NCBI GenBank assembly: GCA_963924555.1
Contig: OZ004596.1
Coordinates: forward strand, 558,001-622,000
Direction of reading: 5' to 3'
DNA from: Crambe crambe
Taxonomy: Eukaryota > Porifera > Demospongiae > Poecilosclerida > Crambeidae
Length of the DNA: 64,000 nucleotides
Position numbers and translations under genes: made by a program. Under the pieces are notes generated by a model. It did not search any database and was not told where the DNA came from. It worked only from the letters and a program-made list of their open reading frames with translations. Shown piece by piece: positions 1 to 64,000 of this stretch (its first letter is position 1; each line of letters begins with the position of its first letter).

Positions 1-3000
1 TGGATAACTGCTGGAGATATATTTATGTAACTTCTGCATGTAACTAGACTTTGAACTTCGACTGAGCATAACTTCATCAGGGATTATAAAACATCTCTTT
101 TCCAAACATTTCTTCATGTAAGTGCTCCAACACTTTCCCTTCTCTCCATAGATTTGGACCATATGCTTTTCAATTCCCAGGAGAGCAGATGGGCAGCCCA
201 CCACCACTACTAGGGACTTGGCACGTGTCAGGACAGTGTTGAAGACATATGGGTCACAGGGACTTTTGGTAGGATTTTTTGTATTGTCGCCAATGTTAAC
301 AAGTGGCTCTACAGTGCTCATGAATAAAGCTTGAAATTCCTGACCTGTACAATGACCATACTCAAAGTACAGCTAACACTATCAATTCTTTACCTTGAAT
401 ATCATAAGTTGTAAGCATACGAACTGATTTCAATTTTCGAAACCTCTCACGTGCCTTATGTCTCATACTAACAAGCTAAAAATTTCAGACCATTCTATGC
501 ATAAAAATATTTAAAAATGATATACCCTATACCTGAGTCCGTGAAGCTGACACCAAACATATTTGGTTAAATCTCTTTTACCCCAATCAGAGGGCCAAGA
601 ATGCACCGCAAATTTCATTGCTTGTTGCAGGACAAGTTGCTCTTCCATCTTGCTGTCTGTTGTAGGACCAAGGCTTGAGCAGACAAAGATTAATGGAAAC
701 ACAGCATCAGGGTGATGGTGAGCATTAAAAGGATGAGGTTTGATCTTATCCTCATAAAAGAGCTGGTTTGGGATTTTCATAATGTCTTCATGACAACGAT
801 AATTCGTATTGAGGGAGACCATATGGTTTAATGCTTGACCTCCACATTCGTTGTACAAGACTTGAAGTCTCTCCAGGAGTGAACACTTCAAACCATTCCC
901 ACGAGCTACTTCTCCCAACACAAGCAGTGATGGTCCAACCTACAGTGCAGCAAGTGAGCTGACTCTCAGGTCAATTGAACCTAGGTCTACACTCCAGAAT
1001 GATGGTTTTTAAATCGCCACTTACATAACTCAAATCTTAACTATAAGGAATACTTTACTAGCTCACTTCCTCACTGTCAAAATTTTGCCCTAGTAGTTAC
1101 CATAGTTACTTTAAACTTACTTGACATGAATCTCCTGCAAGTACTATCTTGGTATCAGGAGCAGCTAAACAGAGTGGTGCAATGTTTTCAGGTTCTCTGG
1201 TCTGAGAACCTTCATCCAACAGAATATGAGTGAAGAATCCAGCTTCATGTATACTTGAGAGTGATCGTGCAGTCGAAAATGTAGTTACCACTACAAAATA
1301 ATCGGGAGAGATATGCTGATATAAATGTACATATTTATCTCTCTTTTTGTAGTACCACTGAAACTGAGAATTTCTATTATAGTACCACTTTGAAGTTAGA
1401 CGAATAAGTTTAACTCTCCATGGATGATGTTCATGTTTAGTCATTGGACCAAAGTACTGCTCAATGTAATGATCAACAGAAGACTGATGATGAGCACAGA
1501 TGAGAACCCTCACAGGTTTATTTCTTCTTCTTCCTTGTTCCACAAGACAACGTGTAGTGATGGCCAGCAGTCGTGTCTTACCAGTACCAAAGGATCCATT
1601 CACAATAACTGGAGGTGACCTTGAGTCACTAGAAAGTATCGTGCTCAGAGCTTTACGCTGTTCATCTTGATCGACTCCTAAGTCACAAGGAATTCGAGCT
1701 AATAATTGATCCAAATCTCTATCAGAAATCACGGGAAAATAAAGGAAATCTTGAATTGATGGTAATATCCTAGCAATGATTTCAGGCTTAATCATTTCAA
1801 CAGCTTCTCTCAAACCTCTGAAATAATAATGTTTGACTTCAAACTTAGTGGCCAAATTCTTCACAAAAATTTGATTTTTTATAGAGAATAATCCAGAAAT
1901 TCTTCCTAAGAAAAAATTAGTCTTGTCATCATCCTTTAATGCAATGTACATTTTTTCATCACAGTGTTCATAATTCTCTCTTAGTATTTCAATTTCTACT
2001 TTATATTTCCCATCTCTTGAGACTATGAATGCTCCTTCACTAGACTGAGTGGCATATGCTATTTGGTCTGCACTGAGGTTTGAAAAATACCCATAACGCA
2101 CACGGCAGTCTCTTCTAGACCGTATCCACCCTGGCTTGAATTTGGATTGAAATAAATGTAAGTCACAATCCTGATCACACCTGGATATACAGAAGTTGAA
2201 TTTAATAAAGAAGTGTTGCCAATACCAAAAAAAATAAATAAAATAAAATAAAAAAAATTAATGTGAGGAGCAGTTTCCATGGATTTATAATAAATGTAAA
2301 AGCTGTGCTCCATGTAGTGACCTTTGATTGGCTCAGAGACCAGAGCTGCTTGAGCTGCTTTAGGTGGCTATTTACAGATACTAGCTCACTTGTAGCAGTA
2401 AACAAACACCCTTTGAGCATGCTTCAAGTAAAAACTTTGAATGGTACGAGCACAGACAGTTAAGTAGAAGACCCTGTCAGTCTCAGATCAGCAGAACTAA
2501 GAGCTTGCTACCATAAAAAGTTATTTCTGTGGAAAAAAAATGCTTTGACAGCCAATCCACAAAAGTTGAGCTCCTCTAGTTAAAGTAAAACACTATAGAT
2601 AGTAGTAGCTAACTAGTAACACATTCCTCAGTAATATGCCTGTAACATGGGGCAGCATGTGTGCACAGACTTAAACATACTTTATTCCGAGTTGATTGAT
2701 GTGTTCACTCTCTTCCCAGCTAGTAAGACTGCGAAATTTCTTCTTATAATTAGCTTTAGTGAGTTCAGCCTCAACATCTATCAGGGTCAAGTCTTCTCTT
2801 TTTAAATCAAACTCTGAATGCCATCTAGTTTGTTTTCGGGGATGTGGTTGGTAAACTAGATCAGCACCTCGCATCTGGATGTGTAATAGAATATTTGATT
2901 ACGATGGCTCCATCCAAATAATTAGCTGTGATTGCGACCAACTTATTCAAAGCATGATTCCTATCCTATCAATGATAAGCTAGTTAAATGCAACTCACCA

Positions 3001-3376
3001 CCATTCCTGCTCTCTGATCAATACCTAATAAAACATCATAGATAACAGCATACTTACCCCACACTGAGACTGATAACTTACTATGATACTTGTCCTTCAG
3101 TCTTTTGTTCCACTCTCTCTGTTCTGCCCGTCCATGAGCAAATGTACACTCATACCTTCTGCATGTCCCTTTCTTTGGATCACACATTGCAATATACTGC
3201 ACATTGTTTGGAAGGCGTTCTGGGATTGGTCTAATCCAGTCTGTGGTTTCCAGCCTGCTCCCTTCCCCATTCCACTGGACAATAACTTTATTTATACCGC
3301 TGTGGTTACACTGGACTGTAGGATCCGTTCGGAAAGCAAAAAAACACGAATGGCAAATCGACCAACTTCGACTCAT
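1..3376 (-). CDS. HELZ2-like: Gene A: HELZ2-like helicase, 5' part only (runs off the window), frameshifted
   Basis: First copy of the array; only the N-terminal part lies in the window. Exons inferred from splice sites: 3376-3082, 3024-2999, 2874-2681, 2180-1121, 939-533, 475-394, 344-<1. Exon 1 encodes a C-x2-C...C-x-H cluster and a CCCH finger ending in ECTFAHG. Exon 3 has the NYKKKF...WEE segment that precedes the helicase core in HELZ/MOV10-type proteins. Exon 4 carries Walker A (GSFGTGKT), DEGSQ and GDSCQ, and exon 7 carries motif VI (NTVLTRAK). It is nearly identical to the 5' half of gene B. Exon 5 is one base short compared with gene B: a run of three T instead of four near 562-564. 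This shifts the frame after DLTK and destroys the following TASRTQ motif. It is either a pseudogene or an assembly error; the other exons are open. Helicase B, RNB and helicase C lie off the left edge. Confidence 0.85.
2181..2680 (-). other. Gene A intron 3 (500 bp), no gene seen
   Basis: AT-rich, with an A/T-rich low-complexity stretch near 2227-2262. The same intron in gene B (14176-14664) has a pure A run of about 20 at 14211-14229. Nothing else recognised. Confidence 0.6.
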
Positions 3377-3644
3377 GGCTACCTTGTCTTCGACTGAAAC
3401 TAAACACAGGCGCTATAGGCGCTAGGCGGCGCCGCGCCAATAATAATTATAACTCCGCCCCTATAGGCCTAATGGATAATATTCCCCTATCTCCTAATTA
3501 GATACGCATGCGCAATAGGTTTGCATTCGGCCCGGTGCGATGGCACAGCCACAGACACCAAATATAATAAAAAATATTATGCTATCTTTTTATGCCATAT
3601 ATAAAACATTTATACACTAGCTATATAAAACAATTATACACTAG
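3377..3644 (-). promoter_or_regulatory. Gene A promoter / gene B 3' flank
   Basis: 268 bp between the gene B stop and the gene A start. It holds a GC-rich palindrome-like patch and a CCAAT box near 3426-3441, a CCGCCCC GC box near 3453, and TACGCATGCGCA at 3503-3514, one mismatch from the NRF1 consensus. No TATA box is evident upstream of the gene A start. I see no clear AATAAA for gene B. Confidence 0.5.
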
Positions 3645-6600
3645 CTACAGTGACCTATCTAATCTTTGGAAGTATCTATCATCAACAATGCACTCTCTCT
3701 CCTCATAGTGCTCAATTAAGGCATTCCATGTATCATCATATCTCAGTAGCATCTGATTGCCTGTATTTGAAAGAAAGGATAACATTTCACTCCTTCAACT
3801 TAGTACATGCTCACCAATGATGACAAGACCATACTTGCTCCTGGTAATGCCCACATTGATCTGATGCTTATCAGTGATGAAGCCAAGATGTTCATTCAAC
3901 CACTTGTGGTCTGCCTGCACATAGTGTTGATTCCTGATCTCTTCTTCACGTTGTGTGCGCACAGTAGACAGAATGACAATCCCATACTCATTGCCTTAAT
4001 TAGTGAGTATAATTAGTTAGTTTCCCCCCTTCTTGATTGATCCTTGTATATAGCTAACCTTGGCTCTCTGTAATGGATGCCACTTTCAGCTGTGACAGTG
4101 CTCTTGTCAATTTTTCTCTTATCTTCTCCTTTTGTGCAGAATATGGGGTCAGAACAGTGATTTCTTCAATAGGTATGTGACGTTTATGATGAAGAAACTC
4201 TGCAATCTCAACCTACATACAGCAAGCAGAGTATAATGATGACAGTGAGTATTAATTTGTTTTACTGACCGCTTTTTTGGCCTCACTCTCATTGAACTTT
4301 GAATCAATGCCAACATTGGCATCCTTACTCCCTGTTGGATGTTGTTCGTCCTCCCCCACCATGTTCACAAACATGATAGGACATTTCTCACCCTTAGGCC
4401 CGGGCCAAAACTTCTTCAATCTTGCTTCAGGGTTGTTACGTCTCTTAACAGAAACATCTGTTTCCAATTCTCCATCATAGAACTGCTTAGATGGAAAAGC
4501 ACAGATTTCTTCATGCTAAAATTGAAAGAAGCAATGAGTTAATAAATTAAAATGTTACAATGTTACTATTACCATTCTGTACTGGATCTTTAAGGTGAAA
4601 GTATATCCCTTCGTCTCCTCCTCTTCCTCCTCGTTCTTTGCCATATTTGCATACCTTTCAAACAGAGAAGTTGAGAGGCCACAGTTTTTGGCCGGACGAT
4701 AATCAATCACTGGTTGGAGTTGCATGTGGTCCCCAATGAGGACTGTGTGCTCACAGAGGCTGATGGGAACGATGGTCTCCGGTTCATAAGCCATCCCACA
4801 CTCATCAATGATGCACTGATGAGGAGAGAGTTGCTTTTGCACACGAACACCTGCCATTTCATTGCAGGTGCAGAAAATCACATCAAACTTTTCCTCCGAG
4901 AAACATTTCTGCTCGGCTTCACGTTTTGCTTTTCTGTACTTGTTGCATAGCATTCCATTGGCAATCTCACCTTTCTTGCTCATCGCTTCAATTGTTTCCT
5001 CCAATTCTCTGAGAGCTATAGATTCATTTCGATCAGACTGTCGTATCATGTGATGCAAGGCATACGGCTTTGCCCAGTCAGGGCAACGACTATCTTGCTC
5101 TCCTTGCTGGTGTTTCTTTTTGTGCTTCTTGATGTGTCTGGGAAGAGGATAGTCATAATCTTCTTTTTCGATCTTTCTGCTGTAAATCCTCAGGATCTTA
5201 AATTCAGGGTGCTGTCCTGTTTCCAGCAAGTGATGAAATTTTTCTGCAATAAAATAGAGATAATATAATCGTACCACTAATGAATATGAAGTAGCTGAAC
5301 AGCTTTACCGAAAACAACATCAACAGACTTGTTAGAAGGTCCACAGTAGAGCACACATCTGTGCTCTTTGAACATCTTTTTGTTCAGCTTCGCCAACACA
5401 TATGCTATGTGTGCTCCAGTCACACTCTTGCCTGTACCTTTAAGATAAAATGAAGTGATGAACTAGTATTACATACCCCATTGATAGAATAGTGCTTACC
5501 TGGTGGTCCCTGGATCAACTGGAATGGCTTATCAAGTGCCATTTCCATGGCTTTCTTCTGCCACTTGTTCAAGAACTTTGGATCATGGACCCCACTACTA
5601 TCACTACTCCATTCAGATATAGACTCAGTAAACTTGTCAGTCTTCATAACGCCTCGAGCTTCTTTACAATATCTCTCCTCGTTGGAGCCTAATATGAAAT
5701 CGCATTATAATTTTATGTACAAAATTAATAATGAATAAACCTTTAATTTTGGAGGGGCTCACAGCAACATTCTGGGATAGTGGGCTTGAATTCTTAGAAG
5801 ATGAAAGTGCCAATAGTCCTCCTAGCACTTTCCTGTCATGTGATTGGACATATATTATATAAGTAATAAAAAAGTAAGAACCAGCTTACATGTGGGAATG
5901 ACTCATTAGGATGATTTGTATCTCACAAGTGAACCTGTTAGATTCCAACATCTTTTTCACATCCTCTGATATTCGACAATTCATTTCTCCAATATGCTTC
6001 ATGGAAATGCTTATCTCTTTGTCATCGTCATCTCTACCATCAATATGATGGACTACAAAGTGGAAGACAGCTCTCACTGGGCAATGAGGGTCACACCCGT
6101 ACCTCACACACATAAGAGTACCAACGTTCACTTTAAAAAACTCGTAACACTGATCCTTGAAGCTCTTTGGAAATACTATCTTCACATCGTCACTTGGAAC
6201 ATAGTACGGTTCTTCCACGCATTCTTTTGGGATGACCAGTTTAGGCCATTGTAAGTGGACGTCACGAATGATCATGGGCTGACACTCCTTCACACTATTC
6301 TCGGCTGCCTCTGCAAGAAGTACTGCCTTCCATAGGTCAATATACTCTTCAATACTGGCATACACTGCTTTGGAAGCTTGCTTCAAGTTGGGATCAGAGA
6401 AGCACTCTGCTGGGTGGGAGTTGTGTTGGACACAGATACGTAGGAGAGGCGAAAGTTCCACCAATTGGATGGCAGGAGAGATCAGTGGCTCTCTCATGGA
6501 CCAGGTCAGCCAAACTTTGAGAACACTGGATGGTTTCAGAGATACTTCAATATTACAATCCAGAAAGGAATATGTCTTCTGTTGACTTATGAGGTCAGCT

Positions 6601-9600
6601 GAACAGGAGGAAGGCAAGGGAGGTACAGCTGGTAATAACTCCTTGATGTCGTCCATCCCTTCTTTAGTGGGATTTCTTACAAACCAAAGTGCCTTTGCCC
6701 AGTTGCTGGGAGAAAGCTCCACAACTAGACTCTGTTGAGAAGCCTTAAAATACTCCGTGTCTAGTGTTGAGTCACTTGAATTCAAACAACAAAAGGCTTT
6801 CATTGAAATATTACAACTGGAAGAATCATTGGAACCACTAACTATGGAGAGAGGAGATGATTCCAAAATTGATGCAGCGAAATCTCTACTTAAAGAGGTA
6901 ATCTGCAGATTCCACAAGCATAGCTGAGAATCATCTGCTGCTTTTTCTGGGATGAGATCATTAATTCTCAGTCTTCTTGCCCTCATGGGTAATTGCTTCA
7001 GCTCGAATTGTGGAAATGCCAGTTCCATTGTCCCCTTTAGAGACTTACAAATGAAACAGGAATATACCTCACTGGAGGACGTAAGATTAAAAGCAAGTTT
7101 TACTTTCTTGATTTCCTTCTCAAATTTGGAAGCATTGCTAACTTTTTTGTTGAGATAGGAACAAAGTTTCGTGTGTTCTTCATGCTTAAACTCTCTTCTT
7201 GGTCGCTTCCAGTTTTCCAATAGCATTCGTTGGACTTCGATATCTACGTATCGCCGCAAAGGGGAAGTGAAGTGTGTATACTCATCTAAGCAGAGGCTAT
7301 CATGGCGATAAGCAGACGCATCATTTCTATCCTTCTCTGTGCAACAATACAGAGCATGTGACAATACGGAGCGAAATTTAGAATTAACGGCAGCTAGTTG
7401 TGGATAAAACTGGTTGGAAGAGAGCAGGCTGGTGAGAAGAACTAGATTTTGATCAGATAAGGCTTTGTGGATCTTCTTAAGAGTGTCGATAGGAATCACG
7501 AAAGGAATGTCAGCAGAGTGTGTTTGGGCATCTGAAGTTTGCAAGTAGCGGGAGAGGTACAAGGAATGAAGAAGGACATTCTTGTTTTCATCCACGTGTT
7601 TTCTCGTCTCCTCAATATTGGGAGGTGGTTGTGTTCTCAGAATGGCAGCATCTGGGTAGGAGGAGTGGATATCTTTGGCTACTTCACTGTTGGCCCATAT
7701 CATAAGCTCTTCTACCAACAAGTGAGATTGCCAACAGAGAGATTCCTCATACTCATTGCTATCATACACATACACTGCATCTGATTTGAGCCTTCCACGA
7801 CGCATAAAATGGGAGAGATCATAAAGCAACTTAATCGCTTCCTGGAGAGAAAGGCTATTGTCTTGATTAAACTTCCTGATAGAATTGACACACTCTGTGG
7901 GAATTTTGCCATCCAGTAAGTCTTGAGCATCTTCATAAGTTAACTGGATGGCTGACTTGATTTGTGCTGCTTCAATTTGAATATTGCTCAATTCAAGTGA
8001 TGTAGGAGCTTGGTGGTCAATGGTGACTGTGCAGGTGACAGATATGACATCCCTTATCTTCCCAGGAGTCAGAGAGAGTTGGGATCTGGTTTCATATGGC
8101 AGCATGTGCATAATCTTACCTTTCTCTCCACCATAAACAGAAGTACCACTACTTCTAGCGATTTCATCGTCACACTTGATGATATGCTTAGCTGCATTCA
8201 CTATGTGCACACCTAATTCATATTTTTCAAGTTGATCTTCATCTGTGCTGATTCTGACCAAAGAAAGGGCATCATCAAGGTTCTGTGCTTCTTTGGGATC
8301 AATGGTAAAGGCCTGATCATAAAGCTTCAAATTTCTGTCTCTCTCTGCATCTTTAGCATCAACCTCACTTATGGGCTTATCTTCATTATAATCAACAGCA
8401 CACTGAAGCTTCAGCAGACGCTCCGCATTGAATTTAGTGTAACCTTTAGGATATGCACCCACTACAATCCCAAGGGGGTTTCGATACTTCTTCTCCCACC
8501 TCACCAAAGAGACGAGAAAGACCATGTTTCGGGCAACAGATAGAGGGATGACTTGTCTAATTTGGGGCAAAGCAATATCATCACTATCCAAATTGAGAGA
8601 CTTTCGATCGAATACGATTACATCAGTGCATTTTAAACCATTGTCAATCATATCCCTGATATTCATTCTGTTTTTTCTTTGTATTAAATCTCTTGATAAA
8701 CGAGGCAGATTTATCATCAATGGATCTTTGTTATCAATGGGATGAAATATGATAGGGTTGGCATGCGATACTCTGCATAGTAACTGGACTTCACTGTCTC
8801 GTTCAGCAGTCAAAATACGCCCATAGCACTTATCCTGAGGGTTGTTAGGAAATATGCCAACAGTCACTCGATCACCATCAAACGCTCCTTTTCTATTGCC
8901 AATGCGCCGTATCTTCACTATTTTCTTACTACTGTCCATTGGAATGGCTTTTGCTTTATGTATGGACTCAACCTCCAGTATGCACTCATAAGAATCAGTG
9001 TAAGCGATGTTATCCTGTGAATTTTCATCATCTTCATTTTGTTGATTTTCCTCCTTTAGATTCCATGAAAGATGGGCCCCAGGAGTACTCATCAAGGTGA
9101 CCTTTGTGTCTCGGTATTCAGGCATATCTTCAAACACCTTCTTGTATGCTTTGATTATGCTGTCCAATCCTTTGGACTTTCCTGTACTACCAATTTTGTT
9201 TGACTCTGAATATATACGTTCCAATAATACTTTAAAATCAGAACATACTTCAAGTGATTTTCTCAGTCGTTCAGAATAGGTGAATGTCTTGCACTCGATG
9301 CACTGTTTGATGTAAGGTGTCCAGCATTCTGCACCTTCACCATACTTCTGGAGCATGTGCTTCTCTATCTTGAGTAGAAGGAATGGGTTGCCAACAACAA
9401 CTACCAGTGATTGAGATCTGGTGATGGCAGTGTTGAAGATATAGCGATCAGATACGCTCTTGGTTTGGTTGATCGATTCTCCATCCTTAGAAGTTGCTTC
9501 AGAAGTGGAGATAAACATGGCCCTAAACTCTCTACCTATTAAAGATTATTATGAAAATAATAACTATTCCTATTGTAACGAATCTGGACTTACCTTGAAT

Positions 9601-12600
9601 GTTATCTGCCACGAGTATTTCAATACCTTTTAAATTCTTCTTCTCAATTTTTTTTTTGAAAATGGTACACTGTTATGCAAGAAAATAATATAATATGTGA
9701 TGATTTCATAAAAAGCTTGAGATATACCTGATCAACAGAGGGAGACATGATACAAACTTTGCTTCGTTCTTCTTTTCCCCAGTGTTTCGGCCACTTGGTG
9801 AAATACTTCTGTACTTCTTTTAATAAGACCTCAGCTTCCACTTCATTGGTCCCAGTTGTTGGCTTGTCACTGTCTGAAATATCAGAGCACACAAAATTGA
9901 GGGGGAAAGGTGAGAGATGGTGGGCTTCGTTATCTTTCACTCGACACAGGAGTGTAGACTGATAGTAAAGACTGGAGGGTAGCATCAGAATGCCATTGTG
10001 ACAACGATAGTTGGTAAGCAAAGTAACTGAATGTGTACAAGATAGAGGCATCTCGCTATAAAGGTCATGTAATCTCTCCAAGAGAGATATTCCCAAGCCA
10101 TCATTTTGAGCTTTGTCTCCTAGCACCAATGAACGAGGACCAACCTGTATAATATAAGATAGTCCATAAAGTTAACACATAGAGTGGTTAAATTGAAAGT
10201 ACCTGACAATGATCACCAGCAATAACAATTCGTGTATACTTCCCAGCAAAGCAGAGAGGTCCAATGGTTTCAGGTTCTCTAGTTTGAGCTCCCTCATCAA
10301 TCAAAATATCAGTAAAGAAATATTTTCTTGGTATCTTACGTAGAAGAGAAGGTGCAATACCTAGAGTGGTGATGACTAATCGCTCATTTTGTAACTGGTC
10401 GATTTCACACCTCTTTTTATAATACTTTTTATATTTAGGGTAATTTGCAGGGTAATAAGGTGTATCAAGAGTCACACGAATGAAAGAGATAGTGTTTTCA
10501 TAACTTTGCATTTTACCAAAGTAATCCACAAAAGTATCAGCTGATGCTTGATGATGAGCACAGATTAAGACTCGACTATTCTTTTTTCTCAATATGTCGT
10601 AAGCAGCTCTGGTAAGTAAGCGTGTCTTACCTGTACCAAAAGGTCCAGCGATAAGCAATGGAGTGCTGGCATGAGGGTGATTCAAAATTGTATTCAAAGC
10701 TTTTAATTGTATAAAATCCAATTCCAAGAAAGGATAAAGTGGCTTGGGACTAGAGTAGTCTTGATCTGATTCAATAAGACTATTCTCACAAGGAACTAAC
10801 CTCTCCACTACTGACTTTGGAAGTCTATTTATGAAGGAGTGAAGCATTTGAAAATAGGAATACTTTAATTCAAATTCTACTTGTCCCTGAAACTTGAATG
10901 CTGTTCTCTGAAACTTCAAGCATGATATCTTCAACTTTTGAGTTTCACTCTCAGTGAAACCAACTGCAATGGCACTGAAGTTGGCACTGCGTGGAACATG
11001 AGCACGGACGTTGTGCGCATGCACAAAGGATCCATCATCTAGAATAATGAATGATCCTTGACTTGCTTGCTTAGCATTACTCAGACTCTCCCCATCATCA
11101 GACGTGATATATCCAAAACGCACTATTTCCTCATCTTCATATTGAATAGCAGGAAAAAATTTGCGAGGATAAACATGGATATCATAAACACCATTATACC
11201 TATACAATAAAAAATGATGATGACTTTGTCTAACAGATGATATCATAGTGTGTAGCTACATACCTTTCTGCTAACTGTCGAGCATGTTCTTCTTCTTCAT
11301 GGCAGAGTAAGTGGTGAAACTTCTCTTTGTAGTTGTCCACTGTTAAATTTTCTTTCAGAATCCTATCATTCAATAGATGCTTGTACTTTTCATATTCAGC
11401 AGAATACTTTACAGGAACTGGTTGGTGCACACGTAAGTTCTCTTTTCTCTTCATTGTATTTTCTTTTTCTCTGATCATTTTAACTTCTTTCTTTGTTCTT
11501 TTAGAAGCATCTTCTAATGACTATACCAATTATAATTATTTGGTGAACATATAAACTTGGATTATAACTTACAGGGTAATCATGGGATGTTTTACTCTCA
11601 GTAATTTTGTTTCGTGACTTTACCCATCCTTTTTTATCACCAATGGAGGTGCTTTGTGCTAGTGATATAATACACTCAATGAAGTCATACGTTTAGTAGA
11701 CATATTATATGACTCACATTGTGTTCTTTCAGCAGGAGGTATCATAACAGCAGCTGCACTATGCTCACCAGAAGAAGCAGTTGACATTCTTTGAGTAGGT
11801 GGCCTCATAACAGCAGCTGCATTATGCTCACCAGAAGAAGCAGTTGCCATTCTGTTCTGGGACTTCAATCTACTGCATGGATAATAGAGTAGTAACTACA
11901 GGTTTCTATAATGAGTTTAAAAATAAACTTACTTTGGGATAGTCACTTCTGTCAAACTTCTCGCTGGATAACTGCTGGAGATATGTTTATGTAACTCCTG
12001 CATGTAATTAGACTTTGAACTTCGACTGAGCATAACTTCATCAGGGATTATAAAACATCCCTTTTCCAAACATTTCTTCATGTAAGTGCTCCAACACTTT
12101 CCCTTCTCTCCATAGATTTGGACCATATGCTTTTCAATTCCCAGGAGAGCAGATGGGCAGCCCACCACCACTACTAGGGACTTGGCACGTGTCAGGACAG
12201 TGTTGAAGACATATGGGTCACAGGGACTTTTGGTAGGATTTTTTGTATTGTCGCCAATGTTAACAAGTGGCTCTACAGTGCTCATGAATAAAGCTTGAAA
12301 TTCCTGACCTGTACAATGACCATACTCAAAGTACAGCTAACACTATCAATTCTTTACCTTGAATATCATAAGTTGTAAGCATACGAACTGATTTCAATTT
12401 TCGAAACCTCTCACGTGCCGTATGTCTCATACTAACAAGCTAAAAATTTCAGACCATTCTACATAAATTATGCATAAAAATATTTTAAAATGATATACCC
12501 TATACCTGAGTCCGTGAAGCTGACACCAAACATATTTTGGTTAAATCTCTTTTACCCCAATCAGAGGGCCAAGAATGCACCGCAAATTTCATTGCTTGTT

Positions 12601-15363
12601 GCAGGACAAGTTGCTCTTCCATCTTGCTGTCTGTTGTAGGACCAAGGCTTGAGCAGACAAAGATTAATGGAAACACAGCATCAGGGTGATGGTGAGCATT
12701 AGGACGAGGTTTGATCTTTTTCTCATAAAAGAGCTGGTTTGGGATTTTCATAATGTCTTCATGACAACGATAATTTGTATTGAGGGAGACCATATGTTTT
12801 AATGCTTGACCACCACATTTCTTATACAAGACTTGGAGCCTCTCTAGGAGAGAATACTTCAAACCATTCTCACGAGCTTCTTCTCCCAATACAAGCAGTG
12901 ATGGTCCAACCTACAAAATTAGCTACTATGATTCAGTGCAGCAAGTGCATGAGCTCATTTTCTCAGGTCAATTCCAGAATGCCTCAGGCATACTACAGGA
13001 TGGCTTTAAATTGCCACTTACATAACTCAAATCTTAGCTAAGGAATACTTTACTAGCTCACTTGCTCACTGTCAAAATTTTGCCCTAGTAGCTACCATAG
13101 TTACTTTAAACTTACTTGACATGAATCTCCTGCAAGTACTATCTTGGTATCAGGAGCGGCTAAACAGAGTGGTGCAATGTTTTCAGGTTCTCTGGTCTGA
13201 GAACCTTCATCCAACAGAATGTGAGTGAAGAAACCAGCATCATGTATACTTGAGAGTGATCGTGCAGTCGAAAATGTAGTTACCACTACGAAATAATCGG
13301 GAGAGATATGCTGATATAAATGTACATATTTATCTCTCTTTTTGTAGTACCACTGAAACTGAGAATTTCTATTATAGTACCACTTTGAAGTTAGACGAAT
13401 AAGTTTAACTCTCCATGGATGATGTTCATGTTTAGTCATTGGACCAAAGTACTGCTCAATGTAATGATCAACAGAAGACTGATGATGAGCACAGATGAGA
13501 ACCCTCACAGGTTTATTTCTTCTTCTTCCTTGTTCTACAAGACAACGTGTAGTGATGGCCAGCAGTCGTGTCTTACCAGTACCAAAAGATCCATTCACAA
13601 TAACTGGAGGTGACTTTGAGTCACTAGAAAGAATCGTGCTCAGAGCTTTACGCTGTTCATCTTGATCAATTCCTAAGCCACAAGGAATTCGAAGTAATAA
13701 TCGATCCAAATCTCTATCAGAAATCACAGGAAAATACAGGAAATCTTGAATTGATGGTAATATCCTAGCAATGATTTCAGGCTTAATCATTGCAACAGCT
13801 TCTCTCAAACCTCTGAAATAATAATGTTTGACTTCAAACTTAGTGGCCAAATTCTTCACAAAAATTTGATTTTTTATAGAGAATAATCCAGAAATTCTTC
13901 CTAAGAAAAAATTAGTCTTGTCATCATCCTTTAATGCAATGTACATTTTTTCATCACAGTGTTCATAATTCTCTCTTAGTATTTCAATTTCTACTTTATA
14001 TTTCCCATCTCTTGAGACTATGAATGCTCCTTCACTAGACTGAGTGGCATATGCTATTTGGTCTGCACTGAGGTTTGAAAAATACCCATAACGCATATGG
14101 CAGTCATTTCGAGATCGTATCCAGGATGGCTTTAAATTTGACTGAAATAAATGCAAGTCACAATCCCGATTACACCTGGATATGCAGAAGTTGAATTTTA
14201 ATAACTACCAAAAAAAAAAAAAAAAAAAAGCAGTTTCCATGGATTTATAATATAGCTATGCAAAAGCTGTGCTCCATGTAGAAAATCAACTTGACCTTTG
14301 ATTGGCTCAGAGACCAGAGCTCAGTAAGCTGCTTGAGCTGCTTAGGTGGCTATTTATAATATAAATCTGCTACTAGCTAGTTAGTAGCTCACTTGGAGCA
14401 GTAAACATCCTTTGAGCATGCTTCAAGTAAAAACTTTGAATGGTACAAGCACAGACAGTTAAGTAGAAGACCCTGTCAGTATCAGATCAGCAGAACCTAG
14501 AAGCTGGCTACCATAAAAAATTTCTGTGAAAAAAAAATTTTTTTGACAGCCAATCCACAAAAGTTGAGCTCCTCTAAATTAAAACACTAACACATTCCTC
14601 TAGTGATTCCTCTAGTGATATGCCTGTAACATGGGGCAGCATGTGTGCACAGACTTAAACATACTTTATTCCGAGTTGATTGATGTGTTCGCTCTCTTCC
14701 CAGCTAGTAAGACTGCGAAATTTCTTCTTATAATTAGCTTTAGTGAGTTCAGCCTCAACATCTATCAGGGTCAAGTCTTCTCTTTTTAAATCAAACTCTG
14801 AATGCCATCTAGTTTGTTTTCGGGGATGTGGTTGGTAAACTAGATCAGCACCTCGCATCTGGATGTGTAATAGAATATTTGATTACGATGGCTCCATCCA
14901 AATAATTAGCTGTGATTGCGACCAACTTATTCAAAGCATGATTCCTATCCTATCAGTGATAAGCTAGTTAAATGCAACTCACCATCATTCCTGCTCTCTG
15001 ATCAATACCTAATAAAATATCATAGATAACAGCATACTTACCCCACACTGAGATACTTGATAACTTACTATGATACTTGTCCTTCAGTCTTTTGTTCCAC
15101 TCTCTCTGTTCTGCCCGTCCATGAGCAAATGTACACTCATACCTTCTGCATGTCCCTTTCTTTGGATCACACATTGCAATATACTGCACATTGATTGGAA
15201 GGCGTTCTGGGATTGGTCTAATCCAGTCTGTGGTTTCCAGCCTGCTCCCTTCCCCATTCCACTGGACAATAACTTTATTTATACCGCTGTGGTTACACTG
15301 GACTGTAGGATCCGTTCGGAAAGCAAAAAAACACGAATGGCAAATCGACCAACTTCGACTCAT
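3645..15363 (-). CDS. HELZ2-like: Gene B: HELZ2-like triple-helicase RNB exoribonuclease, complete
   Basis: Exons: 15363-15069, 15008-14983, 14858-14665, 14175-13116, 12910-12506, 12439-12358, 12308-11933, 11872-11718, 11658-11573, 11520-11264, 11199-10203, 10144-9728, 9669-9594, 9535-5890, 5832-5741, 5688-5500, 5437-5309, 5243-4573, 4515-4270, 4212-4059, 3994-3815, 3760-3645. These total 9,849 nt, 3,282 aa, with all phases agreeing. Domains by rough residue: zinc module 1-98; helicase A 172-800 (GSFGTGKT near 367, DEGSQ, NYRCH, LTRAK); helicase B 930-1520 (GPFGTGKT near 1162, DEGAQ, AITRS); OB-like region and RNB about 1600-2160 (TIDPKEAQNLDDA, HFTSPLRRY); UPF1-like helicase C 2720-3282 (GPPGTGKS, DECG, GDHMQLQPV, QYRM, TPYSAQ, GITRSKYG). 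In vertebrates HELZ2 is an interferon-induced RNB 3'-5' exoribonuclease and nuclear-receptor cofactor; a role in RNA decay here is inferred. Odd features: a 26-nt microexon, an A10 run in exon 13, and Asn at one RNB metal-ligand position. The start is the first ATG before the zinc module. Confidence 0.93.
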
Positions 15364-18300
15364 GGCTACCTTGTCTTCGACTGAAACTAAACACAGGCGC
15401 TATAGGCGCTAGGCGGCGCCGCGCCCATAATAATTATAACTCCGCCCCTATAGGCCTAATGGATAATAATTCCCCTATCTCCTAATTAGATACGCATGCG
15501 CAATAGGTTTGTGATCGTGTGCATTCGGCCCGGTGCGATGGCACAGCTAGCCACAGACACCAAATATAATAAAAAATATTATGCTATCTTTTTATGCCAT
15601 ATATAAAACATTTATACACTAGCTACAGTGACCTATCTAATCTTTGGAAGTATCTATCATTATCAACAATGCACTCTCTCTCCTCATAGTGCTCAATTAA
15701 GGCATTCCATGTATCATCATATCTCAGTAGCATCTGATTGCCTGTATTTGAAAGAAAGGATAACATTTCACTCCTTCAACTTAGTACATGCTCACCAATG
15801 ATGACAAGACCATACTTGCTCCTGGTAATGCCCACATTGATCTGATGCTTATCAGTGATGAAGCCAAGATGCTCACTCAGCCACTTGTGATCTGCCTGCA
15901 CATAGTGTGGATTCCTGATCTCTTCTTCGGATAGCGAGCGCACAGTAGACAGAATGACAATCCCATACTCATTCCCTTAAATAGTGAGTATAATTAGTTA
16001 GTTTTTCCCCTTCTTGATTGATCCTTGTATATAGCTAACCTTGGCTCTCTGTAATGGACGCCACTTTCAGCTGTGACAGTGCTCTCGTCAATTTTTCTCT
16101 GATCTTCTTCTTCTGTGCAGAATATGGGGTCAGAACAGTGATTTCTTCAATAGGCACATGGCGTTTATGATGAAGAAACTCTGCAATCTCAACCTACATA
16201 CGAGAGCAGAGTATAATGATGACAGTGAGTATTAATTTGGTTTACTGACCGCTTTTTTGGCCTCTCTCTCGTTGAACTTTGAATCAATGCCAACATTGGC
16301 ATCTTTACTCCCTGTTGGATGTTGTCCTTCCTCCCCCACCACATTCACAAACATGATAGGACATTTCTCACCCTTAGGCCCGGGCCAAAACTTCTTCAAT
16401 CTTCCTTCAGGGTTGTTACGTCTCTTAACAGAAACATCTGTTTCCAATTCTCCATAATAGAACTGCTTAGATGGAAAAGCACAGATTTCTTCATGCTAAA
16501 ATTGAAAGAAGCAATAAGTTAACAGATTAAAATGTTACAATGTTACTATTACCATTCTGTACTGGGTCTTTAAGGTGAAAGTATATCCCTTCGTCTCCTC
16601 CTCTTCCTTCTCGTTCTTTGCCATATTTGCATACCTTTCAAACAGAGAAGTTGAGAGGCCACAGTTTTTGGCCGGACGATAATCAATCACAGGTTGGAGT
16701 TGCATGTGGTCCCCAATGAGGACTGTGTGCTCACAGAGGCTGATGGGAACGATGGTCTCCGGTTCATAAGCCATCCCACACTCATCAATGATGCACTGAT
16801 GAGGGGACAGTTGCTTTTGCACACGAACACCTGCCATTTCATTGCAGGTGCAGAAAATCACATCAAACTTTTCCTCTGAGAAAAATTTCTGCTCGGCTTC
16901 ATGTTTTGCTTTTCTGTACTTGTTGCATAGCATTCCATTGGCAATCTCACCTTTCTTGCTCATCGCTTCAATTGTTTCCTCCAATTCTCTGAGAGCTATA
17001 GATTCATTTCGATCAGACTGTCGTATCATGTGATGCAAGGAATATGGCTTTGCCCAGTCAGGGCAACGACTATCATCTAATTCTTGCTCTCTTCGCTGGT
17101 GCTTCTTTTTGTGCTTCTTGATGTGTCTGGGAAGAGGATAGTCATAATCTTCTTTTTCGATCTTTCTGCTGTAAATCCTCAGGATCTTAAATTCAGGGTG
17201 CCTTCCTGTTTTCAGCAAGTGATGAAATTTTTCTGCAACAAAATAGAGACATAATCGTACCACTAATGAATATGAAGTAGCTAAACAGCTTTACCGAAAA
17301 CAACATCAACAGACTTGTTAGAAGGTCCACAGTAGAGCACACATCTGTGCTCTTTGAACATCTTTTTGTTCAGCTTCGCCAACACATATGCTATGTGTGC
17401 TCCAGTCACACTCTTGCCTGTACCTTTAGTGATAAAGTGAAGTGATTAACTAGTATTACATTCCATATTGATAGTATGATGCCTTACCTGGTGGTCCCTG
17501 GATCAACTGGAATGGCTTATCAAGTGCCATTTCCATGGCTTCCTTCTGCCATTTGTTCAAAAATTTTGGATCATGGACCCCACTTCTATCACTACTCCAT
17601 TCAGATATAGATTCAGCAAACTTGTCAGTCTTCATAATGCCTCGAGCTTCTTTACAATATCTCTCCTCGTTGGAGCCTAATATGAAATAAAATAAAATCG
17701 GATTATAATTTTATGTACAATATTAATAATGAATAAACCTTTAATTTTGGAGGGGCTCATGGCAACATTCTGGGATAGTGAGCTTGAATTCTTAGGAGAT
17801 GAAAGTGCCAATAGTCCTCCTAGCACCTTCCTGTCATGTGATTGGACATATATTATATAATATTATATAAAGAACCAGCTTACATGTGGGAATGGCTCAT
17901 TAGGATGATTTGTATCTCACAAGTAAACCTGTTAGATTCCAACATCTTTTTCACATCCTCTGATATTCGACAATTCATTTCTCCAATATGCTTCATGGAA
18001 ATGCTCATCTCTTTGTCATTGTCATCTCTATCATCAATATGATGGACTACAAAGTGGAAGACAGCTCTCACTGGGCAATGAGGGTCACACCCGTACCTCA
18101 CACACACAAGAGTACCAATGTTCACTTTAAAAAACTCGTAACATTGATCCTTGAAGCTCTTTGGAAATACTATCTTCACATTGTCACTTGGAACATAGTA
18201 CGGTTCTTCCACACATTCTTTTGGGATGACCAGTTTAGGCCATTGTAAGTGGATGTCACGAATGATCATGGGCTGACACTCCTTCACACTATTCTCGGCT

Positions 18301-21300
18301 GCCTCTGCAAGAAGTACTGCCTTCCATAGGTCAATGTACTCTTCGATACTGGCATACACTGCTTTGGAAGCTTGCTTCAAGTTAGGATCAGAGAAGCACT
18401 CTGCTGGGTGGGAGTTGTGTTGGACACAGATACGTAGGAGAGGTGAAAGTTCCACCAACTGGATGGCAGGAGAGATCAGTGGCTCTCTCATGGACCAGGT
18501 CAGCCAAACCTTGAGAACACTGGAAGGTTCCAGAGATACTTCAATATTACAATCCAGAAAGGAATACGTCTTCTGTTGATTTATGAGGTCAGTTGAACAG
18601 GAGGAAGGCAAGGGAGGTACAGCTGGTAATAACTCCTTGATGTTGTCCATCCCTTCTTTAGTGGGATTTCTTACAAACTGAAGTGCCTTTGCCCAGTTGT
18701 TGGGAGAAAGCTCCACAACTAGACTCTGTTGAGAAGCCTTGAAATACTCTGTGTCTAGTGTTGAGTCACTTGAATTCAAACAACAAAAGGCTTTCATTGA
18801 AATATTAAAACTGGAAGAATCATTAGAACCACTAACTATGGAGAGAGGAGATGATTCCAAAATTGATGCAGCGAGATCTCTACTTAAAGAGGTAATCTGC
18901 AGATTCCACAAGTACAGCTGAGAGTCATCTGCTGCTTTTTCTGGGATGAGATCATTAATTCTCAGTCTTCTTGCCCTCATGGGCAATTGCTTCAGCTCGA
19001 ATTGTGGAAATGCCAGTTCCATTGTCCCCTTTAGAGACTTACAAATGAAACAGGAGTATACCTCACTGGAGGACGCAAGACTAAAAGCAAGCTTTACTCT
19101 CTTGATTTCCTGCTCAAATTTGGAAGCATTGCTAACTTTTTTGTTGAGATAGGAACGAAGTTTCGTGTGCTCTTCATGCTTAAACTCTCTTCTTGGTTGC
19201 TTCCATTTTTCCAATAGCATTCGTTGGACTTCGATATCTACATATCGCCGCAAAGGGGAAGTGAAGTGTGTATACTCATCTAAGCAGAGGCTATCATGGC
19301 GATAAGCAGACGCATCATTTCTATCTTTCTCTGTGCAACAATACAGAGCACGTGACAATACAGAGCGAAATTTGGAACTAATGGCAGCTAGCTGTGGATA
19401 AAACTGGTCGGAAGAGAGCAGGCTGGTGAGAAGAACTAGATTTCGATCAGATAAGGCTTTGTAGATCTTCTTAAGAGTGTCGATAGGAATCACAAAAGGA
19501 ATGTCAGCAGAGTGTATTTGGGCATCCGATGTTTGCAAGTAGCGGGAGAGGTACAAGGAATGAAGAAGGACATCCTCGTTTTCATCCACATGTTTTCTCG
19601 TCTCCTCGATATTGGGAGGTGGTTGTGTCCTCAGAATGGCAGCATCTGGGTAGGATGAGTGGATATCTCTGGCTACTTCACTGTTGGCCCATATCATAAG
19701 CTCTTCTACCAACAAGTGAGATTGCCAACAGAGAGACTCCTCATACTCATTACTATCATACACATACGCTGCATCTGATTTGAGCCTTTCACGACGCATA
19801 AAATGGGAGAGATCATAAAGCAACTTAATCGCTTCCTGGAGAGAAAGGCTATTGTCTTGATTAAACCTTCTGATAGAATTGACACACTCTGTGGGAATTT
19901 TGCCATCCAGTAAGTCTTGAGCATCTTCATAAGTTAACTGGATGGCTGACTTGATTTGTGCTGCTTCAATTTGAATATTGCTCAACTCAAGTGATGTAGG
20001 AGCTTGGCGGTCAATTGTGACTGTGCAGGTGACAGATATGACATCCCTAATCTTCCCAGGAGTCAGAGAGAGTTGGGATCTGGTTTCATATGGCAGCATG
20101 TGCATAATCTTACCTTTCTCTCCACCATAAACAGAAATACCACTACTTCTAGCAATTTCATCGTCACACTTGATAATATGCTTAGCTGCATTCACTATGT
20201 GCACACCTAATTCATATTTTTCAAGTTGATCTTCATCTGTGCTGATTCTGACCAAAGAAAGGGCATCATCAAGGTTCTGTGCTTCTTTGGGGTCAATGGT
20301 AAAGGCCTGATCATAAAGCCTCAAATTTCTGTCTCTCTCTGCATCTTTAGCATTGACCTCACTTATGGGCTCATCTTCATTATAATCAACAGCACACTGA
20401 AGCTTCAGCAGACGCTCTGCATTGAATTGAGTGTAACCTTTAGGGTACGCACCTACAACAATCCCAAGGGGGTTTCGATACTTCTTCTCCCACCTCACCA
20501 GAGAGACGAGAAAGACCATGTTTCGGGCAACAGATAGAGGGATGACTTGTCTAATTTGGGGCAAAGTAATATCATCACTATCCAAATTGAGAGACTTTCG
20601 ATCGAATACGATTACGTCAGTGCATTTCAAACCATTGCCAATCATATCTCTGATATTCATTCTGTTTTTTCTTTGTATCAAATTTCTTGATAAACGAGGC
20701 AGATTTATCATCAATGGATTTTTGTTATCAATGGGATAAAATATGATAGGGTTGGCATGCGATACTCTGCATAGTAACTGGACTTCACTGTCTCGTTCAG
20801 CAGTCAAAATGCGCCCATAGCACTTATCCTGAGGATTGTCAGGAAATATACCCACAGTCACTCGATCACCATTGAATGCTCCTTTTCTATTGCCAATTTC
20901 CTGTATCTTCACTATTCTCTTACTACTGTCCATTGGAATGGCTTTTGCTTCTCGTATGGACTCAACCTCCAGTATGCACTCATAAGAATCAGTGTAAACG
21001 ATGTTATCCTGTGAATTTTCTTCATCTTCATTTTGATGATTTTCCTCCTTTAGATTCCATGAAAGATGGGCCCCAGGAGTACTCATCAAGGTGACCTTTG
21101 TTTTTTGGTATTCAGGCATATCTTCAAATACCTTCTTGTATGCTTTGATTATGCTGTCCAATCCTTTGGACTTTCCTGTACTGCCAATTTTGTTTGACTC
21201 AGAGTATATATGTTCCAATAATACTTTAAAATCAGAACATACTTCAAGCGATTTTCTCAGTTGTTCAGAATAGGTGAATGTCTTACACTCGATGCACTGT

Positions 21301-23880
21301 TTGATGTAAGGTGTCCAGCATTCTGCACCTTCACCATACTTCTGGAGCATGTGCTTCTCTATCTTAAGTAGAAGGAATGGGTTGCCAACAACAACCACCA
21401 GTGATTGAGATCTGGTGATAGCAGTGTTGAAGATATAGCGATCAGATACACTCTTGGTTTGGTTGATAGATTCTCCATCCTTAGAAGTTGCTTCAAAAGT
21501 GGAGATAAATATTGCCCTGAACTCTCTTCCTATGATATGATAGATTATTATGAAATTAGTCCTACTATGAGGAACCTGGATGTACCTTGTATGTCATAAG
21601 CTGGGAGTACTTTAACATCATTCATTAAATTCTTCATCTTCTTGCTTTTCATTTTATTTTTGAAAATGGAACACTGTTGTGCAAGAAAAAATATATTAAT
21701 GCATGATTGCATGCGTAGGTATACTCTGTTATACCTGATCAGCAGAGGGAGACATGATACAAACTTTGCTTCGTTCTTCTTTTCCCCAGTGTTTTGGCCA
21801 CTTGGTGAAATACTTCAGTACTTCATCTAATAAGATTTCTGCTTCTACTTCATTGGTCCCAGCTGTTGGCCTGTCACTGTCTGAAATATCAGAACACACA
21901 AAATTGAGGGGGAAAGGTGAGAGATGGTGAGCTTCGTTATCTTTCACTCGACACTGGAGTGTAGACTGATAGTAAAGACTGGAGGGTAGCATCAGAATGC
22001 CATTATGGCAACGATAGTTGGTGAGCAAAGTAACTGAATGTGTACAAGATAGAGGCATCTCACTATAAAGGTCATGTAATCTCTCCAAGAGGGATATTCC
22101 CAAGCCATTATTTTGAGCTTTGTCTCCTAGCACTAATAAACGAGGACCAACCTGCATAACAGTCACATATACATACAACATCATAAAATAGTCCAAGTTA
22201 AATAAAGTACCTGACAATGATCACCAGCAATAACAATCCGTGTATACTTCCCAGCAAAGCAGAGAGGTCCAACAGTTTCAGGTTCTCTAGTTTGAGCTCC
22301 CTCATCAATCAGAATATCGGAGAAGAAGTACTTTGGTGTCTTATGTAGAAGAGAAGGTGCAGTACTTAGAGTGGTGATGACTAATCGCTCATTTTGTAAC
22401 CACTTGATTTCATGCTTCTTTTTGTAATACTTTTTATATGTAGGATTTGCAGGGTGATAAGAGCCACCAGGAGTTACACGAATGAAAGAGATAGGCCATT
22501 GCTTATTTTCATCACTTTTCATTTTACCAAAATATTCCACAAAAGTATCAACTGATGCTTGATGATGAGCACAGATTAAGACTCGACTATTCCTTTTTCT
22601 CAATATGTCGTAAGCAGCTCTGGCAAGTAAGCGTGTCTTACCTGTACCAAAAGGTCCAGCGATAAGCAATGGAGTGCTGGCATGAGGGTGATTCAAAATT
22701 GTATTCAAAGCTTTTAATTGTATAAAATCCAATTCCAAGAAAGGATAAAGTGGTTTGGAACTAGAGCAGCCTTGATTTGGTTCAATAAGACTATTCTCAC
22801 AAGGAACTAACCTCTCCACTACTAACTTTGGAAGTCTATTTATGAAGGAGTGAAGCATTTGAAAATAGGAATACTTTAATTCAAATTCTACTCGACTTTG
22901 AAGGTTGAATGCTGTTCTCTGAAACTTCATGCATGATATCTTCAACTTTTGAGATTCACTCTCAGTGAAACCAACTGTAATGGCACTAAAGTTGGCACTG
23001 TATGGAACATAAGCACGGACATTGTGTGCATGCACAAAGGATCCATCATCTAGAATTATGAATGATCCTTGACTTGCTTGCTTAGCATTACTCAAATTCT
23101 CCCCATTATCAGACGTGATATATCCAAAACGCACATACTTTTCCTCATCTTCATATTGAATACCATCAGGAACAAAGTTGCGAGGATAAATATAAATATC
23201 ATAAACACCATTATACCTGTACAAGAAAAAAATGACTATCTAATGGATGATATAGTATGTAGCTACATACCTTTCTGCTAACTGTCGAGCATGTTCTTCT
23301 TCCTCATGGCAAAGTAAGTGGTGAAACTTTTCTTTGTAGTTGTCCACTGTTAAATTTTCTTTCAGAATCCTATCATTCAATAGATTCTTGTAGTTTTCAT
23401 ATTCAGCAGAATACTTTACAGGAACTGGTTGGTGTACACGTAAGATCTCTTTTCTCTTCATTGTATTTTCTTTTTCTCTGATCATTTTAACTTCTTTCTT
23501 TGTTTTTTTAGAAGCATCTTCTAATGACTATCCAGTAATTCCAATTATGATTATTATTTTGGTGAACATATAAACTTGGATCATAACTTACAGGGTAATC
23601 ATAGGATGTACTCTCAGCAATTTTGTTTCTTGACTTTACCCATCCTTTTTTATCACCAATGGAGGTACTTTGTGCTAGTGATATAATACACTCAATGAAG
23701 TCATAAGTTTAGTAGACATATTATATGACTCACATTGTGTTCTTTCAGCAGGAGGTCTCATAACAGCAGCTGCATTATGTTTACCAGAAGCAGTTGATAT
23801 TCTTTGAGTAGGTGGTTTCATAACAGCTGCATTATGCTCACCAGAAGAGGTAGTTGGCATTCTGCTCTGTGATGGCTGTG
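11965..23880. repeat. About 12-kb tandem duplication, copy 2 (gene B 5' part + gene C 3' part)
   Basis: Partner of 1-11880. Similarity to copy 1 includes the promoter region, the microexon, the 3,646-nt RNB exon (same length in B and C) and the Ser/Thr linker exons. Differences are scattered substitutions and small indels, so the duplication is recent but not brand new. Confidence 0.8.
15364..15622 (-). promoter_or_regulatory. Gene B promoter / gene C 3' flank
   Basis: Near-identical to the gene A promoter. It keeps the GC-rich patch, the CCGCCCC box and the NRF1-like TACGCATGCGCA at 15491-15502. The CCAAT pentamer of gene A reads CCCAT here. Confidence 0.5.
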
Positions 23881-24720
23881 TTGCAGTTGAAGCTGTAGTT
23901 TTTCTATTTGCTGCTGCTGGTGATGATCTGGGTAGATATTAAGAGTTTCTTTCCTCACACTGGTGGTTCTGTATAAATGAATATTATTACTAATTTACTT
24001 CGAGATAGAAGTAGATCCTGTTGAAGGTTTCTTTGCTGCAGATACTCTCTTCAGTGTAGGTGAAGCTGATGCTACAGATGAAATAGTAGAATTTTTTTGA
24101 GCTGACATTTTAGTTGATGCCCTGCTCTGTGATGCTGTTGCTGATGAACCCGATGCTTCAGTTGATACCCCATTCTGTGACCTCCTGTTCTGTGTTGGCG
24201 ATGTTACTTGATTTTGAGCTGACATTCCAGTAGATACCTTATCATGGGACCTCAATCCACTGCATAGAGAATAGAGTTATAATTGTAGGATAAGAAATTT
24301 ACTATCAACTTACTTTTGGACAGTCTTGGGTGTTACTTTTGTTGGTGGAATTTTTTGATAACTGCTGCAGATACGTTTACATAACTCCTGCATGTAATTA
24401 GACTTTGAACTTTGACTGGGCATAACTTTATCAGGGATTATAAAAGATCCCTTTTCCAAACATTTCTTCATGTAAGTGCTCCAACAATTTCCCTTCTCTC
24501 CATAGATTTGGATCATGTGATTTTCAATATCCAGTAAAGCAAATGGACTTCCCACCACCACTACTAATGACTTGGCACGTGTCAGGACAGTGTTGAAGAC
24601 ATATGGATCACAGGGACTTTTGGTAGGATTGGTTGTATTGCCAGTTTCATCAATCGGCTCTGTAGTGCTCATGAATAATGCTTGAAACTCCTGCCCTACA
24701 ACAATAAGATAATAGTTATC

Positions 24721-24773
<53 letters not shown>

Positions 24774-27700
24774 TGATATTGTATCATCAACATACGTATT
24801 TCAATTATTAATATAATCTCGACGTTTCGGCTGGACTACTCCAGCCTTCATAAGGAATAATCTCAAAAAAAATTTTTTTTTAATAATAAAATAAAAATAA
24901 TAATTCAATAGAATTAGTTCTCATAAAATTAGCTTATGAAACAAACCACCAACGTTTCAACCAGAATACTCTAGCCTTCATTCTATTGAATTTTTATCAT
25001 GTTAGCTGAGAATAATAAGCAAAAATAATAATAAAAATAAATGCAGTACCAAATGCAGTACTATTGGTCTTCTGAATACTATTTTAGATATTATCAGCAC
25101 TGAACAGTTACAAAACTTTAAAAGCTATAATCTGTTCACATACGTACTTACAAATTCATACACAGTAGAACCAAACCCTGCTCATGCATACTGTCTATAT
25201 ATTTATAACTCTTTTTCCTGATCACAAATTGCCCATCTAATAACATAAATTGTTTATGTCCTCTGGCTATTATTTGTATCATTTTCATTTCAAATTTTGT
25301 TTTTCTCCTGATGAAGGCTGGAGTAGTCCAGCCGAAACGTCGAGATTATATTAATAATTGAAATACGTATGTTGATGATACAATATCATATAATAAAAAT
25401 ACAGATAGACAAACGAATTTTCACGAACAATAATAATAATAATAATGTACCTTGAATTTCATAAGTTGTTAGCATACGAATATTTTTCAATTTCTGGAAC
25501 CTCTTACGTGCTATATGTCTTGTGCGAACAAGCTGCACATCAAATTGATAACATCACTTATACATGCATGCAGTTATTACAAATAAACCAAATCACCTGA
25601 GTTCGTGAAGCTGTGACCAGGCATACTTTGGTTAAATCTCTTCTACCCCAATCAGAGGGCCATGAATGCACTGCAAATTTCTCCACCTGTTGCAGGATAA
25701 GTTGTGCTTCCACATCATTGTCTGTTGTGGAACTGACACTTGAGCAGATGAAAAGTAATGGAAATGTGGCATCAGGGTGATGGTGAGCATTCAGAGGACG
25801 AGGTTTGATCTTCTTCTTATAAAAGAGCTGGTTTGGGATTTTCACAATGTCTTCATGACAACGGTAATTTGTATTGAGGAAGACCATATGGTCCAATGCT
25901 TGACCACCACATTTCTTATACAAGTCTTGAAGTCTCTCCAGGAGTGAATACTTCAAACCATTCTCACGAGCTTCTTCTCCAAACACAAGCAGTGATGGTC
26001 CCACCTAAAATAAAATTAAAATATTTGCTCTAATACCATTATAGTTACTTCAACTAACTTGACATGAATCTCCTGCAATTACTATCTTGGTATCGAGAGC
26101 AGCTAGGCAGAGTGGTGCTATACTTTCAGGTTCTCTGGTTTGAGAACCTTCATCCAATAGAATATGAGTGAAGAATCCAGCTTCATGTATACTTAAGAGT
26201 GATCCTGCACTTAAAAATGTAGCTACCACTACAAAATATTCAAGAACATCACGCTGATATAAACGTAAATATTCATCTTTATTTTTGTAACACCACTTAA
26301 ACCAAGAATTAGTACGCTTTGAAGTCAGACGAATAAGTTTAACTCTCCATGGATGATGTTCATGTTTAGTCATTGGACCAAAGTACTGCTCAATGTAATG
26401 ATCAACAGAAGACTGATGATGAGCACAGATGAGAACCCTCACAGGCTTTTTGCTACTTCTTCCCTGTTCTACAAGACAACGTGTAGTGATGGCCAGCAAT
26501 CGTGTCTTACCTGTGCCAAAAGATCCATTCACAATAACTGGAGGAGATCTTGAGTCACTAGAAAGAATCGTGCTCAGAGCTCGTAGTTGATCATCCAGAT
26601 TAATATCAAAATTACTTGGTATTTGAGATAACAACTGATGCACATGATGACTAGAAGTACATGTGGAAAGAGGCAGAAAATCTTGAGGCAATGGCATTAT
26701 TCTAGCAATGATCTCTGGTTCAATATTATTAATAGCCTTAATTAGACTATCAAAGTAGGAATGCTTAACTTCAAACTCTATGCTCAGATTCTCCAGATTT
26801 GTCGGACTTCTTGGTAAGGGTTTTGAAACAATTTTAGACAACATCCCTTCATCTTTATCTTTAATGGCTACATACATCTTCTCATCACAATGTTCAAAAT
26901 TTTCCCGGAGAATCTCTACTGCTACTTCATCTTCTCTCCCTTCTGAGACTATGAATGCTCCTTCACTAGACTGAGTGGCATATGCTATTTGGTCTGCACT
27001 GAGATTTGAAAAATACCCATAACGCACACGGCAGCCACTTTGAGACCATATCCACTCTGGCTTAAGCTTGGATTGAAATAAATGTAAGTCACATTTCTGA
27101 TCACACCTGCATGGATATCAAAGCAACAAGTCCCCTATAATTATACAGCTCTATACGCTCTGTAGCTAATTAACTTACTTCTCTGTGAGTCGCTTAATGT
27201 GTGTCTTCTCTTCCCAACAAGTAAGATTGTAAAATTTCTTCTTGTAGTTAACTCTAGTAAGCTCCTCTTTGATAATTTCTTCATCTAGCAGCTCTCTTTC
27301 TACTCTTTCTTTAAATTTATTGGGATAATGTTCAGTCAGTTTTGGAGTGACATGAACAGCCATTGGTTGGGGAGGATTCTGGTAAGATAGCAGAGGAATC
27401 GGTCGGGGAGGATTCTGGTAAGATGGAGAAGGTAGCGGAGGAAATGGTTGAAAAGGTTGGTGGTAAGGTAACAGTTGAACTTGGTGGTGAGGTAAAGGTT
27501 GTTGAACTTGGTGGTGGGATAAAGATTGGTAGTAAGGTAAAGGTTGTCGAACATGATGATGTGGTACAACCTGCTGGTATGGACTGTGCAAATCAGGCCA
27601 AGATTCTTGCTGATAAGTATGTGGTGGAACCTATAATTGCATGATTATGCTGAATCGATATAGAATTTCATTGAACTTAAAAAATCAATGTAGCAAGAGA

Positions 27701-30012
27701 TAAATATGGGATAGGACTATTGTAGGGGTCAGGAGCTGACCTGGGTTCAGAATATGAAAGCTGTCTGAAACAGCTAGAGCTTATTGCATTTTGTGCTAAG
27801 TGGATTGTAGGCACTTGGCTTTCTAAGTGCTTGTGGTAAGCATTATACAGCCTCCTGTGTATGCAGCTGCCACAACCACTGCAATATCTTAGTCTAATAG
27901 GTCAAAGTACAAATGACTTTCACCAACTGCTTCGCTTGCTGATTGAATATGTTACACAAACATACCCTAGTGTTATACTATCATCAAAATGGCTAATTGT
28001 TGACTAAGAGCAATTGAGATTTCAGATATACTCTGCACAATATTGTGACATAATATGAGGGATATTCTATCATAGATATACTAGACTACGTACACAGGAT
28101 TGGAAACAGGGCATGCGCGCGTAGAATTTATAGACCATCCGTGTAGGTACCTGGCGAACAGAGAAATCTTACACAAAATAAGAAAGAGGATGAAAGGCAA
28201 GGTATTTAGCGCAGCAATAATTATGATTATAAGTGAAAAGGCTCAATGACCTATAGCTGTAGTAGTTTATCATGTCAGTTTAGTCTATTTACTGTTGCTA
28301 TGGAAGAAAAACGTGGAAACAGGTGACTGAAAAGTTTTGTGGCACTCCTACTACTAAAATAGAAGTCTAGCTGCCTTACTTTTGGTATAAAATGAAAGAT
28401 ACTAGTTGACCATATGTACTCAAGTAGTTTTAATTTTGTGCAGGGCTGGAGATGGCATGCCATTTGCCATTGATGGTTTAAGAAGCCATTTCACTATGTT
28501 GTTGTTCGTATATGAGGAGATGAGATACCTTCTTGTACACTGGGGCAGCTTTACTCTTCATCTTGATCCCTCAAAACAAGTATATCACAACAAATCTCTC
28601 GATGAATTGGATATTCAGCAGTGCACTATCAGTACTTGTTATTATCATTTTTTTATTATAACATGAAAGGAAATATGTGTAAAGTGACAGTATTAGTTGC
28701 TACATTATAGTATCCTTCTTTACTATAGCTTTTCTTGACAGCCAGCCATGGGTAATCTGAAGAAACAGTAACATCAACATGATTTTTTTACAGGCACCTT
28801 TAAAAAGTACATATGTACATATAAATGATCACTACCTAACAGATTAGTGGGGAAAAAGAGACTATACTTTTAACATCCAAGCTCCAGAGGTCCACAAAGT
28901 CGAACTACCATTGTTACTCGCAATTATACCCTCTAACACTTGAGAAACCAGCCTTTTTAAGAACTATGCTTGTTTAGCACTATACTAGCCCACTCTTTGC
29001 ATTCTTTGAACTTTGAACTTACCAATTGGCTATAGTTTAGCAGAAATTTGGCACACTACTTCTCCTCCCCTGTTTGTTTGGGGAAATTTAGCACGAACAG
29101 CTGCCTACACGGATTGTCAGTATTGTCGTTATGGGCGCACGTGACCTGTTTCCAATCCTGTGTACGTAGTCTAGTATATCTATGATTCTATACAGATAGG
29201 ATATTAAGTAGGACCCACTGTATTCTTGGAAACGTGGCTGCATGTACGTACCTATCAGTGATTGTAATATCAGGTGATCTACCACAGCACACACACAGGA
29301 CACCATTTTAGTAAGAATTCTACTAATTCAGTTGAAAATAAATTCATGAGTTCACCTCAGCTTACTACTGACTGACTTTATGGTTTAATTTTTCAGCTGA
29401 AACCCAGATTCTAGTTGACTCACCTGATTTCTGGCTCCCTGACTTGAGACTGTACCTCCTGGATTAAAAGAAATGCAGCTAGCTAGACTAGGAATCATGG
29501 ATATATTACTGTCAGCTTTAAACAGACTTACGATAGGCCTATAACCCTAGCTATAACACATGAATAATACTGTCCATACTAGACATAGCTACCTGCATAG
29601 CATAACTAAATCACATGATTTCAGAAGCACATGCACACATACTGGATCGTTCATTACACACGGCTAGCAAACCCCCTAGCAATTATGTACCTGAATTCAT
29701 TACACTAGACCTCAATGCTCTATTCCACTGAATTCGTTCTGCCTGGCCATGAGCATAGGTACACTCATCCCTTTTGCAAGTTGTTGGTTCACACATTCCA
29801 ACACTTGTTACATGACCAGGAAAGCGTGATGGCAATTCTCGAATAGACCTTTCAGTGGTTTCCAGCCTTTTCAGCCTCTCATTCCACTTGACGAAAAATC
29901 CATTAGTGATGTCAGGAAAGTGGGGACAGTCCACAATAGGAAAAATATGGCGATACTCATAGAAACACTCGCGACAAATAAAAGCTTGGTCACCGAGCCG
30001 CCGACTCATCAT
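15623..30012 (-). CDS. HELZ2-like: Gene C: HELZ2-like triple-helicase RNB exoribonuclease, complete, mosaic
   Basis: Exons: 30012-29691, 29458-29424, 27630-27179, 27106-26059, 26004-25597, 25532-25451, 24695-24314, 24259-23999, 23927-23734, 23674-23592, 23527-23271, 23216-22211, 22151-21735, 21673-21586, 21529-17884, 17830-17739, 17676-17488, 17423-17295, 17232-16553, 16495-16250, 16193-16040, 15975-15796, 15741-15623. They total 10,470 nt, 3,489 aa, in frame throughout. Domain order matches gene B: zinc module, His/Gln/Pro-rich linker, helicase A in exons 4-7 (about 270-900), Ser/Thr linker, helicase B (from 1,090), RNB within the 3,646-nt exon (1,679-2,893), helicase C to the end. The 3' half is almost identical to gene B (the big exon has the same length), while the 5' half resembles gene D, so the gene is a mosaic. 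Introns 2 and 6 hold inverted-repeat elements absent from gene D. The start codon lies only 42 bp from a duplicated gene D 3'-end remnant, so the promoter must overlap that remnant. Confidence 0.92.
24721..24771. repeat. (AAT)n microsatellite
   Basis: About 17 perfect TAA/AAT triplets in gene C intron 6, directly beside the 619-bp inverted-repeat element; a shorter AAT run also follows near 25429-25445. Confidence 0.9.
24772..25390. mobile_element. MITE-like element with 80-bp terminal inverted repeats, in gene C intron 6
   Basis: 24772-24851 is a perfect inverted copy of 25311-25390. The element is 619 bp, has no coding capacity, and abuts an AAT repeat. Each arm contains a near-palindrome (GGCTGGACTACTCCAGCC). 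A degenerate extra copy of the inner arm lies near 24951-24983. The matching intron of gene D (40337-40387) is only 51 bp and lacks it. Confidence 0.8.
28071..29184. mobile_element. 1.1-kb inverted-repeat DNA element in gene C intron 2
   Basis: The ends are perfect 40-bp inverted repeats (28071-28110 and 29145-29184), with weaker similarity extending to about 95 bp. The 7-bp direct repeat ATTCTAT flanks both ends (28064-28070, 29185-29191), as expected for a target-site duplication. No transposase is visible inside, so it is non-autonomous. Gene D has an empty site near 43117. The 7-bp flank hints at a cut-and-paste family, but I cannot name one. Confidence 0.8.
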
Positions 30013-30053
30013 ATTATCATACGTACCTTCAGGAAAGATGCTACCTCGTGGCT

Positions 30054-30689
30054 AGGTTATTCACATGAAGGGCCAGGTGTCCTTAGCTAGCTAGCTAGCT
30101 AGCTCGATATACGTATACATAGTAACGCCCCCTAGCCCCCGAAAATTCCCCCAATAATAATTATCGTTACATCATAATAAAGAAAACAAAGAAGTACATC
30201 AACTAGATAGCTAGCTCTTTCTTGGAAACTGATGAGCATCCACAATACATTTCTTCTCCTTATAATGGTCCAGTAAGTGCTTCCATGTATCATCATATCT
30301 CAGTAGCATTTGGTTACCTGCACTCCATCACATAATACTCATAGATTATAAATAGCAAAAAAGTATCTCACCAATGATGACAAGACCATACTTGCTCCTG
30401 GTAATGCCCACATTGATTTGATGCTTATCAGTGATGAAGCCAAGATGCTCCAATAACCAGCTTCTATCAGCCTGCACATGGAGTGGATTCCTTATCTCGT
30501 CACATGGTAGCGTGCACACAGTGGACAGAATGACAATCCCATACTCATCACCTTTATGATATCATAGTATTATTCATAATACATATTGTATTTTGTGCAC
30601 TGACAGACCCTGACTCTCGTTGATGGATGCCACCTTCAGTTTCCTGATATCTCTAGTTGCTTGACTTTCTGTTTGAATTTTGTCCTTCT
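30054..30689 (-). pseudogene. Duplicated 3'-terminal exons of gene D (truncated copy)
   Basis: Tandem copy of 30690-31334. It holds a full copy of the last exon (30317-30211, stop kept), a full copy of the motif VI exon (30551-30372) and only the 3' part of the preceding exon (30689-30609). With no upstream coding part it cannot be a gene by itself. Its splice sites are intact, so it might act as alternative terminal exons of gene D. It fills the space up to 42 bp before the gene C start codon. Confidence 0.75.
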
Positions 30690-30848
30690 AGGTTATTCAC
30701 ATGCAGGGCCAGGTGTCCTTAGCTAGCTAGCTCGATATACGTATACATAGTAACGCCCCCTAGTAATTCCCCCCCCCTGAAAATTCCCCCAATAATAATT
30801 ATCGTTACATCATAATAAAGAAAACGAAGAAGTACATCAACTAGATAG

Positions 30849-33800
30849 CTAGCTCTTTCTTGGAAACTGATGAGCATCCACAATACATTTTTTCTCCTTA
30901 TAATGGTCCAGTAAGTGCTTCCATGTATCATCATATCTCAGTAGCATTCGGTTACCTGCACTCCATGATCCATCACATAATACTCACAGATTATAATAAT
31001 AAAAAAGTATCTCACCAATGATGACAAGACCATACTTGCTCCTGGTAATGCCCACATTGATCTGATGCTTATTAGTGATGAAGCCAAGATGCTCCAATAA
31101 CCAGCTTCTATCAGCCTGCACATGGAGTGGATTCCTTATCTCGTCACATGGTAGTGTGCGCACAGTGGACAGAATGACAATCCCATACTCATCACCTTAT
31201 GATATCACACTATTATAATTAACTTTAATAGTGTATTGCATGCACTGACAGACCCTGACTCTCGTTGATGGATGCCACCTTTAGTTTCCTGATATCTCTA
31301 GTTGCTTGACTTTCTGTTTGAATTTTGTCCTTCTGTGCAGAATAAGGTGTGAGGATAGCCATCTCCTCAACTGGCACACCATGATCATGATGAAGAACTC
31401 GAGCTATCTCAACCTGAATATTGATTTTATATGTGCATTGTATCATTGCATGCATGTGACTAACACACCTGCATGCGACTAACACCTGCATGCGACTAAC
31501 ATACGCATGTGACTAACACCTGCATGCGACTAACACCTGCATGTGACTAACATATCCATGTGACTAACACCTGCATGTGACTAACACATGCATGCGACTA
31601 ACACATGCATGTGACTAGCACTTGCATGCGACTAACACCTGCATGCATGTGACTAACACCTGCATGTGACTAACACATGCATGCGACTAACATATGCATG
31701 TGACTAACACCTGCATGCGACTAACACCTGCATGCAACTAACATGCATGTGACTAACACCTACATGTGACTAACACCTGCATGCGACTACACACACTTAC
31801 AGCTTTTTTAGCTTCTATTGTGTTGAATTTTGAGTCAGTTCCAATCTTCTTTTTGCCCTCACTGCCTATTTTAGTCTCATCTTCTTTCCCAACCAAGTTG
31901 ATGAAGACGATGGGACAGTTCTGCCCTCTTGGCCAGAATCCTTCGAGTTTTGTTTCAGGGTTCTTACGCTCAATAACAGATTTAGCTGTCACCAACTTCC
32001 CATTGTAAAATTCCTCTGAAGGGAATTGACATATCTCCTTATGCTATAAAGAGATACATAACAGTAGTCAATGTCTTAATTATGAAGTTGAGCATCTCAC
32101 TCACCATTCTGTACTGTTCTTTAAGAGTGAAGGTGAACCATTTGTGTTGGGATATATGATCTACAGTATTTGCATATCTCTCAAAGAGAGAAGTAGAAAG
32201 GCCACAGTTTTTGGCCTGCTGATGATCAATCACTGGTTGGAGTTGCATGTGGTCACCAATGAGGACTGTGTGCTCACAGAGGCTGATGGGAACGACGGTC
32301 TCGGGTTCATAAGCCATCCCACACTCATCGATGATGCACTGACGAGGGGAAAGGTTTCTCCTCACCCGGTCTCCAGAGGCTTCATTGCAGGTGCAGAAAA
32401 TTATGTCAAATTTCTCCTTAGACAAAAATATCTCTTCAGCTTTGCTCAGTGTCCGCCTGTATTGATTGCAGAGTGTTCCACTTGGAATCGAACCCTGACC
32501 CCTGAGATCATGAAATTTCTTCTCAAATGAAGACAATTCAATAAATTCCTTCTCCTTTCTTTTGCATTTCCTGAGAATGTGGTGCAGAGCATACGTCTTT
32601 GCCCAGTGAGGACACTCGTAATCAGTTCCATGGGAAATTGGACTAGGTCCGGGATAATCTTTGGTTTCAACACTTCTGCTAAATATTCTTAAAATTTTCA
32701 AGTTTGGATGATTTTGTGTCCTTGCCAAATTATCGAATTTTTCTGCAGGAGGGGGGGGGGGGGGGGGGGGGGAAGTAGCAAGTTATGCTGTATAGCATAT
32801 TTCAACTTACTCAGTACCACATCCACGGATTTATTAGAAGGGCCACAATATAAGACACACTTGTATCCTGACCCAGAAGATCGCCCATTGAGAGCCTGGT
32901 TAAGTTGAGCAAACACATAAGCAATGTGAGCTCCAGTCTCAGATTTGCCAGTACCTGTAATGCATGAGTAACCATCATAGCAAAAGTTTTTAACTGTAAT
33001 ATTACCCACCAGGAGGTCCTTGTATCAACTGAAATGAATTTCGTACAGCCAATCTCATTGCTTCAACTTGTACATGGTTCAATTTTTTGGGCGACTTGAT
33101 TGCTTGGTTCCACTTAGATATCGAATAAATGAACTCATCTTCGCTGTTCAGGATTTTGTTACAAATTTTATAGTCACTTTTCGTAGCTGCAGCTAAGCAA
33201 CAAAGGTACAAGTGAATTAGATAGTCATGTATAATTATAATTGCAACCACTAACATGAAATTGTAGAGTAATCCTGCGCTACACATCTTGACAAATGACT
33301 TGCAGTGAAGCGATCATCATTTCTGGATGTTTTATTCTTTCCCAACTCCAAGAGGCCACTAAAAACCCTCCTGGAGTACGTAAAAATGACATCACACATA
33401 TTCTATAATGAGAACCCATGCACAGCAATAAAGATGGCAGATCTACCTGTAAGAAGAACTCAGGGTTATAAGTTGCACTTCAGCATAAGCATCAGATGCC
33501 AACATCAATTTCATCTTCTCAGACACTTGACAATTGACATCTCCTATGCATTCCATTTGAATCTCAACTCGCTCTTCCTTGTTAGGGTTGCCCACAACTC
33601 TGTGAACCACAAAGTGGAAAACGGCTCTTGCTTGGTGGTGAGGGTCGCAGCCATACCTCACACACACCAAGTCACCAATGCTCACTTTGAAATACTCGTA
33701 ACACTGGCTAACAAACTTGGCAGGGAAAACCATGACAACTGCTCTGGCTGGGACATAATAATGTTGATCCAAGCATTTTTTTGAAATGACTAGATTGGGC

Positions 33801-36800
33801 CATTCCAAATGTACATCACGAATGATCACAGGCTGACACTCCTTCACACTTTTCTCAGCTGCCTCTGCAAGAAGTACTGCCTTCCATAGGTCAATATACT
33901 CTTCAATACTGGCATACACTGCTTTGGAAGCTTGCTTCAAGTTGGGATCAGAGAAGCACTCTGCTGGGTGGGAGTTGTGTTGGACACAGATACGTAGGAG
34001 AGGCGAAAGTTCCACTAACTGGATGGCAGGAGAGATCACATATTCCCTAACGGACCAGGTCATCCACACTTTGAGAACATCTGACTGCTTCAATGAATGC
34101 ATCATATCACAGTCAATATGAAAACAAACTTCCTTTCCATCAAGGACTGGAGATTTACGAGCTGGTTGGAGAGGCAAATTAGGAAGAGTCTTTCTCATTT
34201 CCACCATTCTCTCATCAGTTGGATTCTTGACAAATTCCATCATCTCTAACCAGAGAGCAGGAGGAATCTCAACAACTGGACTAGGTTGTGATGCATACAG
34301 CTCTTCCTTGCAAAGGGTCGAAGGATCAGATATCTTGAACGCATTCAGTACAATATTGTGACTGGCACGTTCAGAAGTTGAATCTCTACGTGAAACACTC
34401 AGAGAGGGAATCTGTAGGATTGAAGTAGCGTAATCGCTTTGCAGTGATGTGATACGGACATTCCACTTGTACACACTTGGTCCACTTGTTTTGAATTCCA
34501 TTTTTTTGGAAAATGGACCCAAATGGTGGAGGTTGAACCTTCTCTCCTTTAAGGGTATGTGAGAGAGCTCAAATTGGGGAAAAGTCAATTCCACTCTGTT
34601 ACTGGATGCTTCACTGACAAACGCGATATAAATTTCACTACTGCTAGTGAGTCTAAAGGTCAGATTTACACTCTTGGAGCTCTTTTCGAATTCTGAGGCA
34701 TTTTTATTTTTGTTGTTCAGTGAATGACAGAGACTAACATGATCTTCTCGTGAATAATTCCTCCTCAATCCAGTGTCGAAAAGCTCCAACAACATCCGTT
34801 GGACTTCGATATCTGCATACCTACGCAGTGGAGAAGTGAAGTGTGTGTAATAATCCAGACATAAACTGCTGTGTCGATAAGTATCAGGGTCTATTTGACC
34901 ACCCTCTGTGCAGCAGTACTCAGCACGTGGATACACTAAGTGCAATTTTGAATGGACAGTCGAGAGTTGTGGATACAATCTGTCTGATCCTAACAAGTTT
35001 GAAAGAAGAACTTTATCACCAGAAGCAAGAGAATTCCGTATCTGCTCAAGAGCATAGTGAGGTATGATGAATGGGAAAGCCATTTCTTTTCTGTCTTCCA
35101 CAAAGCGAGACAGGTACAAGGAGTGAGACATGGCCGTCTCATTTTCCTTTATGTGCTGTGCTAATTCTTCCTGATTTGGATGGCCCTGCCTCCTCACTAT
35201 GGCAGTGTCTGGGTAGACAGAGTGCATCTTCTTGGCCACTTCACTATTGGCCCAGATCATCAGCTCTTCCACAAGCATGTGTGTCTGCCAGCACGAAAGG
35301 CTGTCTTCCTCGCTCACAGTGTAAGAGTAAGCTGCATCGGATTTGAGTCTCTCCTGACACATCACCTGAGCTATGTCGTGGAGAAGTTCTAGAGTTTCCT
35401 GAAGGGTTGGGTTTTGAGGATCATTATCAAATTCTCTCATGGCAGTGACTTTTGATGCAGAAATCTCACCATCCTTCAATACATGCTGGGCTTCTTCATA
35501 AGTGAGTTGGATGGCAGATCTTATACAAGAGGAAGAGAGATTGGCATTTCCGATGGTGATTACGCCCTTTTTGATCACAATCTCCCACGTGACCGACAAG
35601 ACGTCTCTGATTTTTCCAGGGGTTAAAGAGAGCAGGCACCTGGTTTTACTTGGAAGCATGTGCATGACTTTTCCTTTGCCAACACCATACACAGACGTGC
35701 CCCGAGTATGTGCAAACTTGTCGTCATCAGTACTGGGAAGTATATGCTTAGCTGCATTCACGATGTGTACACTCAACTCATACACTTCAGAATCTATTTC
35801 ATCACTCTTGAGTTTAGTGAGGGAGAGTGCATCGTCTAGGTTCTGTGCACCATCTGGGTCAATGGTGAAGACTCTTGTATTGGCTGCATGGGGCAGCACG
35901 ACTGGATCGCTGTCAAAGTCTTCAAATTCATCAGACGGCTCATCATCGTATTCAACTGAATGTGAATACTTCAAAAGACGCTCAGCATGGAAGGGGGTGT
36001 GGCCTTTAGGATACACTCCTATTACAATCCCAAGAGGATTTCTGTATTTGCTGTCCCATTTGACGAAAGCAACATTGAAGACCATATTGCGGGCAACTGA
36101 TATGGGAATGACTTGCTTAATCTGAGGAAGTGGAGCCACTTTTTCGTCTGAAGCAAGGGAATCCGAATTGAAAACGACGACATCGTTGGACTTCAAGTGA
36201 TCCTCAATTATATCTCTGTAATTCACTCCCTCCTTCTTCAAGATCAAATCTCGAGATAAACGAGGCATGTTGATCAGAGAGGGATTCTTCCTGTCAATCG
36301 GATAAAAAATAATGGGATTATCTTGGCACACTCTGCACATGAACTTCAAATCACTTCTGCTGCTTGTCGCTGGCACTTCAATCACTCGTCCATAGCAGTT
36401 CTTCGCTGTGAATACCCCAACCAATACTTTCTCTCCATCGAATGCTCCTTTCCTGTTGTATGCACCTTGTATCTGCACAACTCGTTTTCTGCTGTCAATT
36501 GGAACAGCCTCAGCTCTACGATAGCTATCAGCTTTCAGGATACAAAGGTACTTGTCTTCATACTCGACTTTTTTTCTCTGTTCTTGGGCTGTGCCTTCAG
36601 AATCGTCAATCTTCCAAGAGAGCCTAGAATCTTTACTAGTTGCAAGAATAACTTTAGCTCTTTTGCACTCACGAATACCAGAAAATACCTTTTTATACAA
36701 CTTAATGATGCTATCAAGTGATTTAGGCTCAGCAAGTGTCTGTTGTGGTTGCAAGTATATCTTCCCCAAGAGATTGAGCATGGCCTGCTCAGTTTCAGCA

Positions 36801-39800
36801 GGCTGCTTCCAAAGTTCATCAGTGAGGCTGAAAGTATTGCATTCTATGCACTGTTTGATGTAGGGGCTCCAACATTCAGCCTCACTCCCATACTTCTTCA
36901 TCATGTTTGCCTCAATCTTTAATAAGAGGAATGGGTTGCCCACAGCAACCACTAGTGACTGAGACCTTGTTATGGCTGTGTTGAAGACATAGCGATCACT
37001 GATGCTCTTTGTTTGGTTGAGTGGTTCTCCATTACACGTGGTAAGTTCTGAAGTTGATAAAAAGATGGCTCTGTATTGCCGTCCTATAAGTAAAAGAAAT
37101 ATTATGGGATCTGGATATAATTACATGATTAACCACAGCATGCTTACCTTGAATATCATACGCTGGAAGAATTTCAATGTCCTTCATCCTCTTGGGCTTC
37201 TTTTTCATATAACGTCTAAATAGACCACACTATACGATATTGGAGAATATCAGTATGTAGCAGTGATCACATTGTTACAGTAATGAAACTTTACCTGTGT
37301 TGGTGATGGTGACATGATACATATCTGTCCATAATCTTCTTCTCCCCAATGCTTAGGCCAAGTTGAAAAATGATCTTCAATGGCAGCGATAAGCGCATTT
37401 GCTTCTCCTGCATTACTTCCACTGGTAGGCACATTAGCATCAGTCAAATCAGAACAGACAAACTTCAGAGGAAAGGGGGCCAGGTGATGAGCGATATCGT
37501 CAGACACTCTACATTGGAGAGTTGATTGGTAGTACAGACTGGACGGTAGCATTAATATTCCATTGTGACATCTGTAATTAGTGAGCAGAGTTACAGAGTG
37601 AGCTCTTGATGATGAGTTGAGATTATTGTACAAGTGATGCAGCCTCTCCAACAGAGAAACACCAAGTCCACCTCTCTGGGCTTCATCACCAAGGACCAAT
37701 AACCGAGGTCCTACCTGTGGAAAAAGAGATATTAATGCTAAACTATAGAGTATATTTATAATTATACCTGATGGCATTACATACCTGGCAATGATCTCCA
37801 GCTATGATGATTCTTGTGGATTCATCTGCATAGCACAGTGGACCGATAGTTTCTGGTTCTCTTGCCTGAGCCCCTTCATCAATCAAAATATCTGTGAAAT
37901 ATCCCTGTTTCGCGATTCTCATATATGGAGCAGTTCCCAGGGTGGTTACTGTTAGAGAACAGTCAAAAGTGTGCCACTTATCAGTGTAATATTCTTTATA
38001 CTCTTTTCTCTTCAGTCGATAAAAAGGATTAGGAGTAACACGTTGAATACTGCATCGCCATCCACCTTTCTTCATTTCTCCGAAGTAGTCCATGAATGCA
38101 TCTGCAGAAGCCTGATGATGAACACATATCAGTACTCTTCTTCCCTTCTTCTGTAGTATTTCGTAAGTGGCTCGGGCAAGCAGGCGTGTTTTACCGGTCC
38201 CAAATGGGCCAGCCACCAGCAATGGAACAGCAGGAGGAGCATGTAGAATGAAATCTAATGCTTGCAACTGCATGTGGTCCAAGTATAAACTCCTATAAGC
38301 AAGTTTTAAATCTTCTCCAGAGCTGTGTTTCTTGAAAGAATGAATACAGCGATTGAGCATTTTTGGTGTTGGTACTAGTTTCTGGATGACTTCTGGAGCT
38401 ACTCCATTAATAGCCTCATGCAATCGTCCAAAGTATCCATGTTTGAGTTTGAACTGAATATTTCCCTTGAATGTGATTTCTTGATCAATTTTTTTCCATT
38501 TTGATACAGTTTGAACATCTTCAGATGTCAAAGCAATGCAGATGTCAAGATATTTTAGTGCTGTCACATGTTTCACTTCTATGCAGGATCCATTTCCTAG
38601 AGTAATAAGGGACTCTTCAGCGGCCTGTTTAATAAATGCCAGTGTGTCATCATCATCCGATGATATAAAGCCAAAACCAGCATAGCGTTCTCCTCCATGA
38701 TGCTGCAGTTGTAGGCCATATGGTTCATCATATTGAATAGTGACTGTGAATTCTTTACCCACACACCTTCCAAAATAAGCAATAATATGAAATAGTATAG
38801 CACTAATTGCAGATAGACTTTGTTGCACTGTTCTACATTAATGTTCTACATTAGTGTGCACATACCTTTCTGCTAACTGTCGAGCATGTTCTCCTTCCTC
38901 ATGGCAGAGCAAGTGGTGAAACTTTTCTTTGTAGTTGTCCATCGTTAAATTTTCTTTCAGAATCCTATCATTCAATAGATTCTTGTACTTTTCATATTCA
39001 ATAGAATATTTTACAGGAACTGGTTGGTGTACACGTAAGTTCTCTTTTCTCTTCATCGTATTTTCTTTTTCTCTGATCATTTTAACTTCTTTCTTTGTTC
39101 TTTTAGAAGCATCTTCTAATGACTATACAGTAATTCCAATTATGATTATTTGGTAAACATATAAACTTGGATCATAACTTACAGGGTACTCATGGGATGT
39201 TTTACTCTCAGCAATTTTGTTTCTTGACTTTACCCATCCCTTTTTATCACCGATGGAGGTGCTTTGTGCTAGTGATACAATGAAACAGTACACTCAATGA
39301 AGTCATAAGTTTAGTGACTTACATTGTGTTCTTTGAGCAGGAGGTCTCATAACAGCAGCTGCATTATGCTCACCAGAAGAAGCAGTTGACATCCTTAGAG
39401 TAGATGATCTCATAACAGCAGCTGCATTATGCTCACCAGAAGAAGCAGTTGCCGTTCTGTTCTGTGATGGCTGTGTTGTATTAGTCAATACAGCTGAAGC
39501 TGCAGTTTTTCTGTTTGCTGCTGCTGATAGTAATGACCTGGGACCATGAATAAAATTTATCTCCTCACACTGGACAGTTTCAAGGTTCTGTATATAAATG
39601 CATACAACTATTACTATTTACTTTGAGATGGAAGCAGATCCTGTTGAAGGTTTCTTTGCTGCAGACACTCTATTCAGTGTAGGTGACACTGCTGATGAGT
39701 TTTGAGCTGCTAATGAAATAGTAGAATTTTGAGGCATGTTGGAAGTTACAGATGACATCCTGTTTTGTGTAGGTGATGGTGATGAAATAGAATTTCTAGT

Positions 39801-42800
39801 CATGGATGACCCCATGTTCTGTGTTGGTGATGCTACTGATGAAACTGTACAATTTTGAGCTGACACTATAGAAATTCCAGTTGACACCTTATCCTGGGAC
39901 TTTGATCTACTGCATGGATAATAGAGTAGTAACTATATTATATGATCTTAAAAATCAACTTACATTGGGATAGTCACTTCTGTCAAACTTCTCGCTGGAT
40001 AACTGCTGGAGATATGTTTATGTAACTCCTGCATGTAACTAGACTTTGTAGTTGGACTGGGCACAACTTCATCAGGGATTATAAAAGATCCCTTTTCCAA
40101 ACATTTCTTCATGTAAGTGCTCCAACACTTTCCCTTCTCTCCATAGATTTGGACCATGTGCTTTTCAATTCCCAGAAGAGCAGATGGGCAGCCCACCACC
40201 ACTACTAGGGACTTGGCACGTGTCAGGACAGTGTTGAAGACATAAGGGTCACAGGGACTCTTGGTGGGGTTCTTTATATTGCCAGTTTCATCAACCGGTT
40301 CTGTAGTGCTCATGAATAATGCTTGAAACTCCCGCCCTACAATAAGATAATTTTAGTTTTATTCTAATAAAAATAGTAATAAAGTACCTTGAATTTCATA
40401 AATTGTTAGTATACAAATACTTTTCAATTTCTGGAACCTCTTACGTGCTATATGTCTTGTGCGAACAAGCTGCACATAAATAACATTATTACATGCATGC
40501 AGTTATTATAATTAAACCAAATCACCTGGGTTCGTGAAGCTGTCACCAAGCATACTTTGGTTAAATCTCTTTCACCCCAATTAGAGGGCCATGAATGCAC
40601 TGCAAATTTCTCCACTTGTTGCAGGATAAGTTGTGCTTCCAACTCATCGTCTGTTGTGGAATTGATACTTGAGCAGATGAAGATTAATGGAAATGTGGCA
40701 GCAGGATGTTGGTGAGCATTCAGAGGACAAGGTTTGATCTCGTTCTTATAAAAGAGCTGGTTTGGGATATTCACAATATCTGGATGACAACGATAATTCG
40801 TATTGAGGGAGACCATATGGTCTAATGCTTGATCACCACATTTCTTATACAAGATTTGGAGCCTCTCTAGAAGAGAATACTTCAGACCATTTTCACGAGC
40901 TTCTTTTCCCAACACAAGCAGTGATGGTCCAACCTACAATAAAATTAGCCTGATTATTAGCAGCTAATACCATCATTACTTCTAACTTACTTGACATGAA
41001 TCTCCTGCAATTACTATCTTGGTATCAGGAGCTGCTAGACAGAGTGGTGCTATATTTTCAGGTTCTCTGGTTTGAGAACCTTCGTCCAACAGAATATGAG
41101 TGAATAATCCAGGTTGCAAGAGTAATCCTGCCGTTGAAAATGTAGATACCACTACGAAATATTCAGGAAGATCATGCTTATATAAATGTAAATACTCGTC
41201 TCTCTTTTTGTAACACCATTTAAAAAGAGATCTCATATTATTGTGTCGATTTGAAATTAGACGAATAAGTTTAACTCTCCACGGATGATGTTCATCTTTA
41301 GTCATTGGACCAAAGTACTGTTCAATGTAATGATCAGCTGAAGACTGATGATGAGCACAGATGAGAACCCTCACAGGCTTTTTGCTACTTCTTCCTTGTT
41401 CTACAAGACAACGTGTAGCAATAGCCAGCAGTCGTGTCTTACCAGTACCAAAGGATCCATTCACAATAACTGGAGGTGATCTTGAGTCACTAGAAAGAAT
41501 TGTGTTCAGAGCTTGTAGTTGATCATGCAGATTAATTTCAAAATCACGTGGTATTTGAGATAGTAACTGATGCACACAATAACTAGAAGTGGTGGAAAGT
41601 GGCAGGAAATCTCGAGATGATGGCATTATCCTAGCTATGATCTCTGGTCTAATTACGTTAATAGCTCTTACCAAACCATCAAAGTAGAAATGCTTAACCT
41701 CAAACTCGATGGTCAGATTTTTCAGAATTTTTGGGCCTTTCTCTAAAGGTCCAGAAATAATTTCTGACAACTTCCTTTCTTTAATAGCTACATACATCTT
41801 CTCATCACAATGTTGGAAATTTTCCTGGAGTATTTCTACTGCTACTTCATCTTCTCTCCCTTCTGAGACTATGAATGCTCCTTCACTAGACTGAGTAGCA
41901 TATGCTATTTGGTCTGCACTGAGGTTTGAAAAATACCCATAACGCACACGGCAGTCACTTTGAGACCATATCCACCCTGGCTTAAACTTGGATTGAAATA
42001 AATGTAAGTCGCAATCCTGATCACACCTGCATGGATATCAAAGCAACAAGTCCCCCATCAATGTATTGTGCTTAGCTATGTATATCAACTAACTTACTTT
42101 TCTCTGAGTCGCTCAATGTGCTTCTTCTCTTCCCAACAAATAAGATTGTAAAATTTCTTCTTATAGTTAACTATAGTAAGCTCATCTTCAATAGCTACTA
42201 TTTCTAACTCTCTTTTTATCCTTTCTTCAAATTTTTCGGGATACCATTCAGTCTGTTTTGGAGTGACACGTTGGGGAGGATTCTGGTAAGATGGAGAAGA
42301 TAGCAAAGGAGTTAGTTGGAGTTGGGGAGGATTCTGGTACGATGGAGAAGGTAGATGGGATGGTAGAGGAATTGGTCGGGGAGGATTCTGGTACGATGGA
42401 GAAGATAGATGAGATGGCGGAGGAATTGGTCGGGGAGGATTTTGGTACGATGGAGAAGATAGATGAGATGGTGGAGGAATTGGTTGGGGAGGATTCTGGT
42501 AAGATGGAGAAGGCAGTGGAGGAAATGGTTCGTATGGTTGAAAAGGTTGTTGAACTTGGTGGTGGGGTAAAGGTTGGTAGTAAGGTAAAGGTTGCCGAAG
42601 TTGATGATGTGGTACAACCGGCTGGTATGGACTGTGCCAATCAGGCCAAGATTCTTGCCGATAAGTGTGTGGTGCTTGTGGAAAACTTGGAACCTATAAT
42701 ATTGTATGAATTTATATTGCATGAATTAGAATTTCATATTGAATAATAGGACTATTGTACTATTGTAGGGATAGGAATATCATAGGGATTCAGCTGACTA

Positions 42801-43999
42801 GAGCTAATTCATTGTGGGTTCAGAATTTCAGTCAGATTATGACTGAATTATAGTGGGTCCCTGTTAATAGCTAGCATACCCTTAGGACATGCTCAGTCTA
42901 TGACAATAACTGAGAGCTTGAGATTTCAGTTAATCTGATATACTTTGCACAGTCCAGCTTTTATATGAAGGATTGACAGATCAGTGTGTTTTCTTACTCA
43001 TGACAACCCAAACAACATTTCAGGTATCTTATAGTGCTAGCTCTGGTGTTATATGTGCACTATGACATTAAGTGTATTATGACATAATTATTATATGACT
43101 ATAATTTGGAGGGATATTCTGGATATTAAGTAGGACCCACTGTATTCTTGGAAGTGTGGCTGCATGTACATACCTGTCAGTGGTTGTAATATCGGGTGAT
43201 CTACCACAGCACACACACAAGACACCATTTTAGTAAGAATTCTACTAATTTGGTTGAAAATAATGAGTTCACCTCAGCTTACTACTGACTGACTTTATCA
43301 CACATGTTTACACAAGACTTGATTTTTCAGCTGAAACCCAGATTCTAGTCGACTCACCTGATTTCCGGCTCCCTGACTTGAGACTGTACCTCCTGAATTA
43401 AAAGAAATATGGCTAGCTAGTTACAGGAATCATGAATATAGTCAACTAGGTTAGCTATTACACCTGCACTGTACTGAGAACATATTGATAATACAACTCA
43501 CAGATAGGCCTATAACCCTAGCTATAACACATATATAAAATTACTGTCCATACTAGACATAGCTAAGAGCCAGCTGCTAAATCACATGATTTTAGAAGCA
43601 CACGTACATGTACTGGATCATTCATTACACATAGCTTAGACTGGCTAGCCAAACAAACCCTCTAGCAAATTATGTACCTGAATTTTCTACACGAGATCTC
43701 AATGTTCTATTCCACTGAATTCGTTCTGCCTGGCCATGAGCATAGGTGCACTCATCCCTTCTGCAAGTTGTTGGTTCACACATTCCAACACTTTTTACAT
43801 GACCAGGAAAGTGTGGTGGCAATTCTCGAATAGACCTTTCAGTGGTTTCCAGCCTTTTCTGCCTCTCATTCCACTTGACAAAAAATCCATTAGTGATGTC
43901 AGGAAAGTGGGGACAGTCCACAATAGGAAGAATATGGCGATACTCGTAGAAACACTCGCGACAAATAAAAGCTTGGTCACCGAGCCGCCGACTCATCAT
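30849..43999 (-). CDS. HELZ2-like: Gene D: HELZ2-like triple-helicase RNB exoribonuclease, complete, fusion of C-like and E-like halves
   Basis: Exons: 43999-43678, 43392-43358, 42693-42098, 42026-40991, 40933-40526, 40469-40388, 40336-39964, 39909-39622, 39537-39323, 39268-39183, 39122-38866, 38766-37785, 37714-37295, 37229-37148, 37083-33447, 33370-33300, 33192-33010, 32954-32811, 32742-32105, 32043-31801, 31413-31254, 31195-31016, 30955-30849. They total 10,545 nt, 3,514 aa, all phases agreeing; the donor after 33300 (GTCATT) is weak. Helicase A occupies about 320-960, helicase B from 1,150, the big RNB exon 1,728-2,939, and helicase C 2,960-3,514. Exons 1-11 resemble gene C; exons 12-23 are nearly identical to gene E. 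The join lies in intron 11. Exon 3 has expanded Pro-rich 18-residue repeats. The acceptor of exon 19 is preceded by a C22 run. The RNB site reads TIDPDGAQNLDDA. Confidence 0.92.
31447..31790. repeat. 17-18-bp minisatellite in gene D intron
   Basis: About 20 degenerate units of the type ACCTGCATGCGACTAAC between exons 20 and 21 of gene D. Units alternate CATGCGACTAAC and CATGTGACTAAC. Non-coding. Confidence 0.9.
32751..32772. repeat. G22 homopolymer (C-tract before a 3' splice site of gene D)
   Basis: On the coding strand this is a run of 22 C followed by TCCTGCAG and exon 19, so it forms the polypyrimidine tract of that acceptor. Confidence 0.9.
42099..43677 (-). other. Gene D 5' region: exons 2-3 and the uninserted intron 2
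   Basis: Intron 2 (42694-43357, 664 bp) has no gene. Its sequence matches both flanks of the 1.1-kb element in gene C intron 2 and so represents the empty site; intron 1 is also non-coding. Confidence 0.6.
42281..42530 (-). repeat. Coding Pro-rich repeat in gene D exon 3
   Basis: About four to five 54-bp units encoding SPSYQNPPRPIPPPSHLS-type peptides, between the zinc module and helicase A. Gene C has only a short version of the same segment, so the array expanded in gene D. Confidence 0.85.
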
Positions 44000-44037
44000 A
44001 TCTTACGTACCTTCAGGAAAGATGCTACTCTGTGGCT

Positions 44038-44676
44038 AGGTTATTCACCAGGTACTAGGTGACCTTAGCCAGCTCGATATACATAGTAACGCCCCCTATT
44101 AGTAGAATTCCCCCCGAAAATTCCCCCAATAATAATTATCGTTACATCATAATAAAGAAAACAAAGAAGTACATCAACTAGATAGCTAGCTAGCTCTTTC
44201 TTGGAAACTGATGAGCATCCACAATACATTTTTTCTCCTTATAATGGTCCAGTAAGTGCTTCCATGTATCATCATATTCAGTAGCATTTGGTTACCTGCA
44301 CTCCATCACTTAATACTCATAGCTAGATTATAATAATAAAAAAGTATCTCACCAATGATGACAAGACCATACTTGCTCCTGGTAATGCCCACATTGATTT
44401 GATGCTTATGCTTATCAGTGATGAAGCCAAGATGCTCCAATAACCAGCTTCTATCAGCCTGCACATGGAGTGGATTCCTTATCTCGTCACATGGTAGCGT
44501 GCACACAGTGGACAGAATGACAATCCCATACTCATCACCTTTATGATATCATAGTATTATTCATAATACATATTGTATTTTGTGCACTGACAGACCCTGA
44601 CTCTCGTTGATGGATGCCACCTTCAGTTTCCTGATATCTCTAGTTGCTTGACTTTCTGTTTGAATTTTGTCCTTCT
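44038..44676 (-). pseudogene. Duplicated 3'-terminal exons of gene E (truncated, decayed copy)
   Basis: Tandem copy of about 44677-45321, matching the remnant behind gene D. The last-exon copy (44295-44190) is one base short, which shifts the frame, and the motif VI exon copy has a 6-nt insertion giving DKHKHQIN. This copy is more decayed than the one at 30054-30689. Confidence 0.75.
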
Positions 44677-44835
44677 AGGTTATTCACATGCAGGGCCAGG
44701 TGTCCTTAGCTAGCTAGCTCGATATACGTATACATAGTAACGCCCCCTAGTAATTCCCCCCCCCTGAAAATTCCCCCAATAATAATTATCGTTACATCAT
44801 AATAAAGAAAACAAAGAAGTACATCAACTAGATAG

Positions 44836-47800
44836 CTAGCTCTTTCTTGGAAACTGATGAGCATCCACAATACATTTTTTTTTCTCATAATGGTCCAGTA
44901 AGTGCTTCCATGTATCATCATATCTCAGTAGCATTCGGTTACCTGCACTCCATGATCCATCACATAATACTCACAGATTATAATAATAAAAAAGTATCTC
45001 ACCAATGATGACAAGACCATACTTGCTCCTGGTAATGCCCACATTGATCTGATGCTTATTAGTGATGAAGCCAAGATGCTCCAATAACCAGCTTCTATCA
45101 GCCTGCACATGGAGTGGATTCCTTATCTCGTCACATGGTAGTGTGCGCACAGTGGACAGAATGACAATCCCATACTCATCACCTTATGATATCACACTAT
45201 TATAATTAACTTTAATAGTGTATTGCATGCACTGACAGACCCTGACTCTCGTTGATGGATGCCACCTTTAGTTTCCTGATATCTCTAGTTGCTTGACTTT
45301 CTGTTTGAATTTTGTCCTTCTGTGCAGAATAAGGTGTGAGGATAGCCATCTCCTCAACTGGCACACCATGATCATGATGAAGAACTCGAGCTATCTCAAC
45401 CTGAATATTGATTTTATATGTGCATTGTATCATTGCATGCATGTGACTAACACACCTGCATGCGACTAACACCTGCATGCGACTAACATACACATGTGAC
45501 TAACACCTGCATGCGACTAACACCTGCATGTGACTAACATATGCATGTGACTAACACCTGGATGTGACTAACACATGCATGTGACTAGCACTTGCATGCG
45601 ACTAACACCTGCATGCATGTGACTAACACCTGCATGTGACTGACACATGCATGCGACTAACATATGGATGTGACTAACACCTGCATGTGACTAACACCTG
45701 CATGCAACTAACATGCATGTGACTAACACCTGCATGTGACTAACATGCATGCATGCGACTACACACACTTACAGCTTTTTTAGCTTCCATTGTGTTGAAT
45801 TTTGAGTCAGTTCCAATCTTCTTTTTGCCCTCACTGCCTATTTTAGTCTCTTCTTCTTTCCCAACCAAGTTGATGAAGACGATGGGACAGTTCTGCCCTC
45901 TTGGCCAGAATCCTTCGAGTTTTGTTTCAGGGTTCTTACGCTCAATAACAGATTTAGCTGTCACCAACTTCCCATTGTAAAATTCCTTTGAAGGGAATTG
46001 ACATATCTCCTTGTGCTATAAAGAGATACATAACAGTAGTCAATGTCTTAATTATGAAGTTGAGCATCTCACTCACCATTCTGTACTGTTCTTTAAGAGT
46101 GAAGGTGAACCGTTTGTGTTGGGATATATGATCTACAGTATTTGCATATCTCTCAAAGAGAGAAGTAGAAAGGCCACAGTTTTTGGCCTGCTGATGATCA
46201 ATCACAGGTTGGAGTTGCATGTGGTCACCAATGAGGACTGTGTGCTCACAGAGGCTGATGGGAACGACGGTCTCGGGTTCATAAGCCATCCCACACTCAT
46301 CGATGATGCACTGACGAGGGGAAAGGTTTCTCCTCACCCGGTCTCCAGAGGCTTCATTGCAGGTGCAGAAAATTATGTCAAATTTCTCCTTAGACAAAAA
46401 TATCTCTTCAGCTTTGCTCAGTGTCCGCCTGTATTGATTGCAGAGTGTTCCACTTGGAATCGAACCCTGACCCCTGAGATCATGAAATTTCTTCTCAAAT
46501 GAAGACAATTCAATAAATTCCCTCTCCTTTCTTTTGCATTTCCTGAGAATGTGGTGCAGAGCATACGTCTTTGCCCAGTGAGGACACTCGTAATCAGTTC
46601 CATGGGAAATTGGACTAGGTCCGGGATAATCTTTGGTTTCGACACTTCTGCTAAATATTCTTAAAATTTTCAAGTTTGGATGATTTCGTGTCCTTGCCAA
46701 ATTATCGAATTTTTCTGCAGGAGGGGGGGGGGGGGGGGGGGAGGGGGGGGAAGTAGCAAGTTATGCTGTATGGCATATTTCAACTTACTCAGTACCACAT
46801 CCACGGATTTATTAGAAGGGCCACAATATAAGACACACTTGTATCCTGACCCAGAAGATCGCCCATTGAGAGCCTGGTTAAGTTGAGCAAACACATAAGC
46901 AATGTGAGCTCCAGTCTCAGATTTGCCAGTACCTGTAATGCACGAGTAACCATCATAGCAAAAGGTTTTAACTGTAATATTACCCACCAGGAGGTCCTTG
47001 TATCAACTGAAATGAATTTTGTACAGCCAATCTCATTGCTTCAACTTGTACATGGTTCAATTTTTTGGGCGACTTGATTGCTTGGTTCCACTTAGATATC
47101 GAATAAATGAACTCATCTTCACTGTTCAGGATTGTCTTACAAATTTTATAGTCACTTTTCGTAGCTGCAGCTAAGCAACAAAGGTACAAGTGAATTAGAT
47201 AGCTGTGTATAATTATAGTTGCAACCACTAACATGAAATTGTAGAGTAATCCTGCGCTACACATCTTGACAAATGACTTGCAGTGAAGCGATCATCATTT
47301 CTGGATGATTTATTCTTTCCCAACTCCAAGAGGCCACTAAAAACCCTCCTGGAGTACGTAAAAATGACATCACACATATTCTATAATGAGAACCCATGCA
47401 CAACAATAAAGATGGCAGATCTACCTGTAAGAAGAACTCAGGGTTATAAGTTGCACTTCAGCATAAGCATCAGATGCCAACATCAATTTCATCTTCTCAG
47501 ACACTTGACAATTGACATCTCCTATGCATTCCATTTGAATCTCAACTCGCTCTTCCTTGTTAGGGTTGCCCACAACTCTGTGAACCACAAAGTGGAAAAC
47601 AGCTCTTGCTTGGTGGTGAGGGTCGTAGCCATACCTCACACACACCAAGTCACCAATGCTCACTTTGAAATACTCATAACACTGGCTAACAAACTCGGCA
47701 GGGAAAACCATGATAACTGGTCTGGCTGGGACATAATAATGTTGATCCAAACATTGTTTTGAAATGACTAGATCAGGCCATTCCAAATGTACATCACGAA

Positions 47801-50800
47801 TGATCACAGGCTGACACTCTTTTACACTTTTCTCAGCTGCCTCTGCAAGAAGTACTGCCTTCCATAGGTCAATATATTCTTCAATACTGGCATACACTGC
47901 TTTGGAAGCTTGCTTCAAGTTGGGATCAGAGAAGCACTCTGCTGGATGGGAGTTGTGTTGGACACAGATACGTAGGAGAGGCGAAAGTTCCACCAACTGG
48001 ATGGCGGGAGAGATCACATATTCCCTAATGGACCAGGTCATCCACACTTTGAGAACATCTGACTGCTTCAATGAATGCATCATATCACAGTCAATATGAA
48101 AACAAACTTCCTTTCCGTCAAGGACTGGAGATTTATGAGCTGGTTGGGGAGGCAAATTAGGAAGAGTCTTTCTCATTTCCATCATTTTCTCATCAGTTGG
48201 ATTCTTGACAAATTCCATCATCTCTAACCAGAGAGCAGGAGGAATTTCGATAACTGGACTAGGTTGTGATGCATACAACTCTTCCTTGCAAAGGGTCGAA
48301 GGATCTGATAACTTGAACACATTCAGTACAATATTGTGACTGGCACGTTTAGAAGTTGAATCGCTACGTGAAACACTCAGAGAGGGAATCTGTAGGATTG
48401 AAGCAGCGTAATTGCTGCGCAGTGACGTGATACGGACATTCCACTTGTACATACTTGGTCCACTTGTTTTGAATTCCATTTTTTTGGAAAAAGGACCCAA
48501 ATGGCGGAGGTTGAACCTTCTCTCCTTTAGGGGTATGTGAGAGAGCTCAAATTGGGGAAAAGTCAATTCTACTCTATTACTGGATGCTTCACTGACAAAC
48601 ACAATATAAACTTCACTACTGCTAGTGAGTCCAAAGGTCAGATTTACACTCTTGGAGCTTTTTTCGAATTCTGAGGCATTTTTACTTTTGTTGTTCAGTG
48701 AATGACAGAGACTAACATGATCTTCTCGTGAATAATTTCCCTTCAATCCAGAGTCGAAAAGCTCCAACAACATCCGTTGTACTTCAATATCTGCATACCT
48801 ACGCAGTGGAGAAGTGAAGTGTGTGTAATAATCGAGACATAAACTGCTGTGTCGATAAGTATCAGGGTCTGTTTGACCACCCTCTGTGCAGCAGTACTCA
48901 GCACGTGGATACACCAAGTGTAATTTTGAATGGACAGTCGAGAGTTGTGGATACAACCTGTCTGATCCTAACAAGTTTGAAAGAAGAACTTTATCACCAG
49001 AAGCAAGAGAATTCCGTATCTGCTCAAGAGCATAGTGAGGTATGATGAATGGGAAAGCCATTTCTTTTCTGTCTTCCACAAAGCGAGACAGGTACAAGGA
49101 GTGAGACATGGCCATCTTGTTTTCCTTTATGTGCTGTGCTAATTCTTCCTGATTAGGATGGCCCTGCCTCCTCACTATGGCAGTGTCTGGGTAAAGAGAG
49201 TGCATCTTCTTGGCCACTTCACTATTGGCCCAGATCATCAGCTCTTCCACAAGCATGTGTGTCTGCCAGCACGAAAGGCTGTCTTCCTCGTTCACAGTGT
49301 AAGAGTAAGCTGCATCAGATTTGAGTCTCTCCTGACACATCACCTGAGCTATGTCATAGAGAAGTTCTAGAGTTTGCTGAAGGGTTGGGTTTCGAGGATC
49401 ATTATCAAATTCTCTCATGGCAGTGACTTTTGATGCAGAAATCTCACCATCCTTCAATACATGCTGGGCTTCTTCATAAGTGAGTTGGATGGCAGATCTT
49501 ATACAAGAGGAAGAGAGATTGGCATTTCCGATGGTGATTACGCCCTTTTTGATCACAATCTCCCACGTGACCGACAAGACGTCTCTGATTTTTCCAGGGG
49601 TTAAAGAGAGCAGGCACCTGGTTTTACTTGGAAGCATGTGCATGACTTTTCCTTTACCAACACCATACACAGACGTGCCTCGAGTACGCGCTAACTTGTC
49701 GTCATCAGTACTGGGTAGTATATGCTTAGCTGCATTCACGATGTGTACACTCAACTCATACACTTCAGAATCTATTTCATCACTCTTGAGTTTAGTGAGG
49801 GAGAGTGCATCGTCTAGGTTCTGTGCACCATCTGGGTCAATGGTGAAGACTCTTGTATTGGCTGCATGGGGCAGCACGACTGGATCGCTGTCAAAGTCTT
49901 CAAATTCATCAGATGGCTCATCATCGTATTCAACTGAATGTGAATACTTCAAAAGACGCTCAGCATGGAACGGGGTGTGGCCTTTAGGATACACTCCTAT
50001 TACAATCCCAAGAGGATTTCTGTATTTGCTGTCCCATTTGACGAAAGCAACATTGAAGACCATATTACGGGCAACTGATATGGGAATGACTTGCTTAATC
50101 TGAGGAAGTGGAGCCACTTTTTCGTCTGAAGCAAGGGAATCCGAATTGAAAACGACGACATCGCTGGACTTCAAGTGATCCTCAATTATATCTCTGTAAT
50201 TCACTCCCTCCTTCTTCAAGATCAAATCTCGAGATAAACGAGGCATGTTGATCAGAGAGGGATTCTTCCTGTCAATCGGATAAAAAATAATGGGATTATC
50301 TTGGCACACTCTGCACATGAACTTCAAATCACTTCTGCTGCTCGTCGCTGGCACTTCAACCACTCGTCCATAGCAGTTCTTCGCTGGATTACCTTTGAAT
50401 ACCCCGACCATTACTTTCTCTCCATCGAATGCTCCTTTCCTATTGTATGCACCTTGTATCTGCACAACTCGTTTTCTGCTGTCAATTGGAACAGCCTCAG
50501 CTCTACGATAGCTATCAGCTTTCAGGATACAAAGGTACTTGTCTTCATACTTGACTTTTTTTCTCTGTTCTTGGGCTGTGCCTTCAGAATCGTCAATCTT
50601 CCAAGAGAGCCTAGAATCTTTACTAGTTGCAAGAATCACTTTAGCTCTTTTACACTCACGAATACCAGAAAATACCTTTTGATACAACTTAATGATGCTA
50701 TCAAGTGATTTAGGCTCAGCAAGTGTCTGTTGTGGTTGCAAGTATATCTTCCCCAAGAGATTGAGCATGGCCTGCTCAGTTTCAGCAGGCTGCTTCCAAA

Positions 50801-53800
50801 GTTCATCAGTGAGGCTGAAAGTATTGCATTCTATGCACTGTTTGATGTAGGGGCTCCAACATTCAGCCTCACTCCCATACTTCTTCATCATGTTTGCCTC
50901 AATCTTTAATAAGAGGAATGGGTTGCCCACAGCAACCACTAGTGACTGGGACCTTGTTATGGCTGTGTTGAAGACATAGCGATCACTGATGCTCTTTGTT
51001 TGGTTGAGTGGTTCTCCATTACACGTGGTAAGTTCTGAAGTTGATAAAAAGATGGCTCTGTATTGCCGTCCTATAAGTAAAAGAAATATCATGGGATCTG
51101 GATATAATTACATGATTAACCACAGCATGCTTACCTTGAATATCATACGCTGGAAGAATTTCAATGTCCTTCATCCTCTTGGGCTTCTTTTTCATATAAC
51201 GTCTAAATAGACCACACTATACGATATTGGAGAATATCAGTATGTAGCAGTGACTGATCATTGTTAGAGTACTGTACCTGTGTTGGTGATGGTGACATGA
51301 TACATATCTGTCCATAATCTTCTTCTCCCCAATGCTTAGGCCAAGTTGAAAAATGATCTTCAATGGCAGCAATAAGCACATTTGCTTCTTCTGCATTACT
51401 TCCACTGGTAGGCACATTAGTATCAGTCAAATCAGAACAGACAAACTTCAGCGGAAAGGGGGCCAGATGATGAGCAATATTGTCAGACACTCTACATTGG
51501 AGAGTTGATTGGTAATACAGACTGGACGGGAGCATTAATATTCCATTGTGACATCTATAATTAGTGAGCAGAGTTACAGAGTGAGCTCTTGATGAGGAAT
51601 TGAGATTGTTGTACAAGTGATGCAGCCTCTCCAACAGAGAAACACCAAGTCCACCTCTCTGGGCTTCATCACCAAGGACCAATAACCGAGGTCCTACCTG
51701 TGAAAAAGGAGATATCAATGCTAAATTATAGAGTATATTTATAATTATACCTGATGGCATTACATACCTGGCAATGATCTCCAGCTATGATGATTCTTGT
51801 GGATTCATCTGCATAGCACAGTGGACCGATAGTTTCTGGTTCTCTTGCCTGAGCCCCTTCATCAATCAAAATATCTGTGAAATATCCCTGTTTCGCGATT
51901 CTCATATATGGAGCAGTTCCCAGGGTGGTTACTGTTAGAGAACAGTCAAAAGTGTGCCACTTATCAGTGTAATATTCTTTATACTCTTTTCTCTTCAGTC
52001 GATAAAAAGGATTAGGAGTAACACGTTGAACACTGCATCGCCATCCACCTTTCTTCATTTCTCCGAAGTAGTCCATGAATGCATCTGCAGAAGCCTGATG
52101 ATGAACACATATCAATACTCTTCTTCCCTTCTTCTGTAGTATTTCGTAAGTGGCTCGGGCAAGCAGGCGTGTTTTACCGGTCCCAAATGGGCCAGCCACC
52201 AGCAATGGAACAGCAGGAGGAGCATGTAGAATGAAATCTAATGCTTGCAACTGCATGTGGTCCAAGTATAAACTCCTATAAGCGGGTTTTAAATCTTCTC
52301 CAGAGTTGTGTTTCTTGAAAGAATGAATACAGCGATTGAGCATTTTTGGTGTTGGTACTAGTTTCTGGACGACTTCTGGAGCTACTCCATTAATAGCCTC
52401 ATGCAATCGTCCAAAGTATCCATGTTTGAGTTTGAACTGAATATTTCCCTTGAATGTGATTTCTTGATCAATTTTTTTCCATTTTGATACAGTTTGAACA
52501 TCTTTAGATGTCAAAGCAATGCAGATGTCAAGATATTTTAGTGCTGTCACATGTTTCACTTCTATGCAGGATCCATTTCCTAGAGTAATAAGGGACTCTT
52601 CAGTGGCCTGTTTAACAAATGCCAGTGTGTCATCATCATCTGATGATATAAAGCCAAAAGCAGCATAGCGTTCTCCTCCATGCTTGCCTTCATGCTGCAG
52701 TTGTAGGCCATATGGTTCATCATATTGAATAGTGACTGTGAATGCTTTACCCACACACCTTCAAAAAATAAGCAATAATATGAAATAGTATAGCACTAAT
52801 TGCAGATATAGGCTTTGTTACTATGACATTGCACTGTTCTATATTAATACCATACCTGGCAGCCAGCTGCCTTTCATGTTCTCTTTCTTCCACATTCAGA
52901 AGATGATGGAATCTCTCCTTATAATTCTGAACAGTTAATGTAGAGGCAGGTGGACCTATTGCATTTCATAATGAGGTTATATTTGTCATTCTTACGGATT
53001 CCAAAATGGCTCACCTGCCACTGTGATGGGAGCATCAGCTGATGACTTGTTCACACTAGTAAGTCCAGTTCTTTTCGCATCAGTAGATTTCCTGCTGACA
53101 TCAGGTGTTGCCGCTAACTTCCCTGCATCAGCCACTGAAGTAAGAGGTGACCTTTCTGTACCAGTTATTGCAGTACGAGTGCTGGAAGGTGTTGCTGGTG
53201 ACCTTTCTGTACCAGCCATTGTAGTACGAGTGCTGGAAGGTGTTGCTGCTGACCTTTCTGTACCAGCCATTGTAGTACGGGTGCTGGAAGGTGTTACTAT
53301 TGACCTACCAGTTGTAGCATGAGTGCTGTTAAGTGTTGCAGGTGACCTTGAACTAGGTACTGAGTTAGAAGGCTTGATTCCTAAGTCAGACTTCAAACGA
53401 GCCATGAAACTCTTTTCTTCTTTCTGGGTTTTTGCAAGAGCAGCAGGAATGACAAGGGTCTTGTTTTCAATGCAATGCTTCAAGTAGAGGCTCCAACACT
53501 TCCCTTTCCTCCCATAAAGTTTAATCATGTGCTTTTCTATCCCCAGCAGTGCTAGCGGACTGCCCACCACCACTACTAATGACTTGGCACGTGTCAGGAC
53601 AGTGTTGAAGACATATGGATCACAGGGACTTTTGGTAGGATTGGTTGTGTTGCCCTTAGCATCCACAGGTTCTGTGGTGCTCATAAACAAAGCCCTGAAT
53701 TCTCTACCTACAGTAAACACAAATTATGACCTTAACAAGTGTCACCTGCTACAAAGTACTGAGTAGGCCATACCTTGAATTCTGTAGGTTGTTAACATTT

Positions 53801-56631
53801 GCAAATACTTGCGTTGTTTTTCATGGACCATGTGTCTGGTCTTAATAAGCTACAGATAAAGGAGATAAGTATGTAGATGTTAGCTCACCATGGCCTACAC
53901 CAACTTACCTGAGTAATTGATGGTGTTACCACACACACCATTTGAAGACCACCCCATTCTTTAGGCCAAGGGGAAATGTATTTAGACGCTTCATCAAGCA
54001 GTAATCTTGCTTCAAAATCTAAATCAACTTTGTGTGTTAAGCTTGAGCACACAAATACCAAGGGAAATGGTGCATGGGGGTGTGTCTTAGCATCCATTGC
54101 ACTTGGAATTATGGAATCACTGTAGAATAACTCTTTAGGAATGGCTATGATGTCTTTGTGACAACGATAATTCACGTCCAAGGATAGCATGTACTCCTTG
54201 GCACGATCTCCAATGTTGTTATATATTACTTGAAGCCTTTCTAACAGTGAAGTCTTCATCCCATGCTTTCGAGCTTCTTCACCCAACACTAACAGAGACG
54301 GCCCAACCTATATACGAGAGAAATGTTGTTAAGCACATAAAAAGTAGCCATTCATAACTTACTTGGCACGAATCTCCAGCAAGTATTATTCTTGTTTTGT
54401 TATCAGCTAAGCACAATGGTGCTATCACTTCTGGCTCTCTGGTCTGAGAGCCTTCATCAAGCATGATATGAGTAAAGGAACCTTTCTTGAATCCACTTAT
54501 TGAAGGTGAAGTCAAGAAAGTTGTAACTATTACAAGACAGCTAGGAAGTGGTTTTGCACGGTATGTTTCCTTCACTGAATCTAAATCATGGAAATAGGAC
54601 TTTGGTTTTTTGCTTGACTTGGATACTAATCGAATAAGTGTGAATGACTCGCTTGATGGCTGCAATAACTCAGCAATGTGATCAGCCGAGGCTAGATGAT
54701 GGGCACATATCAAAATTTCCACCTGCTTGTGTTCTCCCCGTCCCTGTGCCAAAAGACATTCTGCTGCAGAAGCTAGTAAATGTGTTTTACCAGTTCCAAA
54801 CGAACCATTGATGACTATAGGGGGACAACCAGAAGGAGCTGAAAGGATAGCCTGCAAAGCTTTCGACTGATACTTGTCAGTATCAGTGGTGGAGGGAAGT
54901 GTGCATGCTTTAAGCGGTTTCATGTCGTCCTGAGTAGGGAACAACTTTGCAATGATGCTCTTGTTGATTCTGGTCACTGACTTGGTTAGATTATTAAAGT
55001 AAGAATGCTTCACTTCGAATTCAACAAACACATGATGTACAGTAACTTTATGTCTTGGCAATTCACGCAAATGCAGAACAGAATACAGATACCGCGAGTT
55101 GTAAGCGTTTTCATCAAATACAATGTATATTTTCCCATCTGTGTAATTATGATCACCCTCTAGCATTTCAACTCTTATATCAAATCTTCCTTCCTCAACA
55201 GATCGATTTGGCTCTACCAATAGGGCACCTTCGCTTGCTTGTAGGGCATATGTAATCTGATCACCATTCAACCCCTGTATGTAACCATAGCGCTGGCGCT
55301 GATTAGCAACAAAAGGATGCTTGGTCCACGATGGCCTATATCCAGCCTCGTAAAATACCACTGTATGAACACCATCACACCTACAAGGAGTTAAAGTGTG
55401 GCATCCATAGAATGCTATTGTGACAACCCCATTCCAGCTATTGTAACCTCCTTTATTGTATGGCCATTCAAGGAACAATTAAGTAGTCTTAATAGGGAGG
55501 TGGTCTCTTTAGAGGCATTCACAGAGAGTGTGGACTCATTACAGAGTGGTCTGGGTAGCTAGATAACTAACTTTTCTTTTAAAATTTCAATGTGGCACTT
55601 TTCTTCCCAGCAGATAAGGTTATGAAACTTCTTTTTGTAATTGGTGTGAGTGAGTTCCTCCTTAATGCAAGTGATGTCCAAGTCCTCCTTGACTCTCTCT
55701 TCAAAGGTTGGCTGCATTGCAGCATAATTACCATGCCTCTCTCGATTCATAGCAGGAAAGGGATTAGGGAGAACCTATAAAATTTCAGATAACTATCATG
55801 TGACAATACCACCACAATAGTTAGCTGTCATGTGACAATGCCACCACAATAGCATTGTGGTTAGCATTACACGAAACGCTACCACTAGCTACTTGACCTT
55901 CTGAAAACAAAAACTGATGACTTAGCATGAATCTTACTCACTTGATTTCTTATTTCCTGGCTGGTTCTTGGAACTATCAGAAAGAGGATAACACATGTTA
56001 CTAAAGTAGAACTCTGTGGGGCTAGAGTACCGGCAGGAAATTACATCTAACCCTAGCCCTGCCCTTTTACCCATAAGGTACTCTAGACACTCCGAATACA
56101 GAAGAATCAGACAGCTTACTGGAAATACCCGTGTATAGCTTATTTGACATAGCCACTATACACATCAGTAGTACCTCACATGCAGCTGGTAACTGAATAT
56201 TATACTAGCTAGTATACCACATGCAGCTGGCAACTGAACCAGAAAGCAAACATACAGAGAAAGTAAAATATACAGCACAAAAAATTCTTTAATCTCACGA
56301 TTAGCAACTAAATATTAATGTTGCAGTTCTGAAAGAGCTTACCCTCTTGAGAGCTTAGTATTCTATTCCACTCTCTCTGTTCTTCCTGGCCATGAGCATA
56401 CATACACTCATCTTTTCTGCAAGTCTTTGGATCACACATCACAATATTGTGGACATAGGCTGGCAAATGTGTTGGTATTGCTCGAATAGATCTCTCTGTG
56501 GTTTCCAGTCTGCCACTTTTTCCATTCCACTTGACGAATACTCCATTACCAGTGCTCGGATTGTGCGGACATTGAACTATGTGAGTGCAGCGGTATTTAT
56601 AAAAACATTCCTTACAGGTATAAAGACTCAT
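44836..56631 (-). CDS. HELZ2-like: Gene E: HELZ2-like triple-helicase RNB exoribonuclease, complete
   Basis: Exons: 56631-56343, 55973-55942, 55774-55572, 55380-54363, 54307-53909, 53849-53774, 53707-53015, 52955-52856, 52758-51768, 51697-51278, 51216-51135, 51070-47425, 47348-47278, 47170-46988, 46932-46789, 46714-46077, 46015-45773, 45400-45241, 45182-45003, 44942-44836. They total 9,675 nt, 3,224 aa, in frame throughout. Exon 1 carries the zinc module (CKECF..., CCCH finger ending ECMYAHG). Helicase A is in exons 4-7 (GSFGTGKT, DEGSQ, LTRAK) and is the most diverged of the five. Exon 7 continues into a Ser/Thr-rich linker with 17-residue repeats. Exon 8 supplies the NYKERFHHLL segment before helicase B. 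RNB is in the 3,646-nt exon (about 1,435-2,649) and helicase C follows. The 3' half is nearly identical to gene D. The gene starts 278 bp from the RPL30 start on the opposite strand, implying a shared promoter. It is probably the outermost copy, since unrelated genes follow. Confidence 0.92.
45430..45766. repeat. 17-18-bp minisatellite in gene E intron
   Basis: Counterpart of the array at 31447-31790, in the homologous intron, with different unit order and number. This shows turnover since the duplication. Confidence 0.9.
46723..46750. repeat. G19-A-G8 tract (C-tract before a 3' splice site of gene E)
   Basis: Homologue of the G22 run in gene D, longer and interrupted by one A. It precedes the acceptor of exon 16. 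Confidence 0.9.
53146..53310 (-). repeat. Coding Ser/Thr repeat in gene E exon 7
   Basis: Three 51-bp units encoding TPSSTRTTMAGTERSAA-like 17-residue repeats in the linker between helicase A and helicase B. Likely disordered. Confidence 0.85.
55785..55852. repeat. Short direct repeat in gene E intron 2
   Basis: Two copies of a roughly 30-bp unit containing CATGTGACAATACCACCAC / CATGTGACAATGCCACCAC; non-coding. Confidence 0.7.
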
Positions 56632-56909
56632 GACCTCTGCAACGCTGTTAAGACACAGCCTTGCTAATTCTAATTAGCCTGGGGCCGCCTACCCTTTACA
56701 TAATAAAATACGCATGCGCAGAAGGTTTCTTCCTTTGATCTTGAGCACATGGTCCCGAGGATTAGGTGTGCTGAGTTAACGTTCTAGTGCTTTTTAGGTT
56801 TTCTAGGTAAGTTACCCTCAACTTTTCCTTTCATTAATTAAATATATTGTGTTTTTCATCTTTTAGATTATATTTTCTGTGTTTTTGCCGGAGTAGTCTA
56901 GCTACTGAG
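56632..56909. promoter_or_regulatory. Divergent promoter shared by gene E (-) and RPL30 (+)
   Basis: 278 bp separate the two start codons. An NRF1-like TACGCATGCGCA lies at 56709-56720. A pyrimidine run CTTCCTTT at 56729-56736 is a plausible TOP-type start for the ribosomal protein mRNA. A 5' UTR intron of RPL30 is likely at 56807-56866. Motif calls are by eye. Confidence 0.55.
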
Positions 56910-57565
56910 ATGGCACCAGGATCAACCAAGCAGGTACTGGAAATGTTGTGTATTTGAGTTAGTGTGGCTCACCAGTGAGTGAGTGGGCTGTAGTGGCCAT
57001 CTCTAAAGGTTCATGGTCCTAACATCTGGCAAAATGGTATGTAAGGGCAGAACTTGAGTAGAGAGTAGGTTTATCTGTAATCCCACACCAATATTGTTTT
57101 TTTGTTGCTGCTACACCTGTGCTTATGACCTTTTGTATATGAATGTAGTGTTCTGTTTAAAGATTTTGTGTATTAATACAGAAAAAGGCAATGGAGAGTA
57201 TCAACTCTCGACTTGCTCTTGTGATGAAGAGTGGCAAGTACACATTGGGTTATCGCTCCACCATCAAAACCCTTCGCCTCGGCAAGGCCAAGTTGGTGAT
57301 CTTGGCCAACAATGCACCCCCACTCAGGCAAGTGAAAGCAATCCCCTCTTTAAAGAGTGTTTATGTTGTATGTTGTTGTAACAGGAAGAGTGAGATTGAG
57401 TACTATGCTATGCTGGCTAAGACAGGGGTTCACTATTACAGTGGAGATAATGTAGCCCTGGGCACTGCCTGTGGCAAGTACTTCAGAGTGAGTACTCTTT
57501 CCATCATCGACCCTGGTGACTCCGATATCATCCGTTCTGCACCAACAGAGTCAAAAGACAGTTGA
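56910..57565 (+). CDS. RPL30: 60S ribosomal protein L30 (eL30)
   Basis: Component of the large cytosolic ribosomal subunit, close to the subunit interface. Exons: 56910-56933, 57182-57327, 57385-57565; 351 nt, 116 residues, the normal length for the family. The protein begins [18 protein letters not shown] and contains the conserved [51 protein letters not shown] and [10 protein letters not shown] blocks in the expected order. Intron 2 starts with GC (exon end CTCAG, intron GCAAGT), a rare but known donor type; the acceptor is AACAG. A 5' UTR intron at about 56807-56866 is likely (GTAAGT...TTTTAG), which is common in ribosomal protein genes. The gene is divergent from gene E and followed 214 bp later by SHC on the same strand. 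The identification is near certain. Confidence 0.98.
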
Positions 57566-57673
57566 ATTACTTGAGCATGAGGTCTTGATTAAGTTTTATT
57601 AATTAGGCGCGTGGGCTGGATCGGGGGTGTGGTATGCACATGAAAGGCATGGCACGAGATCGCGCCTCTTGTA

Positions 57674-57679
57674 AATAAA
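57674..57679 (+). terminator. RPL30 polyadenylation signal AATAAA
   Basis: Canonical AATAAA 109 bp after the RPL30 stop codon, in the 214-bp space before the SHC start. Confidence 0.7.
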
Positions 57680-57779
57680 CATCAGAATTGCTTTTCGCTA
57701 TCACTTTTAATGGTTACAACTGTTAGTGAGAATCAGTCGATACTTGGGTTTACTGTTACGAAGTGTACTGTCCACAGAG

Positions 57780-60700
57780 ATGCGCCGAGCCAAGCAACAA
57801 GGTAGTGATATTGCTGGAGACTGGAGTGTTACTGGTACCTTTCTGAGAAAACCAAGTGGTGGCTGGCTCCACGAAGACAGAGAGCTCCAGAATGGCCTCT
57901 CCATTAACTACAACGTTCAGGTATGCTTGTCGTACACTGTTTTCGAATGTGAACACCTTGTCAACACTGTAGTTATTAACTCAGCCCTGATCATTGATCA
58001 TAATAATAGTCTTAGTGAAAAAAATTGTAGTGCTGGTGTTAAATTTTTATGTGATCAGAATTTCCATAGTGGTGGGATGAAGCAGGGTATGTCCTGTGTG
58101 TACCTGGGCATCTAGACCACCTTGTGGTTTTGGTACAAAGTAATGCCCCACATCATGTAAACACTTATTTCCTCTCACCTGCTTCTACCCCTCCCTTCCT
58201 CCTCTCTCCCTCCCTCACTTCACCCCTACAGTACATGGGATCGGTAGTGGTGAATAACTCCATGCGAACACTTCAATTCAACGTGAGGACACAGGTCACC
58301 AAGTGAGTTAGTCATCAAGTAATTGTGTGGCTTCAAATATGTGTTAGCTTTACCATCAAAAAATATATATATCCTCCAAATAAAGACATTGTTTATATTC
58401 TAGATACATCATGTGAAAGTAAGCACAATTTTGGCCCCCTTAAATTACTTAACCCCCCTAATATTATTAATATTATCCCCAAAGGAACCTGATATTAATG
58501 CACCATACTTCTCTTACTCTGTGAGTTTTGTACAAATCACTCCAATGAAACGGCTTTGTGGTGATATGTTTTGATAACAACTGCTGTCAAGGTTTCATTT
58601 AGGTGTTGTTATTCTCAGCCAAGCCAGCATGACTTGTTGTCTCTTCCCTAATAGCCTTTAGCCATGCCTATTATTATTATATCATCTATAAATAGTTACA
58701 GAGTTGATAAATCACTTGCAAGAAGTTGATAAATGCTGGACCAACTTTGTGGCCCCTCAGTGTGTGAATGCATCAGTCTGACCTAATTGTCTTGTCCATT
58801 GTCCTGTGGTCCATCTCACTGTTATTAGTGCCTCTGAACCTTGAGACAAGACTTATGCTTTTTTGGAGCTCAATTTCCATGCCCTTGACATTTTCAGTAG
58901 ACCAGTGGGTTTGATTTGGCATGCAGTTTGCATTATGAATGTGAGAAGCAATGTTGACAAGCTCATGAAGGATTCAGTATTTTGGCTCCAACCCTAAAAA
59001 CTAATAGTACACCTTTGTTAGTACACCTGTGTTGTGCTTCGACTCTGTAGTCTTATCTATTTGCTATCACCACATCTAATATGTGTGTACATACATATTA
59101 AAGGCTTGTTGACTACAAACTGCTTGGCTTCATCTCTGTGAATGCTAGGGGTTTAAGAAGCTGTGAGAATGTTGGGAAGTCCTAGGCCCACAATGAATGA
59201 TGGATGTTTTATGTAAATCTTCTTTCACTTCTTTCCCTAGCTTAGCTGATAAGTTGATTATCATTTGTCATGCCTAATCCCTTCCCAAAATTTACCCCAC
59301 CCAATCAAATGATTATTGGGACAGCGTTCCTTAAATTAGCAATCAACATTAATCAAGGGATGGTTTTGGGAGATGAAGCTTTTTGTGTGAGGGTTCAATG
59401 CTCAGATAACACTGTCCTTCTAGGGTTCAATATTGAGAACCTTGTTTCTCTTGCTGTGATTGTTGCCCCAGACAACCATGGCTGTACGTGCATGTTTGCA
59501 TAAAGATCCTGGCTTGCTCAATCACTCCTATTATCTCCAAATTAGGGAAATAGGTTTCCTTATTGGGTGGATAACTACACCCACCCCTGTTCCATAATAC
59601 CCTAATGGGGAATATAGCAACATGCCACCAAATTCCTGTTCTACCAGCTGCATGCAGTGATTAAGTTATATATAGTTGTACTTGGACATTCTTCGGATTG
59701 AAGTAATTTTTTTGTTTCTGTTTATTGTGTACAGAGAAGCCATAATGAGACTGGCTGAGCACTCCGGAAATATATTTGTGGGCAAGAAAAAGAAGGTTAG
59801 TGTCGTGTGTTTATCTCAATCTAACTTGTTAATAATAAATAATATGTCCAGGTTCCTAAGCAAGTGGATAAAATACTTGGAGGTAAGTCTCTTTTTTAGA
59901 TGTGTTGTTTCTTTTCCAACTATGAGTTATGTTAGAAGCAAAACATCTGGTGCAGTATTGTTTTAAATGCATTGAAAAAAGTATACTTTATGGATGTTCA
60001 TAAATAGTCTTATCACAAACATCACTTGGAGCAGGTATGCTCAGTATAGTCTTTGTGTCCTTGGGAAACAGCTTATCCATGTTTAAGAGCATTTAGCTTG
60101 TTGCTGACTGATCTGAACTCTGTGATCTACTCAAAGCATTCATGCATGTACAGGATGTTGGTCTTGTATGTGCATGGAGCATGTGTTCTAGTGACATCAT
60201 TTGGGATCACAGCAGACCAAGCGAACTTTTCTAAACATCCTTCTCTGGCTGATTTTTCCTAAAAGATAAACTAATGTACGTTGACTTATTATATGTCATT
60301 GAATGGTGTAGCTATGGAGACCAGATGGGCAGGGGAGGTCAACTTATCAGTGAGTGTGGACAGCCTCAAAATCTGCAATGAAGTTGGAGGAATGGTAAGT
60401 TAATTGTGGGCTAATGTGAACTTTAATTAGTTAATTTAGTTGTAGAGTTGTAGTTAAGTGCCTTATGACTTGATGCTGTAATGTAGTCATATGGTAAGTG
60501 CACATTATAATTGTCCATTACTCCTCAGGTCATACTTAACCACTCCCTGCCTTCTATCTCATTTGCCAGTGGTGGTGATGGGGTAAGTCAGTCATATGAC
60601 AGTCATGTGATTCATGTATATTATCAGTAATAAAGTGACGTGTGTGATGTGGTTGGTTATAGGCTACAGCAGATTACATTGGCTACGTAGCAAAGGATCC

Positions 60701-63700
60701 AGTCCACGGGAGAGGTGAGTGACTTGATGCACTTGCTAATGGACTAATGATTTGCATCTTGATAAGAAGAGTCAATTAACAAGGCTTGTGTATCATAACA
60801 GTATACCATATTCATATTTTATTTCTCCATTCCTTCCCCACCTGCTAGCTTGCCATGTATTTGAGTGTCCCCGGAGCTCACAGTATGTACTGGCTTCCAT
60901 TGGTCAGGCTTTTGAACTCCGTTACAAGATGTACCTCAACAAGAGCTCCTCAAGATCAGTCCAGCCTGTGGAGGTCGCATCAAGGTAAGTATATTCTGCT
61001 CATACTCCACACACCTTAGTTCAATTGGATGTGTTATCTTTCTCCTTTCTACTTTTACTCTTTTACAGTTGGGATACTGATGTCTGGGGTCGTGTGGAGA
61101 GGGAGACAGGTTTTCAGGTCACGGCTGATATCCATCCTGCACGTAACCAAGGCAGCACAGAGAATGAAGCTAGTGGAATATACTCCGATATACCTGATAT
61201 ACCTGCTCCTGATTCACCAGTAAGAACAGTCTTACTGTAGACTAGTCCAGAAGTATCATCCCCCCCCCCCCCTTTATCTTAATTGCAGCCTCCTCCAATA
61301 CCAACTGCCATGTATACTCTTGCAGTAAGTGAATATTTCATGTTAGTGACCCTTTACCAATTATTCAATATTTTGGTAAAAGGGTCATCAATGATGAATT
61401 TGTTGATTTTCTGCAGGGGAGACCTGGAGCCAATGGAAATGGCCATGTTCCCACTGCACACCCACGTTTGGAAAATCCGTATGACACCATGGAGATCAGC
61501 ACGAGAGGAACAAGCGAGGCAACTGGTCACCAGAAATCCTTCAGACTTTCAGGTGAGTTAAGTATAGAAGAACCTATGGTGGAGTATAATTATATACTAT
61601 TCATTACAGACAGGAATGATTACGAAGATGCAGACTTGATTACCACTGCCACCACTACCACTGCTCCCAGCACCAGTAATGGAGTGCAGGTCCATGAAGA
61701 AGGGGGCGAGTACTCAACCACCTTCGTTTCCATTCGCCAGTCCAGAATCAATGACTCTCAGGATGAGATTGATCTCACACCTGCTTCAAAACTGGAACCT
61801 CACGACTATTCAAATGTGGATCTACCTGAGGAAAAACCGGTGGCAAAGAAACGACCAGTGAAACCCACTCCTTTTCAGCGGAAAACCTCCCCTGGAGGGG
61901 GGGCTGCAACAGCAAGTTCTCCCCGGCTTCCGTCTTACCCACAGCCCTCATCTGCAGAATTCCTCTACGACAACCACAGCGTAGAAAAGGCTCTTGATAA
62001 GCGTTTGGGAAACCTGCCATCCCAACCACAGGCTAGGAGTTCCTATGATCCTCCCATGGAACTGAAGGAAAAACCTCCAGTAAAGAAGAAGCCTGTCGTC
62101 TTGTCACGGACTCGTTCAGGAATGTACGATGATCCTGATGAGATCATCAAAGCTAAACAGAAGATCAAGCCCCAGAAACCTTCGCGGGAGGGAATAGTGG
62201 ATGGGAGTCTGAGAAGAGATGACATTCCCGAGGAAGATGTGTACAACACGCCTGAAGCTGTGTACGATGATCAGGGTCATATACTGATGGGTGGAGCGTC
62301 TGGAGGGACTTCGTCCTCATCGTTTTCTTTTGTTCCTCCGTCTCCAAAGTTTGATGACCGCATCTACATGGACAGTGGGGGGAACAGGAGAGGAGGAGGT
62401 TTGGAGAGCATGGGTGAGCGAATCTTAGATGGCTGTATTAATTAGAGGGGTGGTTCTGATGGGAGAGGGATTGGAACCACTGTGTCATATAATTGGAACT
62501 TTGCACCTTGGACTGGTGTACAATGTGTGGAAGTTTCTCTTTGGGTGCGATGTGGTAGGCCGCCAGGTAGCAGCCGCCATGGTTATTTGTTTCCATGTTT
62601 TGCTCTTGGTTCCGTGTTTTGCTCTTGGACCCACCAATACTTCCATGCCACATTCCATTAGTTATGTCATGTGTGTAATCTTAAGTTCATTGGTTGAGTG
62701 GTCTGCACTGATTGGTGACTAGTGTCCTAAGTCACTCCATGGATTGTTTCAATGGGTGACTAGTGTCCTAGGGATGTTTAGAGTGACCTAGGACACTAGT
62801 CACCTACTGAAACAATCCATGGAGTGATCTAGGACACTAGTCACCCACTGAAACAATCCATGGAGTGACCTAGGACACTGATCACCCACTGAAACAATCC
62901 ATGGAGTGACCTAGGACACTGGTCACCCACTGACTCCATGGATTGTTTCAGTAGGTGACTAGTGTCCTAGGATTGTTTCAGTGGGTGACCAGCAGGGTTC
63001 TGCCCAGGATTCTTGAGTGATGGCCGAAATTTATTTTTCCATGCCTACTTTGTTTCATTTAGGTCCCTTTGGCCATCACTCTGATAATGTACAAGCCTAA
63101 AGTTACTGCAGCTAAGTATAATGAGTGGTGGCCAAAATAGGCCAAATCCATGGAGGTCCTAGGTCACTCCATTGATTGTTTCAATGGGAACCATACAGTG
63201 TCGTATATTTGGAGGGTACCAATAATTAAGTAGGTGTGTCTCAATGGTGACTCTACTGATGCATGGCTGAAATGTGACCTGCTGGCTCATAAGTTATTTT
63301 ATGTGAATATAATTATTGGACTAATATTCATAGTGATCATCTAACAGTCAAATTATATTCAAATGATCACAACACTTCTTGTGTCTGTGGGTGTTATATC
63401 CCATGTACTGCACATTTTCATGTGGAGTATTAAATGTTTGTTCTTTTAGCTTCAGTGGGGAACTCCCTACCTGACCCTCTGGCACCACTAAGTCAGCAAA
63501 ACTACTTCCATGGTCCACTGAGTCGTGTGGAAGCAGAGGCCCTGGTCATATCCAACGGAGAGTTCCTCATCCGTGAGAGCACCAAGAAGCCTGGACAATA
63601 TGTCTTGACTGGAATGGCTGCTGACAAGGCACAGCATTTGCTGCTGATGGATAAACAGGGCAAGGTAAGGTCTACCCAAACAGTTAACATGTCCCAAGGG

Positions 63701-63978
63701 TGTGTGCTGAACTTTGTGTTGTGCACAAGGGTGTCTGTCTGGCTGGGTGCATGAACTGATCCGGTTACAAATTTATATGAGTGGGTTGGACATTATTGCC
63801 TGCAGCTGCATGTGCTCTATATCTATCTGAATTAATGTAGGTAAAGTCCAAGGACAGGGAATTCGAGAGTGTCCCTCACCTTATCAAACACTTTACAGAG
63901 TCAAGTATGCCACTCTACATAGGCAACTCACAAGTCTACTTGAGAAAACCTGTCATCAATGCCTTCCTAAATACATAG
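57780..63978 (+). CDS. SHC1: SHC-transforming protein (PTB - CH1-like - SH2 adaptor)
   Basis: Adaptor that links phosphotyrosine receptors to Grb2/Ras signalling at the plasma membrane. Exons: 57780-57920, 58232-58302, 59735-59795, 59852-59882, 60312-60394, 60529-60582, 60663-60714, 60849-60984, 61069-61219, 61289-61324, 61417-61552, 61610-62413, 63450-63664, 63841-63978; 2,109 nt, 702 residues, all phases agree. The PTB domain (about 10-215) shows GDWSVTGTFLRKPSGGWLH, YMGSVVVNNSMRTLQFNVRT, SISFASGGDG, YVAKDP and IGQAFELRY. The middle region (about 216-585) is rich in Pro and Tyr, with two Y-x-N sites (DYSNV, LYDNH) that fit Grb2-SH2 ligands, plus further sites such as NPYDTM and VYDDQG. The SH2 domain (about 595-695) has YFHGPLSR, GEFLIRES with the phosphate-binding Arg, and HLLLMD; the stop follows after FLNT. 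I chose the first in-frame ATG before the PTB domain; an upstream exon giving a longer isoform cannot be excluded. Vertebrate SHC1 isoforms are about 470-580 residues, so the linker here is long. Confidence 0.95.
58303..59734 (+). other. SHC intron 2 (1.4 kb), no gene seen
   Basis: Longest SHC intron. It contains only short chance reading frames with no recognisable domain, and AT-rich sequence. I see no RNA gene or inverted-repeat element in it. Confidence 0.6.
62711..62995. repeat. 41-bp repeat array with inverted orientation blocks, SHC intron 12
   Basis: Units of the type CCATGGAGTGACCTAGGACA plus CTAGTCACCCACTGAAACAA. Two units on one strand are followed by about four on the other and then two more on the first, so the block can fold into hairpins. 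A stray related copy lies near 63155-63190. Non-coding. Confidence 0.85.
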
Positions 63979-64000
63979 CACCAACTTTCATCATAAACAC

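Follow-up and report, generated by a model that had tools for sequence, protein, structure and literature searches.

SF1 helicases of the HELZ and MOV10 type carry one helicase each and are not known to have an RNB domain, and DIS3L, DIS3L2 and DIS3 are not known to contain helicases. Human HELZ2 is described (PMC9839780) with a helicase, an RNB domain and a helicase in that order, the RNB domain degrading RNA 3'-5'; the same source presents it as an interferon-stimulated LINE-1 inhibitor in human cells whose helicases matter for restriction. In the 64,000-nt stretch of the Crambe crambe genome analysed here (the window; contig OZ004596.1, positions 558,001 to 622,000), gene B and its relatives appear, from their predicted proteins, to be a HELZ2 variant with one helicase beyond what human HELZ2 is described with. 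Two helicases, helB and helC, flank RNB, and in the copies on C19 a third one, helA, stands in front of them. It is very probable that a single protein holds a zinc-finger-like (ZnF) N-terminus, helA, a linker, helB, an OB/RNB exoribonuclease region and a UPF1-type helC. Within it, helB-RNB-helC reads as the HELZ2 core and helA as the extra part.

Gene models were built from a homology-guided run for each gene and a spliced protein-to-DNA aligner, and all coordinates are window positions. Gene B starts with an ATG at 15363 and ends with a stop at 3645; its coding sequence measures 9849 nt with the stop, contains no internal stop and is interrupted by introns of 49-489 nt, all of them (21/21) GT-AG. 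Its parts are as follows.

3645..15363, minus strand: gene B, 22 exons, 3282 aa, from ZnF-like N-terminus through helA, linker, helB and OB/RNB to helC (spliced alignment)
15112..15342, minus strand: zinc-finger-like Cys/His motifs, aa 8-84 (spotted by eye; no Pfam family)
12022..14735, minus strand: helA module with its own NYK segment, aa 149-783 (Pfam and motif alignment)
11335..12021, minus strand: helA-helB linker, carrying a 63-bp in-frame repeat (spliced alignment)
9252..11334, minus strand: helB module with its own NYK segment, aa 956-1570 (Pfam and motif alignment)
5642..9251, minus strand: OB_HELZ2 and RNB region, aa 1571-2737, catalytic motif at aa 1888-1897 (Pfam)
3684..5641, minus strand: helC, UPF1-type, aa 2738-3270 (Pfam and sequence match to UPF1)

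The initial annotation had read the 22 exons in one frame, as two tandem helicase modules each preceded by an NYKxKF...EE segment, followed by RNB and a UPF1-type helicase, and had likened the protein to HELZ2. Coordinates, exon count and absence of stops were all reproduced. Pfam, searched exon by exon, recovered AAA_11 and AAA_12 three times, in helA (4.4e-18 and 2.5e-9; the last helA exon alone matches no family), helB (2.7e-18 and 8.8e-11) and helC (1.7e-22 and 8.5e-10), with RNB (PF00773, 1.8e-46) between helB and helC. Exon 1 of B and that of E match no Pfam family, and their zinc-finger-like Cys/His motifs were recognised by eye alone. The NYKxKF...EE segment stands ahead of helA (aa 149) and of helB (aa 956); it was looked for upstream of helC and not found. 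Standing ahead of the RecA domains, the segment would resemble that of the HELZ and MOV10 family. Walker A lysine and DE pair lie at K373/D494-E495 in helA, K1170/D1280-E1281 in helB and K2788/D2974-E2975 in helC.

Two things support the kinship with HELZ2: the matches to the RNB and OB_HELZ2 models, and the domain order, which runs helicase, RNB, helicase as described for human HELZ2 (PMC9839780). Both proteins have three catalytic aspartates at 0, +8 and +9, and their spacing is similar, with 718 and 900 aa from lysine to aspartate to lysine in B against 796 and 834 from the residue numbers given in that source. What differs here is a further helicase, helA, placed first and preceded by an NYK segment of its own, the clustering of copies and the exchange between them. 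OB_HELZ2 (PF25049) matches 15 loci, namely 13 copies on C19 and two relatives on C3, 11 of them over the cut-off; B scores 30.4 bits in this search and 25.4, under the 29.3 cut-off, when the whole exon is taken. The other RNB loci (C6, C16 and C19:717k) gave no match to this model. The best solved relatives of the RNB domain are DIS3L, DIS3L2 and DIS3, from 6.9e-22, which share the domain but differ at the second of the four RNB aspartates, an Asn in the C19 copies and indeed in every row compared. The RNB structure prediction was of low confidence (pLDDT 38.7).

Gene B has neighbours of the same kind on both sides.

1..3412, minus strand: gene A, front part; this broken copy runs on past the left window edge and ends in RNB (spliced alignment)
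15623..30012, minus strand: gene C, B-like layout, aligned without frameshift or stop; exons between exon 1 and 27630 provisional (gene model and spliced alignment)
30882..43999, minus strand: gene D, B-like layout; join of exons 1 and 2 provisional (gene model and spliced alignment)
44869..56622, minus strand: gene E, B-like layout, helA more divergent; exons between exon 1 and 55774 provisional (gene model and spliced alignment)

The start codon of E lies a few codons before 56622, and at the exon 1-exon 2 join of D the aligner placed one frameshift. Genome-wide, 13 copies of the three-helicase type were found, in two clusters on C19. Ten of these (B, C, E and seven more) are open from helA to helC with neither frameshift nor stop, as is D apart from its exon-1 join, and two (A and U3) are broken. 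For U2, U4 and U6, three of the ten, the alignment contains no ZnF exon. In U2, moreover, RNB aligns only if a 1-nt exon is placed within it, the TSPLRRY motif is missing, and the helC lysine is replaced by Glu. Motifs were tabulated for 11 C19 copies, the broken A and U3 being excluded from this table, from the trees and from dN/dS, and the D protein being used without its first exon. Across these 11, Walker A lysine and DE are kept in every helA and every helB, and the helC lysine in 10; the three catalytic RNB aspartates persist in 9/11 and in V1, one of the C3 relatives, the exceptions being U2 and U4 (one aspartate lost in the latter). The earlier reading that C, D and E repeat the layout of B thus stands, with three helicases in one frame in C and E, and in D too apart from the exon-1 join; so does its statement that lysine and DE are kept in all three modules, these motifs being intact in B and likewise in C, D and E.

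Could helA and the HELZ2 core be two genes joined only on paper, a ZnF-helA gene adjacent to a separate helB-RNB-helC gene? Genes are closely packed here (about 260 nt from the stop of C to the start of B), so a short distance alone proves little, and the parts do exist singly: ZnF-helA occurs without helB at C19:2.178 Mb, and V1 on C3 has helB-RNB-helC, with no helA found in its readable sequence. The clearest demonstration of a single gene comes from E, through its two junction exons.

53015..53707, minus strand: last helA exon of E, coding for about 135 aa past the helicase, with 51-bp in-frame repeats (spliced alignment)
52856..52955, minus strand: first helB exon of E, containing the NYK segment and separated by 60 nt from the helA exon (spliced alignment)

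The helA exon continues as coding linker and reaches helB across a 60-nt intron, which leaves no space for a gene boundary. Moreover, the linker exons are common to 11 copies (U3 included; A and E, whose linker is different, left out), and the second of them differs in length by a multiple of 3 in 50/50 unequal pairs, against 16/54, 14/45, 8/43 and 15/53 pairs for four introns nearby; we take this as support and not as independent proof, because the aligner favours frame. AATAAA/ATTAAA is no guide to gene ends in the window, and finding none in the linker is therefore uninformative. Finally, dN/dS was below 1, module by module, in every pair computed (13 chosen pairs per module, or 12 where a module has no V1; saturated pairs give no value). 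Two separate genes are therefore very unlikely, and the view that the layout is not a gene-model accident is sustained by the 60-nt junction of E, the shared linker exons and the dN/dS values. Shorter transcripts stopping between helA and helB may occur.

The modules of B and E are near or past synonymous saturation (RNB dS 2.48) and yet share the layout, which argues that three helicases are old in this lineage. By the same token, a third helicase might be old and widespread in invertebrate HELZ2, and merely unwritten, making the layout ordinary. A sponge transcriptome paper does name HELZ2 genes, in a passage that gives no architecture (PMC11229196). On the other hand, no published three-helicase HELZ2 was found in the open-licence library searched, a weak test, and two helicases are all that the readable part of the C3 relative shows. 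An ordinary layout is a serious possibility, if somewhat short of probable.

As to where helA came from, a recent tandem duplication of helB inside the gene, leaving the two redundant, would fit the four intron positions and phases that they share. However, a single-helicase gene on C12 has the same introns, so these are inherited, and we rejected them as proof of tandem duplication. In the tree, helA forms one clade (100/99) apart from helB and V1 (94/93), with the rows C1, C12 and eight helC removed, and in gene B the cores of the two modules share about 35% identity. Recent duplication is accordingly extremely improbable, and the trees make helA and helB old paralogues. With the long rows kept, helB is unresolved (48/0) and C12 joins helA (99/96), a grouping that we do not trust because the C12 branch is long; the helC of U2, whose altered Walker A was missed by the search pattern, and that of V1 were not in the trees. 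UPF1 matches helC at 3.2e-15, helB at 3.7e-9 and helA only at 0.008. The closest folds to the helA core model are UPF1, ZNFX1, Sen1 and SETX, at low TM-scores (0.33-0.47 over eight SF1B matches, top and below); these differ from the sponge proteins in having a single helicase core per matched chain and no RNB.

What might such a protein do? In the likeliest scheme it would bind selected RNAs, along which the helicases would travel, stripping or unwinding them, before the RNB domain degrades the RNA 3'-5'; the ZnF-helA front half would be an added ATP-driven RNA-binding module, and may set target choice. What the sequence shows is the layout in a single reading frame, intact motifs, dN/dS under 1 and D as a hybrid; that RNA is bound, that ATPase and nuclease are active, how the work is shared out and whether defence is involved are inferences. 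The motifs intact in B-E suggest three working ATPases. Taken as a whole, this mechanism seems to us evenly balanced between right and wrong. As an overall explanation, HELZ2-family proteins with an extra SF1 helicase and acting in this manner are likely. The 13 clustered copies with their third helicase amount to a natural experiment on the role of each motor, for which the helB-RNB-helC relative on C3 already supplies a comparison.

At least one member of the cluster looks like a hybrid of two others.

38860..38900, minus strand: switch point of gene D, within the exon that carries the NYK segment of helB (sequence comparison of copies)

Before this point D resembles C and B; for 8677 nt beyond it, D and E share 96.8% identity, so that D combines a C-like front half (its linker nearest that of B) with an E-like core. 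The clusters might be a diversifying defence repertoire, in which a ZnF-helA target-recognition module recombines with helB-RNB-helC cores between tandem and distant copies. We consider this doubtful; if true, one animal would hold many RNA-degrading machines with differing front halves. Genes D and E, with a near-identical core and a different front half, allow the role of the front helicase in targeting to be asked.

The window covers C19:558001-622000 in a genome that amounts to 143 Mb in 119 contigs, and clustered HELZ2-like genes fill the left 57 kb of the window on the minus strand: the front part of gene A, then B, C, D and E. For gene B (3645..15363), the initial annotation had proposed 22 exons in one frame, and our rebuild gave the identical model, with 9849 nt including the stop, 3282 aa, zero internal stops and GT-AG borders in 21/21 introns.

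3412-1, minus strand: front part of gene A, HELZ2-like
15363 (ATG) to 3645 (stop), minus strand: gene B, rebuilt exon model
8298-8300 region, minus strand: RNB catalytic motif of gene B (aa 1888-1897), Asn at the second Asp

The right flank holds reading frames that resemble eL30, a ribosomal protein (57161-57565, +), and an SH2 domain (63434-63754, +).

The three helicase modules (helA, helB and helC, in N-to-C order) and the RNB domain between helB and helC, already noticed in gene B, were recovered by a Pfam search: AAA_11 and AAA_12 matched helA (4.4e-18, 2.5e-9), helB (2.7e-18, 8.8e-11) and helC (1.7e-22, 8.5e-10), and RNB gave 1.8e-46. By sequence, solved-structure relatives are DIS3L and DIS3L2 for the RNB domain and UPF1 for helB, helC and, weakly (0.008), helA; a model of the helA core (pLDDT 78.9) had UPF1, ZNFX1, Sen1 and SETX as top PDB folds, at low TM-scores. 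OB_HELZ2 sits upstream of RNB inside the large RNB exon. In gene B it scored 25.4 bits when the whole exon was scanned, below the cut-off of 29.3, and 30.4 bits, above it, when the genome was searched. The genome-wide search matched 15 loci, 11 of them above the cut-off: 13 copies on C19, the contig of the window, and two on C3. RNB matches numbered 23 genome-wide, and none of the eight RNB loci on C6, C16 and at C19:717 kb was matched by OB_HELZ2, making the assignment specific; on these profile matches, the C19 copies and their C3 relatives belong to HELZ2, a known kind. What may be new is the third helicase and the exchange between copies. Searches of the open-licence PMC library returned no description of either, and the three-helicase layout may be common and simply unnoted. 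Another expanded helicase family is visible as 20 AAA_12 matches in long single frames (1099-2469 aa) on C9, C18, C21, C1 and C6, mostly C18 (11) and C6 (4).

That helA and helB-RNB-helC might be two genes was weighed at their junction. In gene E, the helA exon (53707-53015) encodes about 135 aa past the helicase and is followed by a 60-nt intron and an exon (52955-52856) with the NYK segment that precedes helB. Linker exons join helA to helB in B, C, D, two more first-cluster copies and U1-U6, the six copies at 4.08-4.28 Mb. These junctions support the earlier argument that the layout is no gene-model accident, and the modules are predicted to form one gene. The second linker exon measures 86, 83, 86, 86, 83, 74, 56, 56, 89, 77 and 41 nt in these 11 copies, differing by a multiple of 3 in 50/50 unequal pairs (four nearby introns: 16/54, 14/45, 8/43 and 15/53), a pattern that is support rather than independent proof because the spliced aligner favours frame. 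Tandem repeat units measure 63, 51, 54 and 27 bp within coding linkers and N-terminal exons and 24, 3, 17, 17 and 41 bp outside coding, plus one overlapping 21-bp row.

Gene D is a composite. Up to 38860, four long stretches of its DNA match C at 80-85% identity; beyond 38900 its match is to E, at 96.8% over 8677 nt. The switch falls within the exon that encodes the helB NYK segment. Module by module, its nearest relative is C for helA (89%), B for the linker (94%) and E for helB, RNB and helC (97-99%). Synonymous divergence concurs: 0.26 in helA and 2.22 in RNB between C and D, 0.06 in RNB and saturated in helA between D and E. Nearest neighbours shift in other copies too (for U1, C in RNB and U4 in helC, both 95%); U5 and U6 are mutually nearest in every module. 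Since only D-E, among 55 pairs, passes a strict cut (one module >=90%, another <=75%, linker aside), D alone is clear, and widespread shuffling is suggested.

Across the selected pairs that yielded a value, dN/dS was 0.21-0.59 in helA, 0.12-0.58 in helB, 0.17-0.37 in RNB, 0.17-0.60 in helC (the two highest from pairs with dS <= 0.02) and 0.41-0.98 in the linker. Retention of the Walker A Lys and DE pair, seen at the outset in all three modules, extends to 11/11 copies for helA and helB; in helC, DE is kept in 11/11 and Lys in 10/11, U2 carrying Glu. Of the four Asp in the RNB motif, the second is replaced by Asn in 12/12 rows, the other three being retained in 9/11 C19 copies and V1, a C3 relative, and not in U2 and U4. 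This Asn need not imply loss of activity, since the three Asp mutated in a study of human HELZ2 have the same spacing, and the wild-type human protein degraded RNA 3'-5' (PMC9839780). There, Walker mutants of helicase 2 or both helicases weakened LINE-1 restriction in human cells, helicase 1 mutants did so in 1/2 cell lines, and a nuclease mutant had minor effects (PMC9839780). The C19 proteins, having one motor more than human HELZ2, would be RNA-remodelling and decay machines; a role of the front half in target choice would fit, as D and E differ in that part.

Where did helA come from? It forms a single clade in both trees (support 100/99), and helB with V1 forms another (94/93 with long rows excluded, 48/0 with them kept). 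Four intron positions and phases are common to helA and helB and recur in a single-helicase gene on C12. Given the separate clades and shared introns, we regard helA and helB as old paralogues; helA may stem either from a duplication within a HELZ2 gene or from a fusion with some other helicase gene. On C12 (3.739-3.814 Mb), genes for a single HELZ-type helicase occupy the plus strand from 3.739 to 3.762 Mb and the minus strand from 3.792 to 3.814 Mb, an arrangement resembling an inverted duplication.

Seven of the 13 C19 copies, A included, lie at 524-615 kb and the other six at 4.08-4.28 Mb. An alignment from helA to helC free of frameshifts and stops was obtained for ten: B, C, E, T_527, T_540, U1, U2, U4, U5 and U6. 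The same holds for D except where its exon 1 is joined, in agreement with the claim that C, D and E repeat the gene B layout. Two copies, A and U3, are broken; the alignment of A (window 1-3412 and left to C19:553983) has frameshifts and a stop and ends inside RNB, without helC. No ZnF exon aligned in U2, U4 or U6, and U2, which also requires a 1-nt exon inside RNB, may therefore be decaying too. On C3, V1 is helB-RNB-helC, and the upstream 6 kb yielded no helA; RNB-helC is seen in V2. At C19:2.178 Mb (2174561-2182637), a ZnF-helA without helB nests within the helA clade, its open frame continuing into a region that resembles a reverse transcriptase, with RVT_1 at 26.9 bits against a cut-off of 29.6. 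A 17-bp minisatellite, absent from B and C at the score used, lies in a helC intron of D (31451-31794) and E (45438-45766), and the last helC exons of both genes are duplicated directly after the first set (30211-30684 and 44306-44671).
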